Source: Flavobacteriaceae bacterium R38
GTDB taxonomy: Bacteria; Bacteroidota; Bacteroidia; Flavobacteriales; Flavobacteriaceae
NCBI GenBank assembly: GCA_009901575.1
Contig: WXYP01000002.1
Location: forward strand, 372,001 to 436,000
DNA: 64,000 nucleotides
Direction of reading: 5' to 3'
Within the stretch, counting starts at the first letter, position 1; each line of letters begins with the position of its first letter. Positions 1-64,000 of this stretch are shown piece by piece. The notes beneath the pieces were generated by a model. It did not search any database. It saw only the letters and a program-made list of their open reading frames with translations, and had not been told where the DNA came from. The translations under genes and the position numbers were made by a program.

Positions 1-1
1 G

Positions 2-691
2 GAAAACCTGCTTAAAATGTATTTTAAATTTTCAAAACCAATGCAGGAAGTCAGATCTTTAGATTTCATCAAAGTGTATGACCTTCAAAATGATAGTTTG
101 GTAGATGTATTTTTAGATTTACAACCAGAACTGTGGGATAAAGAACGTACACGATTAACACTGTGGTTAGACCCGGGAAGAATTAAAACTGATTTAATTC
201 CGAATCTGGAAAAAGGAATTCCCATCGTACAAAATCGCGAATATAAAGTTGTGATTTCACCTGAATGGAAAGATTATAGCGGAGTACCTTTAGGTAAAGA
301 GTACCATAAAACTTTAAAAGTAGGAAAACGAGATAGTAATAGCCCGGTAATAACAAACTGGAATATTAAAATCCCTCAAGCGACTACAAAAGAACCCATG
401 GTTATCCGATTTAATGAAGCAATGGATGCTATTTTGGCTACTGAGGTTATTACAGTGTATACTGAAGACGAAGCTATTGTAAATGGTACTTTTTCAATAG
501 AAAATGATGAAAAGACTTTACTGTTCACTCCAGATACAGCCTGGAAAAAAGGGAGTTACTATTTTGTAGTTGATGCAAAATTTGAAGATTTAGCCGGGAA
601 TAATTTAAATCGACTTTTTGATACCGATTTACACGCAAAAGTAACTCTGAATCAAGAACCTTTTCAAAAAAGAGCGTTTACTGTTAATTAG
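2..691 (+). CDS. C-terminal part of a secreted Ig-like-domain protein (5' end outside window)
   Basis: The reading frame is open to the left edge of the window, so the methionine at position 17 is probably internal and the gene is 5'-truncated by the window, not by mutation. About 230 residues are visible. The second half (FNEAMDAILATEVITVY ... TPDTAWKKGSYYFVVD ... DLAGNNL) has the look of a bacterial Ig-like SbsA/Big_5 domain: a conserved FNEAMD start, a central LLFTPD strand and the closing DLAGN motif. The first half (FSKPMQEVRSLDFIKVYD) looks like a second, degenerate copy. Such domains occur in exported Bacteroidetes proteins. No catalytic motif is visible and the function is unknown. 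The gene converges on the serine hydrolase gene across a perfect hairpin. Confidence 0.7.
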   Translation, partial: ENLLKMYFKFSKPMQEVRSLDFIKVYDLQNDSLVDVFLDLQPELWDKERTRLTLWLDPGRIKTDLIPNLEKGIPIVQNREYKVVISPEWKDYSGVPLGKEYHKTLKVGKRDSNSPVITNWNIKIPQATTKEPMVIRFNEAMDAILATEVITVYTEDEAIVNGTFSIENDEKTLLFTPDTAWKKGSYYFVVDAKFEDLAGNNLNRLFDTDLHAKVTLNQEPFQKRAFTVN

Positions 692-708
692 ATCAAATGA
701 GATTTAAT

Positions 709-778
709 CTGTCATTCCTGCGAAGGCAGGATCCATAGATTCTTAATTTTTAGATTCCTGCCTTCGCAGGAATGACAG
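709..778. repeat. REP-like palindrome between convergent genes
   Basis: Two perfect 23-nt inverted arms (709-731 and 756-778) begin with CTGTCATTCCTGCGAAGG and are separated by a 24-nt spacer. It is the best-preserved member of a family seen at several other intergenic sites in this window. It lies between two convergent genes and could act as a bidirectional terminator when transcribed. It has no coding content. Confidence 0.85.
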
Positions 779-791
779 AATATAGGGTTTC

Positions 792-1877
792 TCAATAATC
801 GGGTTGAGCTAGCGGATATGTAGGATCTAAAATCTTTAAGCCTAAATCACTAAACCATCTGCTTCCGTTTACAAGAACGACAACACCTATTTGATCTTCG
901 GGATTAAACCCTGCAAAACTCACAAAACCATTGGAACCACCTTTATGAAAATAGAGTGTTTTTCCAGATTCTTCTCTTTTCATAATACTCCATGCTAACC
1001 CTAATGTATCTTCATCATATGACAAGTGTTGTTTATGAGTATATTTCAAAGCATTATCTAGTTTAGAAGAATATATGCCTAGATTAGCTTCTAAAAAACG
1101 AAGCATGTCTTTTGCAGTTGAAATGAGCCCTCCTCCAGCTGGAAACTGCCCCATATCAATTTCTGTTTCATGTTTCCCGTTTCTATAAGGTGCTACCAGC
1201 CTGTTTCTTTTATCAACAGGTACTTTAAAATAAGTATCGTTCATCCCTAAAACCTTAAGCACTCTGTTTTCGAGAAGATTTTCATAAGTATCATTAAGTT
1301 TGTTTTCAACTGCTTGCTCTAATGCCACATATGCAAGACTCGAATACAGATATTTCTTTTTTGATCGAATTTTGTATCCTTCCAGGAATTCGTTTAACAT
1401 TTCAGGAGTATAATCACTATACCGATTAGAATCGTCTGTTGTGGTATTAGAAGGATTTCTGGGTAGCCCTGAAGTATGGTTAATTAGGTCAGTTAAAGTA
1501 ATGAGTCTGTTGTTTTTGACTTTTACTTTATCGAAAGCAGGCAGGTAATTTTTAACCGGTGTATTCAATTTGATTTTACCATTTAATTCTAAATCAGCTA
1601 ATAGGGTAGAGGTGAAAGGTTTTGTGACTGATGCGATTTCATAAAGTGAATTCTCATCCGGAGCAGAATTGTCAGTTAATGATTTTTGCCCAAAACTGTA
1701 ATATCGGGTTCCGTTTTTATCGACAATACCTATCACAGTGCTCAAATGGAGCCCTTTATCTATACGTTCCTGGGTTTGTTGTTTAATATCGTCTGGTAGT
1801 CCTTGCTGATTTTGTATTGAATAGCCTAAAGAAAAACAGAATACAAAAGCAGTTAATACTAAATGTTTTGATTTCAT
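792..1877 (-). CDS. Exported serine hydrolase, beta-lactamase/DD-peptidase fold
   Basis: Predicted 361-aa protein of the class C beta-lactamase/esterase family. I start it at the ATG at 1877 because the residues that follow (MKSKHLVLTAFVFCFSLGYS) form a signal peptide; a longer frame runs to 1937 but adds 20 residues ahead of that signal. The nucleophile motif is SVTK (residues 83-86 from this start), in the context EIASVTKPFTS. The general-base motif is YSS rather than the usual YxN. A late HKGG motif fills the KTG/HxG position. The family contains cell-wall DD-carboxypeptidases, esterases and beta-lactamases. The substrate cannot be decided by eye, and resistance should not be assumed. It lies downstream of the PLP enzyme gene on the same strand with a 150-nt gap. 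Confidence 0.85.
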   Translation of the reverse strand: MKSKHLVLTAFVFCFSLGYSIQNQQGLPDDIKQQTQERIDKGLHLSTVIGIVDKNGTRYYSFGQKSLTDNSAPDENSLYEIASVTKPFTSTLLADLELNGKIKLNTPVKNYLPAFDKVKVKNNRLITLTDLINHTSGLPRNPSNTTTDDSNRYSDYTPEMLNEFLEGYKIRSKKKYLYSSLAYVALEQAVENKLNDTYENLLENRVLKVLGMNDTYFKVPVDKRNRLVAPYRNGKHETEIDMGQFPAGGGLISTAKDMLRFLEANLGIYSSKLDNALKYTHKQHLSYDEDTLGLAWSIMKREESGKTLYFHKGGSNGFVSFAGFNPEDQIGVVVLVNGSRWFSDLGLKILDPTYPLAQPDY

Positions 1878-2027
1878 GGAGTACTCGGGATTATAATTTT
1901 TTAAAATGAATGACTCCAATAAGACTCTAGTAATCAAAAAAAGTTTAATGCCTTCAACAAATCTTTTAAATAAAGAAAAAGGTTTTAAATAGATGTGCTG
2001 ATAAAACAGTTAATTAAAAGATGGTGC

Positions 2028-2972
2028 TTAAAAAGGAAGTTTACCTAAATCAACGTTTCCACCCGAAACAATAATCCCTACTTTTTTCCCTTTAAATCTT
2101 TTTTTGTCTGATAACAATGCAGCAAAAGGCACTGCAGAAGAAGGCTCAATGATGATTTTCATACGTTCATAAACAAGGCGCATAGCTTGTTTTATCTCAT
2201 CTTCAGTAACCCGGATAATGGCTTCGACATGCTGTTGAATAATTGGAAAATTATAAATTCCCAATTGTGTTTTTAATCCGTCTGCAATCGTATTTGTTGT
2301 AATATTACTCTCTATCTTACCACTTATGAGCGAACGGTAAGCATCATCAACTTCTAAAGGTTCTCCTCCGATAGTTTTACAATTAGATCCGTAGTAATGT
2401 GCAGCTAATGCAGTTCCGGCTATAAGTCCGCCACCTCCAACAGGAGTCATAATGTAATCCAGATCAGGTTTTTCTGCTAACAATTCCATAGCAGCAGTTC
2501 CCTGTCCTAAAATCACATTAGTATCATCTGAAGGATGTATAAAAGTTGCTTTGTATTTTTCTTGTATGCTTTGCGCTAGTTGCTCCCTGGCTTCTAATGT
2601 TGGTTCGCTTTCAATAACTTCACCTCCATAACTACGTACAGCGGCTTTTTTTACTTCGGGAGCAGTATTTGGCATTACGATATAAGCTTTAACGCCTAAA
2701 GATTTTGCAGCCAATGATAATGCCTGTGCAAAATTTCCGGACGAATGCGTAACTACACCATTTGACCTTTGAGTTTCACTTAATTGCAGTATGGCATTGG
2801 AAGCTCCTCTTATTTTAAAAGAACCTGCTCTTTGAAAGTTGTCGCATTTAAAAAATAAATCAACTCCACTGATGTCATTTAATAATCCGGAACTTAATAC
2901 AGGAGTTTTATGTACATATGGAGTTACTCTCTCTAACGCCTCAGCTACTTCCGTTTTACCAGGTATAATCAT
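2028..2972 (-). CDS. PLP-dependent threonine/serine dehydratase or serine racemase
   Basis: A 314-aa fold-type II PLP enzyme. The lysine that binds the cofactor is in SFKIRGA (Lys53), and the phosphate-binding glycine loop is VGGGGLIAG near residue 178. There is no C-terminal ACT domain. The length therefore fits the catabolic TdcB-type threonine dehydratase or serine racemase rather than the long, isoleucine-inhibited biosynthetic IlvA. The expected reaction is deamination of L-threonine or L-serine to 2-oxobutyrate or pyruvate, or racemisation of serine. The gene starts only 9 nt after the stop of the fused E1 gene, so the two are probably cotranscribed. That would place 2-oxoacid formation next to 2-oxoacid decarboxylation. 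Confidence 0.88.
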   Translation of the reverse strand: MIIPGKTEVAEALERVTPYVHKTPVLSSGLLNDISGVDLFFKCDNFQRAGSFKIRGASNAILQLSETQRSNGVVTHSSGNFAQALSLAAKSLGVKAYIVMPNTAPEVKKAAVRSYGGEVIESEPTLEAREQLAQSIQEKYKATFIHPSDDTNVILGQGTAAMELLAEKPDLDYIMTPVGGGGLIAGTALAAHYYGSNCKTIGGEPLEVDDAYRSLISGKIESNITTNTIADGLKTQLGIYNFPIIQQHVEAIIRVTEDEIKQAMRLVYERMKIIIEPSSAVPFAALLSDKKRFKGKKVGIIVSGGNVDLGKLPF

Positions 2973-2981
2973 TATAAAAAG

Positions 2982-5393
2982 TTAACTAAGTTCAGGATAC
3001 ACAGCAGGGTTAGCTTCGTGCATAATTGCATATACTTTTTCAAATATATCTTCAGCATTTGGCTTTGAGAAATAGTCACCATCAGTTCCGTATGCCGGTC
3101 TGTGTTGCTTTGCAGCTAACGTTTGCGGTGCACTATCTAAAAATGCATAAGCTCCTTGCTTCTCAATGATTTCCTGTAGTAAATATGCTGATGCTCCTCC
3201 CGGTACATCTTCGTCAATTACCAATAAACGATTGGTCTTCTTAACACTTTTTAGGACATCGTGATTAAGGTCAAAAGGTAAAAGACTCTGGCAATCGATA
3301 ACTTCTGCATTGATATTAACTTCCTGAAGCTCTTTTGCAGCTTGCTCTACAATTCTTAATGTAGAACCGTATGAAACTAGTGTAATATCAGATCCTTCTT
3401 TTATTGTTTCTACCTGCCCAATAGGAGTTTTAAACTCTCCAATATTTTCAGGAGTTTTTTCCTTAAGCCTGTATCCGTTTAGACTTTCAACAATAAGTGC
3501 AGGTTCATCGCTTTCTAATAAAGTATTATAAAATCCGGCAGCCTTAGTCATATTACGAGGTACAAGAATGTACATTCCTCTTAATAAATGGATAAGTCCT
3601 CCCATTTGAGAACCACTATGCCAGATTCCTTCGAGGCGATGCCCTCTGGTTCTAACTATTAATGGTGCTTTTTGTTTACCAACTGTACGATAGAGTAGGG
3701 TAGCTAAATCGTCACTCATAATCTGAAGTGCATATAGCAAGTAATCCAGGTATTGAATTTCTGCGATAGGACGTAATCCACGCATAGCCATTCCTATACC
3801 CTGACCCAAAATAGTAGCTTCTCGTATACCGGTATCAGCAACTCTTAATTCGCCATATTTTTCCTGAAGCCCTTCTAATCCCTGATTAACATCTCCTATG
3901 GTTCCGCTGTCTTCACCAAAAATTAATGCCTGAGGGTATTTACTAAATATCGCATCAAAGTTATCTCTAAGCACTACACGACCATCAACAGTAGCTGAAT
4001 CATCTCCATAAACAGGTAGAACTTCTTCTATGCTTGTCGCTTTAGTATTGGTTTCACTGTATAAATGTGAACTGTATTTAGGTTGAGTTTCATTATAATA
4101 ATCAGAAATCCAGTTGTTTAATGCAGTTTTCTCAGCAGAAGATTCATTAATAGTATATCGTAACGACCTTCTCGCAATAGAAAGAAGGTCCTTTTTCATA
4201 GGCTCATCAATTGCAATAAGATCATTTTTAAGTTTATCAATAAAACTCTTGTTACTACTTGAAGTAGCTAATTTATCCAGTAAGCTTACTACTGTATTTT
4301 TATCGTTTTTAGTCAAAGAAGAAAAACTGGTCCATGCTTCTTTTTTAGCATTTCTGACTTCTTTCTTGATGTCTTTTTCTAATCCTGATAATTCTTCATC
4401 TGTAGATAATCCGTTTTCAATAATCCAGTCCCTCATTTTGAGATTGCAATCATTTTCTCTTTCCCAATTTAGACGATCTTCATTTTTGTAACGCTCGTGA
4501 GAACCAGAAGTTGAGTGCCCTTGAGGTTGCGTAAGCTCGACTACGTGAATAAGTACAGGAACATGTTCTTCTCTCGCAATTACACTGGCTTTTTCATAAG
4601 TCTCTATTAAAGCAGGGTAATCCCATCCTTTTACCTGAAGGATTTCATAACCATTTCCATGTTCATCACGCTGGAATCCTTTTAGTATTTCTGAAATACT
4701 TTCTTTAGTGGTCTGATGCCTTGCGTGTACAGAGATTCCATATTCATCATCCCAGACACTAATTACCATTGGTACCTGTAAAACTCCTGCGGCATTAATG
4801 GTTTCAAAGAAAAGACCTTCACTTGTACTGGCATTACCAATGGTACCCCACGCTACTTCATCTCCATTTACAGAAAAATTAGTGGTGTCTATACCTTTTA
4901 CATCACGATATATCTTAGAAGCTTGTGCTAATCCCAATAATCTTGGCATTTGACCCGCCGTTGGAGATAAATCTGCACTACTGTTTTTTTGCGCAGTTAA
5001 ATCTTTCCAGCTTCCATCTTCATTAAGACTATGTGTGGCAAAATGCCCTCCCATTTGTCGTCCTGCAGACATAGGTTCAACATTAATATCTGTATGTGCA
5101 TACAGGCCTGCAAAAAATTGTTGCGGATTAAGCTCTCCGATAGCCATCATAAAGGTTTGATCTCTATAATAACCACTTCTGAAGTCTCCATTCTTAAAAG
5201 CTTTGGCTAATGCTAACTGAGGTACTTCTTTTCCATCTCCGAAAATTCCAAACTTGGCCTTACCTGTTAACACTTCACGTCTTCCTAAAAGACTACATTC
5301 CCGGCTCGTAACCGCAATTTTATAATCGTTGAGTACTTGATTTTTAAAATCTTCGAATGTAATATCTTTTTTGGTTTTTGAATTCGTCTGCAT
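2982..5393 (-). CDS. Fused alpha-beta E1 component of a 2-oxoacid (branched-chain type) dehydrogenase
   Basis: An 803-aa thiamine-diphosphate enzyme. The N-terminal ~400 residues match the E1-alpha half: a YYRDQTFMMAIG segment, then GRQMGGHFATHS, then the ThDP/Mg site in NGDEVAWGTIGNASTSEG at about residues 176-193. The C-terminal ~330 residues match E1-beta: FGEDSGTIGDVNQGLEG, ADTGIREATILGQGIGMAMR, then VIDCQSLLPFD near the end. Natural alpha-beta fusions of this kind are common in Bacteroidetes and act on branched-chain 2-oxoacids or related substrates, passing acyl groups to a lipoylated E2. No E2 or E3 gene is in the window, so the partner must be encoded elsewhere. A promoter-like site lies just upstream (5415-5446). 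A divergently placed frame inside this gene is only a shadow. Confidence 0.92.
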   Translation of the reverse strand: MQTNSKTKKDITFEDFKNQVLNDYKIAVTSRECSLLGRREVLTGKAKFGIFGDGKEVPQLALAKAFKNGDFRSGYYRDQTFMMAIGELNPQQFFAGLYAHTDINVEPMSAGRQMGGHFATHSLNEDGSWKDLTAQKNSSADLSPTAGQMPRLLGLAQASKIYRDVKGIDTTNFSVNGDEVAWGTIGNASTSEGLFFETINAAGVLQVPMVISVWDDEYGISVHARHQTTKESISEILKGFQRDEHGNGYEILQVKGWDYPALIETYEKASVIAREEHVPVLIHVVELTQPQGHSTSGSHERYKNEDRLNWERENDCNLKMRDWIIENGLSTDEELSGLEKDIKKEVRNAKKEAWTSFSSLTKNDKNTVVSLLDKLATSSSNKSFIDKLKNDLIAIDEPMKKDLLSIARRSLRYTINESSAEKTALNNWISDYYNETQPKYSSHLYSETNTKATSIEEVLPVYGDDSATVDGRVVLRDNFDAIFSKYPQALIFGEDSGTIGDVNQGLEGLQEKYGELRVADTGIREATILGQGIGMAMRGLRPIAEIQYLDYLLYALQIMSDDLATLLYRTVGKQKAPLIVRTRGHRLEGIWHSGSQMGGLIHLLRGMYILVPRNMTKAAGFYNTLLESDEPALIVESLNGYRLKEKTPENIGEFKTPIGQVETIKEGSDITLVSYGSTLRIVEQAAKELQEVNINAEVIDCQSLLPFDLNHDVLKSVKKTNRLLVIDEDVPGGASAYLLQEIIEKQGAYAFLDSAPQTLAAKQHRPAYGTDGDYFSKPNAEDIFEKVYAIMHEANPAVYPELS

Positions 5394-5414
5394 AATCTAT
5401 TCTTGTGAGGAGCA

Positions 5415-5446
5415 CAAAAATAGCTAAAAGATTCCGGTTTTGCAAA
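5415..5446 (-). promoter_or_regulatory. Bacteroidetes-type promoter for the E1 operon
   Basis: On the minus strand the -7 element TATTTTTG (5415-5422) is preceded after 20 nt by TTTG (5443-5446). This is an almost ideal match to the TTTG-N19-TAnnTTTG consensus of the Bacteroidetes primary sigma factor. The start codon is about 20 nt downstream. Confidence 0.65.
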
Positions 5447-5579
5447 GATTAAGACTGTTATAAAAATGATAATTCTTTAATGATAAGGCTTATTTTGTAG
5501 GTAAAATTTAATTTTTCACAGAAAAAACGAATTTCTTTGATAAATTTTCAATAAAACTGTCGTACTAAATTGATGTATT

Positions 5580-8420
5580 TTAGAACCATTTACGAGTAAA
5601 TAACCCTAGTAAAGTTCTTGGACTGAGCGTAACAACAAATCTAATTTGTTGTGCATAGTTGGGTTGTGAAGGTTCAAATCCTTTACTGGAGTATAATGGA
5701 AAATACAATTCAAAATAATCAGTTAATAGATTAAGGCGAATCCCGGAGTCATAAAGAAACCGTGTATCTCCATCTTTTCTGTGTATGAGTCCTACATCTC
5801 CATAGAGTTCAACCCACCTCCAAAGATTAAAACTGGCATTGGTAGTAACGAGCCAATCATCTGAAAACGGATCTTCCAGCTGTGATTTGAAGCCACCTTC
5901 TGCAATAATGATCTGCTGACTAAAAATCCCCGTCTGATCGGACCTGGCCAGATAATTAAAGTCAAAAAGGTAATCGGTTGGGCGATCAAGAGCAAAGCTG
6001 AAGAAATCTGAATTAGTGTTATTAAAAATGAATTTACCGGCAAAAAAACGGAGGTTTAATTGCCTGTTGTTTTGAAATAACCTCCTGTAATTAAGACTGA
6101 GTGCTACTTTAGAAAAATCTTCAGTTAATTGAAAATCGGTAAACCAGGAGAAAAAGTTGATAATCCCTCCGTTAGAATACCTATACCGGGCATTAAATAT
6201 GCTATAATCCGGATTGTTTTCTGTATCTAAAGTTCTTGTTCTGAATACGTTGACGTACCTGAAATTTAAACGAGAAAAATTGTTAGATCTTAAATCTTTA
6301 TTCCTGAAGCTAAATGAAACAGATGGTGTTATCGTAGTAAAACGGGAATCATCAGCAAAATTAAAAGTATTTCCGGATAGTGAGTAATTAACCCTAAATA
6401 GTTTCCCTTTAGGCTTTTTTAAATCGTTCCGATATGAGATTGCAGCAGATCCTACGATTGTTTTTTGACCAATTGAATATGCGGGTTCTATATCAAAATT
6501 GAAAGCCCTTCTCAGAAATGTTTTATTATGAAGCCTAATTCCCGGAGTAAATAAATCATCTGCATTAAAATTTATACTGGGCACATAAAAAATCTGGTTG
6601 TAATAAGGATTTTCCGCATCTTTAAGGAGTTTAAATTGTAATTTCCGATTGCTGGAGAAAAATCCGTTCAAGGATTTCCAATTATCACGCTGATTGTATT
6701 CCGGAATTCTTTTATCATAATTCAGAACCAGTTTACTAGCGTCATTCCGGGCAATTTTAATAGTCTCTTCATCCCTTATTCCTGTAATCCATTGTTTAGA
6801 TACCACCGAATCTTTCTTTATTCCGTAGAGTGTTATGGGAGAATTGGTTCCGGTTTTATTTTTAATAGTGACCAATACAGAGTCTCCGACTTTTTTCGCT
6901 TTACGAATTTTAAAGTCTATCCGATCGTTAGAATGTACATAAGAATCAAAAAACCAATCAATCTCCTTTGGACTATCTTTTTTTAACGCATTTTCAAAAA
7001 CAGATGATGTTATATCCTTTGATCGCTGTTCTTCATAAAAAGCTTTGACCCTGTTTTCTATATGATTCTGCTGGAGGTAATTATCTAAATATATCAATCC
7101 GATTCCGGCTTTATATTTATTTGAAATCTTTTCATTGAACCTGACCAAAGAATCGGTAGGAGTACTTAATGGTTGATCCTGATTCCTTCTCGCCATTAAC
7201 ATGGCCAGGAAAGCATACTGATCATTAAACTCAAACTTGGATAAATGAAAACTTCTGAAAATGAAAAAGTTAGATAGCTTTCCGAAAAGCTTCATGTCCG
7301 GATAAAATTCATCTACATACCTTATCATTAAATAATTTTGTAAAGCATCTGTTACCCAACGTTCACCTCTGGGGTCAATAAAAATGGTATTTTCTAACCA
7401 ATTTTTAAGTGTAGTTTTGAGTAATTTTAATTCATACTGAAACTCTTCGGGAAATGGCCTGAGGAACGATGGGAGCTGATTGATCCCGTAAAGAGGGTTC
7501 TTCCTGTAATCTATATTGGATACTAATAAGTTTTTATGCGGATATGCTCCTAAATTCTCGTGAATAAAGTTCACTACTTTATCAGTAGAAACCGCTTTCA
7601 TAATATCTGATAACCCTTTCTCTTTAACATTGGTTATTAAGGTGAGTTTATCATTTTGAAAATGCTCAAACGATTTTTCTTTTTCAAGAAATAATTTGAT
7701 ATCACTTCGTCTGGTACCTTCCAGGAAAATCATTTTTTCGTCTGCCAGTTCTTCTTTTTTTACAACATCAAGATCTGAGCTGATTTTATATGATTTAGGA
7801 AATCTAAATTTAAGATTGTAGTCAGAGGAATAAGTGTATGAATCGTCTAAATTAGTATTGCTATACAGCAACCACTCTTCATTTCTGATCACTGCCGGAG
7901 TGAGGTACCAATATCTTAGATTATAATTTCCTTCGGGGGTATGCCCATAGCCTGTAAACCTGCTTTCGGGTAGTGTAACCCGATATAAAAGCTTTAGCGA
8001 ATAAGACTCGCCAGGATTAATGGGGGCATCTAATTGTATCTTGATAATATCTCCAACATCTAATCTTTCCCATTTTAAAAATGTTTCATCTTTATTGGTG
8101 ATAGTAAAGATATTTGTATGCCCACGTTCTCTATCTTTGGCTAAATGTAAATCTTTCCTGAATTCCTGAGCAAAACGCCTGGCAAGGGCCGTTTTTTTAC
8201 TGGCATACGCATTATTCCAGTCGTTTAAATAAATAGAAGTAATGGTGTCTTTAGAAGGGTTAGTGAATATAACCTCTTGTTCAATGTTTATCGTCTTTCC
8301 ATCATCCAAAAGTGTAGCATTTATGTCATGGCTGTATTGTGCAATACCCAGATAGGAAAAGCAAAATAAGAAGGCACATAAAATGTACTTGGAATTAAAT
8401 TTAAAGACGGATACTTTCAA
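5580..8420 (-). CDS. Exported M1-peptidase-like protein with C-terminal outer-membrane beta-barrel
   Basis: A 946-aa protein with an N-terminal signal peptide (hydrophobic ILCAFLFCFSYLGIAQ). Residues from about 25 to 230 resemble the N-terminal beta domain of M1 aminopeptidases. A middle region to about residue 500 contains YGINQLPSFL and RGERWVTDALQNYLMIRYVD, which occupy the place of the M1 catalytic helices. I find no HExxH zinc motif. Where it is expected the sequence reads ELKLLKTTLKNW, so peptidase activity is doubtful. The last ~400 residues are rich in alternating aromatic strands and end in RKWF, typical of an outer-membrane beta-barrel with a C-terminal aromatic residue. It is probably anchored in the outer membrane with a periplasmic domain. 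It stands alone, about 210 nt from its upstream neighbour. Confidence 0.75.
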   Translation of the reverse strand: MKVSVFKFNSKYILCAFLFCFSYLGIAQYSHDINATLLDDGKTINIEQEVIFTNPSKDTITSIYLNDWNNAYASKKTALARRFAQEFRKDLHLAKDRERGHTNIFTITNKDETFLKWERLDVGDIIKIQLDAPINPGESYSLKLLYRVTLPESRFTGYGHTPEGNYNLRYWYLTPAVIRNEEWLLYSNTNLDDSYTYSSDYNLKFRFPKSYKISSDLDVVKKEELADEKMIFLEGTRRSDIKLFLEKEKSFEHFQNDKLTLITNVKEKGLSDIMKAVSTDKVVNFIHENLGAYPHKNLLVSNIDYRKNPLYGINQLPSFLRPFPEEFQYELKLLKTTLKNWLENTIFIDPRGERWVTDALQNYLMIRYVDEFYPDMKLFGKLSNFFIFRSFHLSKFEFNDQYAFLAMLMARRNQDQPLSTPTDSLVRFNEKISNKYKAGIGLIYLDNYLQQNHIENRVKAFYEEQRSKDITSSVFENALKKDSPKEIDWFFDSYVHSNDRIDFKIRKAKKVGDSVLVTIKNKTGTNSPITLYGIKKDSVVSKQWITGIRDEETIKIARNDASKLVLNYDKRIPEYNQRDNWKSLNGFFSSNRKLQFKLLKDAENPYYNQIFYVPSINFNADDLFTPGIRLHNKTFLRRAFNFDIEPAYSIGQKTIVGSAAISYRNDLKKPKGKLFRVNYSLSGNTFNFADDSRFTTITPSVSFSFRNKDLRSNNFSRLNFRYVNVFRTRTLDTENNPDYSIFNARYRYSNGGIINFFSWFTDFQLTEDFSKVALSLNYRRLFQNNRQLNLRFFAGKFIFNNTNSDFFSFALDRPTDYLFDFNYLARSDQTGIFSQQIIIAEGGFKSQLEDPFSDDWLVTTNASFNLWRWVELYGDVGLIHRKDGDTRFLYDSGIRLNLLTDYFELYFPLYSSKGFEPSQPNYAQQIRFVVTLSPRTLLGLFTRKWF

Positions 8421-8629
8421 CTTCTACAACTATATTATTTAATTACATTAAAAATCAATTTTAATTTATTTACCTGCTTTGATTGTTGTTTACTTGAATT
8501 GAAGGTAAACTTCCTGTTTGTTTAGTGTGTTGTTTATCTTAAAAAGATAGAATAAATATCAATAATGTTGCCACATTATCACATATTGTATTTTTAATAT
8601 GTTAAACTTTTGAAATTTAAAAAATCTAT

Positions 8630-9319
8630 TTAGAAATTCGGACTCAAATTATATTTTTTATAGAAACTATCCAGTACAGAAATGACTTCATCTTCATTGT
8701 CCACTATAGAAATGAGGTCCATATCTTCCGGACTGATGTTTTTATATTTTTTGAGCAATGTATCTTTGATCCAGTCAAACAATCCTTCCCAAAAATCTTT
8801 ACCCACCAGGATGATCGGGAATTTTGCTATTTTTTCAGTCTGAATTAATGTTATCGCTTCAAACAACTCGTCTAAAGTCCCAAAACCTCCGGGCATTACC
8901 ACAAACCCCTGAGAGTATTTTACGAACATTACTTTTCTGACAAAGAAATAATCAAAGTTTAAGTTTTTATCGCTTTCAATATAGGGATTATCGTGTTGTT
9001 CAAAGGGCAGATCAATATTTAATCCTACGGAGGTTCCACCACCTAAGTGTGCCCCTTTGTTTCCAGCTTCCATAATTCCCGGTCCACCCCCGGTAATAAC
9101 CCCATATCCGGCATCTACTATTTTTCTGGCGACGTTTACTGCCAATTGGTAATATTCATGATCTGGTTTGGTACGAGCAGAACCAAAAATAGAAACACAT
9201 GGGCCAATTTGACTCATTTTTTCAAAACCATTTACAAACTCTCCCATGATTTTAAACAATGCCCATGAATCGTTTGTTTTGATTTCATTCCAGCCTTTTG
9301 TATGTTGTTCTTTTCCCAT
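8630..9319 (-). CDS. LOG-family protein (TIGR00730 type), nucleoside-monophosphate phosphoribohydrolase-like
   Basis: A 229-aa Rossmann-like protein. The hallmark motif of the lysine-decarboxylase-like/LOG family, PGGxGTxxE, is present as PGGFGTLDE, and an earlier GGGPGIMEAGNKGA motif is also clear. Characterised members hydrolyse the N-glycosidic bond of nucleoside 5'-monophosphates, including cytokinin ribotides. Many bacterial copies probably have a housekeeping nucleotide role. The old annotation 'lysine decarboxylase' is wrong for this family. It follows uvrA after about 30 nt on the same strand and is probably cotranscribed. No membrane segment or signal peptide is visible, so it should be cytoplasmic. 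Confidence 0.9.
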   Translation of the reverse strand: MGKEQHTKGWNEIKTNDSWALFKIMGEFVNGFEKMSQIGPCVSIFGSARTKPDHEYYQLAVNVARKIVDAGYGVITGGGPGIMEAGNKGAHLGGGTSVGLNIDLPFEQHDNPYIESDKNLNFDYFFVRKVMFVKYSQGFVVMPGGFGTLDELFEAITLIQTEKIAKFPIILVGKDFWEGLFDWIKDTLLKKYKNISPEDMDLISIVDNEDEVISVLDSFYKKYNLSPNF

Positions 9320-9349
9320 TCTTTATCTTTTAAAAAATTTGAAGCTTTG

Positions 9350-12181
9350 CTAATGTAATTCTTTTTTAAGAAATTTTGCAGTATAACTCTTTGTATCTAA
9401 AACAATTTCTTCCGGAGTTCCTTTAGCGACTACTTTTCCTCCGCCTTTTCCTCCTTCGTAACCAATATCAATGATGTAATCTACAGTTTTGATGACATCC
9501 ATATTGTGTTCTATAATTAATACGGTATTACCGCGATTTGTTAATTTATTCAATACTTCCATTAGTACCCTGATATCTTCAAAATGAAGTCCGGTTGTAG
9601 GCTCATCCAGAATATAGAAGGTATTACCGGTATCTCTTTTAGAAAGTTCTGTAGCCAATTTAATGCGCTGTGCTTCACCTCCCGAAAGGGTAGTGGATTG
9701 CTGCCCCAGGGTGATATATCCTAATCCGACATCTTTAATGGTTTTTAACTTTCTATAGATTTTAGGAATATTTTCAAAAAAGTCTACAGCTTCATTTATC
9801 GTCATATTAAGCACATCTGCAATAGATTTTCCTTTATAACGAATTTCAAGAGTTTCCCTGTTAAAACGTTTCCCGTGACAAGTTTCACATTCAACGTAAA
9901 CATCAGGGAGAAAATTCATTTCAATAACCCGTAAACCACCTCCCTGGCAAGTTTCACACCTTCCGCCTACAACATTAAAACTAAATCGGCCGGGTTTGTA
10001 CCCACGAATCATAGCTTCCGGGGTTTTTGTGAATAAGGATCTTATTTCGCTGAAAACCCCTGTGTAAGTTGCCGGATTTGATCTCGGAGTTCTACCAATT
10101 GGAGACTGATTAATATCGATAACTTTATCAATATGTTCTAGGCCTTTTATGCTTTTATAAGGCATAGGCTTTTTTACCGCCTTAAAAAAGTGCTTGTTTA
10201 AAATAGGATAGAGGGTCTCATTGATTAAGGTAGATTTTCCACTTCCTGATACTCCTGTTATCCCAATCATCTGCCCGAGAGGGAACTCAACATCTACATT
10301 TTTTAGATTGTTCCCCTGGCAACCTTTTAATATTAACGATTTCCCGTTGCCTTTTCTTCTTTGTTTCGGAATTTCAATTTCTTTTGTCCCGTTTAAATAA
10401 TCTGCTGTAAGGGTATGGTGCTTTTTTACTTCGAGGGGATTCCCTTCGGAAATGATTTCCCCTCCATGCCTTCCTGCCATCGGACCAATATCGATAACAT
10501 GATCTGCATGTTCTATCATATCTTTATCGTGTTCTACCACAATAACTGAATTTCCCAGGTTTCTCAAAGATTCTAACGACTTTATAAGACGCTCGTTATC
10601 TCTTTGATGCAGACCAATACTAGGTTCATCCAGGATATAAAGAACGCCTACCAGTTGCGAACCAATTTGTGTGGCTAAACGGATACGTTGTGCTTCTCCT
10701 CCAGAAAGTGATTTTGAACTCCTGTTTAGCGATAGATAATCTAGCCCTACGTCTAATAAAAAAGAAATTCGGGTATTAATTTCTTTTAAGATTTCTTCTG
10801 CTATCCGAAACTGTTTTTCAGTAAGCTCTTTTTCAACTTTCTTAAACCATTTCCCCAAATCGGCGATATCCATATTGGCCAATTCAGCTATATTTTTAGC
10901 ATTCAGTTTGAAATACAACGATTCTTTTTTCAAACGCGAGCCATCGCAAACCGGACATTTGTTTTTGTCCATAAAATCTTTTGCCCAACGCTTGATAGAA
11001 GTCGAATTTGATTCTTTAAACTGATTCATTATAAAACTGATAATACCCTCAAAATCAATCTTATAATCACGAGTAATGCCTAATGTTTTAGATTCTATAG
11101 CAAATTTTTCATTCCCCCCATTCAAAATAATGTCCATTGCTTCTTCCGGGATCTCTGAAATAGGGTCTGTAAGCTTGAATTTATAACGTTCTGCTATAAC
11201 TTCCAATTGTTTGAAGATCCATGATTTTTTATATTCCCCTAAAGGAGCAATCCCTCCGTTTTTAATAGATATTTTTTTATTCGGAATTATTTTGTCAATA
11301 TTAATTTCATGAACAGTTCCCAATCCGCTACACTCAGAACACATTCCTTTTGGAGAATTGAACGAAAAAGTATTCGGTTCAGGATTCGGATATGAGATTC
11401 CGGAGGAAGGACACATTAAGTTTCTACTAAAGAATCTGGCTTTTTCTTTTTGATGTTCGATCACCATTAAAACATCATCCCCATGATACATTGCAGTATT
11501 GATGCTTTCCGTCAAACGTTTTATAACATCTTCATCTTTAGAAACCTGAAGGCGGTCAATTACAATCTCGATATCATGATTTTTATAACGATCTACTTTC
11601 ATGCCTTTTTGCAAATCCAGGATTTCTCCGTCTACACGTACTTTGACAAAACCTTGCTTGGCAATTTGCTCAAAAAGCTCCCTGTAATGCCCTTTCCTGG
11701 AGCGAACAATAGGAGCGAGGATGTTCACTTTTTTTCCTTCAAAATCAGCAATAATTAAATCCCTGATTTGTTCATCACTATAGCTCACCATCTTTTCATT
11801 GGTGTTATAACTATAGGCATCACCGGCACGGGCAAATAAAAGGCGAAGAAAATCATAAATTTCTGTGATCGTACCCACAGTAGACCGGGGAGATTTTGAC
11901 GTCGTTTTTTGTTCTATGGCAATTACCGGTGATAAGCCATCAATTTTATCGACATCAGGACGTTCCAGGCCTCCGAGAAACTGCCGTGCATACGCAGAAA
12001 ATGTCTCAATGTAGCGTCGCTGGCCTTCAGCATAGATGGTATCAAAAGCTAAAGACGACTTCCCACTTCCCGAAAGACCAGTGATTACCACCAGCTTTTC
12101 CCGCGGAATAGTTACATCTATATTCTTAAGATTATGGACACGTGCGCCACGCACTTCTATGTTTTCTTCGTAGTTGGTCAT
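9350..12181 (-). CDS. uvrA: Excinuclease ABC subunit A
   Basis: A 943-aa UvrA, the DNA-damage sensor of nucleotide excision repair that loads UvrB. Both ATPase modules are complete: Walker [15 protein letters not shown] near residue 34 and [14 protein letters not shown] near residue 645, with ABC signatures [14 protein letters not shown] and [14 protein letters not shown]. Zinc-module cysteines occur as CPVCDGSRL in the first half and [17 protein letters not shown] in the second. The length is normal for the family. A minus-strand TAACTTCG at 12201-12208 could be its -7 element. It is probably the first gene of a two-gene unit with the LOG-family gene. Confidence 0.98.
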
Positions 12182-12411
12182 AATAAATTCGCAAAAGCTG
12201 CGAAGTTACGATTTTGGAGGTTAAAAATGAAGCTGTTACAGCTTGTATTTCAACCTTTGTTATGTATGATTTTACGGAATAAACCAGCTTATAGTTTCAC
12301 TGATTTCCTTAATAATTTGTGAAAGATTGACAGTTTTGATGATAAAACCTTGATAAACAGGTAATTCTTTATGTTCTTTAGATAAGGTATGGTACTTGAA
12401 AGCAGAAGAGC

Positions 12412-12591
12412 ATGCGTTATCCAAGAAATAATAAAAAGAAAAGCTTTAGTTTTACAAAAAAGGCGAAGCATTTTCTTTTAATGCTGATAAGTGCATGGAT
12501 GATAGGAATTTCAAATGTTATTTATGACCGTATGGTAAATGATACCAAGAAGATGGTAGAGCAGCGGGATGAAACTTTAAAGGAGAAATAG
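12412..12591 (+). CDS. Small membrane protein, 59 aa, unrecognised
   Basis: A 59-codon frame with a purine-rich stretch (gcagaag) just before ATG. The product starts with a very basic segment (MRYPRNNKKKSFSFTKKAKH) and has one hydrophobic stretch (FLLMLISAWMIGISNVIY). It ends in a charged, coiled-coil-like tail (DTKKMVEQRDETLKEK). That layout, a basic cytoplasmic N-terminus, one transmembrane helix and a soluble tail, argues for a real single-pass protein rather than chance. It is divergent from uvrA. An opposing frame at 12289-12471 partly overlaps it and looks less protein-like. The function is unknown. Confidence 0.55.
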   Translation: MRYPRNNKKKSFSFTKKAKHFLLMLISAWMIGISNVIYDRMVNDTKKMVEQRDETLKEK

Positions 12592-12687
12592 ATTTAAATT
12601 TAAAAATTTGATTATCTTGGTGAACAAACCTAAACTTTTGACTTAGTACTTATTAGCTATATTTTATACACCGTGTTGTAAAACGTT

Positions 12688-13284
12688 TTACTCTAAATCA
12701 TGTTCCTGTAACAATTCAATATACTGTTTATAAATCCAATCAAAAGGTTTTTTTCGATAATTTATCAAGTCAAGAGAATTCTCAATTAAATCAGATAGCT
12801 TAACTCCGCCATCCACATATTCATAATTAGAAAGTAATTCACTATTCACAATTTTTGGAAGTATTGATACTTTAAAACCTTTGTTTTTGTGATTTTTAAG
12901 TCTAAATAACATCGAACTTGTATTACTTAACCCTCCACCCATTCCTTGAAGAGCAAAATATCCAAGTCCATATTGATTGATTTTTCCAGTTGACTTTTCT
13001 AAAACTATTGGAGCAACTAAATTCCAAGCGCTAGACTTTATTTCTTTTTGTATGAATAAATAAACAATTAAATCATCTTCAATTTTATCAATAACATCTA
13101 AATTCCATCCTCCTAAAGTAGTTTTATAATCAGTAGGTACTTTTTCTTTTAAGAGAATAGGCTTCTCTTTAATTTTTTCCGATATTTTGGAGGTTTCTTG
13201 TTGTTTATTAAATGAAATATTAAAAACATTAAATGAATTCAACGTATCTTTTATTCCATTAAAATTTAAGTTTAAAATATTCAT
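12688..13284 (-). CDS. Hypothetical protein, accessory patch
   Basis: Predicted 198 aa from the ATG at 13284. A TTG six codons upstream (13302) is also possible, but ATG is preferred. I do not recognise the family. The N-terminal third is Asn/Lys-rich and low in complexity. The centre (TTLGGWNLDVIDKIEDDLIVYLFIQKE) and a Gly-rich GMGGGLSNTSSMLFRL segment look like a globular domain. There is no signal peptide and there are no membrane helices, so it is probably cytoplasmic. Codons are even more AT-rich than in neighbouring housekeeping genes. It is followed, outside its 5' end, by a GC-richer inverted-repeat region, which suggests it arrived with that patch. Confidence 0.6.
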   Translation of the reverse strand: MNILNLNFNGIKDTLNSFNVFNISFNKQQETSKISEKIKEKPILLKEKVPTDYKTTLGGWNLDVIDKIEDDLIVYLFIQKEIKSSAWNLVAPIVLEKSTGKINQYGLGYFALQGMGGGLSNTSSMLFRLKNHKNKGFKVSILPKIVNSELLSNYEYVDGGVKLSDLIENSLDLINYRKKPFDWIYKQYIELLQEHDLE

Positions 13285-13309
13285 TTTCTCAATGTTTTGC
13301 AACGGTTCG

Positions 13310-13386
13310 GCTATGATTTCGTTGCGGCTCTAGCTGCGACGCGCTTTTGGCAAGTCACGCGGAGAGGAGCAGCAATGAGATTAGCT
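13310..13386. repeat. Imperfect inverted repeat with GC-rich centre
   Basis: The arms are 13310-13325 (GCTATGATTTCGTTGC) and 13372-13386 (GCAATGAGATTAGCT), roughly complementary with a few mismatches. They enclose a distinctly GC-richer core that includes GCTGCGACGCG. The composition differs sharply from the surrounding AT-rich DNA. From memory, similar 'TTTCGTTGCGG ... GCAATGA' hairpins border accessory genes in other Bacteroidetes, but I could not check this. Confidence 0.5.
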
Positions 13387-13481
13387 GTTATTTGTTTTTA
13401 GATTTTTTGAATACAAGAAAAGTTCTTGTTGTTAACCAACTTAGCAATGAATTGTAGTGATTGTTGGCAATTGTTATTTTC

Positions 13482-13754
13482 TTACTCATCAGATCTTTCA
13501 AGTTCAAAGAGCTCTTCTCTAAGTTTATTTTTTCTGCGTTGGTGTTCATTTGCTATATCGGCATAACCTTGCATTTCCTTATTTAACCTTTTTATTCTAT
13601 TCGAATTAAGTATTGATCCTAAGAATGATTTAGATAATTCATCTACTTCCTTAACCAATGGTCTAAACATTTCAACATATTTATACTCTTCGGAATGCTC
13701 TTGCTCTATCATTTGCTTTAATTCGCCTATTCTTGCTTTTTTAGAATTGTCCAT
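13482..13754 (-). CDS. Small hypothetical coiled-coil protein
   Basis: A protein of 90 aa from the ATG at 13754. A longer version of 106 aa would begin at 13802, directly against a 34-bp palindrome, and seems less likely. The protein is highly charged and almost wholly helical by eye: KKARIGELKQMIEQEHSEEYKYVEM, then LNKEMQGYADIANEHQRRKNKLREELFELERSDE. It is therefore probably a coiled coil. No enzyme motif, signal or membrane helix is visible. Inverted copies of GTTGGCAA flank the gene (plus strand near 13464-13471, minus strand near 13771-13778). The function is unknown. Confidence 0.5.
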   Translation of the reverse strand: MDNSKKARIGELKQMIEQEHSEEYKYVEMFRPLVKEVDELSKSFLGSILNSNRIKRLNKEMQGYADIANEHQRRKNKLREELFELERSDE

Positions 13755-13802
13755 TTTTGAATATTTAATTGTTGCCAACTTATTTATATAAATACTTTTC
13801 AT

Positions 13803-13836
13803 ACCTACATATAACTATATATAGTTATATGTAGGT
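13803..13836. repeat. Perfect 34-bp palindrome
   Basis: The segment starts ACCTACATATAACTATA and reads identically on both strands over all 34 positions with no spacer. It lies directly upstream of the small coiled-coil gene. It could be an operator for a dimeric regulator, a cruciform, or an end or target of a mobile element. Confidence 0.85.
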
Positions 13837-13936
13837 TCTAACCTTTAAAAATACACCTCAAAACCAAGAAGCGAAAGGGGAAAATTCCTGTTTTTATAAG
13901 AAAGTGGAATTTAAACGCTATGCTTATTAAGATGCA

Positions 13937-13970
13937 CTACTGTCACTTCGAGCGTAGTCGAGAAGTCTTG
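13937..13970. repeat. REP-like fragment of the TTCGAGCGTAGTCGAG type
   Basis: CTGTCACTTCGAGCGTAG followed by TCGAGAAGTCTTG is a repeat element of a style common between Bacteroidetes genes and contains the internal palindrome CGAGCGTAGTCG. The partner arm appears to be the nearby AGGTCTCGACTGCCTG (13990-14005), which lies inside the end of the ATP-grasp gene. Confidence 0.6.
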
Positions 13971-13984
13971 AAAAACTCAATGCT

Positions 13985-14935
13985 CTAATTAGGTCTCGAC
14001 TGCCTGCCCGATTTCGTCATTAAGACGAGTGCCTGACCTGACAAAAGCTTTTTGATGTAAGTAGCCAATTTAGTAGCAGCTTCCGGATATAAACGAAACC
14101 ATAGTTCCGGTTCAATAAGTTCGAGTTCAGAAACAGTTAGTTCTCCGTTATTGTCTTCAAAAATATCTACCCTGGCATAAACAGGGAATTCAGGGCAAGC
14201 TTTAATCACTTTTTCGGCAAATTCAATTTCTTTTTTATTCGGAAGATAGATTTGAACTCTTCCTCCAAAGTCGCTTTGCACTCTAAAATCGCCTGGTTTA
14301 GCAACTTTGAGTACCGCATGAGTGAATTCCCCGCCAAAAATCATCATGGAGATTTCTCCTTTGGTAACAATATTATGTTGAAAAGGTTGTAGCATCATAG
14401 CTTCATTTTCGATCAACCTTTTAAATACTTTTTCGTGACGTTCCAGATTGTCAATTCCTAATTTATAAGTATGCGAGCCACTTGCAGAAATACAGGGTTT
14501 TAATACTGTTTCTGCCCATCCGGTTTGTTGGTGTAGCTCTTTTAACGTTAGTTGTTCTCCCTTTTCTATAAATCGGGTAGGAGTACAATGAATACCTTTG
14601 GTTTCCAGATCTTGCAAATAATGCTTATCGATATTCCATCGAATCAGGGCTTCTGAATTTAAAAACCAAGTAACTTTACTGGTTTTTTCCAACCAAATTG
14701 AAAATTCTTTAAATCGGTCAAAATAATCCCAGGTAGTCCTGAAAAGAAGATATTTTGCAGTTGACCAGTCAAAAGAAGGGTCATCCCAGGATCGTCTTTC
14801 TACAATTAAACCTTCTTTTTCTAATGCTTTTTTTACAAGATTGTCTTCAATTAGAACATCTTGTACATATTGATTCGGATTAATTGGATTAACGTACCTG
14901 GAATCGGTTAAAATAACAATATCAACGGTTTTCAT
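13985..14935 (-). CDS. ATP-grasp ligase, RimK/glutathione-synthetase-like
   Basis: A 316-aa protein of the ATP-grasp superfamily. The visible order is an N-terminal Rossmann-like part (VDIVILTDSRYVNP), the ATP-binding lysine region AETVLKPCISASGSHTYKL, then GEISMMIFGGEFTHAVLK. It ends with the metal-binding strand VYARVDIFEDNNGEL and ELELIEPELWF. Enzymes of this type join a carboxylate to an amine through an acyl phosphate. The exact substrates are unknown. It starts 9 nt after the stop of the gamma-glutamyltransferase gene, so the two are likely cotranscribed. The last ~18 residues (after TYIKKLL) fall in repeat-like DNA and may be a non-native extension. Confidence 0.82.
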   Translation of the reverse strand: MKTVDIVILTDSRYVNPINPNQYVQDVLIEDNLVKKALEKEGLIVERRSWDDPSFDWSTAKYLLFRTTWDYFDRFKEFSIWLEKTSKVTWFLNSEALIRWNIDKHYLQDLETKGIHCTPTRFIEKGEQLTLKELHQQTGWAETVLKPCISASGSHTYKLGIDNLERHEKVFKRLIENEAMMLQPFQHNIVTKGEISMMIFGGEFTHAVLKVAKPGDFRVQSDFGGRVQIYLPNKKEIEFAEKVIKACPEFPVYARVDIFEDNNGELTVSELELIEPELWFRLYPEAATKLATYIKKLLSGQALVLMTKSGRQSRPN

Positions 14936-14944
14936 GGTAATTTG

Positions 14945-16642
14945 TTAAAAACCAACCGCAGTATCATCTCCACGACGATCTGCTCCACCTTCTAATGTGC
15001 CATTTTCTAAAACCAGAATACCATCTACTTTTCCAATTACCGGAGAATTTTGTTCATTGATGAGATACCCCTTTTCTTTTAAACCGGAGATTAATTCCGG
15101 AGAAAAAGAATCTGGTTCAAACTGAATCAAATCGGGTAACCATTGATGGTGAAAACGCGGAGCATTTACAGCTTCCTGCATGGTCATATTGTATTCATGC
15201 ACATTTAAAATAGTTTGCAGTACAGAGGTTATAATAGTTGATCCTCCGGGAGTCCCCACACTCATTAATAGCTTCCCGTCTTTCTCCACAATAGTAGGAG
15301 TCATAGAGCTTAGCATTCGCTTTTCAGGTGCAATGCTGTTGGCCTCAGCTCCAACTAAACCATACGAATTTGGTACTCCGGGCTTGCTGCTAAAATCGTC
15401 CATCTCATTGTTTAAAAAGAAACCAAGATCTCCACAATACAGTTTAGATCCAAAACCGCCATTAAGTGTTGTGGTTACAGAGATCGCATTTCCAAATTGA
15501 TCGATAATAGAATAGTGTGTAGTTTCGTTACTTTCTACTACCTGAACACTCCCGTGAGAAACATCACTGGACAGGGTAGCTTTATCGAATGAAAAAGATG
15601 CCATGCGTCCGTCTAAATACGTGTCGCTTATCAATTCATCTCCCGGAATACTCACAAAATCAGGATCCCCTAAATAGAAACTCCTATCAGCATATGCACG
15701 ACGCTCGGCTTCTGTAATCACCTGAATAGATTCCATAGAATTATGTCCGAATTCATGTAAGTCATAAGGCTCTATCATCTGCATAATTTGCGCTAAGCAA
15801 ATTCCGCCACTGGAAGGAGGAGACATAGAGATAATTTTTAAATCATCGTATTCAAATGTAATTGGCAATCTCCATTTGGCTTCATATTGTGCTAAATCTT
15901 CCTCAGTAATAATACCTCCGTTAGCTTGCAGATATGCAACTAAACGTTTTGCGGTTTCACCTTTGTAAAATTCATCTCTACCATTTTTCATGATTCGGGT
16001 AAAGGTTTTTGCCAGGTTATCGTGTTTGATGACATCATTCTCTTTCCAGTCGTTCATAAACATGATGCTATCTGTGTTTACTTTTGCAAAGATTTCCTGA
16101 TACCCTCTTAAACTGCGTTCATCTTTCTTGGTGAGTGTGATTCCTTTTTTAGCTAACTCAATAACCGGAGTGAGAATTGTTTCTATTGGTAATGTCCCAA
16201 ATTTTTCATGTGCAGCAAAGACTCCCGCAATAGTACCTGGAACTCCAACTGCCAATGCCCCTTCTGTACTTTTACCCGGAATAACTTCTCCGTTTTCATC
16301 CAAATACATATCCTTTGTTGCAGCTAAAGGTGCTTTTTCCCGGTAATCCAATCCGCCAATTTCTCCATCACTTTTTCTGTACACCATGAATCCGCCACCT
16401 CCAATATTTCCGGCATAAGGATAGGCCACAGCTAAAGCCAACTCTGTGGCTACCATGGCGTCAAAAGCGTTTCCTCCTTTTTTTAAAATCTCTGTACCTA
16501 TTTTTGAAGCCTCTTTGCGAGCAGAGACTACCATCGCTTTTTCTGTAATCAAACCTGTTACAGGTTTAGATTTGGTTATTGTTTCTTCTTTTTTGCAGGA
16601 GAATAAACTAATGAACAGTACTAAGAATATTATTTTTTTCAT
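14945..16642 (-). CDS. ggt: Gamma-glutamyltransferase, lipoprotein
   Basis: A GGT-family N-terminal-nucleophile hydrolase, 565 aa from the chosen ATG at 16642. A frame eight residues longer exists, but this start gives a clean lipoprotein signal, MKKIIFLVLFISLFSC, with the lipobox LFSC. The protein should therefore be membrane-anchored on the periplasmic side. The self-cleavage site is at the Thr of ETTHYSIID, and the downstream small-subunit motifs SMTPTIV and GTPGGSTIITSVLQ are present. The reaction is hydrolysis of gamma-glutamyl amides such as glutathione, or transfer of the glutamyl group to amino acids. Its tight coupling to an ATP-grasp ligase gene suggests a shared gamma-glutamyl or peptide substrate. 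Confidence 0.93.
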   Translation of the reverse strand: MKKIIFLVLFISLFSCKKEETITKSKPVTGLITEKAMVVSARKEASKIGTEILKKGGNAFDAMVATELALAVAYPYAGNIGGGGFMVYRKSDGEIGGLDYREKAPLAATKDMYLDENGEVIPGKSTEGALAVGVPGTIAGVFAAHEKFGTLPIETILTPVIELAKKGITLTKKDERSLRGYQEIFAKVNTDSIMFMNDWKENDVIKHDNLAKTFTRIMKNGRDEFYKGETAKRLVAYLQANGGIITEEDLAQYEAKWRLPITFEYDDLKIISMSPPSSGGICLAQIMQMIEPYDLHEFGHNSMESIQVITEAERRAYADRSFYLGDPDFVSIPGDELISDTYLDGRMASFSFDKATLSSDVSHGSVQVVESNETTHYSIIDQFGNAISVTTTLNGGFGSKLYCGDLGFFLNNEMDDFSSKPGVPNSYGLVGAEANSIAPEKRMLSSMTPTIVEKDGKLLMSVGTPGGSTIITSVLQTILNVHEYNMTMQEAVNAPRFHHQWLPDLIQFEPDSFSPELISGLKEKGYLINEQNSPVIGKVDGILVLENGTLEGGADRRGDDTAVGF

Positions 16643-16744
16643 GTGTTTATATTTATTGTTTTTCAAGGGTTACATGCTGTTCGCTATTATCAATGTATTA
16701 TGTGATAAAGTTTTTAACATGCTCGTTTCCTATCGGGATAAAAA

Positions 16745-17335
16745 TTATTCTAATAAGGATTTTAATTTGTGATTTGAATAGGTGATGAGTTCTTCAAAAA
16801 AACTGGTAAACTCTTCTTCAAATTCGTCATAATATTTTTCGAGTTCTAAAATAGCAAAATTCATTTTAGATTTATTTTTTGTGCGTCGATTCATTCCGTT
16901 AAGCACCCTGGAAATCCCTTCTATATTCGAATAGCTGTAGAGCCAGTTCTCTTTGATCATATATGGCATCATGTTTTTATACCTGTCCGGAAGTAATTGA
17001 TAATAATCGTCTAAAAGATTATAAAAATTTCCGGCATAGATATCTAAAGGGGTAGTCGAGTAATTATTCCAATTCTTTGCCAGGTAATGATCATAAAATA
17101 TATCTACGATAATTCCGCTGTAATGTCCGTAAGGCTCATGAAGTTTTTTAGTGCTTTTGCGTACAGTTTTATGAGCATCGGTAAAAGTATCAATAGCTCT
17201 GTGCAGTATAATTCCTTTTTGAATTTGTTCAGGATACTCTAAATATTTTTTCCCACGTATCCCATCAGCTATAAAATTGCCAATTTTAATTTGGTCACGT
17301 TCTCCTGACAGGTAAATATGGGCTAAAAAATTCAT
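16745..17335 (-). CDS. acpH: Acyl carrier protein phosphodiesterase
   Basis: A 196-aa protein of the AcpH (ACP hydrolyase) family, recognisable from the start MNFLAHIYLSG, then GNFIADGIRG and HRAIDTFTDAH. These carry the His/Asp metal ligands of this HD-like phosphodiesterase. The enzyme removes the 4'-phosphopantetheine arm from holo-ACP. It is cytoplasmic, with no signal or membrane segment. It is divergent from glmM with a 78-nt shared upstream region. Its role is housekeeping prosthetic-group turnover, formally opposite to the phosphopantetheinyl transferase encoded near 29.5 kb. Confidence 0.9.
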   Translation of the reverse strand: MNFLAHIYLSGERDQIKIGNFIADGIRGKKYLEYPEQIQKGIILHRAIDTFTDAHKTVRKSTKKLHEPYGHYSGIIVDIFYDHYLAKNWNNYSTTPLDIYAGNFYNLLDDYYQLLPDRYKNMMPYMIKENWLYSYSNIEGISRVLNGMNRRTKNKSKMNFAILELEKYYDEFEEEFTSFFEELITYSNHKLKSLLE

Positions 17336-17383
17336 TCTTCGAATTTACAAATTCATAACAAACAAAAAACAACTTTGTCGTTG

Positions 17384-17391
17384 TATATTTG
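17384..17391 (+). promoter_or_regulatory. -7 promoter element for glmM
   Basis: TATATTTG matches the Bacteroidetes TAnnTTTG element exactly and lies 22 nt before the glmM ATG. No TTTG is found at the ideal 19-nt spacing; one at 17374-17377 is too close. Confidence 0.5.
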
Positions 17392-17413
17392 CGGGAAAAT
17401 TTAAAGAACAACA

Positions 17414-18802
17414 ATGACACTGATAAAATCGATTTCCGGAATTAGAGGAACTATAGGGGGAAAACCTTCAGATAACCTGACTCCAATAGATGCGGTTAAA
17501 TTTGCATCGGCTTATGGGACATGGTTGAAGAAACAAAAAAAAGATAAAAAGCTTACTGTAGTTATAGGCCGGGATGCCAGACTTTCGGGAGAAATGATTC
17601 AGAACCTGGTTATTTCCAGTCTTGTAGGCCTGGGTATCGATATTATTGATTTGGGATTGTCAACTACACCAACTGTAGAAGTTGCAGTGCCTATGGAAAA
17701 TGCTGATGGCGGAATTATACTAACTGCCAGTCATAATCCGAAACAATGGAATGCATTGAAATTACTCAATGATAAAGGCGAATTTTTAGACGGAGCGAAC
17801 GGAGCAGAAATATTGGAAATAGCAGAGAGTGATGATTTTTCTTTTGCAGAAGTTGATGATTTAGGAAAGATTACTAAGAACGATGATTATATAGATATTC
17901 ATATTGAAGAAGTACTAAAATTACCTTTAGTAGATGCTGATAAAATCAAGAAAGCAAATTTTAAAGTTGTTGTAGATGGTGTGAATTCTACAGGAGGCAT
18001 CGCTATTCCTAAACTTTTAAACGCTTTGGGAGTAGAAACAGTAGAATTGTACTGTGAACCTACGGGGCATTTTCCTCATAATCCGGAGCCTTTGAAAGAG
18101 CATTTAACAGATTTATCTGAGCTTGTAGTAAAAGAAAAGGCAGATTTGGGAATAGTAGTAGATCCTGATGTTGACAGACTGGCTTTTATATGCAATGACG
18201 GAGAGATGTTTGGAGAAGAATATACATTGGTAGCCTGTGCCGATTTTGTTTTAGGTAAAACCCCTGGAAATACAGTATCTAATATGTCTTCTTCCCGTGC
18301 ATTAAGAGATATAACTTTAAAACATAACGGAAACTACGAAGCTAGTGCTGTGGGTGAGGTGAATGTAGTTACCTTAATGAAGAAGAATGAAGCGATTATC
18401 GGAGGAGAAGGAAATGGCGGAATTATTTACCCTGAACTTCATTATGGAAGAGATTCATTAGTAGGAGTAGCTTTGTTTTTAACTCATTTAGCCGAAGTTG
18501 GTATGACTACCCGAGAGTTAAGAGATAGTTATCCAAGTTATTTTATGAGTAAAAAGAAAATTCAATTGACACCTCAATTAGATGTAGACGGAATTTTAAA
18601 ATCTATGGAAGCTAAATATGCAGGTGAAAATATATCGACTGTTGATGGGGTAAAAATAGATTTTCCTGAAAATTGGGTACACCTGAGAAAATCGAATACA
18701 GAACCTATTATCAGGATTTACACCGAAGCTGCAACTCAACAAGAAGCAGATGGTTTGGCAGATCGAATTATAAATGAGATCAAAGAAATAGCAGGCATCT
18801 AA
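17414..18802 (+). CDS. glmM: Phosphoglucosamine mutase
   Basis: A 462-aa alpha-D-phosphohexomutase. The phospho-serine loop is TASHNPKQWNALK (Ser106), the metal-binding loop is DPDVDRLAFI, the sugar-specificity loop is GGEGNGGIIYP, and the C-terminal phosphate-binding loop is RKSNTEPIIRIYTE. GlmM converts glucosamine-6-phosphate to glucosamine-1-phosphate for UDP-GlcNAc synthesis, feeding peptidoglycan and lipid A. The Bacteroidetes version is close to phosphomannomutases, so dual activity is possible. A strong terminator follows 20 nt after the stop. A frame on the opposite strand at its end is a shadow. Confidence 0.93.
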   Translation: MTLIKSISGIRGTIGGKPSDNLTPIDAVKFASAYGTWLKKQKKDKKLTVVIGRDARLSGEMIQNLVISSLVGLGIDIIDLGLSTTPTVEVAVPMENADGGIILTASHNPKQWNALKLLNDKGEFLDGANGAEILEIAESDDFSFAEVDDLGKITKNDDYIDIHIEEVLKLPLVDADKIKKANFKVVVDGVNSTGGIAIPKLLNALGVETVELYCEPTGHFPHNPEPLKEHLTDLSELVVKEKADLGIVVDPDVDRLAFICNDGEMFGEEYTLVACADFVLGKTPGNTVSNMSSSRALRDITLKHNGNYEASAVGEVNVVTLMKKNEAIIGGEGNGGIIYPELHYGRDSLVGVALFLTHLAEVGMTTRELRDSYPSYFMSKKKIQLTPQLDVDGILKSMEAKYAGENISTVDGVKIDFPENWVHLRKSNTEPIIRIYTEAATQQEADGLADRIINEIKEIAGI

Positions 18803-18823
18803 ACTTGCAATACCGGATAACAA

Positions 18824-18855
18824 AAAAACGCCTCTGATTTAAGAGGCGTTTTTTT
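18824..18855 (+). terminator. Rho-independent terminator after glmM
   Basis: The stem AAACGCCTCT / AGAGGCGTTT has a short loop and is followed by a run of T. It is placed directly after glmM. Confidence 0.9.
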
Positions 18856-18871
18856 GTTTATGATATTAAAT

Positions 18872-18977
18872 ATCCTCTCCCAAAGGGAGAGGAGTAAGGA
18901 GAGGGAAAAAATATTTAAAAATCCCCTCATCCCTGCCTGCTGTCAGGCAGGCTAACCTTCTCCCTGGGGAGAAGGAG
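18872..18977. repeat. Composite REP-like element with three hairpins
   Basis: Three adjacent short hairpins are visible: CCTCTCCCAAAGGGAGAGG (18873-18892), CCTGCCTGCTGTCAGGCAGG (about 18931-18951) and CCTTCTCCCTGGGGAGAAGG (about 18955-18975). This type of intergenic repeat is GC-rich compared with its setting. It has no coding content. Confidence 0.7.
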
Positions 18978-19012
18978 CTATTTGAATTGACAATATGTTT
19001 AAAATTAATAAA

Positions 19013-19181
19013 CTTTGTCATTCCTGCGAAAGCAGGAATCCATGCACTTTTAACTTTTAGATCCCTGCCTTCGCAAGGATGGCAGTATAACTGCTTTTTT
19101 AAATACTTAAATCGGCCTCTGTAAATCCGTTATTGAATTTAATATCGTTAGAAACCTCCTGGATAGCAGGCTGATCTCCAT
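19013..19181. repeat. Upstream copy of a ~168-bp direct repeat: REP element plus 3' end of the lipoprotein gene
   Basis: This segment is nearly identical to 19210-19379, offset by 197-198 bp. It contains a REP hairpin (19017-19085) followed by an antisense copy of the last ~27 codons of the lipoprotein gene, from about 19102 to 19181. The rest of the gene is absent, so this is a non-functional fragment left by a partial tandem duplication. A few substitutions and one 1-nt length change separate the two copies. Confidence 0.9.
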
Positions 19182-19209
19182 TTTAAATTAGAGGCGTTTT
19201 TTATTTGAT

Positions 19210-19288
19210 CTTTGTCATTCCTGCGAAAGCAGGAATCCATGCATTTTTTAACTTTTAGATCCCTGCCTTCACAGGGATGGCAGTATAA
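19210..19288. repeat. REP-like element, second copy
   Basis: GTCATTCCTGCGAAAGCAGG ... CCCTGCCTTCACAGGGATGG is the counterpart of the element at 19017-19085, lying directly 3' of the intact lipoprotein gene. A short AGAGGCGTTTTTT (19189-19201) before it echoes the glmM terminator arm, as if that was included in the duplicated or rearranged segment. Confidence 0.8.
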
Positions 19289-19296
19289 CTGCTTTT

Positions 19297-20163
19297 TTAA
19301 ATACTTAAATCGGCCTCTGTAAATCCGTTATTGAATTTAATATTGGTAGAAATCTCCTGGATAGCAGGCTGGTCTCCATATGATCCATCTTCTCCAGGGA
19401 AAAAGATATCACGTTTTGCCGGAATCATTAATCCGTTAACCTCTTCATAATTTACTTTCATGAGCAGAACAGGATCGTTAAATCCGAATGCAGGAAGTGA
19501 GAAATAAAACTGATCTACCATCTTAGTTTCTTTATTTACATAGAGGACGTAGATGTCATTTTGTTCTTTTTTAGTGACTTCAGGATCGTAAGTAACGGTT
19601 ACTTTATCATAATCGGTTCCATTTACGTTTTCACTACCATTATATTCGTAAAGCACTCCTGGGTTATCTAACTTATACATCATTACAAACCAAAAATAAT
19701 TGGCTTTTCTCAAAAACTGAGTGCTTCCAATGGCTGTAGGATCTTCTATTTTAGTACCATTCTGTGAAATGTGAGCATTTTCTCCATCATAGTATTGAAT
19801 AACTTCTCCGTCTGTTCCCGGCATTACATTGATATCGTGTTGTGTGTATTTTCCCCATGATTGCTCTGTATGAAATACATAACGCTCAATAGATTTATCG
19901 GCTGTTCCGTCTGCTTGTAGGTAATTGTAATTGAACTCAACATCTTTTTGTTTCCATAATTTCCCCCATCCTCCGGAAGCGGCTTCTATAGCTTTAATAA
20001 TGGATTTAGGAGTATTGGTATCATAAGAAATTTCTATTTTAACTTCTTCTACCTGATTTTGAGGAGGCGTTTTTTCTTTTTCTTTCTTTTCTGTATTACA
20101 GGAAATAGAAAAGATTAAAAATAATGCAGAAACTGCAATTAATCCTATTTTAGTGTTTTTCAT
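19297..20163 (-). CDS. Putative lipoprotein of unknown function
   Basis: A 288-aa protein with a lipoprotein signal, MKNTKIGLIAVSALFLIFSISC, placing the lipidated Cys at residue 22. It continues into a charged linker (NTEKKEKEKTPPQNQ). The mature part has features of a conserved Bacteroidetes family: AIEAASGGWGKLWKQKDVEFNY, then VIQYYDGENAHIS, FWFVMMYKLDNPG and MIPAKRDIFFP. I believe it resembles families labelled DUF6503, but this is from memory. It is probably anchored in the envelope. A minus-strand TAAATTTG at 20229-20236 may be its -7 element. Its 3' end is duplicated downstream. Confidence 0.75.
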   Translation of the reverse strand: MKNTKIGLIAVSALFLIFSISCNTEKKEKEKTPPQNQVEEVKIEISYDTNTPKSIIKAIEAASGGWGKLWKQKDVEFNYNYLQADGTADKSIERYVFHTEQSWGKYTQHDINVMPGTDGEVIQYYDGENAHISQNGTKIEDPTAIGSTQFLRKANYFWFVMMYKLDNPGVLYEYNGSENVNGTDYDKVTVTYDPEVTKKEQNDIYVLYVNKETKMVDQFYFSLPAFGFNDPVLLMKVNYEEVNGLMIPAKRDIFFPGEDGSYGDQPAIQEISTNIKFNNGFTEADLSI

Positions 20164-20228
20164 TTTGATTGTTTTTAATGATTTAATAGACTGTTTATAT
20201 AAATTTTTAAACTACATTTAAAGGAATA

Positions 20229-20236
20229 CAAATTTA
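20229..20236 (-). promoter_or_regulatory. -7 promoter element for the lipoprotein gene
   Basis: The minus strand reads TAAATTTG, an exact TAnnTTTG match about 65 nt before the start codon. No good TTTG is seen at the expected -33 distance. Confidence 0.4.
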
Positions 20237-20253
20237 AGGCTTATACATTATCT

Positions 20254-20769
20254 ATGAGTAAAAGAGATTTAAAAAAATACTTGAATACGCTCAATAAGGA
20301 ACAGTTGGAAGAACAGTTAATTGATCTCTATGAGCGTTTTAATCAAGTAAAAACCTACTATAATTTTGTTTTTAATCCGAAAGAAGAAAAACTTATAGGA
20401 GAATGTAAAGCAAAAATCTCCAATGAATACTTTCCTACAGGAAAGCGTAAAAAACCTAAAATGAGAAGGTCTGTTGCTCAAAAATTCATTAAGCATTTTA
20501 TAACCATAGGAGTAGATCCGGTTTTAATAGCAGATGTAATGTTGTTTAATCTGGAAATTGCGCAAACTTTTTCTTCAGAAAAACCTATAAAACAAGAAGC
20601 GTTTTATAAAAGTATGTTTAATTCTTATAAACAATCCATTGAGTTTATTATTCAAAATGGAATTTTAAATGACTTCAAACCTCGATTGCTTAAAATCTAT
20701 GCAGAAACTCAACATCAGGACTGGCTTAATCAATATGATTTTGAAATGGCTATAGAGATGATGGATTAA
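20254..20769 (+). CDS. Conserved hypothetical protein (possibly DUF6155)
   Basis: A 171-aa mostly helical protein starting MSKRDLKKYLNTLNKEQLEEQ. It has a basic segment (GKRKKPKMRRSVAQKFIKHF) and later VDPVLIADVMLFNLEIAQTF. It has no signal or membrane helix, so it should be cytoplasmic. I recall the same opening and the RRSVAQKFIKHF motif in a family called DUF6155 found in Bacteroidetes and other bacteria. The role is unknown. It is divergent from the lipoprotein gene with 90 nt between the two starts, and stands before the metalloprotease gene with its own upstream region. Confidence 0.7.
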   Translation: MSKRDLKKYLNTLNKEQLEEQLIDLYERFNQVKTYYNFVFNPKEEKLIGECKAKISNEYFPTGKRKKPKMRRSVAQKFIKHFITIGVDPVLIADVMLFNLEIAQTFSSEKPIKQEAFYKSMFNSYKQSIEFIIQNGILNDFKPRLLKIYAETQHQDWLNQYDFEMAIEMMD

Positions 20770-20852
20770 TTTTGAATCATAGCTGTTTTTATTAATTTTT
20801 AGCAGATGCTAATTTTAAGAAAACCTTAAGAGCTTGAAGGCACGCGTTAGTA

Positions 20853-20860
20853 TATTTTTG
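20853..20860 (+). promoter_or_regulatory. -7 promoter element for the metalloprotease gene
   Basis: TATTTTTG is an exact TAnnTTTG match about 53 nt before the ATG. A CTTG lies 16 nt upstream of it, so the -33 element is weak. Confidence 0.45.
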
Positions 20861-20913
20861 TGCATCAACAAATTAAATATCAAATTTTCTAGTTAATCAA
20901 CCACGTTTATTTT

Positions 20914-23412
20914 ATGAAAAAGCAAATTCTACTAATTCTTGTGCTTGCCTTAATAAGTTCTGCCGATGCATTTAGTCAAAGGAGAAATAAGAAAAAATCT
21001 AAAAAAGGACAAGTAACAACTTCGGCTCCAGCACCAAAACCAAAGAAAAATGGGGTTAAACCTTATGCAAAAGTAGTTACCAAAGATGCTGTTACAGATG
21101 ACGGACTTTTTAAAGTGCATAAAGTAGGAGAAAAATATTATTATGAAATTCCGCATGCACATTTAGCTAAAGAAATGCTTTGGGTAAGTAGAATTTCTCA
21201 GATTCCAGCTAATTTAGGAGGTGGATTTAGAAATGCTGGTTCTAAAGTTAATGAGCAAGTGGTTTCATGGAATCGATTTCAAAATAAAATATTATTAAAA
21301 GCTAAATCGTATAACGCTGTTGCAGATGAATCACTTCCTATTAGTGTTTCTGTAAAGGCAAATAATTATGAGCCTACCATTGCTGCATTTAAAATAGAAG
21401 CTTTTAATGCAGATTCAACTGCTGTTGTAATAGATGTAACTAAATTATTTTCTACAGATGTAAGAGCTATTAGTGGCTTATCTAATGGCTTAAGAACAAC
21501 TTATAGAGTTCGTAATTTAGATGCTTCCAGAAGTTTTATAAATAGTATTAAGAGTTTTCCTGAAAATATAGAAGTAAAACAGGATTTTACTTATAATGCA
21601 ACTAATCCGCCATCTTCCAGAGCTACAGGCTCTATTAGTTTACAGATGAATCAATCAATGATTTTATTACCGGAAAAACCTATGCAGCCGCGTATTTTTG
21701 ATCGAAGAGTTGGTTTTTTTACAATTAGTCAAGTAGATTATGGTTCAGAAAAATTAAAGGCAGACAGGAAAGAATATATTCGTCGTTGGCGTTTAGAGCC
21801 TAAAGATCCTGCAGCTTATGCAAGAGGAGAATTAGTAGAGCCTGTTAAACCAATTGTATATTACTTAGATCCTGCTACTCCTGAAAAATTAAGAAAATAT
21901 ATTAAGCAAGGAATAGAAGACTGGCAAAAACCATTTGAAACTGCTGGTTTTAAAAATGCAATTATTGCTAAAGACCCGCCATCAAAAGAAGAAGATCCTG
22001 AGTTTAGCCCGGAAGATATTAGATATTCTGTAGTAAGGTATGTTGCTAGTGAGACTAGAAATGCAGTAGGTCCAAGTGTTTCAGATCCGCGTTCAGGGGA
22101 AATCATTGAGAGTGACATTATCTGGTACCATAACCACTTACGTTCTTACAGGAACAGGTATTTATTGGAAACCGGAGCTGCTAATCCATCTGCAAGAACT
22201 TTGGATACTCCAGAAGAAGAGATAGGAGATATGATGCGTATGGTAATAGCACATGAAGTAGGCCATGCATTAGGATTCCCTCATAATATGGCAGCTAGTT
22301 TTGCCTATGATGTCGAATCTTATCGCGATGGAGATTTTACACAAGAGCATGGGCTTGCGGCGAGTCTTATGGATTATACCCGATACAATTACATAGCACA
22401 ACCGGGGGATAAGAATATTCGATTTATCCGTCAAATGGGGCCTTATGATCATTATGCTACCAATTGGGGGTATAGAGTAATCCCTAATGCTAAAACTCCC
22501 GAAGATGAGCTGAGTACATTAAACAAATGGATTTTAGATAAGGCTGATGACCCAAGATATAAGTTTGGACAGCAACGAGGTCCTGCACTTGATCCATCAG
22601 CTCAGACAGAGAGTATAGGAGATAACCCTATTGAAGCAAGTGATTATGGTATAAAAAACCTTAAATATGTAGCCAAAAATTTACCGGCATGGACCTCTGA
22701 CGTAACAAACAATTATGATGACTTAGAAGAATTATATAGAGAACTTTTAGGAGTTTGGAATCGTTATGTAGGTCATGTCATTACTAATATAGGAGGTGTC
22801 TATGAAGATTATAAAACACCTGCTCAAAATGGCGTCGTTTATACACATGTTGATGAAGCTACACAAAAAGCATCTATGAAATGGGTGCAGGATAATGTAT
22901 TTAAAACACCAACCTGGTTAATAGATAAAAAAATACTTCAAAATATAGATCATGCAGGTTATTTTGAACGTTTAAGAAGCTTACAAGTAAGGCAGCTTAA
23001 TACTATTTTAAGAGTAGATCGAATAGGTCGTTTAATAGATGCAGAAACTATTAATGATTCTTATTATTCTGCACTGGAGATGTTTAGAGATTTACGCAAT
23101 GGTATCTGGAGTGAATTAAGAACAAATACTAAGGTTGATATCTACAGGAGAGATTTGCAAAGAGCTTATATTGAAAGAATGGGCTTTTTAATGGAAGCAG
23201 AACAACAACGTGTTTTCAATAGACCTGGACTCGATAGTCCGTTAAGCTATAATGTAAATCAATCTGATGTTGATGCATTGGTAAGAGGAGAATTAAAACA
23301 ATTAAGAAGAAGGCTGATTAATGCAAAAAACAGTGCTTCAAATACGATAACACGTTATCATTATGAAGATTGTATTGCACGAATAGATGCTATTTTTGAT
23401 AATAAATCATAA
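20914..23412 (+). CDS. Exported zinc-dependent metalloprotease (DUF5117/DUF4953 type)
   Basis: An 832-aa protein with a signal peptide (MKKQILLILVLALISSADAFSQ). A Lys/Pro-rich low-complexity stretch follows (RRNKKKSKKGQV ... APKPKKNG). The central catalytic helix carries the extended metzincin-like motif HEVGHALGFPH, with the first His at residue 447. A later ASLMDYTRYNY may supply the Met-turn. The family is widespread in Bacteroidetes, periplasmic or surface-exposed, with an unknown substrate. The long N-terminal half (KEMLWVSRISQIP; MILLPEKPMQPRIFDRRVGFF) is the DUF5117-type domain that precedes the protease domain. The length is normal. The gene stands alone. Confidence 0.88.
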   Translation: MKKQILLILVLALISSADAFSQRRNKKKSKKGQVTTSAPAPKPKKNGVKPYAKVVTKDAVTDDGLFKVHKVGEKYYYEIPHAHLAKEMLWVSRISQIPANLGGGFRNAGSKVNEQVVSWNRFQNKILLKAKSYNAVADESLPISVSVKANNYEPTIAAFKIEAFNADSTAVVIDVTKLFSTDVRAISGLSNGLRTTYRVRNLDASRSFINSIKSFPENIEVKQDFTYNATNPPSSRATGSISLQMNQSMILLPEKPMQPRIFDRRVGFFTISQVDYGSEKLKADRKEYIRRWRLEPKDPAAYARGELVEPVKPIVYYLDPATPEKLRKYIKQGIEDWQKPFETAGFKNAIIAKDPPSKEEDPEFSPEDIRYSVVRYVASETRNAVGPSVSDPRSGEIIESDIIWYHNHLRSYRNRYLLETGAANPSARTLDTPEEEIGDMMRMVIAHEVGHALGFPHNMAASFAYDVESYRDGDFTQEHGLAASLMDYTRYNYIAQPGDKNIRFIRQMGPYDHYATNWGYRVIPNAKTPEDELSTLNKWILDKADDPRYKFGQQRGPALDPSAQTESIGDNPIEASDYGIKNLKYVAKNLPAWTSDVTNNYDDLEELYRELLGVWNRYVGHVITNIGGVYEDYKTPAQNGVVYTHVDEATQKASMKWVQDNVFKTPTWLIDKKILQNIDHAGYFERLRSLQVRQLNTILRVDRIGRLIDAETINDSYYSALEMFRDLRNGIWSELRTNTKVDIYRRDLQRAYIERMGFLMEAEQQRVFNRPGLDSPLSYNVNQSDVDALVRGELKQLRRRLINAKNSASNTITRYHYEDCIARIDAIFDNKS

Positions 23413-23453
23413 GATTTAATAGCGTTGAAAATAATTTTTTGAAAAAGAATTAT

Positions 23454-23484
23454 TTTGTTTTTCATACTAAATTATATATATTCG
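23454..23484 (+). promoter_or_regulatory. Bacteroidetes-type promoter of a short transcription unit
   Basis: TTTG at 23454-23457 and TATATTCG at 23477-23484 are separated by exactly 19 nt, matching TTTG-N19-TAnnTTTG with one mismatch. The only downstream content before a strong terminator is a 32-codon frame. Confidence 0.6.
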
Positions 23485-23532
23485 AGTTATAATTAAGCTA
23501 AAAAATAAGTAATAACCCCAAATTCTTATATC

Positions 23533-23631
23533 ATGCTATATGACATCTATGGTGAAGAATACATTGAATTTCTTCAAGATTTAAATCAGATTTTAGTTTC
23601 GAATAAACTAAAACAATTGGACTTTAGTTAG
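23533..23631 (+). CDS. Possible 32-aa peptide, or part of a small RNA
   Basis: ATG to TAG encodes MLYDIYGEEYIEFLQDLNQI and 12 more residues (32 in all), an acidic and aromatic-rich peptide with a helical pattern. No strong Shine-Dalgarno sequence is visible, but Bacteroidetes often lack one. It sits inside a unit bounded by a near-consensus promoter and a rho-independent terminator, about 200 nt long. A small RNA is an equally good explanation. Confidence 0.35.
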   Translation: MLYDIYGEEYIEFLQDLNQILVSNKLKQLDFS

Positions 23632-23659
23632 TCTAATTTTAAAGAATTCGGATAAATAA

Positions 23660-23697
23660 TAAAAGCCGGAAAACTTACTAAGTTTTCCGGCTTTTTT
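23660..23697 (+). terminator. Rho-independent terminator
   Basis: The stem AAAAGCCGGAAAACTT / AAGTTTTCCGGCTTTT is followed by T-rich sequence. It is strong and nearly perfect, and it separates the short unit from the biosynthetic operon. Confidence 0.92.
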
Positions 23698-23805
23698 ACT
23701 TTACTGCATTCACAATAAAACTAAGAAAAGCTCTTTTGTTAGAAAGTACGTTTTTTAGCATTTAATTTAGATGAGGTGTGAAAGTTATCACTATTTTTAA
23801 CAGCA

Positions 23806-24939
23806 ATGAAAAAGAGAATTGATGTATTAATAATTGGAGGAGGGTTAGCTGGTTTAACAAGTGCAATTCACTTATCTAAAAACGGGATTAAAGTAACATT
23901 GATTGAAAAGTCTTCATATCCGAGACATAAAGTTTGTGGAGAATATGTGTCCAATGAGATAATACCTTATTTAGATAGTTTAGGAGCTCCCCCTGAAAAA
24001 CTGTATCCGAAAAAAATAGACAAATTTTTATTTTCTTCTTCTAATGGAAGGACATTAACTTCAGATTTACCGGTAGGCGGATTTGGAGTTAGCCGATACG
24101 CACTCGATTCCTATTTATATTCTATTGCAAAAGAGAATGGCTGTGAAATCATTAAAGATACAGTTCTTGATGTTGTATTTGAAAAGGATAACTTTTCTGT
24201 GAATACGGAGCAGAATAGTATTTTAAATGCTAAAATTGTTATCGGAGCTTATGGAAAACGATCTAATATAGATCGCAAACTTGCAAGAGAATTTATAAAA
24301 AAGAAATCTCCATGGCTGGCAGTTAAAGCACATTATAAAGGTGATTTTCCGGAAGATTTGGTTGCTTTGCATAATTTTAAAGGAGGATATTGCGGAGTTT
24401 CAAAAGTAGAAAATGACAATGTCAATGTGTGTTATCTGGCAGATTACAAGACATTTAAAAAGTATAAAAACATCAAAGAATATCAGGAAAACGTGTTGAG
24501 TAAAAATCGACATTTGAAAAAACTTTTTACCGATTTCGAATTGGTCTTCGAGAAACCTCTTACTATTAGCCAGATTGCTTTTGACAAAAAGAAAGCGGTA
24601 GAACATCACATTCTGATGACTGGAGATACTGCAGGGCTAATACATCCTTTATGTGGTAACGGAATGGCCATGGCAATCCGAAGTGCCCAAATATGTTCAG
24701 ATCTTATTATTTCATATTTTAACGGAACTATTCCTTCCAGGGCAGTTTTAGAAAAAAAATATGCTTCCAGTTGGAATTTAACCTTTAAATCCCGACTAAG
24801 AACCGGGAGACTCTTAGCCTCTCTATTCAGGAATGAACAATTGTCAAAATGGATATTTAATAGCCTGGCGATTTTTCCATTCTTATTACCATTGATTATT
24901 AAAAAAACACATGGAGAACCTGTAACACATACCAGCTAA
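23806..24939 (+). CDS. FAD-dependent oxidoreductase of the biosynthetic operon (geranylgeranyl-reductase-like)
   Basis: A 377-aa flavoprotein. The N-terminal dinucleotide fold is IIGGGLAGLTSAIHL, followed by the family-typical RHKVCGEYVSNEI. The second FAD motif is GDTAGLIHPLCGNGMAMAIRSA. This subgroup of the aromatic-hydroxylase/geranylgeranyl-reductase superfamily includes enzymes that hydroxylate, epoxidise or reduce lipids and polyketides. It is the first gene of an eight-gene run. Its TAA touches the ATG of the methyltransferase gene with no gap. By analogy with the Streptomyces srs operon, where a flavoprotein oxidises an alkylresorcinol, I infer that it oxidises the type III PKS product. 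A saturating reductase role is the alternative. Confidence 0.85.
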   Translation: MKKRIDVLIIGGGLAGLTSAIHLSKNGIKVTLIEKSSYPRHKVCGEYVSNEIIPYLDSLGAPPEKLYPKKIDKFLFSSSNGRTLTSDLPVGGFGVSRYALDSYLYSIAKENGCEIIKDTVLDVVFEKDNFSVNTEQNSILNAKIVIGAYGKRSNIDRKLAREFIKKKSPWLAVKAHYKGDFPEDLVALHNFKGGYCGVSKVENDNVNVCYLADYKTFKKYKNIKEYQENVLSKNRHLKKLFTDFELVFEKPLTISQIAFDKKKAVEHHILMTGDTAGLIHPLCGNGMAMAIRSAQICSDLIISYFNGTIPSRAVLEKKYASSWNLTFKSRLRTGRLLASLFRNEQLSKWIFNSLAIFPFLLPLIIKKTHGEPVTHTS

Positions 24940-25653
24940 ATGTTTATCAATACTAAATACAGGACGGAGGAAGAAGAAATCATGGACGATTTTGAGATGG
25001 AAGGAGAACGTCTCAGAGTTACTTTAGATGAAATTGCACAGATAAACAGACTGTTAGGAGGAAATACGCTAACCTTGAAAGGAGTTGACTATTTAATAGA
25101 CCAAATAGTATCTGATAGCGTAGTGACGATTCTTGATATTGGTTGCGGAAACGGAGATATGCTCAGGGCACTTGCAGATTTCGCATTAAAAAAAGGGTGG
25201 AAGTTTAAATTGATTGGAGTAGATGCAAATCTTTATACTGTTGATTATGCCAGAAAACTATCAGAAACATATCAAAATATAGAATATCATCACATGGATA
25301 TTTTTTCAGATGAATTTTCTAATTTGGAATACGATATTGTAACTTGTACATTGATTTTACATCATTTTAATGATTCAGAATTACTGAAATTAATGACCTT
25401 GTTAATCAAAAAAAGTAAAATAGGAATTGTTGTTAATGATTTGCACAGAAGTGCTGTGGCCTATCGTCTCTTTCAGCTGGTAAGTTTCATTTTCAGATTA
25501 AGTGAAATGCCTTCTAAAGATGGTTTGACATCTATCCTCAGAGGATTTAAAAAGAAAGAACTGGAAACATTTTCTAAAAAATTAACTATTAAAAATTATA
25601 AGATCCGCTGGAAATGGGCTTTCCGATATCAATGGATCATCAAAACTGTATGA
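24940..25653 (+). CDS. SAM-dependent methyltransferase of the biosynthetic operon
   Basis: A 237-aa class I methyltransferase. SAM motif I is ILDIGCGNGDML, motif II is LIGVDANLYTVDYAR, and YDIVTCTLILHHFND follows in the usual post-motif position. The conserved N-terminal stretch (KYRTEEEEIMDDFEMEGE) argues for the first ATG, though a second ATG at 24982 is possible. The product should be an O- or C-methylated intermediate, most simply the phenolic or pyrone product of the adjacent type III PKS. Its stop overlaps the start of the PKS gene (ATGA), a sign of translational coupling. It is cytoplasmic. Confidence 0.85.
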   Translation: MFINTKYRTEEEEIMDDFEMEGERLRVTLDEIAQINRLLGGNTLTLKGVDYLIDQIVSDSVVTILDIGCGNGDMLRALADFALKKGWKFKLIGVDANLYTVDYARKLSETYQNIEYHHMDIFSDEFSNLEYDIVTCTLILHHFNDSELLKLMTLLIKKSKIGIVVNDLHRSAVAYRLFQLVSFIFRLSEMPSKDGLTSILRGFKKKELETFSKKLTIKNYKIRWKWAFRYQWIIKTV

Positions 25654-26702
25654 GTGTTAAAATAAAGACAGTAGCTAAAGAATTACCTCCTTATACCAGG
25701 ACAACAAAAGAAATACTCCCTTTCTTAGATTTATGGCTTAGCGGACAAGAAGATCGTTTTAGGCGTAAAGTCAAGAAAATATTTGAAAATGCAGCAGTAG
25801 ATAAACGGTATTCCATTATGGGGCCGGAAGAAGTGTTTGCCAAAACTTCTTTTGAAGAAAAAAATGATCTTTATATAGAAGGAGTTACAAAACTTGCTGA
25901 AGCCTCCCTGGAGAAAGCATTGAATAAAGCAGCATGGGATCCAAATTCACTGGATTATATCATTACAGTAAGTTGTACCGGTATTATGATCCCTTCTTTG
26001 GATGCGTATTTGATCAATAGTTTGAAACTGAGACAAGATATTATAAGGCTCCCTGTGACAGAAATGGGATGTGCTGCAGGAGTATCCGGGATTATTTATG
26101 CACAAAATTTTCTGAAGGCTAATCCGGGTAAACGTGCAGCTGTGATTGCTGTAGAATCTCCGACAGCAACTTTTCAACTGGATGATTATTCTATGGTCAA
26201 TGTGGTGAGTGCAGCTATTTTTGGGGACGGAGCTGCCTGTGTTTTATTATCTTCGGATGAAGAAGATGAAGGACCAAAGATCCTGGATAATGAAATGTAC
26301 CATTTCTATGAGGCAGAACATATGATGGGGTTTAAACTGACTAATGGTGGACTCAAAATGGTACTGGATGTTGAAGTGCCGGAAAAGATTGCAAATCATT
26401 TTCCTAATATTATACATCCTTTCCTGGAAAAAAACAACCTGACTATTGAAGATATAAATCATTTGATTTTTCATCCCGGAGGGAAAAAAATAGTACAAAC
26501 AGTAGAAGAGCTATTTGGTGATTTAGGAAAAAATATAGATCATACAAAAGAAGTATTGCGTTTGTATGGTAATATGTCTAGTGCAACAGTATTATATGTG
26601 TTAGAACGTTTTATGGATGAAAATCCTCAACCTGGAGAAAAAGGATTAATGCTGAGTTTTGGTCCCGGATTTTCAGCACAACGTATTTTATTAGAATGGT
26701 AA
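25650..26702 (+). CDS. Type III polyketide synthase
   Basis: A 350-aa chalcone-synthase-fold enzyme. I start it at 25650, giving an ATGA overlap with the methyltransferase stop; a frame 12 residues longer at 25614 lies inside that gene. The catalytic triad is complete: Cys141 in EMGCAAGVSG, His275 in IFHPGGKK and Asn308 in LYGNMSSATVLYVL. Family members condense a CoA- or ACP-bound starter with malonyl-CoA and cyclise the chain to resorcinols, phloroglucinols or pyrones. The adjacent ACP, ketosynthase, dehydratase and reductase genes suggest that the starter is a specially made acyl chain. Its end overlaps the next gene (ATGGTAA). Confidence 0.93.
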   Translation: MSVKIKTVAKELPPYTRTTKEILPFLDLWLSGQEDRFRRKVKKIFENAAVDKRYSIMGPEEVFAKTSFEEKNDLYIEGVTKLAEASLEKALNKAAWDPNSLDYIITVSCTGIMIPSLDAYLINSLKLRQDIIRLPVTEMGCAAGVSGIIYAQNFLKANPGKRAAVIAVESPTATFQLDDYSMVNVVSAAIFGDGAACVLLSSDEEDEGPKILDNEMYHFYEAEHMMGFKLTNGGLKMVLDVEVPEKIANHFPNIIHPFLEKNNLTIEDINHLIFHPGGKKIVQTVEELFGDLGKNIDHTKEVLRLYGNMSSATVLYVLERFMDENPQPGEKGLMLSFGPGFSAQRILLEW

Positions 26703-27487
26703 AAGAATTTACAGGAGATTGGGCCCTGATATTGGGTGGTAGTAGCGGATTAGGATTGGCCAGTGCTAAAAAACTGGCGCAACACGGTATGAACATTTGT
26801 GTTATTCATAGGGACAGGAAATCTTCTGTAGAGCGAATAGAAAAAGATTTTCAGGAAATCACAGCATATGGAGTAGAGTTGTTATCGTATAACATTGATG
26901 CAACCCGATCTGATAAACGTAAAGAAGCTATTGAAAAATTGGCAGCTCAGATTTCTGGAAAAGGAACGATCAAGTGTTTGGTACATAGCTTGTCCAAAGG
27001 AAATTTAAAAGCAATGGTTTCTGATGAGGCTCCGGTGTTGCAAAATGATGATTTTCATTTGACAATTGATGCAATGGCTATTAGTTTATACGATTGGACG
27101 CGTACCTTATTTGATGCAAAACTTTTTTCTGATAATGCCAGTATTATAGCTTTTACAAGCGAGGGAAATACAAAAGCCTGGAAACATTATGCAGCAGTTT
27201 CTGCAGCCAAAGCTGCTCTGGAAGCTATTACCAGAAATATAGCATTAGAATTTGCACCTTATGGAATAAGAGCCAATTGTATACAGGCCGGAGTTACAGA
27301 TACACCATCTTTACGTATGATTCCCGGGAATGAACAATTAAGGGCGTTTGCGGTGAAAAGAAACCCTAATAAACGTTTAACGGTGCCCGAAGATGTAGCA
27401 GGTGTTGTCTATTTACTCTGTAAAGAAGAAGCCGCCTGGATTAACGGGACGGTTATCCCTGTTGATGGAGGAGAACACATAAGCTAA
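26696..27487 (+). CDS. SDR, FabI-like enoyl-ACP reductase of the operon
   Basis: A 263-aa short-chain dehydrogenase. The nucleotide motif is LGGSSGLGLASAKKL. The active-site spacing is Tyr165-x6-Lys172 (YAAVSAAK), which is the enoyl-ACP reductase (FabI) spacing rather than the YxxxK of classical SDRs. The C-terminal GTVIPVDGGEHIS is typical. It most likely reduces the enoyl-ACP formed by the dehydratase encoded next. A ketoreductase role is possible, because no other ketoreductase is present in the operon. The start overlaps the PKS stop, and the dehydratase gene begins 6 nt after its stop. Confidence 0.82.
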   Translation: MVKEFTGDWALILGGSSGLGLASAKKLAQHGMNICVIHRDRKSSVERIEKDFQEITAYGVELLSYNIDATRSDKRKEAIEKLAAQISGKGTIKCLVHSLSKGNLKAMVSDEAPVLQNDDFHLTIDAMAISLYDWTRTLFDAKLFSDNASIIAFTSEGNTKAWKHYAAVSAAKAALEAITRNIALEFAPYGIRANCIQAGVTDTPSLRMIPGNEQLRAFAVKRNPNKRLTVPEDVAGVVYLLCKEEAAWINGTVIPVDGGEHIS

Positions 27488-27493
27488 AATGAT

Positions 27494-27937
27494 ATGGAAG
27501 TAAAAGATATCATAGCCCAATTGCCATATACCCCTCCTTTTCTTTTTGTAGATGAATTGATAGAGGTAACTGCAAATGGAGCTAAAGGTTGTTTTACTTT
27601 TGACGAAAGCCTGGATTTCTACAAAGGACATTTTAAAGATCATCCGGTTACGCCAGGTGTTATTTTAACAGAAACCATGGCACAGATAGGGGTAGTGTGC
27701 TTAGGGATATTCCTGATGTCTGATTCAGATATGAATGCTTCCGTAGCATTTACATCTTCTAATGTTGAATTTTTAAAACCGGTTTATCCCAATGAGAAAG
27801 TGACTGTGATTTCAGAGAAAATATACTTCCGATTTGGGAAATTAAAGTGTAAAGTCAGGATGCTGAATCAAAAAGAAGAAGTAGTTTGTACAGGTGAGAT
27901 AGCCGGAATGTTAATTAATCCTCTGGGAAATGAATAG
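27494..27937 (+). CDS. FabZ-like 3-hydroxyacyl-ACP dehydratase
   Basis: A 147-aa hot-dog-fold protein. The active-site segment is HFKDHPVTPGVILTETMAQ, with the catalytic His in the GHFKDHP motif and the acidic residue in the TETMAQIG helix, as in FabZ. The expected reaction is removal of water from 3-hydroxyacyl-ACP. The gene overlaps the ketosynthase gene by 8 nt, which fits translational coupling in a dedicated chain-building set. It is separate from any housekeeping fabZ. Confidence 0.88.
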   Translation: MEVKDIIAQLPYTPPFLFVDELIEVTANGAKGCFTFDESLDFYKGHFKDHPVTPGVILTETMAQIGVVCLGIFLMSDSDMNASVAFTSSNVEFLKPVYPNEKVTVISEKIYFRFGKLKCKVRMLNQKEEVVCTGEIAGMLINPLGNE

Positions 27938-29198
27938 GAGAGTTGTCATAACAGGCCTGGGAGTAGTTGCGCCTAACGGAGTTGGAATAGAAGCCTTTAA
28001 TGAAGCGATTAAAAACGGGGTTTCTGGAGTTAAACATCTGGAAGAACTTGAAACGCTTAAATTTTCATGTCAGATCGCCGGTCAACCCGAAATACCGGAA
28101 GGCAAAGAATTAGACTACCTGACTCCTTTACAACTTCGGAATTTTGACAGCAGCGGAATTTTATACGGCGTAATGGCGGGAATAGATGCGTGGAAAGATG
28201 CCGGACTAACATTCTCTGATGAAAATGAACCGGACTGGGATAGTGGGATTATTTTTGGAACAGGTACTTCAGGAGTTAATAAATTCAGGGAAGCTATTTA
28301 TAAAGTAGACGACCTTAAGGTAAGGAGATTGGGGAGTACTGTGGTAGCTCAAACCATGGCTAGTGGAGTGAGTGCTTATCTTGGAGGTATTTTAGGTACC
28401 GGAAATCAGGTTACGACCAATTCTTCGGCTTGTACTACAGGTACAGAAAGCATTTTAATGGCTTTTGACCGTATTAAAACAGGTCATGCAGAACGAATAT
28501 TAGTTGGAGGTACCAGCGATAGCAGCCCTTATTTATGGGGTGGCTTTGATGCGATGAAGGTATGTACCTATAAACATAATGAATCTCCGGAAAAAGCATC
28601 CAGGCCGATGAGTGCGTCTGCCAGCGGATTTGTACCGGGAAGTGGAGCAGGAGCTTTGGTTATAGAATCTTTAGAGAGTGCCGAGAAGAGAGGAGCAACT
28701 GTATACGCAGAAATTTTAGGCGGACATATAAACTCTGGAGGACAACGTTCTGAAGGTACTATGACCGCACCAAATAGCCAGGCTGTGCAACGATGTATCC
28801 GAAAAGCAGTAGAGCATGCAGGGATAAAAAGTACAGATATTGATCTGATCAACGGACATCTTACAGCAACAGCTAAAGATCCGGTTGAGATTGAAAATTG
28901 GAGTAAAGCTCTGAATCTGGAAGGAAGTCAGTTTCCGTATATCAACTCTTTAAAATCAATGATAGGACATTGTTTAAGTGCTGCTGGTAGTATTGAAGCA
29001 GTATCTTCGGTCTTACAGTTGCATCACGGATATATTTTTCCAAGTATTAATTGTGAAGATATTCATCCCGAGATTTTAAAAGTAATTGATACGGATAAAA
29101 TTCCGCAAGAGCATATTAAAAAGGATATTAATATCATTGCTAAAGCCAGTTTTGGTTTTGGGGATGTAAATGCATGTATTATCTTTAAGAAATTTTAA
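27930..29198 (+). CDS. Beta-ketoacyl-ACP synthase II-like (FabF/KAS) of the operon
   Basis: A 422-aa thiolase-fold ketosynthase. The nucleophile is Cys168 in NSSACTTGTES. The catalytic histidines are His310 (INGHLTATAKDP) and His347 (SMIGHCLSAAGS). It starts RRVVITGLGVVAPNG. Note INGHLTATAKDP where ordinary FabF has a VNAHGTSTxxND-type motif, a divergence typical of specialised KAS proteins in pigment or polyene clusters. The predicted role is chain elongation on the ACP encoded next. It appears as a single subunit with no chain-length-factor partner in the operon. Confidence 0.9.
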   Translation: MNRRVVITGLGVVAPNGVGIEAFNEAIKNGVSGVKHLEELETLKFSCQIAGQPEIPEGKELDYLTPLQLRNFDSSGILYGVMAGIDAWKDAGLTFSDENEPDWDSGIIFGTGTSGVNKFREAIYKVDDLKVRRLGSTVVAQTMASGVSAYLGGILGTGNQVTTNSSACTTGTESILMAFDRIKTGHAERILVGGTSDSSPYLWGGFDAMKVCTYKHNESPEKASRPMSASASGFVPGSGAGALVIESLESAEKRGATVYAEILGGHINSGGQRSEGTMTAPNSQAVQRCIRKAVEHAGIKSTDIDLINGHLTATAKDPVEIENWSKALNLEGSQFPYINSLKSMIGHCLSAAGSIEAVSSVLQLHHGYIFPSINCEDIHPEILKVIDTDKIPQEHIKKDINIIAKASFGFGDVNACIIFKKF

Positions 29199-29205
29199 AA
29201 GTTAT

Positions 29206-29454
29206 ATGAACAAAGAAGAACTTATCGCTAAACTAAAAACTATTGTAAAGCCCTACATTCAAGATGAAGAAGCATATGGGAACTTAAATGAAGAAACCGA
29301 TTTTATCAATGATCTTAAAATCAATTCTGCAAACCTGGTTGATGTTATTCTTGATGTAGAAGAAGAATTTGATATTGAAATCGATAATGAAGCAATGGAG
29401 CAAATGCTGGATGTTAAATCTGCTATCAGGATTATAGAAGAAAAGATGGCTTAG
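29206..29454 (+). CDS. Acyl carrier protein of the operon
   Basis: An 82-aa acidic protein beginning MNKEELIAKLKTIVKPYI. A longer frame from 29170 overlaps the ketosynthase gene and is less likely. The phosphopantetheine attachment site is Ser41 in DLKINSANLVDVIL. The usual DSL motif reads NSA here, consistent with a specialised carrier. The helix after it (EEEFDIEIDNEAMEQM) matches ACP helix III/IV. The gene lies 7 nt after the ketosynthase gene and 4 nt before the gene for its likely activating transferase. Confidence 0.9.
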   Translation: MNKEELIAKLKTIVKPYIQDEEAYGNLNEETDFINDLKINSANLVDVILDVEEEFDIEIDNEAMEQMLDVKSAIRIIEEKMA

Positions 29455-29458
29455 CATT

Positions 29459-30025
29459 GTGATAGGAAACGATATTATAGATTTAAAACAAGCTGCAAGA
29501 GAAAGTAATTGGAGGCGAAGAGGGTATTTAGATAAAATATATACAGATGAGGAACAGCAGGAAATTTATTCCTCAATAAATCCCGAAAAACATCTGTGGA
29601 TATTGTGGAGTATAAAAGAAGCTGCTTATAAGATCGTTAACAGGCATACAGGCAAACGTTTCTATAATCCTAAAAAATTAATATCAAAATTAATACATAC
29701 AGATGGCAATGTTGTAGAGGGGCAGGTTTTTTATGAAGAATCCTGTTTTTTAACGCATTCTGAGATCACAGACAGTTATGTACATACAGTTGCTGTAGAG
29801 AAAGATACCTGTCATTTGAATTGTACAATATCCAGTATAGATTTGATCAGTTCTTCTTCTACAAATGATTTAATAAAAAGGGTATTTAAAAGCTCAGAAT
29901 TTCAAATTTATAAAGATGAGAACCTGATCCCATTTTTATCAAAAGAAAATTCAAATGCAAAAATACCGGTATCTGTTAGTCATCATGGAGAATATATAAG
30001 CTTGGCTGTTCCAGGTTTAGTATAA
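29459..30025 (+). CDS. 4'-phosphopantetheinyl transferase
   Basis: A 188-aa protein starting with GTG. The PPTase signatures are the Mg-binding GNDIIDL at the N-terminus and WSIKEAAYKI in the middle. This matches the AcpS/Sfp-like group and its (V/I)G(I/N)D and W(S/A)xKEAxxK motifs. It should convert the adjacent apo-ACP to the holo form. It ends the operon. About 45 nt later a REP-type half-site follows, and no clear rho-independent terminator is seen. A dedicated PPTase strengthens the view that the operon is a self-contained biosynthetic unit. Confidence 0.88.
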   Translation: MIGNDIIDLKQAARESNWRRRGYLDKIYTDEEQQEIYSSINPEKHLWILWSIKEAAYKIVNRHTGKRFYNPKKLISKLIHTDGNVVEGQVFYEESCFLTHSEITDSYVHTVAVEKDTCHLNCTISSIDLISSSSTNDLIKRVFKSSEFQIYKDENLIPFLSKENSNAKIPVSVSHHGEYISLAVPGLV

Positions 30026-30070
30026 GCTTGATTAAATAATTTGAAGTATATTTTAGGATTTAAATTTAAG

Positions 30071-30096
30071 ATGTCATTCCTGCGAAGGCAGGAATC
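30071..30096 (+). repeat. Half REP-like element
   Basis: ATGTCATTCCTGCGAAGG followed by CAGGAATC is a single arm of the REP family seen at 709-778, with no complementary arm nearby. Confidence 0.65.
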
Positions 30097-30198
30097 TGAA
30101 ATATTAATTAAGAGAAATAATTTAATTCTTAAAGTTAATCAAGTCAGTAACCACGTTCTGGAAGGTTTATCCATCAATTGTACTGTATTATCAAATGT

Positions 30199-30711
30199 TT
30201 AATTCAAAGGAAATTTAAAAACTACAGCAACCACATTATCTTCTTTGTCACTATCAATATTAATATTGAAATCGGCAGAATTTACTTTAGCTTTCCCATA
30301 CAGGATATTGTTTTCTAACTTAAATTCTATGTTTGTTTGTTTTGAAACTCCTTTAATGGTAAAAGTTCCTTTAACGAGGTATTGATCTCCTTTTTTTGTA
30401 ATGGAAGAACTTTCAAAATAAATACGCGGGTATTTTTTTTGATAAAAATACTTTTTCCACATTAAATGTCCGTCACGTAAAAAATTTCCAGTCTCAAGAG
30501 TTTTGACAGCTACAGACCCTTTTAAACTCGAGCCATCCAGATTATTTTTATCAAAAACGATAGTACCTTTTATATCACTAAGACTTCCTTTTACCTTTTT
30601 AGAAATAAACTCAAAAGTAACTTCGGCATTTGGTAAGTCTACTCCTTTTGACTGAGAAATGACCCCCTGAATACTAAGAAAGCAGGATACTAAAAAAATG
30701 ATTTTCTTCAT
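30199..30711 (-). CDS. YceI-family periplasmic protein
   Basis: A 170-aa exported lipocalin-like protein. Its signal peptide is MKKIIFLVSCFLSIQGVISQ. The mature part has YceI hallmarks: AEVTFEFISKKVKGSLSDIKGTI, a GHLMWKKYFYQKKYPRIYFES strand pair, then GTFTIKGVSKQTNIEF. YceI proteins bind isoprenoid or other amphiphilic lipids in the periplasm. Convergent placement beside the phenolic-lipid-like operon is suggestive but could be chance. The length is normal. It is divergent from the giant nuclease gene, with 275 nt between. Confidence 0.85.
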   Translation of the reverse strand: MKKIIFLVSCFLSIQGVISQSKGVDLPNAEVTFEFISKKVKGSLSDIKGTIVFDKNNLDGSSLKGSVAVKTLETGNFLRDGHLMWKKYFYQKKYPRIYFESSSITKKGDQYLVKGTFTIKGVSKQTNIEFKLENNILYGKAKVNSADFNINIDSDKEDNVVAVVFKFPLN

Positions 30712-30910
30712 ATAAAATGGTTGAGTACAAATATGGAGCCAATTTTTGACAATTTTTAAAGTATTCGTCGCTATACATAAAAACTCTTTCTTAAATTTGT
30801 GTTAATTATATCTTAAGTTTATATAAGATATTGTCTTTGCTTTTTACATAAAATTAATAATAAGCACTTTTAGATAATATTTTGATAAGCTATTCTACTT
30901 ATATAAAAAG

Positions 30911-30918
30911 TAGTTTTG
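30911..30918 (+). promoter_or_regulatory. -7 promoter element upstream of the secreted nuclease
   Basis: TAGTTTTG matches TAnnTTTG exactly and lies 69 nt before the start codon. A TTTG at 30881-30884 is 26 nt upstream of it, somewhat too far for the usual spacing. The rest of the 275-nt gap is AT-rich with no further structure seen. Confidence 0.45.
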
Positions 30919-30986
30919 TTTTCATGTTAGCCCTCTACAACAATTAGCTAATAATCAATTAATTAAATTTAACTAATTTATTTTTC

Positions 30987-33900
30987 ATGAAAAAAAAATT
31001 ACTCTCTTTGATACTGTTTTTAGTAGTATCATTTTCTTTTTCTCAGTCTGTTTTTATCAATGAAATACATTATGATAATGCTGGTACAGATGAAAATGAA
31101 GGATTTGAAATTGCCGGCCCGGCAGGAACTGACCTAACAGGATATACTGTGGTATTGTACAATGGGTCTAACGGACTCCCATACAATACAATTAATTTAT
31201 CCGGAATTCTTACTGATAGTGGGAATGGTTTTGGTTTTTCTTCACAAATATTACCGACAAACGGACTCCAGAATGGAGCTCCTGATGGATTAGCCTTGAT
31301 AGATACCGGAAATAACGTGATCCAGTTTTTAAGTTATGAAGGTGTTGTTAATGCAAGTGGCGGGCCTGCTAGTGGTTTGTCAAGTACAGATATTGGAGTT
31401 GCTGAATCAAGTTCTACTCCAATAGGAAATTCGATACAATTGACAGGTACAGGAACAACCTTTTCAGATTTTACATGGCAGGCAGAATTAACAAGTACTT
31501 TTGGTACGGTTAATAGCGGACAAACATTTATTCAGGCGATTACAACTCCTTTGATCAATGAGTTTGTTTTTAATCATACAGGTTCAGATACTAATGAATT
31601 TGTAGAAGTGATTGCTGCTCAGGATGCAGATTTAAGTTCTTATTATTTATTGGAGATCGAAGGAGATGGTACCGGAAGTGGAACAATAGATGAAGTAATT
31701 CAGTTAGGAACAGCAGATAGTAACGGATATTTTACAACCCCTTTTGGAAGTAACACTTTTGAAAACGGAACAGTATCATTGCTATTAGTAGAAAATTTTA
31801 CAGGTAGCCTTGGAACTGATTTAGATACAGATAATGATGGAATCCTGGATTTAGAACCCTGGGATGCCATTGTAGACGATATTGCAGTTAATGATGGGGG
31901 GACTTCAGATATTAATTATGCGTCAGTAGTTCTTTTACAATCTTTTGATGGAAATACAAACACAGTAGGTGGAGCTTCCAGAATTCCTAACGGAATAGAT
32001 ACAGATGCTGTATCAGACTGGACGAGAAATGATTTTGACGGACAAGGTCTGCCAAACTTCCCTGATGCAGTTGCAGAAAGTGGAGAAGCAATCAATACTC
32101 CGGGTGCAGATAATATGGTTGCAGACCCTGATACCGGAGGTGGTGGAGGTGATGCTACTGTTTTTATCAATGAAATAGATGCAGATACTCCAGGTACAGA
32201 TACCATGGAATTTATAGAATTATATGATGGAGGAATGGGTAATACTGCTTTAGATGGATTGGTAGTTGTATTGTATAACGGAAGTAATAATTTAAGCTAT
32301 AACGTATTTGACCTTGATGGCTTTACAACTAATGCTAATGGATATTTTGTATTGGGAAATACCGATGTACCAAATGTTTCACTAGTATTTGGAAGTAACG
32401 GGCTTCAAAATGGAGCAGATGCAGTTGCTTTATATACTGGTGATGCTGCCTCTTTTCCGAATGGAACAGCAATTACAACAGATAATTTGATTGATGCTGT
32501 TGTTTACGATACTAATGATAGTGACGATGCAGATTTATTAGTATTGTTAACTGCAGGACAACCCCAGATAAACGAAGGAGGACAAGGGAATAATGCAGAA
32601 CATTCTATACAACGTTTTCCAAACGGTAGTGGAGTATTAAGGCAAACAGATACTTATGTTGCAGCAATTCCTACCCCCGGAGCTTCAAATACAAATGCTA
32701 CAGAAGCAGTAGACCTATTAATCAATGAGATAGATGCAGATACTCCTGGAACAGATACTGCAGAATTTATAGAGTTGTATGACGGAGGAACCGGGAATAC
32801 TGCTTTAGACGGATTTGTAGTTGTGCTGTATAACGGAAGCAATAATTTAAGTTATAATGCATTTGATTTGGATGGTTTTACAACTAATTCAGATGGGTAT
32901 TTTGTATTGGGAAATACCGATGTACCAAATGTTTCATTGGTATTTGGAAGTAATGGAATCCAGAATGGAGCAGATGCAGTAGCTTTATACAGAGCAGACG
33001 CTGCTGCTTTTCCAAATGGGACAGCAATCACAACAGATAATTTGATTGATGCTTTGGTGTATGATACTAATGATAGTGATGATGCAGAACTTTTGGTATT
33101 ACTCAATGCAGGACAACAACAAATCAATGAAAATGAGCAGGGACAAGGCGCTGTGCAATCATTACAACGTATCCCGAATGGAGAAGGCGGACCAAGAAAT
33201 ACAGATACATATACTCAGGCAGATCCTACTCCAGGAACAGCTAACGGAGGTGTAATTGTAGAACCGGGAGAAATCATTTCAATTCTTGAAGCGAGAAACG
33301 CTGCAGAGGGAACTTCGGTGACTATTACAGGTGTTTTAACAGCAACAGATAATTTTTCTGGTCCGGCATTTATACAGGATGCAACAGGAGGAATTGCCGT
33401 TTTTGATGAATTGGTTCACGGTAATGGGGTATTTGCTATAGGAGATTCCATTACGCTAACTGGAGTAAGAGCTGCTTTTAATGATCAGGTACAAATAGGT
33501 ACCGTTTCTAATGTAGTGAATAATGGTTTACCAAATAACCCAATTACACCGGTTACGATTACCCTGAGTCAGTTAGGCGAACATCCCGGAGAATTGGTAA
33601 GAGTTGTAAATACTACGTTCCCGAATCCTGGAAATCTTTTATTTGGAAATTCTAATTTCACGTTGACAGACGCCAGTGGAAACGGAGAATTGCGAATAGA
33701 TAATGATGTGGCAGATGTAGTTGGTTTAACACAGCCGGAGCAATGTGCAGAAATAACAGGAGTAGTTGGCAGGTTCAGAGAGTTTTTCCAGTTACTACCA
33801 AGAAATAATGCTGATATTCCTTGTGCAGAAGAATTTGTGCCCGGAGGAGATACTTCAGACATTCCAAGAGAAGAAACATTAGATATTGTTACCTGGAATA

Positions 33901-35645
33901 TTGAGTGGTTTGGAGATGAAGGAAATTCTCCTGCTGCCGGAAATCCAAATTCTGATGCCATTCAGAGAGATAGTGTTGCAACTGTAATCAGAGGACTGGA
34001 CGCAGATATTATTGCAGTACAGGAAATTACAGATATTCCACTATTCGAAGAATTAGTGAATAGTTTAGGAGGATATAATTTTATTTTATCTGAAGGGACT
34101 TCAGGATCACCTAATAGTCCGGGAGCTCAACGCGTCGGATTCATCTATAAAACAGATGTTATCGCTCCGGTATCTACAAGGATAATGTTTACATCGATTC
34201 ATCCAAACTATAATGGAGGAGATGATTCTGCATTGGTGGGATATCCTGATCCTTCCAGAAGTCGTTTTTATGCCAGCGGACGTCTTCCGTTTTTAATGAC
34301 AGCAAATGTTACGATTAACGGAACTACAGAAGAAATCGATTTCATTGCCTTACATGCAAGAGCAAACAGTGGTAATGACGCACAATCCAGGTACGATCAA
34401 CGTCGTTTTGATGTAGAAGTATTAAAAGATAGTTTAGATGCTAATTTTGCAGATCGCAGATTCATTGTAGCAGGAGATTTTAATGATGATGTAGATGAAA
34501 CAGTAGCCAATGTAAATACAACAGAGTCATCATATATAGAATTTGTAAATGATTCTTTAAATTATACGATTCCTACGGTTGCATTGAGTAATGCAGGATT
34601 GCGATCTTTTGTTTTTAATGATAATGTGATTGATCATATCCTGTTTTCCAATGAATTGGACGACACGTTTGTAGCAGGATCATCTACTGTTCATTTTGAG
34701 TTTTTTGATAACGATTACAGTACAACGACTTCAGATCACTTCCCGGTTTCTATTCGTTTGCAATTAGTTGAAGAACTTCAGATTACTGCATTAGATGGTA
34801 TAAATATTAATTGTAATGGTGCAAATGATGGTCAAGTAACAGTAGAGGCTACCGGAGGCGTAGCACCTTTGACATATCTTTGGAGTAATGGGGAAACAAC
34901 TGCCACAATAACAAACCTGGAACCAGGAACTTACAGTGTAATTGTTACAGATGCAACCGGAAATTCTGTATTATCAGATGATATATTAATTACAGAGCCA
35001 GAAGCTATAGTATTTAACACTACTGAAAATCAGAAATTATTTTTAGGATATGGCTCTGAAAGCGTTACTTTACAAGTGACAGATATAGCAGGAGGGACTC
35101 CGGATTACACCATTTTATGGAGTACTGGAGAGACAACAGAGAGTATCGTGGTTTCTCCAACAGAAACAACAGTTTATGCCGTAACAGTTACAGATGCCAA
35201 TGGTTGTTCTGTTGATAAAGAGATAATAGTAGAAATAGAAGACATCAGGTGTGGTAATAACTCTTACAGACCAAGAGTATCTATTTGCTTTAGAGGAAAA
35301 TCACTTTGTGTTTCTAAATATGCTGTAAATTATTTCTTGAGAAGAGGAGCTACTTTAGGTTCTTGCGGAGTTGATGAAAACAAGCCTGTAGTTGTAAAAG
35401 CTAAGGTTTATCCTAATCCGGTTCGTAACTATACCAATGTTTTCTTAAAAACAAGAATAGCTTCAGACCTCACATTGAGAGTCTATACTAAAGAAGGTGT
35501 TTTAGTTCAAACCTCTACTGCTAAAGTCAGAAAAGGAATTAATAGAGTTCCGTTAAATGTATCTGCACTTCCAAGAGGTTTATATATTTTGAAGATTGTT
35601 GATGCCGGAGAAAATATAAACGGAATACGCATCTTAAAGTTGTAA
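30987..35645 (+). CDS. Giant secreted nuclease/phosphoesterase with lamin-tail domains and T9SS signal
   Basis: A 1552-aa multidomain exported protein. In order: a signal peptide (MKKKLLSLILFLVVSFSFSQ); four lamin-tail-like domains from about residues 22, 189, 391 and 577 (INEIHYDNAGTDENEG, INEFVFNHTGSDTNEF, INEIDADTPGTDTMEF, INEIDADTPGTDTAEF); and an OB-fold-like segment (about 785-930). An endonuclease/exonuclease/phosphatase domain follows from about 964 (DIVTWNIEWFGDEG, VQEI, VAGDFNDD, DHILFSNEL, SDHFPVSIRL), then two SprB-like repeats (about 1262-1420). A Cys-containing SICFRGKSLCVSKYAV motif precedes the type IX sorting domain (VYPNPVRNYTNVFLK ... LPRGLYILKI). It resembles extracellular ExeM-type DNases. 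Lamin-tail copies 3 and 4 are nearly identical at DNA level. Confidence 0.88.
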   Translation: MKKKLLSLILFLVVSFSFSQSVFINEIHYDNAGTDENEGFEIAGPAGTDLTGYTVVLYNGSNGLPYNTINLSGILTDSGNGFGFSSQILPTNGLQNGAPDGLALIDTGNNVIQFLSYEGVVNASGGPASGLSSTDIGVAESSSTPIGNSIQLTGTGTTFSDFTWQAELTSTFGTVNSGQTFIQAITTPLINEFVFNHTGSDTNEFVEVIAAQDADLSSYYLLEIEGDGTGSGTIDEVIQLGTADSNGYFTTPFGSNTFENGTVSLLLVENFTGSLGTDLDTDNDGILDLEPWDAIVDDIAVNDGGTSDINYASVVLLQSFDGNTNTVGGASRIPNGIDTDAVSDWTRNDFDGQGLPNFPDAVAESGEAINTPGADNMVADPDTGGGGGDATVFINEIDADTPGTDTMEFIELYDGGMGNTALDGLVVVLYNGSNNLSYNVFDLDGFTTNANGYFVLGNTDVPNVSLVFGSNGLQNGADAVALYTGDAASFPNGTAITTDNLIDAVVYDTNDSDDADLLVLLTAGQPQINEGGQGNNAEHSIQRFPNGSGVLRQTDTYVAAIPTPGASNTNATEAVDLLINEIDADTPGTDTAEFIELYDGGTGNTALDGFVVVLYNGSNNLSYNAFDLDGFTTNSDGYFVLGNTDVPNVSLVFGSNGIQNGADAVALYRADAAAFPNGTAITTDNLIDALVYDTNDSDDAELLVLLNAGQQQINENEQGQGAVQSLQRIPNGEGGPRNTDTYTQADPTPGTANGGVIVEPGEIISILEARNAAEGTSVTITGVLTATDNFSGPAFIQDATGGIAVFDELVHGNGVFAIGDSITLTGVRAAFNDQVQIGTVSNVVNNGLPNNPITPVTITLSQLGEHPGELVRVVNTTFPNPGNLLFGNSNFTLTDASGNGELRIDNDVADVVGLTQPEQCAEITGVVGRFREFFQLLPRNNADIPCAEEFVPGGDTSDIPREETLDIVTWNIEWFGDEGNSPAAGNPNSDAIQRDSVATVIRGLDADIIAVQEITDIPLFEELVNSLGGYNFILSEGTSGSPNSPGAQRVGFIYKTDVIAPVSTRIMFTSIHPNYNGGDDSALVGYPDPSRSRFYASGRLPFLMTANVTINGTTEEIDFIALHARANSGNDAQSRYDQRRFDVEVLKDSLDANFADRRFIVAGDFNDDVDETVANVNTTESSYIEFVNDSLNYTIPTVALSNAGLRSFVFNDNVIDHILFSNELDDTFVAGSSTVHFEFFDNDYSTTTSDHFPVSIRLQLVEELQITALDGININCNGANDGQVTVEATGGVAPLTYLWSNGETTATITNLEPGTYSVIVTDATGNSVLSDDILITEPEAIVFNTTENQKLFLGYGSESVTLQVTDIAGGTPDYTILWSTGETTESIVVSPTETTVYAVTVTDANGCSVDKEIIVEIEDIRCGNNSYRPRVSICFRGKSLCVSKYAVNYFLRRGATLGSCGVDENKPVVVKAKVYPNPVRNYTNVFLKTRIASDLTLRVYTKEGVLVQTSTAKVRKGINRVPLNVSALPRGLYILKIVDAGENINGIRILKL
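32166..33115 (+). repeat. In-frame tandem repeat of lamin-tail domains 3 and 4
   Basis: The stretch from 32166 recurs from 32721 with an offset of 555 bp (185 codons). Long runs are identical, for example GGAAATACCGATGTACCAAA in both. The high similarity points to a recent duplication or gene conversion within the nuclease gene. Confidence 0.8.
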
Positions 35646-35666
35646 TCAGAAAATCCTAAATAAATT

Positions 35667-35698
35667 AAAATGCCCGTAAATTTTACGGGCATTTTTTT
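35667..35698 (+). terminator. Rho-independent terminator after the nuclease gene
   Basis: AAAATGCCCGTAAA / TTTTACGGGCATTTT forms a perfect stem with a T run, 22 nt after the stop codon. Confidence 0.92.
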
Positions 35699-35729
35699 AC
35701 CTTTAAACATTGTAAAATAAAACTATAAA

Positions 35730-36446
35730 ATGAGTTCATTAAAAGGGAAAATTGCCTTAATTACAGGTGGAAGTAAAGGGATTGGATACGGAATAGCTGA
35801 AGTAATGTTGAAACAAGGGATGAAAGTTGCTATTACCGGGAGAGATCTTGAAACTGTAGAAAAAGCAGCGTCAGAACTAAACAAATTAGAAGGAGAAGCT
35901 ATAGGGATACAAGCAGATGTTCGTAATCTTAAAAGCCAGGAAGAAGCAGTACATAAAATAATAACTACATGGGGGCAAATCGATGTTTTAATTGCTAATG
36001 CCGGTATTGGTCATTTCGCTTCTATTGAAGACTTAAGCGCAGAACAGTGGAATGAAACCATTGATACAAATCTTACGGGAGTTTTTTACAGTGTAAAAGC
36101 AACTGTAGAACAGCTAAAAAAATCCAAAGGATATATTTTTACAATTTCCAGTTTGGCAGGAACTAACTTTTTTGCAAATGGTACAGCCTATAATGCCAGT
36201 AAGTTCGGATTAACCGGATTTACACAGGCGTTAATGTTAGATTTAAGGCAATATGATGTTAAAGTGAGTACAATTATGCCCGGATCTGTTTCCAGTTATT
36301 TCAACGGGAGAACTCCGGAAGAGGGAAGTGATTGGAGAATACAATCGGAAGATTTAGGACAGATTATTGTAGATCTTCTAAAAATACATCCGCGTACATT
36401 ACCTAGTAAAGTAGAAATAAGACCATCAAAACCACCAAGAAAGTAA
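35730..36446 (+). CDS. Short-chain dehydrogenase/reductase, 3-oxoacyl-reductase-like
   Basis: A 238-aa classical SDR. The cofactor motif is TGGSKGIGYGIAE, with the NAG motif in IANAGIGHF. The active-site serine is in ISSLAGTNFF, and YxxxK is present as YNASK. A basic Arg in TGRDLE suggests NADP(H) preference. FabG-like sequence features are common to many unrelated SDRs, so the substrate is not determined. It stands alone between a terminator and the convergent NRAMP-like gene. No signal peptide is seen. Confidence 0.88.
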   Translation: MSSLKGKIALITGGSKGIGYGIAEVMLKQGMKVAITGRDLETVEKAASELNKLEGEAIGIQADVRNLKSQEEAVHKIITTWGQIDVLIANAGIGHFASIEDLSAEQWNETIDTNLTGVFYSVKATVEQLKKSKGYIFTISSLAGTNFFANGTAYNASKFGLTGFTQALMLDLRQYDVKVSTIMPGSVSSYFNGRTPEEGSDWRIQSEDLGQIIVDLLKIHPRTLPSKVEIRPSKPPRK

Positions 36447-36489
36447 AAGTTTCAAGAAGTTTACTTTTTTATGATTTTTGCTAATCGCT

Positions 36490-37728
36490 CTAGATAGTCT
36501 TTGAGGTTTCTAAAAACATCAGGTATAAAAACAAAAGAATGGAGATGATTAAAATTAGATTAGTAAACCATTTGTTTTTGTAATGACCTACCCACGCTAT
36601 TTTATTGTTCATAACCAGTAAAAGCGCTGCTAGAAATGGCATAAAAAATGCACTGGCTACGGCATAAAGAATAATAACCCAAACCGGTTTGTCTAAAAAT
36701 AGTAAAAGTATTGGAGGAATAGCCAGGTATGCTAAGAATAATCGATAATACTTAGATTTAGTACCACTATCTGTATTTATTTCATTAGCTTTTTTATTTC
36801 TTGATTTCCAGCTGATTATTAAATCATTGAATAAATAAGGGACTCCATTCCAAACCCCTAGCATGGAAGAAAAAACAGCGCCCCAAAAACCAATTAGAAA
36901 TATCCATTTGCCATAAACTCCTGCTGTTTCTCCTAATTTATCTGCCAGGTTAATAATTATTTTGCTTCCGGATACTTGTTCAGGGTTTACTGTAGACGAA
37001 ATAATAATAATAGCAATACCGAATAAGCCTGTCAAAAAATAAGCAACTTTTAAATCCAGTTTAATCGCTTTTATTTTTGAAATAGAATTCCATCCTTTTT
37101 CTTTTAGCCAATAATTATAGCAAAGCATAGTTACACTTCCTCCAACTCCCCCTATAACGCCCAGAAGTAGTGTCATAGAGCCTTCCGGGACTCTGGGTAC
37201 AATCATAGATATTAAAATTTCTCCCCAATTAATATCGATCAAAAACAAATTAATAATGACGGTACTAAACATAATACCAATCATTACTTTCATTATGTTT
37301 TCCAGGAATCGATACTTACCTATTAGTACCAGTGCCATAGCTAATAATGTGTGTAAAATTCCCCATACAGGAATTGATAATTGAGGAAATATAGAATGAG
37401 CAGCAAGCCCGCAGGCTGCCATCAATGCACCTGCAACAATAAATCCCCAGATAGTGAGATAACTGATAAAATAAACAGAAATAATAGAATGAAATTTAGA
37501 TACCCACCCTTCTAATAGTGTAGACCCTGTAGATAATTGCCACCTGGCAACTCCCTCATTTAAAACATATTTAATCAAAGCACCTATAAGACAAGCCCAT
37601 AATATGATATGACCAAACCTTGCACCTGCTACTGTTGCAGCTATCATATCTCCTGCGCCAACACCCGTAGCAGCAATTAAAAAACCAGGTCCAAAAATGT
37701 CTTTAAACTTTTTTCCAAATTTTATCAT
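36490..37728 (-). CDS. NRAMP-related membrane transporter with altered metal-site motifs
   Basis: A 412-aa protein with about 11 hydrophobic helices. The opening GPGFLIAATGVGAGDMIAAT aligns with NRAMP TM1 (GPGFLxxxxYxDPGN), but the metal-binding DPGN reads GAGD. In TM6, where canonical proteins have the MPH motif, it has GGSVTMLCYNYW. The fold assignment is therefore good, but the usual Mn/Fe ligands (Asp, Asn, Met) are not conserved. NRAMP-related Mg transporters also deviate at these places, so another divalent or a different cation is possible. It is convergent with the SDR gene and divergent from the carboxylase operon. Confidence 0.8.
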   Translation of the reverse strand: MIKFGKKFKDIFGPGFLIAATGVGAGDMIAATVAGARFGHIILWACLIGALIKYVLNEGVARWQLSTGSTLLEGWVSKFHSIISVYFISYLTIWGFIVAGALMAACGLAAHSIFPQLSIPVWGILHTLLAMALVLIGKYRFLENIMKVMIGIMFSTVIINLFLIDINWGEILISMIVPRVPEGSMTLLLGVIGGVGGSVTMLCYNYWLKEKGWNSISKIKAIKLDLKVAYFLTGLFGIAIIIISSTVNPEQVSGSKIIINLADKLGETAGVYGKWIFLIGFWGAVFSSMLGVWNGVPYLFNDLIISWKSRNKKANEINTDSGTKSKYYRLFLAYLAIPPILLLFLDKPVWVIILYAVASAFFMPFLAALLLVMNNKIAWVGHYKNKWFTNLILIISILLFLYLMFLETSKTI

Positions 37729-37873
37729 TGAAATGTCTGTTATGTGATTTGATATCGTCTAAATATAAGTAACATTTATAAAGTAATGTATTAAAAATGT
37801 TTTATTAAGTATCGTATATTTACGGTCGCTTAAATAATGAGCTTTTCTATTTAAAATTATTCATGCAAAACAG

Positions 37874-38359
37874 ATGAACAAGATTTTTAAAGTAAACGTT
37901 AACGATTCGCATAATTTTGAGATCACTCAGGATGAGCTGGAATCGCTTGACAGTATCAAAAGAGACGATGAAACTTTTCATGTTTTATATCAAAACGAAT
38001 CCTTTGAAGCCGCAATTGTAGATTCAGATTTTAATAATAAGAAATATAAAATCACAATTGGGAGTAATTCTTATGATGTAGCTATTACAGACGACCTTGC
38101 CATATTGATTAAAGAAATGGGATTGTCACTAGGAACCACTAAACAAGTAAATTCTATAAAAGCTCCTATGCCGGGGCTAATTATAAATGTTAATGTTTCT
38201 GAAGGCCAGGAAATTAAAGAAAACGAAGCATTAATTGTAGTTGAAGCTATGAAAATGGAAAACGCTTTAGTTGCGCCCAGAGATGGAATTGTTAAGGCCA
38301 TCAATGTAGCTAAAGGAGATACAGTAGATAAAGGAGCTTTATTAATTGAATTAGAATAA
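37874..38359 (+). CDS. Biotin carboxyl carrier subunit of an acyl-CoA carboxylase
   Basis: A 161-aa protein. The N-terminal half is a beta-rich adaptor, and the C-terminal ~70 residues are a biotinyl domain with the attachment lysine in VVEAMKMENAL. A typical APMPGLIINVNVSEGQEI precedes it. It carries CO2 between the carboxylase and carboxyltransferase subunits encoded directly downstream. The biotin carboxylase gene begins 3 nt after its stop, so it is first in an operon of three. TATATTTA at 37815-37822 is a near match to the -7 element. Confidence 0.9.
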   Translation: MNKIFKVNVNDSHNFEITQDELESLDSIKRDDETFHVLYQNESFEAAIVDSDFNNKKYKITIGSNSYDVAITDDLAILIKEMGLSLGTTKQVNSIKAPMPGLIINVNVSEGQEIKENEALIVVEAMKMENALVAPRDGIVKAINVAKGDTVDKGALLIELE

Positions 38360-38362
38360 GAG

Positions 38363-39802
38363 ATGAAGAAAATATTAGTAGCCAATAGAGGAGAGATTGC
38401 TATTCGAGTAATGAAGACTGCAAAGAAGATGGGAATTCATACTGTTGCTGTTTTTTCTGAAGCAGACAGACATTCACCACATGTAAGATTTGCAGATGAA
38501 GCAGTATGTATAGGAGCAGCGCCTTCGAGTCAATCGTACCTTTTAGGGGATAAGATTATAAAAGTAGCTAAAGAATTGGGAGTGGATGGGATTCATCCGG
38601 GATACGGATTCTTAAGTGAGAATGCTGATTTTGCAGAAGCTGTTGAAGAGAATGATATTATTTTCATTGGACCAAAATCGGCAGCAATCAGAACTATGGG
38701 AAGTAAGTTAGCCGCCAAAGATGCTGTTAAAGCTTATGATATCCCTATGGTTCCTGGTGTTGACGAAGCAATTACAGATATAGCCAAAGCAAAAAATGTT
38801 GCTAAAGAGATAGGTTTTCCAATTTTGATAAAAGCTTCTGCCGGAGGTGGAGGTAAAGGAATGCGTATCGTTGAGAAAGAAGAAGAATTTGAAGAACAAA
38901 TGGACAGGGCTGTTAGTGAAGCGATTTCTGCATTTGGAGATGGAGCCGTTTTTATTGAAAAATATGTAGCATCTCCACGACATATAGAAATCCAGGTATT
39001 GGCAGATCAGCACGGAAATACGTTTCATCTTTTTGAACGCGAATGTAGTGTTCAAAGGCGTCATCAAAAAGTAGTAGAAGAAGCACCTTCTGCAGTATTG
39101 ACTCCGGAAATCAGAAAAGCGATGGGAGAAGCTGCTGTTAAAGTAGCTCAATCGTGTGATTATATTGGAGCTGGAACAGTTGAGTTTTTGTTGGACGAAA
39201 ATCTTAATTTCTACTTTTTAGAAATGAATACTCGTTTACAGGTAGAACATCCGGTAACAGAACTTATAACAGGAATGGACCTGGTAGAACAACAAATAAA
39301 GGTTGCCAGGGGAGAAAAACTTAGTTTTAGCCAGGACGATCTTAAAATAAACGGACATGCATTAGAACTGAGAGTATATGCAGAAGATCCGTTAAATGAT
39401 TTTTTACCAAGTGTAGGGACATTATCAACCTATAAAACGCCCGTAGGAGAAGGAATTCGCCTGGATGACGGATTTGAAGAAGGCATGGAAGTTCCTATTT
39501 ATTATGATCCTATGCTATCTAAATTGATTACTTATGGTAAAACAAGGGAAGAAGCTATGGAATTGATGATTTACGCAATTGAAAACTATAAGGTAGAAGG
39601 TATTATGACCACACTGCCTTTTGGTAAATTTGTATGTGAACATGAAGCTTTCAGAAGTGGAAATTTTGATACTCATTTTGTGAAAAAATATTATAACCCG
39701 GAAAGTTTAATAGAAAAGACAGAAGAAGAAGCACGATTAGCAGCCATTATAGGCTTAAAAGCTTATTTGAAAGATCAACAACTGTTAAGAGTGCCTAATT
39801 AA
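38363..39802 (+). CDS. accC: Biotin carboxylase subunit
   Basis: A 479-aa ATP-grasp biotin carboxylase. It starts MKKILVANRGEIAIRVMKTAK and has the biotin-carboxylase N-terminal motif HPGYGFLSENADFAE. The ATP loop is KASAGGGGKGMRIV, with ECSVQRRHQKVVEEAPS and the catalytic EMNTRLQVEHPVTE. The reaction is ATP-dependent carboxylation of the biotin on the preceding subunit. The symbol is by family. The operon context with a propionyl-CoA-type beta subunit suggests that the complex acts on propionyl-CoA or other acyl-CoA rather than being the sole acetyl-CoA carboxylase. Confidence 0.93.
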   Translation: MKKILVANRGEIAIRVMKTAKKMGIHTVAVFSEADRHSPHVRFADEAVCIGAAPSSQSYLLGDKIIKVAKELGVDGIHPGYGFLSENADFAEAVEENDIIFIGPKSAAIRTMGSKLAAKDAVKAYDIPMVPGVDEAITDIAKAKNVAKEIGFPILIKASAGGGGKGMRIVEKEEEFEEQMDRAVSEAISAFGDGAVFIEKYVASPRHIEIQVLADQHGNTFHLFERECSVQRRHQKVVEEAPSAVLTPEIRKAMGEAAVKVAQSCDYIGAGTVEFLLDENLNFYFLEMNTRLQVEHPVTELITGMDLVEQQIKVARGEKLSFSQDDLKINGHALELRVYAEDPLNDFLPSVGTLSTYKTPVGEGIRLDDGFEEGMEVPIYYDPMLSKLITYGKTREEAMELMIYAIENYKVEGIMTTLPFGKFVCEHEAFRSGNFDTHFVKKYYNPESLIEKTEEEARLAAIIGLKAYLKDQQLLRVPN

Positions 39803-39819
39803 ATTATTGAAGTATTAAG

Positions 39820-41361
39820 ATGGATTCAAAAATAACTACATTAAACGATAAAATAACCAAAGCACATTTAGGCGGAGGTGAGAATAGGATAAAGAAACAA
39901 CATCAAAAAAAGAAACTAACGGCAAGAGAACGTATAGAATACTTATTAGATGAAGGTTCTTTTGAAGAAATTGGGATGTTAGTGACTCATCGTACTACCG
40001 ATTTCGGAATGCAGGATCAAATATACTACGGGGATGGAGTAGTTACCGGTTACGGAACAATTTCAGGACGTATGGTATATATCTTTGCGCAGGATTTTAC
40101 TGTTTTTGGAGGTGCATTGTCAGAGACACACGCAGAGAAGATATGTAAGATAATGGATCATGCTATGAAGGTTGGTGCACCTTTAATCGGGTTAAATGAT
40201 TCAGGTGGAGCCAGAATCCAGGAAGGAGTTCGTTCTCTGGGGGGGTATGCAGATATTTTTTATCGTAATGTGCAGGCCTCTGGTGTTATTCCTCAAATAT
40301 CTGCGATTATGGGACCATGTGCAGGTGGAGCTGTTTATTCTCCGGCAATGACCGATTTTACCATGATGGTAGAAGATACCAGTTATATGTTTGTAACAGG
40401 TCCGAATGTTGTGAAAACGGTAACTAATGAAGAGGTGACTTCAGAAGAATTAGGAGGAGCCAGTACACATTCTACGAAATCCGGAGTAACACATATTACT
40501 TCGGCCAATGATATCGCTTGCCTGGAAGATATTAAGAGCTTATTAAGCTATTTGCCACAAAATAATAAAACAAAACCTGAGCAACTTGCTTATGAATTGG
40601 CAGATGAAATGCGTCCGTCTTTGAATTCAATTATTCCTGATAGTGCTAATAAACCTTACGATATGCACCAGGTTATTGAAGGAATCATTGATGCCGATTC
40701 TTTCTTCGAAATTCATAAAGATTATGCGGATAACATCATTGTAGGTTTTGCCAGAATAGGAGGAAGAAGTATTGGAATCGTTGCCAATCAGCCTATGAGT
40801 TTAGCAGGAGTTTTAGATGTGAATAGCTCTAAAAAAGGCGCGAGATTTACTCGTTTTTGTGATTGCTTTAATATTCCGTTATTAGTTTTAGTTGATGTTC
40901 CGGGATTCTTACCGGGAACAGATCAGGAATGGAACGGAATCATTATTCACGGGGCTAAATTATTGTATGCATTAAGTGAAGCTACTGTGCCTAGAGTAAC
41001 TGTAATTACCAGAAAAGCGTATGGAGGAGCTTATGATGTGATGAATTCTAAGCATATTGGAGCTGATATGAATTTTGCCTGGCCAACAGCAGAAATTGCA
41101 GTAATGGGGGCAAAAGGAGCAAGTGAAATTATCTTTAAAAAAGAAATTAATGAAGCTGAAAACCCTGAATTGAAGCTTTCTGAGAAAGAAAAAGAGTATG
41201 CAGATAAGTTTGCAAATCCATACAGGGCAGCAGAAAGAGGATTTATTGATGAAGTAATTTTACCGGAAGAAACGAGACGAAAATTGATTAAAGCTTATGC
41301 GATGTTGGATAATAAAGTAGTACAACGTCCAGACCGTAAACATGGTAATATTCCATTATAA
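39820..41361 (+). CDS. Acyl-CoA (propionyl-CoA type) carboxyltransferase beta subunit
   Basis: A 513-aa crotonase-fold carboxyltransferase with both halves in one chain. The N-terminal half contains [14 protein letters not shown] and [18 protein letters not shown]. The C-terminal half contains [29 protein letters not shown] and [11 protein letters not shown]. This is the PccB/MmdA arrangement and makes methylmalonyl-CoA from propionyl-CoA, or a related product. It completes a three-gene carboxylase operon, with a 17-nt gap from the biotin carboxylase gene. An imperfect hairpin follows near 41410-41449. Confidence 0.93.
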
Positions 41362-41409
41362 ATAAATACTGGTTTTCATTTTTATTTCATTGTAAAATTT
41401 TAAAAAACT

Positions 41410-41449
41410 AAGAGATCTGTTAATCTTTATTTATTTTGACAGATCTCTT
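41410..41449 (+). terminator. Possible terminator hairpin after the carboxylase operon
   Basis: AAGAGATCTGT and ACAGATCTCTT form an 11-bp perfect stem with an 18-nt AT-rich loop. No long T run follows, so termination is uncertain. The rest of the gap to 41605 is AT-rich with nothing else recognised. Confidence 0.5.
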
Positions 41450-41605
41450 AAAGTATAATTTAAGCAAGTATCATTGACAGATAAATAGATTGAAATACAT
41501 TTTAAGTATGATTTATTGATAAAATGAATAGTGAAACCCGATTAAATTTATCGACTATGTAATCTTTATTATTTTTATCAGACTAAGAGTAAAATCACTT
41601 TAGGC

Positions 41606-41833
41606 ATGAATAAAAATAAAGTTAATTTCTTTGATCACCCTACAAAACAACAATTGATAATTTCCGGAGTTATCTGGCTTTTGGGTTTTGTTTATTTGTT
41701 AAATAAGGCAACACATTCTTTTTCATCTAATCCTTTTGATAAGAAGAATAGTGTCCCGATTATGTTTTTGTTTGCGATTACTATTTTTATAGCTAAACTT
41801 TGGAATAATTATATCGTTAAGGGAAGAAAATAA
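41606..41833 (+). CDS. Small two-helix membrane protein
   Basis: A 75-aa protein with two hydrophobic stretches: LIISGVIWLLGFVYLLNKA and, after a short polar loop (SFSSNPFDKKNS), VPIMFLFAITIFIAKLW. It ends in a basic tail (NNYIVKGRK). This predicts a helical hairpin in the inner membrane. I do not recognise the family. It converges on the sugar dehydrogenase gene with only 5 nt between the two stops. Confidence 0.6.
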   Translation: MNKNKVNFFDHPTKQQLIISGVIWLLGFVYLLNKATHSFSSNPFDKKNSVPIMFLFAITIFIAKLWNNYIVKGRK

Positions 41834-41838
41834 ATAAT

Positions 41839-43017
41839 TTAGTTGATTTCAAAACGATAGATAGCTCCGTCAAAACTACAGATGTAAAGTTCATTGGCAT
41901 TATCTGTGCCAAATGATGAGATATTTAGATTAGTATCTTCTATAAGTTCATTAGCAGGTGAAGTACCAGAATTTGTCAGAGCCCATATTCTACCTGAAAC
42001 AAAATCCCCATAAATATATCTGCCTTGTAATTCAGGTATTGCATTCCCTCTGTAAACATACCCTCCTGTAATTGATAAATCCCCATTATCATGCGAATAT
42101 TCAAAAACTGGCGGAGTTAAGTTTGTCTGATCGCAGTCATTTGCACCAAAACAGTTAAATCCTTCAAGAATGTTCCATCCATAATTGTTTCCGCTTTCAA
42201 TAATATCGATTTCTTCAAATTGATTTTGTCCAACATCACCAGCCCATAATGTACCTGTTTGGATATCAAAACTTATTCTCCACGGATTCCTGAGTCCGTA
42301 TGCAAATATTTCGTCTCTCGCATTATTATCGTTAATAAATGGATTATCGATTGGGATAGCATAATTGAGTCCGTTTTCGACTCTATCTACATCTATTCTC
42401 AGGATTGCCCCTAAAAGATTCATGCGGTTTTGTGCATTTCCTTGCGGATCCCCACCTGATCCTCCGTCACCTGAAGCAATGTAGAGAAAACCATCCGGAC
42501 CAAAAGTTAGTTTTCCTCCATTATGATTCGTAAATGGTTGAGGAATTTCTAATAATACTAATTCACTATTTGGATCGGCAACATTAGAATTTGCAGATGA
42601 TACCTGGAAACGAGACACTCTGGATAAAGTTCTTGAAGAAGAATAGTTAACATAGAAATAGCCATTTGCATCATAGTTAGGATGAAAAGCTACAGCTAAT
42701 AACCCCATTTCTTCTTCAGAATCGTCTACTATATTTTCAATATTCAGAAACACAGCACTGGATTGAACATCAGCATTGTTAGGAAAAACATTAATAATTC
42801 CTCTTTGTTCTACAACAAAAGCACGATTGGTACCATCATTCGGACTTTGAAAATCCAACGGGCGGGTAAAACGTAATGCAGGAAAGGCATTGACAATTTC
42901 AATTTCTGATGGAATAGGCGGTGGTGGTGGAGTAGTCTCGTTATCATCACTACTGCTACAAGCAAATAAAATTAATCCTGTGATACTCAACAAAAATTTT
43001 TGGTAAAAAGTTTTCAT
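41839..43017 (-). CDS. PQQ-dependent sugar dehydrogenase-like lipoprotein
   Basis: A 392-aa protein with a lipoprotein signal (FLLSITGLILFACSSSDDNE) and a short Pro-rich linker (TTPPPPPIPSE). It has the soluble-glucose-dehydrogenase beta-propeller pattern: RPLDFQSPNDGTNRAFVVEQ, MGLLAVAFHPNYDANGYFYV, HNGGKLTFGPDGFLYIASGDGG, NPWRISFDIQTGTLWAGDVGQ and GGYVYRGNAIPEL. Family members oxidise sugars or related compounds with PQQ, though many homologues lack known substrates. Whether this cell makes PQQ cannot be seen here. It is probably anchored at the envelope and is divergent from the IorAB-like pair. Confidence 0.88.
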   Translation of the reverse strand: MKTFYQKFLLSITGLILFACSSSDDNETTPPPPPIPSEIEIVNAFPALRFTRPLDFQSPNDGTNRAFVVEQRGIINVFPNNADVQSSAVFLNIENIVDDSEEEMGLLAVAFHPNYDANGYFYVNYSSSRTLSRVSRFQVSSANSNVADPNSELVLLEIPQPFTNHNGGKLTFGPDGFLYIASGDGGSGGDPQGNAQNRMNLLGAILRIDVDRVENGLNYAIPIDNPFINDNNARDEIFAYGLRNPWRISFDIQTGTLWAGDVGQNQFEEIDIIESGNNYGWNILEGFNCFGANDCDQTNLTPPVFEYSHDNGDLSITGGYVYRGNAIPELQGRYIYGDFVSGRIWALTNSGTSPANELIEDTNLNISSFGTDNANELYICSFDGAIYRFEIN

Positions 43018-43224
43018 AGCAATAGATTTTATAAAAGATAACGAATTCTGAATACAAAATATTTAATGAATATCGTATTTTTTGATATTAACGCTTTATG
43101 AAAAGAAATAAAAATCTTTATAGTTTCTTAAATTTTTAACATAACATGTTAAAATCAAGACTTGAAATTTTATTTTTCATTAAATTTAAGCTTCGTTTTT
43201 TTATGATCTTAAAACAATTAATCT

Positions 43225-43686
43225 ATGCCAACCTATAATTTGAAAGTAAATGGTGAATCACATACTGTTGATGTCGCCGAAGATACCCCTATACTTTGGG
43301 TATTAAGAGACCATCTTAACCTTGTAGGAACTAAGTTTGGATGTGGAATAGGACAATGTGGTGCCTGTACCATTCATTTAGATGGAGATGCGACTCGTGG
43401 TTGCCTGCTTCAGGTTTCACAAGTTGGAGATCAATCGATTACTACAATAGAAGGATTATCAGAAGATGGAAGCCATCCTGTACAACAGGCATGGAAAGAA
43501 ATTGATGTTCCTCAGTGTGGTTATTGCCAGGCAGGACAAATGATGACTGCTTCTTCTTTTTTAAGTAAGAATCCGAGTCCGACAAACGAAGAAATAAGAC
43601 AAGCTATGCATGGTAATATTTGTCGTTGTGCATCGTATAACCGAATTGAAAAAGCAGTTGCTACAGCAGCTGATAAATTGAGCTAA
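43225..43686 (+). CDS. [2Fe-2S] subunit of a molybdenum hydroxylase (IorA-like)
   Basis: A 153-aa protein with two [2Fe-2S] motifs. The plant-ferredoxin type is GCGIGQCGACTIHLDG. The alpha-helical type is CGYCQAGQMM with NICRCASYNRI. This is the small subunit of xanthine-oxidase-family enzymes. It starts at the second residue of the domain, without a signal peptide. It is therefore probably carried across the membrane together with its partner, which has a twin-arginine signal. A 20-nt gap separates it from the large-subunit gene. Confidence 0.92.
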   Translation: MPTYNLKVNGESHTVDVAEDTPILWVLRDHLNLVGTKFGCGIGQCGACTIHLDGDATRGCLLQVSQVGDQSITTIEGLSEDGSHPVQQAWKEIDVPQCGYCQAGQMMTASSFLSKNPSPTNEEIRQAMHGNICRCASYNRIEKAVATAADKLS

Positions 43687-43706
43687 TCACCTCTAATAAC
43701 ATTATA

Positions 43707-45872
43707 ATGGAAAACACATCATCTTTATCGTTTAGTAGAAGATCCTTTCTAAAAACATCGACATTAGCAGGTGGCGGGATGTTAATAGGCTTCAATTTAT
43801 TTAATTCGTGTAGCCCGGAAGCAAAAGTACCTGTAGATTTAGCAGATCTTAATTACAATGACTTTAATGCATTTATAAAAATAGCAGACAATGGCGCTGT
43901 AACTATATTTTCACCAAATCCTGAAATCGGACAAGGTGTGAAAACAGCAATGCCAATGATAATAGCAGAAGAACTGGATGTAGCATGGGAAAATGTGCTC
44001 GTTGCCCAGGGAGTTCTGGATACAAAAAATTACACAAGACAAGTAGCAGGGGGGAGTCAGTCTATTCGCCAGGGATGGGACGCTCTCCGTCAAACAGGAG
44101 CTACAGCCAGGCAAATGTTAGTTAATGCTGCAGCTGCAAAATGGGGAGTAGATCCTTCTGAATGTACAACAGAAGAAGGCGTTATTAAAAATGCTAACGG
44201 AGAAACCCTGGGATATGGAGAAGTGGTAAAAGAAGCAGCTTTATTAGAAGTTCCTGAAAATGTAACATTAAAAGAACCGGGAGATTTTAAAATTATTGGT
44301 GGAGATATTACCAATGTAGATATTGACAAAATTGTTACCGGAAAGCCATTATATGGAATGGACTTCAAAAGAGAGGGCATGGTTTACGCATCTGTATTAA
44401 GACCACCGGCTTTTGGAAATAAACTGGTAGATTTTGATGATAGTGCAGTTAAAGCTATCCCGGGAATTATTGATGTTGTAAGATTTGATAACAAAATTGC
44501 GGTATTGGCAGGAAGTACCTGGGAAGCCATGAGAGGTAAAAAAGCCTTAAAAGCTAAGTGGGAAGAAGAAACCAAAGCTGAAAGTACAGAAGATCACGAT
44601 AGAATCCTCACAGGTTTATTAGACGGGAATAAGTTTGAAACCATGCGTGCTGATGGAAATGTGAAAAAAGCTTTTAGAGAAGCAGATCAGGTATTAGAGC
44701 GTACGTATGAATCACCTTTTTTGCCGCATAACTGTATGGAGCCTATGAATTTCTTTGCTCATGTTACAACAAATAAGATAGAGCTGATAGGTCCTATCCA
44801 GACTCCGGCTGGTACTGCCAACAGAGTAGCGAGAAAGTTAGGAAGAAATATAGAAGAAGTAACGCTGGAAATGACCCGTATGGGAGGTGGTTTTGGAAGA
44901 CGTCTTTATGGAGATTTTGTTTTGGAAGCTGCTGAAATTTCTCATTTGGCTAAAAAACCTGTGAAAGTAGTTTATTCAAGAGAAGATGATATGTCTGCCG
45001 GAATTTACAGACCAGCAATTAAATACAGAATTAGTGCTGCGATTAAAGATGGTGAAATTACAGGATATCATCTTAAAGAAGCTGCGATAAATTCAAATAT
45101 GTACGGATTGATCCCTAATTTCTTTCCTGCAGGTGCTATTTCTAATTACCAGGTAGATGTTGCTAAATACGATAGTAATATAACAATTGGAGCATGGAGA
45201 GCTCCTTATACCAATTTCCTTGCTTTTTCTGAGCAGAGCTTTTTTGATGAATTGGCAGATGTTTTGAAAAAAGACAGAGTACAATTGCGATTAGATCTAT
45301 TACAAAACGTAAAAGGAACTACAGACGACAGGATTCAGTATTCGCCGGAACGTATGGAAGGTGTGATCAAGTTAGCTGCTGAAAAATCCGGATGGGGGAA
45401 ACAAAGTGATGGTGTATATCAAGGATTTAGTGCATACTATTGTCATAATACACATGTATCTGAAGTAGCCGATGTAGTTATAGAAAGAGGAAGACCAGTA
45501 GTTAAAAAGATTACTTGTGCAGTAGACTGTGGGATAGTAATAAATAAACTGGGAGCGATTAACCAGATACAAGGAGGAGCCATTGATGGAGTAGGACACG
45601 CTATGTTTAGTAACTTTAGTTTTAAAGATGGGGTTCCCAGTGCTAATAACTTCCAGAATTATCGTTTAATCAGAATGATGGAAACTCCAAAAGTAGAGGT
45701 TCACTTTATTGAAAACGAACTTTCTCCAACAGGATTAGGAGAGCCGGCACTTCCGCCAGCTGGTGCAGCTGTAGCTAATGCTATTTTTGCAGCCACTGGT
45801 CAACGTGTGGTGAAACAGCCTTTTATTGAGAATATGGATCTAAAGACTGTTAAAAAAGAAGTGATTGGCTAA
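43707..45872 (+). CDS. Molybdopterin-binding subunit of a molybdenum hydroxylase (IorB-like)
   Basis: A 721-aa large subunit of the xanthine-oxidase/isoquinoline-1-oxidoreductase type. A twin-arginine signal (SRRSFLKTSTLAGGGMLIGF) means periplasmic export; a Cys in FNSC could also be lipidated. Cofactor regions include GGFGRRLYGDF, GAWRAPYTNF and the catalytic-Glu region GLGEPALPPAGAAVANAIF near the C-terminus. The enzyme would hydroxylate an aldehyde or N-heterocycle using water and pass electrons to the [2Fe-2S] subunit and then to a cytochrome. No dedicated cytochrome c fusion is seen, but a cytochrome gene is convergent next door. Confidence 0.92.
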   Translation: MENTSSLSFSRRSFLKTSTLAGGGMLIGFNLFNSCSPEAKVPVDLADLNYNDFNAFIKIADNGAVTIFSPNPEIGQGVKTAMPMIIAEELDVAWENVLVAQGVLDTKNYTRQVAGGSQSIRQGWDALRQTGATARQMLVNAAAAKWGVDPSECTTEEGVIKNANGETLGYGEVVKEAALLEVPENVTLKEPGDFKIIGGDITNVDIDKIVTGKPLYGMDFKREGMVYASVLRPPAFGNKLVDFDDSAVKAIPGIIDVVRFDNKIAVLAGSTWEAMRGKKALKAKWEEETKAESTEDHDRILTGLLDGNKFETMRADGNVKKAFREADQVLERTYESPFLPHNCMEPMNFFAHVTTNKIELIGPIQTPAGTANRVARKLGRNIEEVTLEMTRMGGGFGRRLYGDFVLEAAEISHLAKKPVKVVYSREDDMSAGIYRPAIKYRISAAIKDGEITGYHLKEAAINSNMYGLIPNFFPAGAISNYQVDVAKYDSNITIGAWRAPYTNFLAFSEQSFFDELADVLKKDRVQLRLDLLQNVKGTTDDRIQYSPERMEGVIKLAAEKSGWGKQSDGVYQGFSAYYCHNTHVSEVADVVIERGRPVVKKITCAVDCGIVINKLGAINQIQGGAIDGVGHAMFSNFSFKDGVPSANNFQNYRLIRMMETPKVEVHFIENELSPTGLGEPALPPAGAAVANAIFAATGQRVVKQPFIENMDLKTVKKEVIG

Positions 45873-45894
45873 CTTGTTAGTAGTGGTATAATTA

Positions 45895-45941
45895 ATGTCA
45901 TTCCTTGCTTCCTGCCCGTTGCCAGGTGGGGACAAGGAATC
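45895..45941. repeat. Degenerate REP-like element
   Basis: ATGTCATTCCTTGCTTCC ... GGGGACAAGGAATC keeps the outer GTCATTCC arm and a complementary CAAGGAAT, but the centre has changed. It lies between two convergent gene groups. Confidence 0.55.
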
Positions 45942-45947
45942 TATCAT

Positions 45948-45982
45948 AAAAAAGAGAATGCATTTTTGTATTCTCTTTTTTA
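45948..45982. terminator. Bidirectional terminator between molybdoenzyme genes
   Basis: AAAAAAGAGAAT / ATTCTCTTTTTT is a symmetrical hairpin with A and T runs on both sides. It serves the IorB-like gene and the convergent cytochrome gene, and it overlaps the stop codon of the latter. Confidence 0.8.
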
Positions 45983-46447
45983 TTTATCCAAATCGTACCA
46001 TTCAATATTAGTAAGTATTTCCCGTCTTCCTTTTTGTTCAGGAGCATAATATGTCGCCAGGTATTTTACAATGGCTTCTTCATCTTCCCCTAGATCCCAT
46101 AAATTTTGTGTTTGCTGCATCCATCGTATCATCCCGATCCAGCCTTCACGGGTAGCCCTGTTTTGAGTAACGAGTTTAGCAGAATGACAAGCAGTACAAG
46201 CTTCTATGACAATCGGAAGTCCGTCACCCTCCTGGAATCCCGTAGGAATATGGATTCCGTCAACAATTTCAGAAGGGTCAATATTAACTTCATTAGTAAC
46301 TATTTCCTGATATTCTGAGTTGATTTCTTTGGGAATCAGTATAGTGACGACTCCAATAAAAACTGCTGCTATTAAAACCAATGTCATTACAAGATACCTG
46401 TAAATCAGTTTTACCTGCGACCTGAATTCTTCTTTTTCCGGTTCCAT
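45980..46447 (-). CDS. Membrane-anchored monohaem cytochrome c (sulfite dehydrogenase partner)
   Basis: A 155-aa protein with an N-terminal transmembrane anchor (YRYLVMTLVLIAAVFIGVVTILI) followed by a c-type haem domain. The single haem site is CTACH. A Met ligand could be in WIGMIRWMQQ, and AIVKYLATYYAP is the usual terminal helix. The start codon overlaps the stop of the preceding molybdoenzyme gene (TAATG), so the two are translationally coupled. It is very likely the electron acceptor of that enzyme, like SorB with SorA or SoxD with SoxC. Confidence 0.87.
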   Translation of the reverse strand: MEPEKEEFRSQVKLIYRYLVMTLVLIAAVFIGVVTILIPKEINSEYQEIVTNEVNIDPSEIVDGIHIPTGFQEGDGLPIVIEACTACHSAKLVTQNRATREGWIGMIRWMQQTQNLWDLGEDEEAIVKYLATYYAPEQKGRREILTNIEWYDLDK

Positions 46448-47667
46448 TAGCTAACTTTAACAGCAATTCGATGACATGCATTATTTAAATACCCTTTCGG
46501 ATTCCAACCGGGTAGGAGCATGGGCTGATGTAATCCGTTACTATCGGTAGCCCGAACCCAGATTTCATAATACCCTTCTTTTGGGAAATTAACAGTAGCA
46601 GAAAAATGCTGCCAGGCGAGTCGGTTTGTCGCTTTTTCCAATTTGCAATCTATCCAACTAGCTCCAAAATCTATAGAATAAGCAACTTTAGATACTGCTA
46701 ATTCCCCGGCCCACGCGTGACCCCGTATTTCTAATGATCTTTTATTCTTTAAGACTGCTCCTGATTTCGGATAAGTAATTAACGATTTTACCGGCATCGA
46801 CTCAATAATACACATATCTTCATCGGTAACTTTTTCACCCGGAGCCACAGGTTTACAGGGTACACGATAGGCAGTACCTGTCATTTTTACGCCGTCATGG
46901 ACAATATTTCTAATACTGATTCGATTAATCCATTTTCCCGATGCTGAAGCAGGCCATCCTCCAGCTACTAAGCGCAGCGGATACCCATGAGCCAGAGGAA
47001 TATCTTCCCCATTCATCTGAAATGCCAGGAGTGTTTCATCCATCAATGCTTTACTCATTGGGACACCTCGTGAAATTGCATCTTTGTTTGGATCCTGACT
47101 TAAATGTAAATCTGCTCCATAGTACCCGATATAGACAGCGTCTTCTTTTACTCCTACATCATTTAAAACGTCACGAAGGCGAACTCCGGTCCAGTTTGCA
47201 CAAGATACAGCACCGACAGTCCATTGATTTCCTTTGGCTGGCGGATTAAATTCACTTCGTCCGTTCCCACCACATTCTAAAGTCAATTGATAAGTATAAT
47301 GCTTAAACTTGGATTTAAGTTCTGATAATGTGTATGTTTTTGGTGTTTTTATAGATTCTCCATCAAAAACGATAGTCCATTTAGAAACATCAATGTTTTT
47401 TGGAACTAATCCGTTGTTTCTTATAAACATGTATTTAGAAGGCGTCACTTTATCATCTAGCAAATGTGCTTTAGCTTCCATGTTCCATGGCTTATCGTTT
47501 AGCAACGTCATTTCCTCATCTTTTCCAAATAGTTTATACGGGTCGTTATCCTGAAATAGGAGAGGAATATAGCCCTTAGGGATAGCAGCTGCATGGACAA
47601 TATCTATTCCCATGATAGTCGCCATAGAGCCTAGCGAAGCTTTCTTTAAAAAATTTCTTCTTTTCAT
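46447..47667 (-). CDS. Sulfite dehydrogenase-like molybdopterin oxidoreductase
   Basis: A 406-aa sulfite-oxidase-family enzyme with a twin-arginine signal (KRRNFLKKASLGSMATIMG). The Mo-coordinating cysteine is in LTLECGGNGRSEF (Cys about 132), followed by VGAVSCANWTGVRLRDVL and YGADLHLSQDP. The C-terminal part is an Ig-like dimerisation domain (VAYSIDFGASW ... WVRATDSNG). ECGGNGRS resembles the SoxC/SorA group. The expected reaction is sulfite to sulfate in the periplasm, with electrons passed to the cytochrome encoded next. No other sox genes are in the window, so a stand-alone sulfite-detoxifying or energy-conserving role is likely. Confidence 0.88.
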   Translation of the reverse strand: MKRRNFLKKASLGSMATIMGIDIVHAAAIPKGYIPLLFQDNDPYKLFGKDEEMTLLNDKPWNMEAKAHLLDDKVTPSKYMFIRNNGLVPKNIDVSKWTIVFDGESIKTPKTYTLSELKSKFKHYTYQLTLECGGNGRSEFNPPAKGNQWTVGAVSCANWTGVRLRDVLNDVGVKEDAVYIGYYGADLHLSQDPNKDAISRGVPMSKALMDETLLAFQMNGEDIPLAHGYPLRLVAGGWPASASGKWINRISIRNIVHDGVKMTGTAYRVPCKPVAPGEKVTDEDMCIIESMPVKSLITYPKSGAVLKNKRSLEIRGHAWAGELAVSKVAYSIDFGASWIDCKLEKATNRLAWQHFSATVNFPKEGYYEIWVRATDSNGLHQPMLLPGWNPKGYLNNACHRIAVKVS

Positions 47668-47887
47668 CTATTTACATGTATTGTTCTAGAAATGAGATGG
47701 AATCTTTGATAATTTCATTAAGAATAATGATCAAATAAATCTTTTACTAAAATAATATAATAATTAGGGAGTAGTAAAAAAATAAGAGAGAAAATGGACA
47801 TGAGTATAAACTATCGCGAATTTTTTTTAAAAAAATATAGATCTTATGATCTTAAAGTAATAATGAGTAGTACTTATCCATTGGATA

Positions 47888-47921
47888 TAAAAAAACCTCC
47901 AAAATGTGGAGGTTTTTTATA
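47888..47921. terminator. Rho-independent terminator after the TlpA-like gene
   Basis: AAAAAACCTCC / GGAGGTTTTTT has a short AAAATGT loop. It is symmetrical and can work on both strands. It lies just downstream of the minus-strand gene that ends at 47941. The region between this hairpin and the sulfite dehydrogenase start (47668-47887) is AT-rich, and nothing else was recognised there. Confidence 0.85.
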
Positions 47922-47940
47922 TTAATTATATGTGATTTGA

Positions 47941-49080
47941 TTAACTACCGCTGATATTTAAAAGCTCAGTTACTTTAGCTTCTAAAGCCGGACCTCTAAG
48001 ATTCCTGGCAACTATTCTTCCTTCGGCATCTAAAATAAATGTAGCTGGAATTCCTCTTACGTTATACATTTTTGCAATAGGATCTTGCCAGTATTTCAGA
48101 TTAGAAATATGACTCCATGGAAGTTGATCTTCTTCAATAGCTTTTAACCAATCTTCATTAGTACGATCTAATGAAACCCCAAGGATATTTAACCCTTGAT
48201 CGTGATACTTATTGTAAATGGCTACTACTCTTGGATTTTCAACTCTACATGGTTTACACCAGGCAGCCCAAAAATCTATAATGGTTACCTTTCCTTTAGC
48301 TTGATCTAGAGAAAGTGTTTCTCCGGTAGGTGTAATTGCAGAGAAATTTGGCGCAATAGATCCTATAGCAACTCTGTTTTCTGCCTCTAAGATTTCTACC
48401 AATGCTTTTCCTAATCCTTCTCCAACCCGACTTCTTTTTACCTTATCAGAAAACTTGTCGTATGTAACTTTAGCTTCTTTAGCAGTTATTACTTGCCCTG
48501 CAAACATTCTATCTAATAATAAAGCAGAAATGTATGAAGTTGGATTTTTTTCAATGAAACCTGGTTCATACTCTCTGGCTTCTGCTACTGTTTCCTGATA
48601 GAGTTCTGATAAAGTTCTGGCAGTCACAGAATCTCGTGCAATGCTGGCTGCCTGAAATTCTGATCGAATTTCCTGTACTTTTTTTCCAATTTCTCTCTGC
48701 CCGCTAACATAACTGTAAAAATCGTCATTAGAAGTTGTACCTCCTATTACAGAAAAACCAATACTATCTTTGTATGCAGTTATTTTAATATTTCCTTCTT
48801 CCAGTATCACCCCTACAGGATTTTGAATTTCATCTATAAAGACATAATGTAATTCCGGAACTTCTGCAATTCCTTTAAATGAAAACTTACCGTTTAAAAC
48901 TTCAGTAGAATCAATACTAACAGGTTGATTATTAGGTCCAACTTTTTTAAGAAATACTTTTTTTCCTTCAAGTTCACTACCTTCTATCGATGCAGAAATT
49001 TTATATTCATTTTCCTTCGTGGTTTCACAAGAAACTAAGGCCATGAATGCTAATAAGATAAGAGATATATTTTTCATCAA
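47941..49080 (-). CDS. TlpA-like thiol-disulfide oxidoreductase with N-terminal DUF4369-like domain, lipoprotein
   Basis: A 379-aa protein. The lipoprotein signal is MMKNISLILLAFMALVSC. Residues 25-130 form a beta-rich DUF4369-type domain (GSELEGKKVFLKKVGPNNQP ... KFSFKGIAE), and a helical middle follows. The C-terminal thioredoxin domain has the active site WAAWCKPCRVEN and the cis-Pro in VRGIPATFILD. It probably reduces or shuttles disulfides in the periplasm, facing the inner or outer membrane. Such DUF4369-TlpA proteins are very common in Bacteroidetes. A strong -7 element lies 29 nt upstream. Confidence 0.9.
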   Translation of the reverse strand: MMKNISLILLAFMALVSCETTKENEYKISASIEGSELEGKKVFLKKVGPNNQPVSIDSTEVLNGKFSFKGIAEVPELHYVFIDEIQNPVGVILEEGNIKITAYKDSIGFSVIGGTTSNDDFYSYVSGQREIGKKVQEIRSEFQAASIARDSVTARTLSELYQETVAEAREYEPGFIEKNPTSYISALLLDRMFAGQVITAKEAKVTYDKFSDKVKRSRVGEGLGKALVEILEAENRVAIGSIAPNFSAITPTGETLSLDQAKGKVTIIDFWAAWCKPCRVENPRVVAIYNKYHDQGLNILGVSLDRTNEDWLKAIEEDQLPWSHISNLKYWQDPIAKMYNVRGIPATFILDAEGRIVARNLRGPALEAKVTELLNISGS

Positions 49081-49108
49081 TAGTATATTTTTATTTCTAT
49101 AAAGATCG

Positions 49109-49141
49109 CAAAGTTAGTTATTCATTACAAAAACTAACAAA
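49109..49141 (-). promoter_or_regulatory. Bacteroidetes-type promoter for the TlpA-like gene
   Basis: The minus strand carries TAACTTTG (49109-49116, exact TAnnTTTG) with TTTG (49138-49141) 21 nt upstream, close to the 19-nt ideal. Confidence 0.6.
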
Positions 49142-49260
49142 GTTTAACAAAACTAAAAGAATAAATTAAATAAAAACTGAGCCTTATTCGATGTGAACAG
49201 GCTCAGGTTAACATGGTAAGTTGGAATGTTTAGTCAACCCAACCAAATCCAGGTAATTAT

Positions 49261-49746
49261 TTAAAATTGATATCGAATTCCCAATGCAATATCAAAATCT
49301 AAATCGTCATTAAAATCATTAAAACCAAATTCCGGTCTAAAATCTAATGATAACAGTAACGGAATATCAAAATTGTATTCAATTCCGATATCACCAGCTA
49401 TAAAAACAAAAGTCTCGCTATCACCGCCTCCTATAAAATCATCATCAAAATCTACGCTTCCAATACCACCACCGGCACCGGTATACCAGTTAAAATTGCC
49501 ATCTAAGGGAAATACCCATTGATATAATCCGCTTAATCTAAAAGCATTGAAATTATCGGAATCTCTCCATCCTAAACCAAATTCTAACCTATTGTTATCA
49601 CCTATACCTCTTTGATAAGATATTTCAGCTCCAAACCCGTCACTGTCACCTAGGCGCAATCCGAGTGCATTTTTTGAAATTTCCTGAGAATGAGCAGATA
49701 GTGCTATCCCAATGGCCATTATGCCAAATAAAAACAGTTTTTTCAT
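49261..49746 (-). CDS. Small outer-membrane beta-barrel protein
   Basis: A 161-aa protein with a signal peptide (MKKLFLFGIMAIGIALSAHSQ). The mature part is a series of short amphipathic strands with Gly and aromatic residues (LGLRLGDSDGFGAEISYQRG, RLEFGLGWRDSDNF, NWYTGAGGGIGSVDFDDD). It ends IALGIRYQF, a C-terminal Phe preceded by alternating residues, as recognised by the barrel-assembly machinery. This predicts an eight-stranded porin-like or OmpW/OmpA-like barrel. The function is unknown. It is divergent from the large oxidoreductase gene, with 79 nt between the starts. Confidence 0.8.
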   Translation of the reverse strand: MKKLFLFGIMAIGIALSAHSQEISKNALGLRLGDSDGFGAEISYQRGIGDNNRLEFGLGWRDSDNFNAFRLSGLYQWVFPLDGNFNWYTGAGGGIGSVDFDDDFIGGGDSETFVFIAGDIGIEYNFDIPLLLSLDFRPEFGFNDFNDDLDFDIALGIRYQF

Positions 49747-49825
49747 TGATATAAATTGTTAAGTAATGTTCATCGATATAACGTTAAAGCCTGCATTTAA
49801 TTGCTATTTTTACAAAAAAGTGGAT

Positions 49826-52738
49826 ATGATCTCTGAAGAATTACTCCTTGATTTCTCAAAAAACATTGAAGGACAATTATTTATAGACAAACTTCATAAA
49901 GCAATTTATGCAACAGATGCCTCAGTATATAGAAAGGTGCCATTAGCTGTGGTATATCCAATGAATAGTTCGGACATACAGAAGCTAATCCGTTTTGCTG
50001 ATGTTAATGATATTTCGTTGATTCCCCGGGCTGCAGGAACATCTTTAGCAGGGCAATGTGTTGGTGATGGAATCGTAGTAGATATGTCCAAACACTTTAC
50101 TAAAATTTTAGAAATTAATGAAAAAGAACAAACTGTTGTAGTAGAGCCAGGAGTGATTAGGGATGAATTGAATCGGTTTTTAGCGCCTTTTGGTTTGTTC
50201 TTTGGTCCAAATACATCAACTTCCAACCGTTGTATGATTGGCGGAATGTTTGGTAATAATTCAAGCGGAACAACATCTATCAAATATGGAGTTACCAGGG
50301 ATAAAATCCTGGAAACAGAAGTTTTATTGAGCAATGGAGCTTTATTAAATTTTAAACCAATAACAGGAGCGCAATTTTTTGAGAAGATGAATGCAGATGA
50401 TGGTTTGGAATCTGCTATTTTAAAGAAACTCTATGAAGAATTGAGCGAACCTCACATAAAAAAACAAATTCTGGATAATTTTCCTAAACCGGAAATTCAC
50501 AGGAGAAATACAGGTTATGCCATAGACGAACTGATTACCATGCAACCTTTTACTACAGAAGGGCCTCTTTTTAACATCAATAAATTACTGGCCGGGAGTG
50601 AAGGGACATTGGCTTTTACCACTAAAATTAAATTAAAACTAGATAAAATACCTCCAAAAAACAGGGTGATGATTGTTGCCCATTTTGATAGTATCTCTGC
50701 ATGTTGTTCACTGGTAGCGCCTGCAATGAAACATGATTTGTCTGCCTGTGAAATGATGGATAAAATCATACTGGACTGCACCAAAAACAATGCATCACAA
50801 TTGCCAAATCGCTTTTTTATTGAGGGAGACCCTAAAGCAATTTTGATGATGGAAATAGAAGACGATGACGTAGACCGATTAGAAGAACGCAGGAAAAAAC
50901 TAATAGACAATATTCAAAAATTGAAATTGAGCTATGCTTTTCCTTCTCTTTATGGAGAAGATATCAATAAAGTTATGGAATTGAGAAAAGCAGGCTTAGG
51001 GCTTTTAGGGAATATCATAGGAGATAAAAAAGCAGTAGCATGTATAGAAGACACCGCAGTAGCCCTGGACGATTTATCTGTATATATTGATGAGTTTAAT
51101 CAGATCATGAACAAATATGGACAAGAGGCTGTTTATTATGCACATGCAGGAGCAGGAGAACTTCATTTAAGGCCAATTCTTAATTTAAAAGATAATGAAG
51201 ATGTTGTTCTTTTTCGAAAGATAACTACAGCAGTAGCACAATTGGTGAAAAAATATAATGGCTCGATGAGTGGAGAGCATGGAGACGGTATAGTACGAGG
51301 AGAATTCGTAGCGTTAATGATTGGTTCTGATAATTATACCATTTTAAAAGAAATAAAACACGTATTTGATCCCAAAAACATCTTTAACAGAGGTAAAATA
51401 GTGAATACTCCTGCTATGGATGAATCCTTACGATATTTACCCGGGAGAGAAGAACCAACTATAAATACAGTATTTGATTTTACTGATTCTTTAGGAATTT
51501 TAAGAGCTACAGAAAAATGTAATGGAAGCGGAGACTGTAGAAAAACAGAAGTATCACCCGGAGCAATGTGCCCTAGTTATCATGCCACAAAAGATGAAAA
51601 ACACACTACTCGTGCAAGAGCAAATGCTCTGAGAGAGTTTCTAACAACAAGTGAAAACGATAATAGGTTTAATCATAAAGAATTAAAAGAAGTATTTGAC
51701 CTGTGTGTAAGTTGTAAAGCTTGTGCTAATGAGTGCCCAAGTAATGTTGATGTCTCAAGTTTTAAAGCAGAATTTTTATACCAATATCAAAAAGAAAACG
51801 GAAGTTCTACACGAGATAAAGCATTTGCTTATACAACCAAACTTAATGCTATCGCGAGTTTAACCCCGGGAATAAGTAATTTTTTATTTAAAAACTCTTT
51901 ATCAAGTACATTGTTTAAGAAGGCTCTGAAAATACACCCTAAAAGATCATTACCATTGCTATCAACTTTTCAATTAAATAACTCAAATCGTGTAGTTGAA
52001 AAAGAAACCGCTAATGACTATAAAATAATATTGTATGTTGATGAATTCAGTAAATATTTAGACGGAAATATAGTAACTGATGCTCTCGAATTATTGACCG
52101 CTTTAAATTATGAAGTAGAACTTTTTTATGCAGAAAGCGGAAGAGCATTTATATCCAAAGGTTTTCTTGAAGAAGCTAGACAAATAGCAAATCAAAATAT
52201 TAATGCTTTAAGTAAAAAAATGGATGATTCTACTATAGTTATCGGAATAGAACCTTCTGCTGTACTTACTTTTAGAGATGAGTACCTTAGACTTTCTGAT
52301 AGAAAAAATATGACTAAATATGTTTCTGATCGTGTATTGCTGATAGAAGAATTTATCTCTTCAGAAATAGAAAAGGAGAGAATTGATGCTTCTCACTTTA
52401 CAAAAGCTGCAAAAAAAGTAAAAATACATATGCATTGCCATCAGAAGGCATTGGCAAATCAATTATCCACCTTTAAAATGCTTAACCTTCCGGAAAATTA
52501 TGAAACTACGATAATTACTTCTGGTTGTTGCGGAATGGCAGGTTCTTTTGGATATGAAAAAGAACATTATGATATCAGTATGCAAATGGGAGAATTGAGG
52601 TTATTCCCTGCAATCAGAAATAGTAGTGAAGATGTTATTGTAGCAGCAAACGGAACCAGTTGCAGGCATCAGATAATGGATGGCACCAGCCGAATAGCAT
52701 TGCATCCGATTACCATTTTAAAAAATGCTTTGGCTTAA
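49826..52738 (+). CDS. FAD-linked oxidase / Fe-S fusion (D-lactate or 2-hydroxyacid dehydrogenase type)
   Basis: A 970-aa three-part protein. I start it at ATG 49826; a frame 20 residues longer begins at 49766 but covers the probable promoter (TATTTTTA). The N-terminal FAD-binding PCMH domain includes IPRAAGTSLAGQCVGDGIVV and MIGGMFGNNSSGTTSIKYG. The FAD-oxidase C domain contains YAHAGAGELHLRPILNL and GEHGDGIVRGEF. An iron-sulfur region has CNGSGDCRK ... GAMCPSY and CVSCKACANECPSNVD, and a CCG-type domain has HMHCHQKA and SGCCGMAGSFGYE. It probably oxidises D-lactate, glycolate or a similar 2-hydroxyacid and passes electrons to the respiratory chain. Confidence 0.9.
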   Translation: MISEELLLDFSKNIEGQLFIDKLHKAIYATDASVYRKVPLAVVYPMNSSDIQKLIRFADVNDISLIPRAAGTSLAGQCVGDGIVVDMSKHFTKILEINEKEQTVVVEPGVIRDELNRFLAPFGLFFGPNTSTSNRCMIGGMFGNNSSGTTSIKYGVTRDKILETEVLLSNGALLNFKPITGAQFFEKMNADDGLESAILKKLYEELSEPHIKKQILDNFPKPEIHRRNTGYAIDELITMQPFTTEGPLFNINKLLAGSEGTLAFTTKIKLKLDKIPPKNRVMIVAHFDSISACCSLVAPAMKHDLSACEMMDKIILDCTKNNASQLPNRFFIEGDPKAILMMEIEDDDVDRLEERRKKLIDNIQKLKLSYAFPSLYGEDINKVMELRKAGLGLLGNIIGDKKAVACIEDTAVALDDLSVYIDEFNQIMNKYGQEAVYYAHAGAGELHLRPILNLKDNEDVVLFRKITTAVAQLVKKYNGSMSGEHGDGIVRGEFVALMIGSDNYTILKEIKHVFDPKNIFNRGKIVNTPAMDESLRYLPGREEPTINTVFDFTDSLGILRATEKCNGSGDCRKTEVSPGAMCPSYHATKDEKHTTRARANALREFLTTSENDNRFNHKELKEVFDLCVSCKACANECPSNVDVSSFKAEFLYQYQKENGSSTRDKAFAYTTKLNAIASLTPGISNFLFKNSLSSTLFKKALKIHPKRSLPLLSTFQLNNSNRVVEKETANDYKIILYVDEFSKYLDGNIVTDALELLTALNYEVELFYAESGRAFISKGFLEEARQIANQNINALSKKMDDSTIVIGIEPSAVLTFRDEYLRLSDRKNMTKYVSDRVLLIEEFISSEIEKERIDASHFTKAAKKVKIHMHCHQKALANQLSTFKMLNLPENYETTIITSGCCGMAGSFGYEKEHYDISMQMGELRLFPAIRNSSEDVIVAANGTSCRHQIMDGTSRIALHPITILKNALA

Positions 52739-52739
52739 T

Positions 52740-53573
52740 TTATTTATTTTTTCCCACTATGGTAATTGCCGTAAGCAATTCTGCATGCGTCATTGATTTT
52801 ATATCTTCATCAGCATAAAAAGAAATCATTTTATCTTCATTAAAATGATAAAGTTTCCATTTCTTATTATGATATTCTAAAGCAGTCAGATTTTCTATCC
52901 AATCTCCACTATTCAGATACAAGCAAACTCCATTTTTATTTACTTTAAAGACAGTTTTTGGCTGATGTATATGTCCGCATACTACATATTTATAACCATT
53001 TTCAATAGCTAAGTCTGAGGCTACCTTTTCAAAATCTCCAATATATTTTACGGCTTTCTTGACACTGTTCTTTATTTTTTTTGATAAAGAGTATTTTTCT
53101 CTCCCTAATCTCTGTAAAAACCAATTGACAAGCCTGTTGAACACGATTAAAAAGTCGTAGCCCCAACCTCCCAATTTTGCAATCCATTTTGCATGCTGGA
53201 TTGATGCATCAAACACATCTCCATGAAAAAACCAGGCTTTTTTTCCATCTAACTCTAAAACTAATTTATTGAGGATATGTATATTACCCATGCTTACATC
53301 ACTGAATTTTCGTAATATTTCATCGTGATTCCCGGTAATGTAATATACTTCTGTACCTGCAGTAGACATATCGATGATTTTCTTGATTACCTGTAAATGG
53401 GCTTTTGGAAAATACCTTTTTCTGAATTGCCAGATGTCTATAATATCACCGTTGAGGATGAGTTTTTTAGGGTTGATACTATTTAGATAAGTCAGGAGTT
53501 CCTTAGCATGGCAACCATAAGTTCCAAGATGAACATCAGAAATAACAGCAATCTCTATTTTTCTTTTTCTCAA
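52740..53573 (-). CDS. Metallophosphoesterase, LpxH-like UDP-2,3-diacylglucosamine hydrolase
   Basis: A 277-aa calcineurin-like phosphoesterase. The metal-binding motifs in order are SDVHLGTYGCHA, LNGDIIDIWQFRKRYFP, ITGNHDEILRKF, FFHGDVFD and VCGHIHQPK. The WQ residues after the GDxxD motif, and the overall length, fit the LpxH-type group of Bacteroidetes that cleaves UDP-2,3-diacylglucosamine in lipid A synthesis. A related phosphatase role is possible. It is probably peripheral on the inner membrane. It converges on the FAD/FeS gene with the stops 1 nt apart and is divergent from aroC. Confidence 0.85.
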   Translation of the reverse strand: MRKRKIEIAVISDVHLGTYGCHAKELLTYLNSINPKKLILNGDIIDIWQFRKRYFPKAHLQVIKKIIDMSTAGTEVYYITGNHDEILRKFSDVSMGNIHILNKLVLELDGKKAWFFHGDVFDASIQHAKWIAKLGGWGYDFLIVFNRLVNWFLQRLGREKYSLSKKIKNSVKKAVKYIGDFEKVASDLAIENGYKYVVCGHIHQPKTVFKVNKNGVCLYLNSGDWIENLTALEYHNKKWKLYHFNEDKMISFYADEDIKSMTHAELLTAITIVGKNK

Positions 53574-53717
53574 AACAAGTGTTTATGCAAAAAAATAATC
53601 TTTAGATTACATAAAGATTAACTGCATATCAAGTTTTTATGAGATTATTGTTAAAAAATTATCAAATAAAAATTTAGAAATAAATAAAACTACGTTCCAT
53701 CTTAACAGAAGTTTTTT

Positions 53718-53725
53718 TACCTTCG
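53718..53725 (+). promoter_or_regulatory. Possible -7 promoter element for aroC
   Basis: TACCTTCG fits TAnnTTYG and lies 34 nt before the aroC ATG. No convincing TTTG is seen 19 nt upstream. Confidence 0.35.
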
Positions 53726-53758
53726 TCCTTCTTTGCTTTTAAAATAAAACAGTATCTA

Positions 53759-54820
53759 ATGGCTGGTAATATATTTGGAAAACTATTTAAACTCACAACT
53801 TTTGGTGAATCTCATGGAAGAGCAATTGGAGGAATTATAGATGGTTGTCCAGCCGGAATCAAACTTGATTTAGAGGCTATACAAAACGATTTGGACAGAA
53901 GAAAACCTGGTCAATCTGCTATAGTAACTCAGCGTAAAGAGAGTGATACTGTAGAATTTCTAAGCGGAATTTTTGAAGGAGTTACTACAGGAACTCCAAT
54001 TGGCTTTGAAATTAGGAATGAAGATCAAAAATCTAAAGATTATTCTCATATTAAGGATAGTTTCAGGCCCAGTCATGCCGATTATGTTTACGAAAAGAAA
54101 TACGGGACAAGAGATTACAGAGGAGGGGGAAGAAGTTCTGCAAGAGAAACAGCAAGTAGAGTAGTGGCAGGAGCAGTGGCGAAACAACTCTTAAAGGATA
54201 TTGAAATAAAAGCCTATGTATCTGCTGTAGGCGAGATTAAACTGGATAAATCGTATACCGAATTAAATTTAACACAAGAGGAAAATATTGTTCGTTGCCC
54301 GGATACAGCTACAGCTCAAAAGATGGAAGCTTATATTAAAGAGATTCGTAAACAAGGAGATACTGTAGGAGGAGTTGTGAGTTGTGTTATTAAAAATGTA
54401 CCTATCGGACTTGGAGAACCTGTTTTTGATAAATTACATGCAGAATTAGGCAAAGCGATGTTGTCTATTAACGCTGTAAAAGGTTTTGAATATGGAAGTG
54501 GTTTTGAAGGAGCTGCTATGAAAGGGAGCGACCATAATGATCTTTACAATGAAGATGGCAGTACAAAGACTAATTTTTCCGGAGGAATTCAAGGAGGAAT
54601 CAGTAATGGGATGGACATTTATTTTAATGTAGCATTTAAACCCGTAGCTACCCTTATCCAAGAACAAACCACACTTGATAAAAAAGGAAATATGGTGAAA
54701 ATGCAAGGTAAAGGCAGACATGACCCTTGCGTTGTTCCAAGAGCTGTGCCTATTGTTGAAGCAATGACTGCTTTGGTACTTGCAGACTACTTTTTATTGG
54801 ATAAAGTATCAAGATATTAA
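53759..54820 (+). CDS. aroC: Chorismate synthase
   Basis: A 353-aa enzyme, easily recognised from [74 protein letters not shown] and [18 protein letters not shown]. It converts 5-enolpyruvylshikimate-3-phosphate to chorismate using reduced FMN, the last common step of aromatic amino-acid synthesis. The length is normal and all three family signatures are intact. It lies 25 nt upstream of a dicarboxylate symporter gene, so the two may be cotranscribed. Shadow frames on both strands inside it should be ignored. Confidence 0.98.
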
Positions 54821-54844
54821 TAATGTGATATTAAACTATACTAT

Positions 54845-56170
54845 ATGAAAAAAATAGCCTTACACTGGAAAATATTAATAGGAATGCTACTAGGGATAGT
54901 ATTTGGAGGTGCTATGACCTACGTAGGTGGTGGTAAAGAGTTTGTTGTAAATTGGATTAATCCGTTAGGGACTATTTTTGTAAAGCTCTTGAAACTTATC
55001 GCCATTCCTTTAATATTAGCATCTTTAATAAAAGGGATTTCAGATTTAAAGGATATTTCAAAATTCAGGAATATAGGTTTTAGAACTATCGCTACCTATA
55101 TAATTACCACAGTTATTGCTATTACCATTGGATTGGTTTTGGTTAATTTGTTTAAACCGGGAGATGGTATTTCTGAAGAAACAATTAAGAGACTTACAGA
55201 TACTTATGCAAACGACAGTGGAGTACAATCTAAACTAGCACAGGCATCTGTACAAAAACAAAGCGGACCGCTACAATTTTTGATCGATATGGTACCGGAT
55301 AATGCTTTTGCAGCAATGAGCAATAATGGTTTGATGCTTCAGGTCATATTTTTCACCATATTTTTTGGAATTTCAATGCTACTGATAGGAGAGAAAGCTT
55401 CTAAACCCTTAAAAGATTTTTTTGATGCATTAAATGATGTGGTTCTTAAAATGGTAGATTTAATCATGTTGACCGCACCAGTAGCTGTTTTTGCGCTGTT
55501 AGCAAACGTTGTTGTGACTTCCAGTGACCCTGATTTACTCATCGCGTTATTGAGATATTCAATACTGGTCGTTGTTGGGTTATTTATAATGGTGATAGTT
55601 TATAGCCTTATAGTAGCAGTGGTTACCAAGCGCAATCCGTTTTGGTTTCTTAAACAGATTAGTCCGGCGCAATTATTGGCTTTTTCAACGAGTTCCAGTG
55701 CAGCGACCTTACCAGTTACTATGGAACGTGTAGAAGAACATATTGGAGTAGATAAAGAAGTTTCCAGTTTTGTTTTACCGGTAGGAGCAACTATTAATAT
55801 GGATGGAACCAGCTTATACCAGGGTGTTGCTGCTGTTTTTATCTCCCAGGCATTAGGACATGAACTAGCATTGGCAGATCAATTAACGATAGTAATTACC
55901 GCATTGTTAGCATCTATTGGTTCTGCTGCTGTTCCGGGAGCAGGAATGGTGATGTTGGTAATTGTACTGGAAGCTATCGGATTCCCACCAGATAAATTAG
56001 CAGTAGGGTTAGCTTTAATCTTTGCAGTTGATCGACCGTTAGATATGTGTCGTACTACCGTAAATGTTACGGGAGATGCTACAGTTTCTATGCTAGTAGC
56101 CAAAGCAGTTGGAAAATTAGGAAAGCCAAAGGTTAAAAACTGGGATGATCACTATGATGAAGTAAAATAG
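54845..56170 (+). CDS. Dicarboxylate/amino acid:cation symporter (DAACS family)
   Basis: A 441-aa inner-membrane carrier of the GltP/GltPh type. It has about eight transmembrane helices and two re-entrant loops. The signature serine-rich loop is STSSSAATLPVTMERVEE, the Na-binding NMDGTSLYQ follows, and the second loop is SIGSAAVPGAGMVML. The last motif, DRPLDMCRTTVNVTGDA, contains the substrate-carboxylate-binding residues, with Asp and Arg conserved as in acidic amino acid/C4-dicarboxylate carriers. It follows aroC after 25 nt, without an obvious pathway link. Confidence 0.93.
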   Translation: MKKIALHWKILIGMLLGIVFGGAMTYVGGGKEFVVNWINPLGTIFVKLLKLIAIPLILASLIKGISDLKDISKFRNIGFRTIATYIITTVIAITIGLVLVNLFKPGDGISEETIKRLTDTYANDSGVQSKLAQASVQKQSGPLQFLIDMVPDNAFAAMSNNGLMLQVIFFTIFFGISMLLIGEKASKPLKDFFDALNDVVLKMVDLIMLTAPVAVFALLANVVVTSSDPDLLIALLRYSILVVVGLFIMVIVYSLIVAVVTKRNPFWFLKQISPAQLLAFSTSSSAATLPVTMERVEEHIGVDKEVSSFVLPVGATINMDGTSLYQGVAAVFISQALGHELALADQLTIVITALLASIGSAAVPGAGMVMLVIVLEAIGFPPDKLAVGLALIFAVDRPLDMCRTTVNVTGDATVSMLVAKAVGKLGKPKVKNWDDHYDEVK

Positions 56171-56225
56171 ATAATATTTCATTTTGTAGGAAAAATATTC
56201 TATTTTTATAAGAAAATAGAATAAG

Positions 56226-57320
56226 ATGAATTTCCCTTTGTTTTTATTGCTGACTTTGTTTTGTTATTCATTAGCAAATGCACAAGTAGGTATTAATACT
56301 TTAAATCCTAGATCTACAGCTGTTTTAGAACTTGAAAGTGAATTTGGAGATGGTTCTTTTGGCGGATTTATGATGCCAAGGCTGACTTCAGATAACTTAA
56401 ATTCATTAACAACTGCTTTAACTTCAAATGATGAAGGTATGTTAGTTTTTGTTACTGATTTGAGGGAGGTGCGAATATGGAATGGATCACTATTACAATG
56501 GGAGATTCTTTTTACCTTTAATAATAGCTCACCGGTTGCTAATTCTATAGTTATATCAGGTACTGTACGTGTAGGGGAAACAATAACGGGTAATTATTCT
56601 TTTTTTGATGGAGATGGAGATCCCGAAGGGACAACAACTTTTCAATGGTATGTGGCAGATGATGCCCAGGGGACAAATCAATCTCCCATTCCTAATGCCA
56701 CAAACGCTACATTTACATTAACAGCAGATGAAGTAAATAGATTTATAGGTTTAGGCATAACTCCAATTGCATTGCGTGGTACGAGCCCGGGAGAAGAAAT
56801 TATTTTTTATAATACAACACCAGTAGCAGAAGAAATTGTTTTATGGATTAATGAAATTCATTACAATAATATAGGAGGCGACCAGAATGAAGGAGTGGAA
56901 ATTGCCGGAACTTCCGGAACAGATTTAACGGGCTACAGTATCTTATTTTATAACGGATCAAATAGTAGTGTCTATGATCAAATTCCTTTAAATGGTATTA
57001 TTCCAAACGTATCTAATGGTTTAGGGGTACTGAATTTTGCTCATCCCGGAATTCAAAACGGTGACCCTGATGGTATTGCTTTAGTAAATAATGATGGAGT
57101 TGTCGTTCAGTTTTTGAGCTATGGAGGGACAATTACTGCAAATGGTGGGGCTGCCAATGGATTAACTTCTATAGATATTGGCCTTACTGAAACAGAACTT
57201 ACTCCTTTAGGAGTGTCCATACAACTTCAAGGCAGTGGGAACAGGTTTTCAGATTTTGTTTGGAATGCTAATATAACGGCAACCAGAGGTACTATAAATT
57301 TAGGGCAAATTTTTAATTAA
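56226..57320 (+). CDS. Secreted protein with C-terminal lamin-tail domain
   Basis: A 364-aa protein. The signal peptide is MNFPLFLLLTLFCYSLANAQ. A short module typical of Bacteroidetes surface proteins follows (VGINTLNPRSTAVLELES ... GGFMMPRLTSDN), then an Ig-like or cadherin-like stretch (about 105-200). From about residue 209 to the end is a lamin-tail domain (WINEIHYNNIGGDQNEGVEI ... GTDLTGYSILFYNGSN). That domain closely resembles the first lamin-tail domain of the giant nuclease at 31 kb. No type IX sorting domain is visible, so the export route and anchoring are unclear. The function is unknown. It starts 55 nt after the symporter gene. Confidence 0.78.
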   Translation: MNFPLFLLLTLFCYSLANAQVGINTLNPRSTAVLELESEFGDGSFGGFMMPRLTSDNLNSLTTALTSNDEGMLVFVTDLREVRIWNGSLLQWEILFTFNNSSPVANSIVISGTVRVGETITGNYSFFDGDGDPEGTTTFQWYVADDAQGTNQSPIPNATNATFTLTADEVNRFIGLGITPIALRGTSPGEEIIFYNTTPVAEEIVLWINEIHYNNIGGDQNEGVEIAGTSGTDLTGYSILFYNGSNSSVYDQIPLNGIIPNVSNGLGVLNFAHPGIQNGDPDGIALVNNDGVVVQFLSYGGTITANGGAANGLTSIDIGLTETELTPLGVSIQLQGSGNRFSDFVWNANITATRGTINLGQIFN

Positions 57321-57422
57321 AAATACCTTCTTTTTTATTTAAAATTAAATTAACACTTTTTTATTCCCTAAGATTTTTTTTTGGAAGGTTTTTATTAACT
57401 TACCATAAATAATTTATTTGAT

Positions 57423-58454
57423 ATGAACGTTTGTTTTCTTATGTACCCCTGGGAAGAAATCGATCCTGAAAAAGATACTTCGTTAGCCTTAATACATGAA
57501 TGTATTAAGAGGGGCCACGGTGTAACTATTTGTACACCTTCAAATCTTACTATACGTAATAGTGTTACCAATGCTTTCTGTACGGTAATCAACCGAATGG
57601 ATAAAGTACCCAGTTCATTGAAGAGTTTTTATAAAAAAGCTACACTCCGGGAAGAAATGCTGCCTCTGGCTGGTTTTGATGTCATTTTTATGAGAGCAAA
57701 TCCACCATTAGATCCAATTATGCTTAATTTCTTAGATTCTGTTAAAGATGATGTTTTTATCATGAACTCTGTTAACGGTTTAAGGGAAGCTAATAATAAA
57801 TTATATACTGCTGCTTTTGTAGATCCTGATAATAAAATTATTCCGGTAACACATGTATCTAAGAATAAGCGATACCTTATCAGGCAAATAAAAGAATCTA
57901 AAGCGAATAAGATGATTCTTAAACCTTTAAATGGTTTTGGAGGTTCGGGAGTTATTCTTATTGAAAAATCTGCGATGTCCAGTATTACTTCTCTATTGGA
58001 TTTTTACATTACCAACCCGGATGGTTCATCCAACTATGTGATTTTGCAAGAGTATATTGAAGGAGCAGATCAAGGAGATGTTCGCATACTTATTTTAAAT
58101 GGGGAGCCCATTGGAGCCATGAAAAGAGTTCCGGGAGCAGACGACCATAGATCTAATATAACTGCAGGCGGAACAGTTCAAAAACATACGCTAACCAGAA
58201 AAGAAAAAGAGTTGTGTAAACTTATAGGCCGTAAATTGGTTAAAGATGGGCTCTATTTTGTAGGTATAGATGTTATTGGAGGAAAGTTAATAGAAGTCAA
58301 TGTGATGAGTCCGGGAGGGATAACGTATATCAACAAAGTCCAGAAAATCAAATTACAGGAAAAAGTTATTGATTTTATGGAGAGTAGGGTACAAGAACGT
58401 ACCAATGCATTCGACAGAATTGCCAAATTGCGTAAAGAAGTAGAAAATGCATAG
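57423..58454 (+). CDS. ATP-grasp ligase, glutathione-synthetase-like
   Basis: A 343-aa protein. The N-terminal domain (MNVCFLMYPWEEIDPEKDTS ... VTICTPSNL) resembles prokaryotic glutathione synthetase. ATP-grasp motifs are KMILKPLNGFGGSGVILIEK, GDVRILILNGEPIGAMKRVP, and the metal-binding end FVGIDVIGGKLIEVNVMSPGG. The reaction should form an amide bond with ATP. Substrates could be glutathione precursors, but the operon partners (an N-formylglutamate-amidohydrolase-like protein and a QEGLA zincin) point to a different amino-acid or peptide product. Its end overlaps the next gene by 8 nt. It is cytoplasmic. Confidence 0.87.
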   Translation: MNVCFLMYPWEEIDPEKDTSLALIHECIKRGHGVTICTPSNLTIRNSVTNAFCTVINRMDKVPSSLKSFYKKATLREEMLPLAGFDVIFMRANPPLDPIMLNFLDSVKDDVFIMNSVNGLREANNKLYTAAFVDPDNKIIPVTHVSKNKRYLIRQIKESKANKMILKPLNGFGGSGVILIEKSAMSSITSLLDFYITNPDGSSNYVILQEYIEGADQGDVRILILNGEPIGAMKRVPGADDHRSNITAGGTVQKHTLTRKEKELCKLIGRKLVKDGLYFVGIDVIGGKLIEVNVMSPGGITYINKVQKIKLQEKVIDFMESRVQERTNAFDRIAKLRKEVENA

Positions 58455-59277
58455 ATTATCTGTTGAACAGATCATTTCTAAAATTCATAATGGAGAAACT
58501 TTTGAGGCTGTTAGTGAGGATTATTCATTCACACTTAAAATAAGTGAGTATGTACCTTATGTCTGCGGGGCTGTTCATGACGGGCATCAGTTTAGAAAAT
58601 CATTATGGGAAAATTGCCTGCATACTGAATACGAGCGTTGGTACGAAGAAGATCCGTGTACGAAACAAATGGTAAATAGTCACCCAATTGTTATCGCGGG
58701 TTGTGATTCTCGTTTTGAATATGATTTAAACAGGGAACCTTCAAATGCTATCTATGAAGATGCATGGGGTAAAAAACTCTGGAAAGAACCTTTAAGTGAC
58801 GATGAGAAGAAACTAAGTTTACAAAAACATTCCAATTTTTATAGTGTTATAGATGCACTTATAGCAAAATTAGAAGCAGATTTTGGATTAGTGTTTGTAT
58901 ACGATATGCATAGTTACAACTGGAAACGGTGGGACAGAAAAGTACCAACATGGAATTTGGGAACTTCTAATATTGACAATGAAAGATTTGGAGATAGTGT
59001 AGAAACCTGGAGAAAGAGCCTGGAGGAAATACAATTGCCCAATAATATTGTAAATGATGCTAAGGTTAATGATACTTTTCAGGGGAATGGGTACTTTTTG
59101 AAACATATTACCCAAAAATTCCGGAATACATTAGTCCTTGCTACCGAAATTGCAAAAGTATATTGTGATGAATACGACTATATTATTTATCCTGAAGTTG
59201 TAAAAGCTGTAGAAAAAGAGTTAGTTTTCAGGATTAGAGAACATGCGTTGACATCGTATAAAAAAATGAAAGAATAA
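58447..59277 (+). CDS. N-formylglutamate amidohydrolase-family protein
   Basis: A 276-aa protein of the FGase (HutG-like) fold. It has YVPYVCGAVHDGHQFRKSL in place of the usual N-terminal HSG/H motif, AGCDSRFEYDLNR for the metal-binding DxE region, and FVYDMHSYNWKRW for the DxHS motif. No histidine-degradation genes are nearby, so hydrolysis of N-formylglutamate itself is unlikely. An amide- or peptide-cleaving role linked to its neighbours is more plausible. Its start overlaps the ATP-grasp stop, and its stop overlaps the next start (TAATG), indicating tight translational coupling. Confidence 0.85.
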   Translation: MHRLSVEQIISKIHNGETFEAVSEDYSFTLKISEYVPYVCGAVHDGHQFRKSLWENCLHTEYERWYEEDPCTKQMVNSHPIVIAGCDSRFEYDLNREPSNAIYEDAWGKKLWKEPLSDDEKKLSLQKHSNFYSVIDALIAKLEADFGLVFVYDMHSYNWKRWDRKVPTWNLGTSNIDNERFGDSVETWRKSLEEIQLPNNIVNDAKVNDTFQGNGYFLKHITQKFRNTLVLATEIAKVYCDEYDYIIYPEVVKAVEKELVFRIREHALTSYKKMKE

Positions 59278-60434
59278 TGATTGCTGATGTTGTAGAAAAG
59301 AATACAGATTTGTTTGAAATCGATAGTAATTTAAATCGATTGATCAAAAAGATTGAGTTGCTGAGTTATATTAATCCGTTAAACATAGAGAAGGAAAAAG
59401 ACCTTTTTTTTAAATCTAAATACACTAAGAATCCGAAATTTAAATATCCCAAACGAAAATTTAATCCGTATAAATTACATCGATTATTTTATTCACAACG
59501 TTTAGAACGTATTGAAGATGAAGAAATACGTTGTTTGTATCAAGATATCATTTATTACTACTCTAATATGATTCAGTGTATTGAAACTATTGGAGAAGGA
59601 AAAAAATTCTATTTCAACAGCCTTAAAGTGTATGGAACTCCGAGGGAAAGAGATGTTTTAAATGCTAAATTTATCCTGCATATCGAAGATGAGCCTTCAG
59701 GCCCTGAAATGGAGAAAATCTACACGGCAGAACAAGCAAAAGTTTATTTTGAAGATTTTGTAAAACAATACGATTTTCCTCTTAATGTAAAATACTCTCA
59801 TAACATAGCAGCCGAGGCGATGGTGAGTAACAGTACACAATCTTTATTGATCAAAAAGAATTGTAAGTTTAGTGAAAACCAAATGAAAACGCTAGCTAAT
59901 CATGAGATTGGAGTTCACCTGGTTACTACGTATAATGGATTATCTCAGCGCTTGAAAGTCTTCTCTAACGGATTTCCTAAAAATGTAGAGACCCAGGAAG
60001 GCTTGGCAGTTTTTAGTGAATATATGAGTGGTTCACTTACTTTGAAAAGGCTGAAAGAGTTGGCATATAGAGTAATTGCTGCAGATAGCCTGATAAAAGG
60101 ATATGATTTTTCAGATACTTTTAATTTGCTTCACGGTCAATATAAATTGAACAGAGATGATGCTTTTACTATTACTTTGCGTGTACATAGGGGAGGCGGA
60201 TTTACAAAAGATCACTTGTATTTAACCGGACTTAAAAAGATATACGATTATTACCATGCCGGAGAAGATTTGTCTACACTTTTAACCGGAAAGGTTACCC
60301 TGGAAAATAAAGATATTATTGAGAAACTTCAAAAAATCGGATTGGCAGAAAAATCAAGACACTACACCGATAGCTTTCTTCAAAATAACAATCAGAATAA
60401 AAAACTGGATTTTATTTTAAGTCATTTGAAGTGA
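59277..60434 (+). CDS. DUF1704 / QEGLA-motif zincin, MATCAP-like
   Basis: A 385-aa protein of the TIGR02421/DUF1704 family. It has a predicted zinc site, HEIGVH (HExxxH, His209-His214), and the third ligand is probably Glu241 in TQEGLAVFSEY. Conserved RVHRGGGFTKDHLYLTG follows. The family was long labelled 'flavohemoglobin expression-modulating' without strong proof. Eukaryotic relatives (MATCAP/KIAA0895L) are tubulin carboxypeptidases, from memory. I infer that this bacterial member cleaves a C-terminal residue or a small amide conjugate. It is the third gene of a coupled operon with an ATP-grasp ligase. Confidence 0.87.
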   Translation: MIADVVEKNTDLFEIDSNLNRLIKKIELLSYINPLNIEKEKDLFFKSKYTKNPKFKYPKRKFNPYKLHRLFYSQRLERIEDEEIRCLYQDIIYYYSNMIQCIETIGEGKKFYFNSLKVYGTPRERDVLNAKFILHIEDEPSGPEMEKIYTAEQAKVYFEDFVKQYDFPLNVKYSHNIAAEAMVSNSTQSLLIKKNCKFSENQMKTLANHEIGVHLVTTYNGLSQRLKVFSNGFPKNVETQEGLAVFSEYMSGSLTLKRLKELAYRVIAADSLIKGYDFSDTFNLLHGQYKLNRDDAFTITLRVHRGGGFTKDHLYLTGLKKIYDYYHAGEDLSTLLTGKVTLENKDIIEKLQKIGLAEKSRHYTDSFLQNNNQNKKLDFILSHLK

Positions 60435-60474
60435 CTCATTCTATAGAAATTTAAATATTATTAATAAACCCAAA

Positions 60475-60565
60475 TGTCATTCCTGCACAAGCAGGAATCT
60501 ATATCAATTTAAGTTGATGGATTCCGGTCCCCGCCTGCAGGACGGGCAGGAAGCACGGAATGACA
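60475..60565. repeat. REP-like element with a GC-rich hairpin
   Basis: It begins ATGTCATTCCTGCACAAG and ends CACGGAATGACA, giving outer complementary arms. An internal CCTGCAGGACGGGCAGG hairpin sits within 60530-60552. It lies between the DUF1704 gene and the convergent broken MuiA-like gene and may terminate both transcripts. Confidence 0.7.
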
Positions 60566-60577
60566 CATGAAGTTGTT

Positions 60578-62600
60578 TTACAAATTAATACGCTTTCCTT
60601 TAGGATATTTGATTTTGTAGGAGAAACTTTTATTAATAGTTTCTTGAGATGATATGTTAATTTTCCAGGTTAATAATCGTTTCTTATCATCATAATCAGC
60701 GTCATTATAAATGATATCATCAATTTTAATCTCTTTATTTTGAGAAATCGGAATCCTGTCCATTACTAGTAACGGGATGTTTTTTGCCTGGTTATTTTTA
60801 ATGTTCAGTTCATATGCTTTATTGACAATTCTATTATTCCCGATAAATTGAGTACTTTTTAAATCATTCACCTGTTTTCTTTCTACTACGATATTAGGTT
60901 CGATTCCCAGTGATATAGTCAGTTCCTTTTTTGTTTGAAATGGATCTATAAAAGTTTTACCTGCATAGCTTCCGTCAAAGTAAATGTTAGCTTCTCCGGG
61001 TAATAGGTTAAACTGTTCCCATGCAGCTAATTTTGCAGTTAAAAATACATTTTCATTTAAAAGAGGAGCAGCAAAGTATTCAAAATTGGCTTTAACCTCA
61101 AAATCATTGATAGTGATAGCTGTCACATCATTAACAGAAGGAATACTATATCTTTTTTTAATTTCAAATTCTTTAGAAGTTAAGTTTTCTTCTTCAATTA
61201 CAGTTTTTGTAGTAATAATTACAGCACCGCTAGATGCTTTACTTCCATATATCGCTGTAGCAGCAGCACTTTTTAGTGTTTCAATGGTTTTTATCTGACT
61301 TTGGTCAATATTACTGATATCATCTTGTGGAACGAACCCCGTCTACAATATATAAAACCGGGGTATCTGCTTTTATAGAAGATACTCCACGAATTCGAAC
61401 ACCAGAAGTACTACCAGCTACAGAATTTCCATATCCGGTTACGACAACCTCTTCTAATGCTTGTGCATCTGCTTCCAGTTTAACATTCATAAGAGAGGCA
61501 TATACCGGGACTTCATGCGTTTTTTGACCGATATAGGAAAAAACTAATTCCTGTCCTTCGGTAATATCTAATGCATATTTCCCATCAAAATCGGTTTGTG
61601 TACCAAGAGTAGTCCCTTTGATAACTACATTAACTCCGGGAAGTGGTAATCCGCTTTCATCTAAAACAACGCCTGATACTTTCTTTACTAACGGATTGTA
61701 TTTGAACCTACTTTTTTTAAGAGAAGCTTTGTTTTTATAAGTATACGGAGTTACAAAATTCAAATAATAAGGAGTAACATCTGGTTTGTTAGTATCTAAT
61801 GAAGGATCTCCTGTTGATAAAGTAATTTTAGCATTATTCCAGTCGGTTCCGGTTTGTTGATAGACATGAGCTTTATAATAAAATGATAATGGATTATTGA
61901 TGTTTTTTGCTTTGATATCATATACCGGAAACCATCCTGCATTCGAAACAGTATAAGAAACTTCCAGTGCTAAATTTACTGTTAATGCAGTATTTAACTT
62001 TAACTTTATTTCTCCCCGTTCCGGACCATTATTATCTTCTAATTCATCAATTTGTTTTTTTAATAAAATAATCTCTTTATTAATGTCTTCGATTTTTTGA
62101 TTTGAATCATAGATATCATTTTTAATCGATGCGATTCGTTGCCCATAATATATGGCAAACTCTTTTACTTTTGCTAAATCGTTACCTGCTTGATCTACTC
62201 CTAATTTTCTATTGGTAATTAATACCGTTTCTTCTTCTTTGAGTCCGTCAATTTTATTTTTTAAGAGCGATAACTGTTTGTTTAATTGTCTCTCTTGTGT
62301 TAGTAATAACTCAATTTGCGCTTTACTATTTTCTTTTTTTAAATAGTCAATTTTATAATTAACAGCTAGTACAGAAGCACTTTTAAGTCCGGTTATTTGT
62401 ATGCTATTTTCATCAATAAAAGGCGATAAATCATTTAAAAACAATTCATGTGTGCCGGGTAATAATTGAACATTAACTTGCCTGGTAACCTGGGCGCCTT
62501 GGAGGTATACCGTAACTTTTTTAATTTCAGAATCCGTTGTTATATCATTTCCAAACGAAAATGAATGGGCTAAAAACAGTATAAATAATAGTTTTTTCAT
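60578..62600 (-). pseudogene. MuiA-like DUF4140/DUF4139 protein with SusC-plug-like insert, frameshifted
   Basis: Two frames form one gene: 62600-61320 (426 aa, signal MKKLLFILFLAHSFSFG) and a continuation to 60578. The N-terminus (EIKKVTVYLQGAQVTRQ) is DUF4140-like and followed by coiled coil. A DUF4139-like part (GWFPVYDIKAKNINNPL) comes next, then a carboxypeptidase-regulatory domain (PLPGVNVVIKGTTLGTQTD) and a SusC-plug-like region (VVVTGYG, VLYIVDGV, SAAATAIYGSKASSGAVII). The second DUF4139 part closes it. At 61330-61337 the plus strand reads GAACGAAC, a doubled 4-nt unit. Removing one copy restores VDGVPQDDISNI and one open frame of 672 aa. All the other codons stay open, so the lesion is recent, reversible, or a sequencing error. 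Confidence 0.85.
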
Positions 62601-62709
62601 AATGATCAGGTTTGTAATTCGTAAATAAACTTAACAACCTGATGCAATTTGTAAAACTCCGAATGAGTAGAAGGGTACTAAAGAGAAGTTAACAGAGATT
62701 TTAAATGAG

Positions 62710-63123
62710 TTAATCCAAAAACTTAGCCTTGAGATCGGGAGTGGGGATCATACAGGCATCTTTTTTACCAAACCATCTGTACCTGTTCTTTGCGATAAAA
62801 TTATAGAGTACATCTCTAAAACCAACAGGAAGAACGATTTCAAATATTTTAAGTGCTTTCCAGATACCTCCAAATTCATAAGCTATATGTAAAGCAGCTG
62901 TAGATTTTACATGATAGGCAACATTAGGATCTACTAAAATGATTGAATCTACTTTTGTAGTATCTATTTTTCGCTCTTGGATGAATTGTTTTCCAATATT
63001 ACTTTGGAGTGCAGCAAATAAGAATACATTTTTCTTATCCTTCTTTATAATGTATTGTACAGCACCGTTACAAAGATTGCATACACCATCAAAAAGTATT
63101 AATTTTTTATCACTGGGGATCAT
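62710..63123 (-). CDS. DCC-family thiol-disulfide oxidoreductase-like protein
   Basis: A 137-aa protein. The defining motif is LFDGVCNLCNGAVQYIIKKD, with DGxCxxC near the N-terminus, and VGFRDVLYNFIAKNRYRWFG comes later. The family (COG3011, DUF393) is thioredoxin-like in its motif but mostly uncharacterised. It has no signal peptide. It is placed immediately after the mutS2 gene on the same strand, with 3 nt between the genes, so it is likely cotranscribed. Its substrate is unknown. Confidence 0.87.
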   Translation of the reverse strand: MIPSDKKLILFDGVCNLCNGAVQYIIKKDKKNVFLFAALQSNIGKQFIQERKIDTTKVDSIILVDPNVAYHVKSTAALHIAYEFGGIWKALKIFEIVLPVGFRDVLYNFIAKNRYRWFGKKDACMIPTPDLKAKFLD

Positions 63124-63126
63124 TTC

Positions 63127-63999
63127 TTATTTTTTTGCTTCTACCAATTCTAATTGTTCTATGCTTACATTAGTCGTAAATAATCCGTAATTCACAATAG
63201 CCTTGTTTTTTTCCAGATTATCTATACTTCCTATAGCTTTTCCATCTAACATTCGTACCCGGTCTCCAATCTTAAATACAGGTTTTGGCTTGTTTTTCTC
63301 TTTAATTATTGCCTTTTTCTTCTCAGCTTTTTTCTTTTTACGAATTACAGCTACTTTCTTTTCAACTTCTTGCGTAATTTGTTTTTTTACCTCTTTCTCT
63401 ACTTTCTTTTCTTTTGGAGTTTTCTTTTTTCGTTTGCTGTTCTCGGTTTCTACTATCCGAAGGAATTCAGAAATTAACGGACGCTTCTTTTTATCATTGA
63501 AATACTTTTCCGAAATATCATTAATCTTATTACCAAGGTAGATCATTCGCTGATTATGATCAAAGAGTTGCTGGTAATTTTCTAATTTCTTTTTGATACG
63601 CTCGTTTAACGATTCTAGTTTTGTAGCTTCTTCCCGTGCTTTTGTTTCGTTATCTTTTAATGCGGTTGTGGTCTTTTCCATTTTGCTACGCTCTTTTTGA
63701 AGCTTAGCAATGGTGGCATCAAAACGTACTTTCCCGCGTTCTATTTTCTTTTTGGACCTGTTGATAAGGCTATACGGAATTCCGTTTTTCTGAGCGACCT
63801 CAAATGTGAATGAACTTCCTGCCTGTCCTAAAACCAATCGGAATACAGGTTCTAATGTCCTGCTATCAAAAAGCATATTCGCATTGGTGGCATGAGGTAA
63901 TTCATTTGCCAGCATTTTTAAATTTGCATAGTGAGTAGTAATAATACCAAATGCTTTACGATTATAAAACTCTTCTAAAAATGTTTCTGCCAATGCTCC
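63127..63999 (-). CDS. mutS2: C-terminal part of MutS2-type ATPase (5' end outside window)
   Basis: The frame is open to the right edge, so only the last ~290 residues are seen. The apparent start near 63993 is a TTG codon within the longer gene. Visible parts are the end of the MutS ATPase domain (ALAETFLEEFYNRKAFGIITTHYANLK), the FRLVLGQAGSSFTFEVAQKNG segment and a long Lys/Glu-rich coiled coil. A small KOW-like beta domain (FKIGDRVRMLDGKAIGSIDN) closes it. No C-terminal Smr nuclease domain is present, since the protein ends EQLELVEAKK. I recall that several Bacteroidetes MutS2 proteins lack Smr. MutS2 acts in recombination control or collided-ribosome rescue. Confidence 0.87.
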   Translation of the reverse strand, partial: GALAETFLEEFYNRKAFGIITTHYANLKMLANELPHATNANMLFDSRTLEPVFRLVLGQAGSSFTFEVAQKNGIPYSLINRSKKKIERGKVRFDATIAKLQKERSKMEKTTTALKDNETKAREEATKLESLNERIKKKLENYQQLFDHNQRMIYLGNKINDISEKYFNDKKKRPLISEFLRIVETENSKRKKKTPKEKKVEKEVKKQITQEVEKKVAVIRKKKKAEKKKAIIKEKNKPKPVFKIGDRVRMLDGKAIGSIDNLEKNKAIVNYGLFTTNVSIEQLELVEAKK

Positions 64000-64000
64000 T

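Follow-up and report, generated by a model that had tools for sequence, protein, structure and literature searches.

The window is a 64,000 nucleotide stretch of the genome of Flavobacteriaceae bacterium R38. Between positions 23806 and 30025 it contains eight intact genes, all on the + strand and arranged head to tail, as the initial annotation had described. These genes, and two flanking features, are as follows.

23661..23695 (predicted): strong 16-pair stem-loop resembling a bidirectional terminator, between the operon and the gene that precedes it
23806..24939 (+): FAD-dependent oxidoreductase, 377 aa; most likely a ring hydroxylase/oxidase
24940..25653 (+): SAM-dependent methyltransferase (MT), 237 aa (Methyltransf_25; best NCBIfam match PRK06202, under cut-off)
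25614..26702 (+): type III polyketide synthase (PKS), start probably 25647, Cys/His/Asn triad
26696..27487 (+): SDR, probably a FabL-like enoyl-ACP reductase (Y165-x6-K172); optional across the family
27494..27937 (+): FabZ-like 3-hydroxyacyl-ACP dehydratase (DH), 147 aa
27930..29198 (+): FabF-like beta-ketoacyl-ACP synthase (KS), 422 aa
29170..29454 (+): acyl carrier protein (ACP), start probably 29206, phosphopantetheine Ser41 (numbered from 29206)
29459..30025 (+): 4'-phosphopantetheinyl transferase (PPTase), 188 aa, GTG start
30199..30711 (-): YceI-like lipid-binding protein, convergent with the operon

In keeping with the tight packing claimed at the outset, neighbouring genes are split by small gaps or overlap. 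The FAD enzyme and methyltransferase genes abut (0 nt), PKS and SDR overlap by 7 nt, SDR and DH are 6 nt apart, DH and KS overlap by 8 nt, and ACP and PPTase are separated by 4 nt. Note that the two remaining junctions depend on the choice of start codon. Hence, the 40 nt overlap between methyltransferase and PKS falls to 7 nt if the PKS begins at 25647, the start favoured by homologues. Similarly, the 29 nt overlap between KS and ACP becomes a 7 nt gap when the ACP begins at the next Met (29206). Upstream, approximately 110 nt remain for a promoter between the stem-loop and the operon. A sigma-70 promoter scan returned fewer sites (20) than shuffled sequences (30.9), and terminator-like sites overall numbered 6, compared to 3.8 in shuffles.

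Seven of the eight operon proteins score above curated Pfam cut-offs (FAD_binding_3, Methyltransf_25, Chal_sti_synt N and C, adh_short_C2, FabA-like, ketoacyl-synt N and C, and ACPS), with the ACP slightly under (20.2 bits vs 20.8). The top NCBIfam matches are the geranylgeranyl-reductase superfamily, PRK06202, DpgA, FabL, FabZ, FabF, ACP and PPTase, and agree in kind with Pfam. Since all eight are under their curated cut-offs, the operon proteins are divergent members. All of the fatty acid synthase (FAS)-like parts are separate proteins; multidomain type I synthase subunits are not encoded by the operon.

The initial annotation proposed looking for this gene order in relatives, and there it is well kept. 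Our main set comprised 44 Bacteroidota loci, being all remaining high-identity PKS matches from the genome samples, and a second set added 19, giving 63 in total. The order FAD-MT-PKS-(SDR)-DH-KS-ACP is retained in all 44 loci of the main set, 33 of which also have the PPTase. The second set follows the same order, barring contig ends, the reduced locus L034, and accessory genes inserted or absent in places. Across both sets, which may share species, 19 of the 63 loci have all eight genes, 13 have all except the PPTase, and 27 have all except the SDR. Contig ends interrupt three (L025, L026 and L030) and one, L034, is without SDR, DH and PPTase. Disregarding the SDR, the PPTase was not found in 13 of 59 otherwise complete loci. 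Within 60 genomes around the window, PKS (E<=1e-20), KS (E<=1e-90) and FAD enzyme (E<=1e-40) match exactly the same 12, including R38. Given the order in 44/44 loci, and this shared distribution, we conclude that the operon is more than a chance arrangement. The unit is not particular to the R38 genome and is widespread among Bacteroidota; the PKS family is found in 35 of 392 sampled genomes of the phylum (own included).

Other type III PKS loci look different. No KS, DH or ACP match was found at any of 16 further Bacteroidota loci (L127-L142; <=38% identity, 10-14 kb each), which were hand-picked, mainly as best-ranked matches, rather than drawn at random. In three of these (L139, L140 and L142), close homologues of the FAD enzyme (376-418 bits) and methyltransferase (165-267 bits) adjoin a different type III PKS. 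Likewise, KS, DH and ACP matches were not found at eight of eight Bacillus-type and Chlorobiota type III PKS loci.

Genes flanking the operon are common to close relatives (for example L027, L028, L029 and L031, or L020 and L024-L026) and not to the whole set. We scanned 20 proteins, encoded beside or inside operons at L020, L021, L024, L028, L029 and L032, as candidate members of the unit. All but YceI looked unrelated and were set aside; they include LysE, GNAT, a DinB-type polymerase, an ABC transporter, TerC, an E1 dehydrogenase and OmpA, among others. The YceI gene, the one neighbour for which enrichment was computed, heads the operon in 8 of the 63 loci, and YceI is therefore a possible accessory.

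Catalytic residues of the FAS-like module are conserved. The Cys-His-His residues of the KS, which is 34% identical to the housekeeping FabF of the same genome, are present in 62/62 rows with those columns (one more row is cut there). The ACP Ser, and the DH His and Glu that we took as the FabZ pair, are also found in 62/62. For KS and ACP, the catalytic residue numbers first given were correct; those for the PKS were not. With numbering from Met25647, the triad of the PKS reads C142/H276/N309, one above the earlier numbering, and it is present in 64/64 sequences (63 loci plus the window).

The SDR had been suggested to act as the missing ketoreductase. We reject this as the main reading because the Y-x6-K spacing, aligned to FabL (3oic) and seen in 33/33 complete copies, points to an enoyl reductase. 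Note that this count drops unrelated SDRs from L015 and L098, and leaves out the cut SDR of L030. FabL is also the best NCBIfam model, but at 140.4 bits against a cut-off of 328. On this sequence evidence, the SDR is most likely an enoyl-ACP reductase. That the operon has no ketoreductase or malonyltransferase, and must borrow them, holds up: FabG, FabF and AcpP are encoded elsewhere in the genome, each above its NCBIfam cut-off, as is a FabD-type acyltransferase (above the Pfam cut-off). A FabH gene is likewise absent from the operon. These three absences count against the pathway proposed below, as do the lack of KS, DH and ACP at the sister locus L032, and of DH and SDR at L034.

The operon SDR is missing from 30 of the 63 loci: the 27 that are otherwise complete, plus L025, L026 and L034. 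On a tree with no two identical rows, and omitting L026 and L030 (no full KS), its presence changes about five times, and four of these changes are forced by well-supported branches. Loss would most simply account for the changes, and some lineages may consequently make unsaturated chains. A further possibility is that KS and DH extend the starter without enoyl reduction, with the SDR, at loci that have it, reducing only some double bonds, so that the product is a polyene pigment. The frequent absence of the SDR, its repeated changes of state, and the persistence of KS and ACP where it is missing, would all fit. Conversely, a host enoyl reductase could substitute, the operon in the window retains an SDR with its catalytic pair, and no aryl-polyene or flexirubin model is among the 25 KS and 6 DH matches listed. 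We consider such a polyene starter unlikely.

With both Chal_sti_synt domains above the Pfam cut-off, the third gene encodes a type III PKS of the chalcone synthase (CHS) superfamily. Its best matches, in sequence and in structure, are Pks11 and CylI, with RppA lower. The predicted model matches Pks11 with a Z score of 50.4, CylI with 48.2 (28% identity over the structure alignment) and THNS with 46.5. No ArsC was among the 50 structure matches listed, which carries no information about that enzyme, nor among the best 60 of 80 PDB matches to the PKS of L142. In a deep tree that includes the window together with 14 of the 63 loci, the sampled lipid synthases all fall outside the separate clade formed by the PKS and a Bdellovibrionales enzyme (100/99). 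Phylogeny had been proposed as a check against RppA. The family and L032 form one clade (100/99) that excludes RppA, itself weakly placed (87/45, long branch). At the CHS-256 position the family has Phe and RppA has Tyr. We rejected RppA/THNS identity because the PKS does not group with RppA and Phe replaces this Tyr. DpgA (NF042429), the highest NCBIfam score, was rejected at 183.7 bits against a cut-off of 425. Both the position of the clade and the DpgA score weigh against the pathway below.

Flexirubin and dialkylresorcinol (DarA/DarB) clusters also produce resorcinol lipids in Bacteroidota, and there the ring is made by the KAS III-like DarB rather than a type III PKS. The R38 PKS is no match to the dialkylresorcinol model: it scores just 19.5 bits with DarB, where the cut-off is 550, and that identity was also rejected.

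On these matches, and the Phe in place of the RppA Tyr, a lipid starter is favoured over an RppA-type product. The PKS could instead make a small aromatic core from malonyl-CoA, in the manner of DpgA, PhlD or RppA, with the FAS tail joined later, as for flexirubin. This would be consistent with DpgA having the top score and with a PKS clade that has no characterised member. Yet that score is less than half of the cut-off, the RppA Tyr is replaced, and the eight genes include no acyltransferase, ligase or DpgB-D-like gene. Hence, we regard a small core as improbable. Because the clade is separate from the sampled lipid synthases, the acyl starter and ring type are things that we infer.

One PKS residue bears on the type of ring. 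To place it we used CHS numbering, with what we take to be Gly256 and Phe265, rather than the ArsB sequence. The two supports for this mapping are equal spacing (284 to 293, 256 to 265; ArsC has Gly at 284) and the Trp of Pks11 at the same column. Met293 is the residue used in the spacing check (PMC6274091). At the column that likely matches ArsB Trp281, all 64 members have Phe, and not the Trp of tailored resorcinol operons, which is a further point against the pathway. If an acyl-ACP-primed PKS lactonised the chain, the product would be an alkyl-pyrone, subsequently methylated and oxidised. Such a route would agree with the Phe, and with the top sequence and structure match being Pks11, whose PDB title concerns alkylpyrones. 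However, aldol closure is reportedly promoted by an aromatic residue at position 281 (PMC6274091), and methyltransferase and oxidoreductase pairs accompany resorcinol/quinone operons. Moreover, the column is Trp in the pyrone enzyme Pks11 itself and Leu in the resorcinol enzyme CylI, and hence is not decisive for ring type. A pyrone is a conceivable product, though not one that we expect.

For the FAD enzyme, flavin halogenases and aromatic hydroxylases lead the folds that match the predicted model (pLDDT 85), and the protein is most likely a ring hydroxylase/oxidase. PltA and other flavin halogenases do head the Foldseek list (TM 0.82 by query length), which might indicate a halogenated phenolic lipid. 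Against this, the motif WxWxIP, presumably the signature of flavin halogenases, was not found in the translation, aromatic hydroxylases and geranylgeranyl reductases fit about as well, and the best NCBIfam match, albeit under cut-off, is the geranylgeranyl reductase superfamily. A halogenase is very improbable.

Several characterised systems share parts of this organisation. In hidABC, for hierridin B in cyanobacteria, and in planctomycete operons, methyltransferase, oxidoreductase and type III PKS also occur together, and make a long-chain resorcinol lipid (PMC10896814). As described there, these are three-gene operons, in the order MT-oxidoreductase-PKS rather than FAD-MT-PKS, and KS, DH, enoyl reductase (ER), ACP and PPTase are not among their genes (PMC10896814). 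The pkqA-C and srs genes of Mycobacterium smegmatis and Streptomyces similarly pair a PKS with methyltransferase and oxidoreductase, in a route from resorcinol to quinone (PMC9927152). That three-gene machinery has no FAS module, unlike the R38 operon, and its PKS is of the Trp281 type. A type III PKS beside both tailoring enzymes is found in all 63 family loci. In Azotobacter, a dedicated FAS shares the ars operon (ArsA-D) with the type III PKSs that it feeds, and ArsB and ArsC take acyl chains off the ACP domain of ArsA (PMC6274091). FAS genes are likewise in the PKS operon here (KS, DH and ACP in 44/44 loci of the main set). The differences are that ars encodes large type I synthases, termed ‘type I pkss’ (PMC5916927), whereas the R38 parts are discrete and type II-like, with tailoring genes added. 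In the cylindrocyclophane pathway (CylB/D/H/I), an ACP-linked chain passes to the type III PKS CylI, the second-best structure match of the R38 enzyme, to give an alkylresorcinol (PMC8086630). The R38 operon differs from Cyl, which starts from decanoic acid and involves type I PKSs, halogenation and dimerisation.

We propose, with a probability of roughly 60%, that the operon encodes a private type II mini-FAS that primes a type III PKS, with the ring then tailored by the methyltransferase and FAD enzyme. Briefly, the PPTase would load the dedicated ACP, on which the FabF-like KS, FabZ-like DH and FabL-like SDR would build an acyl chain. FabG and FabD, and probably FabH, would be supplied by primary metabolism. 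The acyl-ACP would directly prime the PKS, which would add malonyl units and then close the ring; aldol condensation, giving an alkylresorcinol, is more likely here than pyrone formation. Methylation, and hydroxylation or oxidation of the ring, would give a methylated phenolic lipid or quinone. Where the SDR is missing, a host enoyl reductase may reduce the chain, or the chain may stay unsaturated. The proposal retains the model first put forward, of one operon joining a type III PKS, a tailoring pair and a discrete type II FAS-like module; the SDR as ketoreductase is what has gone. What the analysis establishes is the content and order of the genes, their conserved catalytic residues, their co-occurrence and the repeated change in SDR presence; each reaction, including hand-over to the PKS, the ring type and the role of the lipid we infer.

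No description of the Bacteroidota gene set, or its product, was found among the open-licence PMC papers listed, judged by title or opening abstract. A survey of Flavobacteriaceae places type III PKS clusters second, after terpenes, at 9% of clusters, and gives a figure of 0.39 per strain for one clade (PMC7440613). In the literature searched, we found no product for these clusters. Since the PKS occurs in 12/60 and 35/392 genomes, the operon family probably accounts for part of them.

As a compact system whose parts are all discrete, the operon lends itself to studying the transfer of a starter from a carrier protein to a type III PKS. In addition, the clusters, some of which have the enoyl reductase and some not, form a natural series for relating tail saturation to genotype. 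More speculatively, and we think this doubtful, the family may represent a Bacteroidota-wide pathway for a lipid-quinone or polyenyl phenol. Repeated loss of the enoyl reductase would then switch lineages between saturated and polyene tails, and the product, with a YceI-type protein handling it, might be a protective lipid or a membrane redox carrier. If so, a private type II FAS would set the length and saturation of the tail, and the ring would be the work of the type III PKS and its two tailoring enzymes.

The window operon is as tightly packed as the initial annotation proposed, and has the following layout.

23806 to 30025, + strand: operon of eight ORFs
23661-23695: strong terminator-like stem between the upstream gene and the operon

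If translation of the PKS and ACP begins at the methionines that homologues suggest, no overlap between adjacent ORFs exceeds 8 nt and no gap exceeds 7 nt. Pfam gives the order FAD oxidoreductase, class I methyltransferase (MT), type III PKS, SDR, FabA/FabZ-like dehydratase (DH), ketosynthase (KS), ACP and PPTase, with the ACP score slightly below the cut-off. NCBIfam returns the same kinds of protein, the best matches being below curated cut-offs.

The PKS, KS and FAD enzyme (E limits 1e-20, 1e-90, and 1e-40, respectively) were used to search 60 genomes, comprising that of the window and 59 related ones. Each matched the identical set of 12 genomes; none of the three was found in the other sampled member of the window's genus. 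Across 392 genomes of the phylum, 178 contained PKS matches at E 1e-20. Here, identity breaks sharply, with 35 at 67% or more (own included) and the next at 38%. All 44 other high-identity loci, 11 from the first search and 33 from the second, were fetched. Every one has the order FAD-MT-PKS-(SDR)-DH-KS-ACP, and 33 also have the PPTase. Nineteen further, named Bacteroidota loci are concordant, except for contig ends, insertions in some (L020 and L024), and one reduced locus. They include Flavobacterium, Pedobacter, Chitinophaga, Winogradskyella, Polaribacter, Tenacibaculum, Mesonia, Salinimicrobium, Patiriisocius, a Saprospiraceae MAG and others. Altogether, 19 of the 63 loci are complete, 13 lack the PPTase, 27 lack the SDR, 3 are truncated by contig ends (L025, L026, and L030) and one is reduced. 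Operon flanks are common only to groups of near relatives. We conclude that the gene set is real and conserved, and that the eight genes are one unit.

For comparison, 16 Bacteroidota type III PKS loci of no more than 38% identity were hand-picked from the 392-genome search. KS, DH and ACP had no match at any of the 16, for which 10-14 kb each was fetched, or at any of eight Bacillus-type and Chlorobiota loci. At three of the 16 (L139, L140, and L142), the PKS has neighbours strongly homologous to the FAD enzyme and MT, and L141 has a moderate MT match and a weak FAD match. Hence, the tailoring pair is also found with other type III PKSs, and the FAS module accompanies the PKS clade of the operon family.

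The closest sequence matches of the PKS are Pks11, an alkylpyrone synthase, and CylI, an alkylresorcinol synthase. Its confident structure model (pLDDT 90.6) matches Pks11 (Z 50.4), CylI (Z 48.2) and THNS (Z 46.5). The PKS tree comprised 47 rows, of which 15 came from the family; these form a single clade (100/99), sister to a Bdellovibrionales MAG enzyme (100/99) and separate from the group of Pks11, CylI and Bacillus enzymes (92/85). Grouping with RppA, raised in the initial annotation as evidence against an acyl starter, was not seen; RppA weakly joins the Pks11/CylI/Bacillus group (87/45). The sister locus (L032, 7983-12937; 54% PKS identity) has no match for KS, DH or ACP. Its FAD enzyme is a distant one (110 bits) and its YceI-like match a weak one (21.8 bits), and the PKS is followed by a 700-aa protein without a Pfam match that looks like an RND/MMPL-type membrane exporter.

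One PKS column, which we take to match ArsB Trp281 by our own mapping via CHS numbering, is Phe in all 64 family members. Trp occupies this putative column in 26 of the 32 non-family rows, including the pyrone synthase Pks11. The others have Tyr (RppA and L032), Leu (CylI, Pks18, and 4b0n) or, in one unrelated row (L137), Phe. With this distribution, resorcinol is neither proven nor excluded. We only lean towards it over pyrone.

Within the FAS module, the catalytic residues of the KS and ACP, and the DH pair, are invariant among family loci. The KS has only 34% identity to the genome's own FabF, which is paired with AcpP elsewhere. The initial annotation noted that the operon encodes no separate ketoreductase or dedicated malonyltransferase, and offered two solutions. 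Borrowing is possible, since the genome has its own FabG and a FabD-type acyltransferase. The other, the SDR as ketoreductase, fared less well. Because the SDR aligns with FabL, and Y-x6-K is present in 33 of 33 complete copies, enoyl reduction is its likely step. By parsimony, SDR presence changed five times on the tree, four changes being forced by well-supported branches; loss is the simplest reading. The reduced locus, L034 of Flavobacterium tegetincola (6164-10676), is without SDR, DH and PPTase, and retains FAD-MT-PKS-KS-ACP in a decaying or simplified form. Elsewhere in the window's genome (G000), several carrier-protein domains within long ORFs (C8:13916-22214 and C4:618544-633627) suggest NRPS/PKS clusters.

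The nearest folds to the FAD enzyme model (pLDDT 85) are flavin halogenases and aromatic hydroxylases. The flavin halogenase motif WxWxIP is absent from the window enzyme. By analogy with the hid, srs and pkq operons, the enzyme would hydroxylate or oxidise the ring. The Saprospiraceae MAG operon (L030, 6638-8034) has two tandem methyltransferase genes. In the planctomycete study, the oxidoreductase role is left open and carbon methylation is considered probable for the methyltransferase (PMC10896814).

A YceI-type gene lies immediately upstream, in the operon direction (gaps -14 to +6 nt), at 8 of 63 loci, two of which have a second copy farther upstream. Six more have a convergent YceI gene 0.46 to 1.8 kb downstream; in the window, one lies 173 nt downstream. 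At the density of the window's genome, which carries 7 YceI genes across 3.94 Mb, ~0.8 would be expected in 451 kb of flanks, where 16 were observed (14 loci). Note that this enrichment is an indication only, given the relatedness of the loci, a density taken from a single genome, and a profile derived from four of these YceI genes (window, L020, L022, and L023). A lipid/isoprenoid-binding gene is also present in a planctomycete type III PKS operon (PMC10896814). In L020, a Flavobacteriaceae MAG locus (9200-12013), genes for a PhyH-type dioxygenase and a GH16-type protein separate SDR from DH within the operon, and an ORF of 161 aa without a match separates PKS from SDR. In the window, 30987-35645 encodes a secreted-looking 1552-aa protein with repeated segments and with what look like an endonuclease/exonuclease/phosphatase domain and a C-terminal sorting domain.

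Our best reading, with a probability of about 0.6, is that the operon makes an acyl-ACP-primed, methylated and oxidised ring lipid. The open-licence PMC papers searched gave no product for the gene set. Gene content agrees with the proposed merger of two known ideas. Like ars, the operon would have a FAS-fed type III PKS, its FAS consisting of discrete type II parts; like hid, srs and pkq, it would yield a tailored ring lipid.
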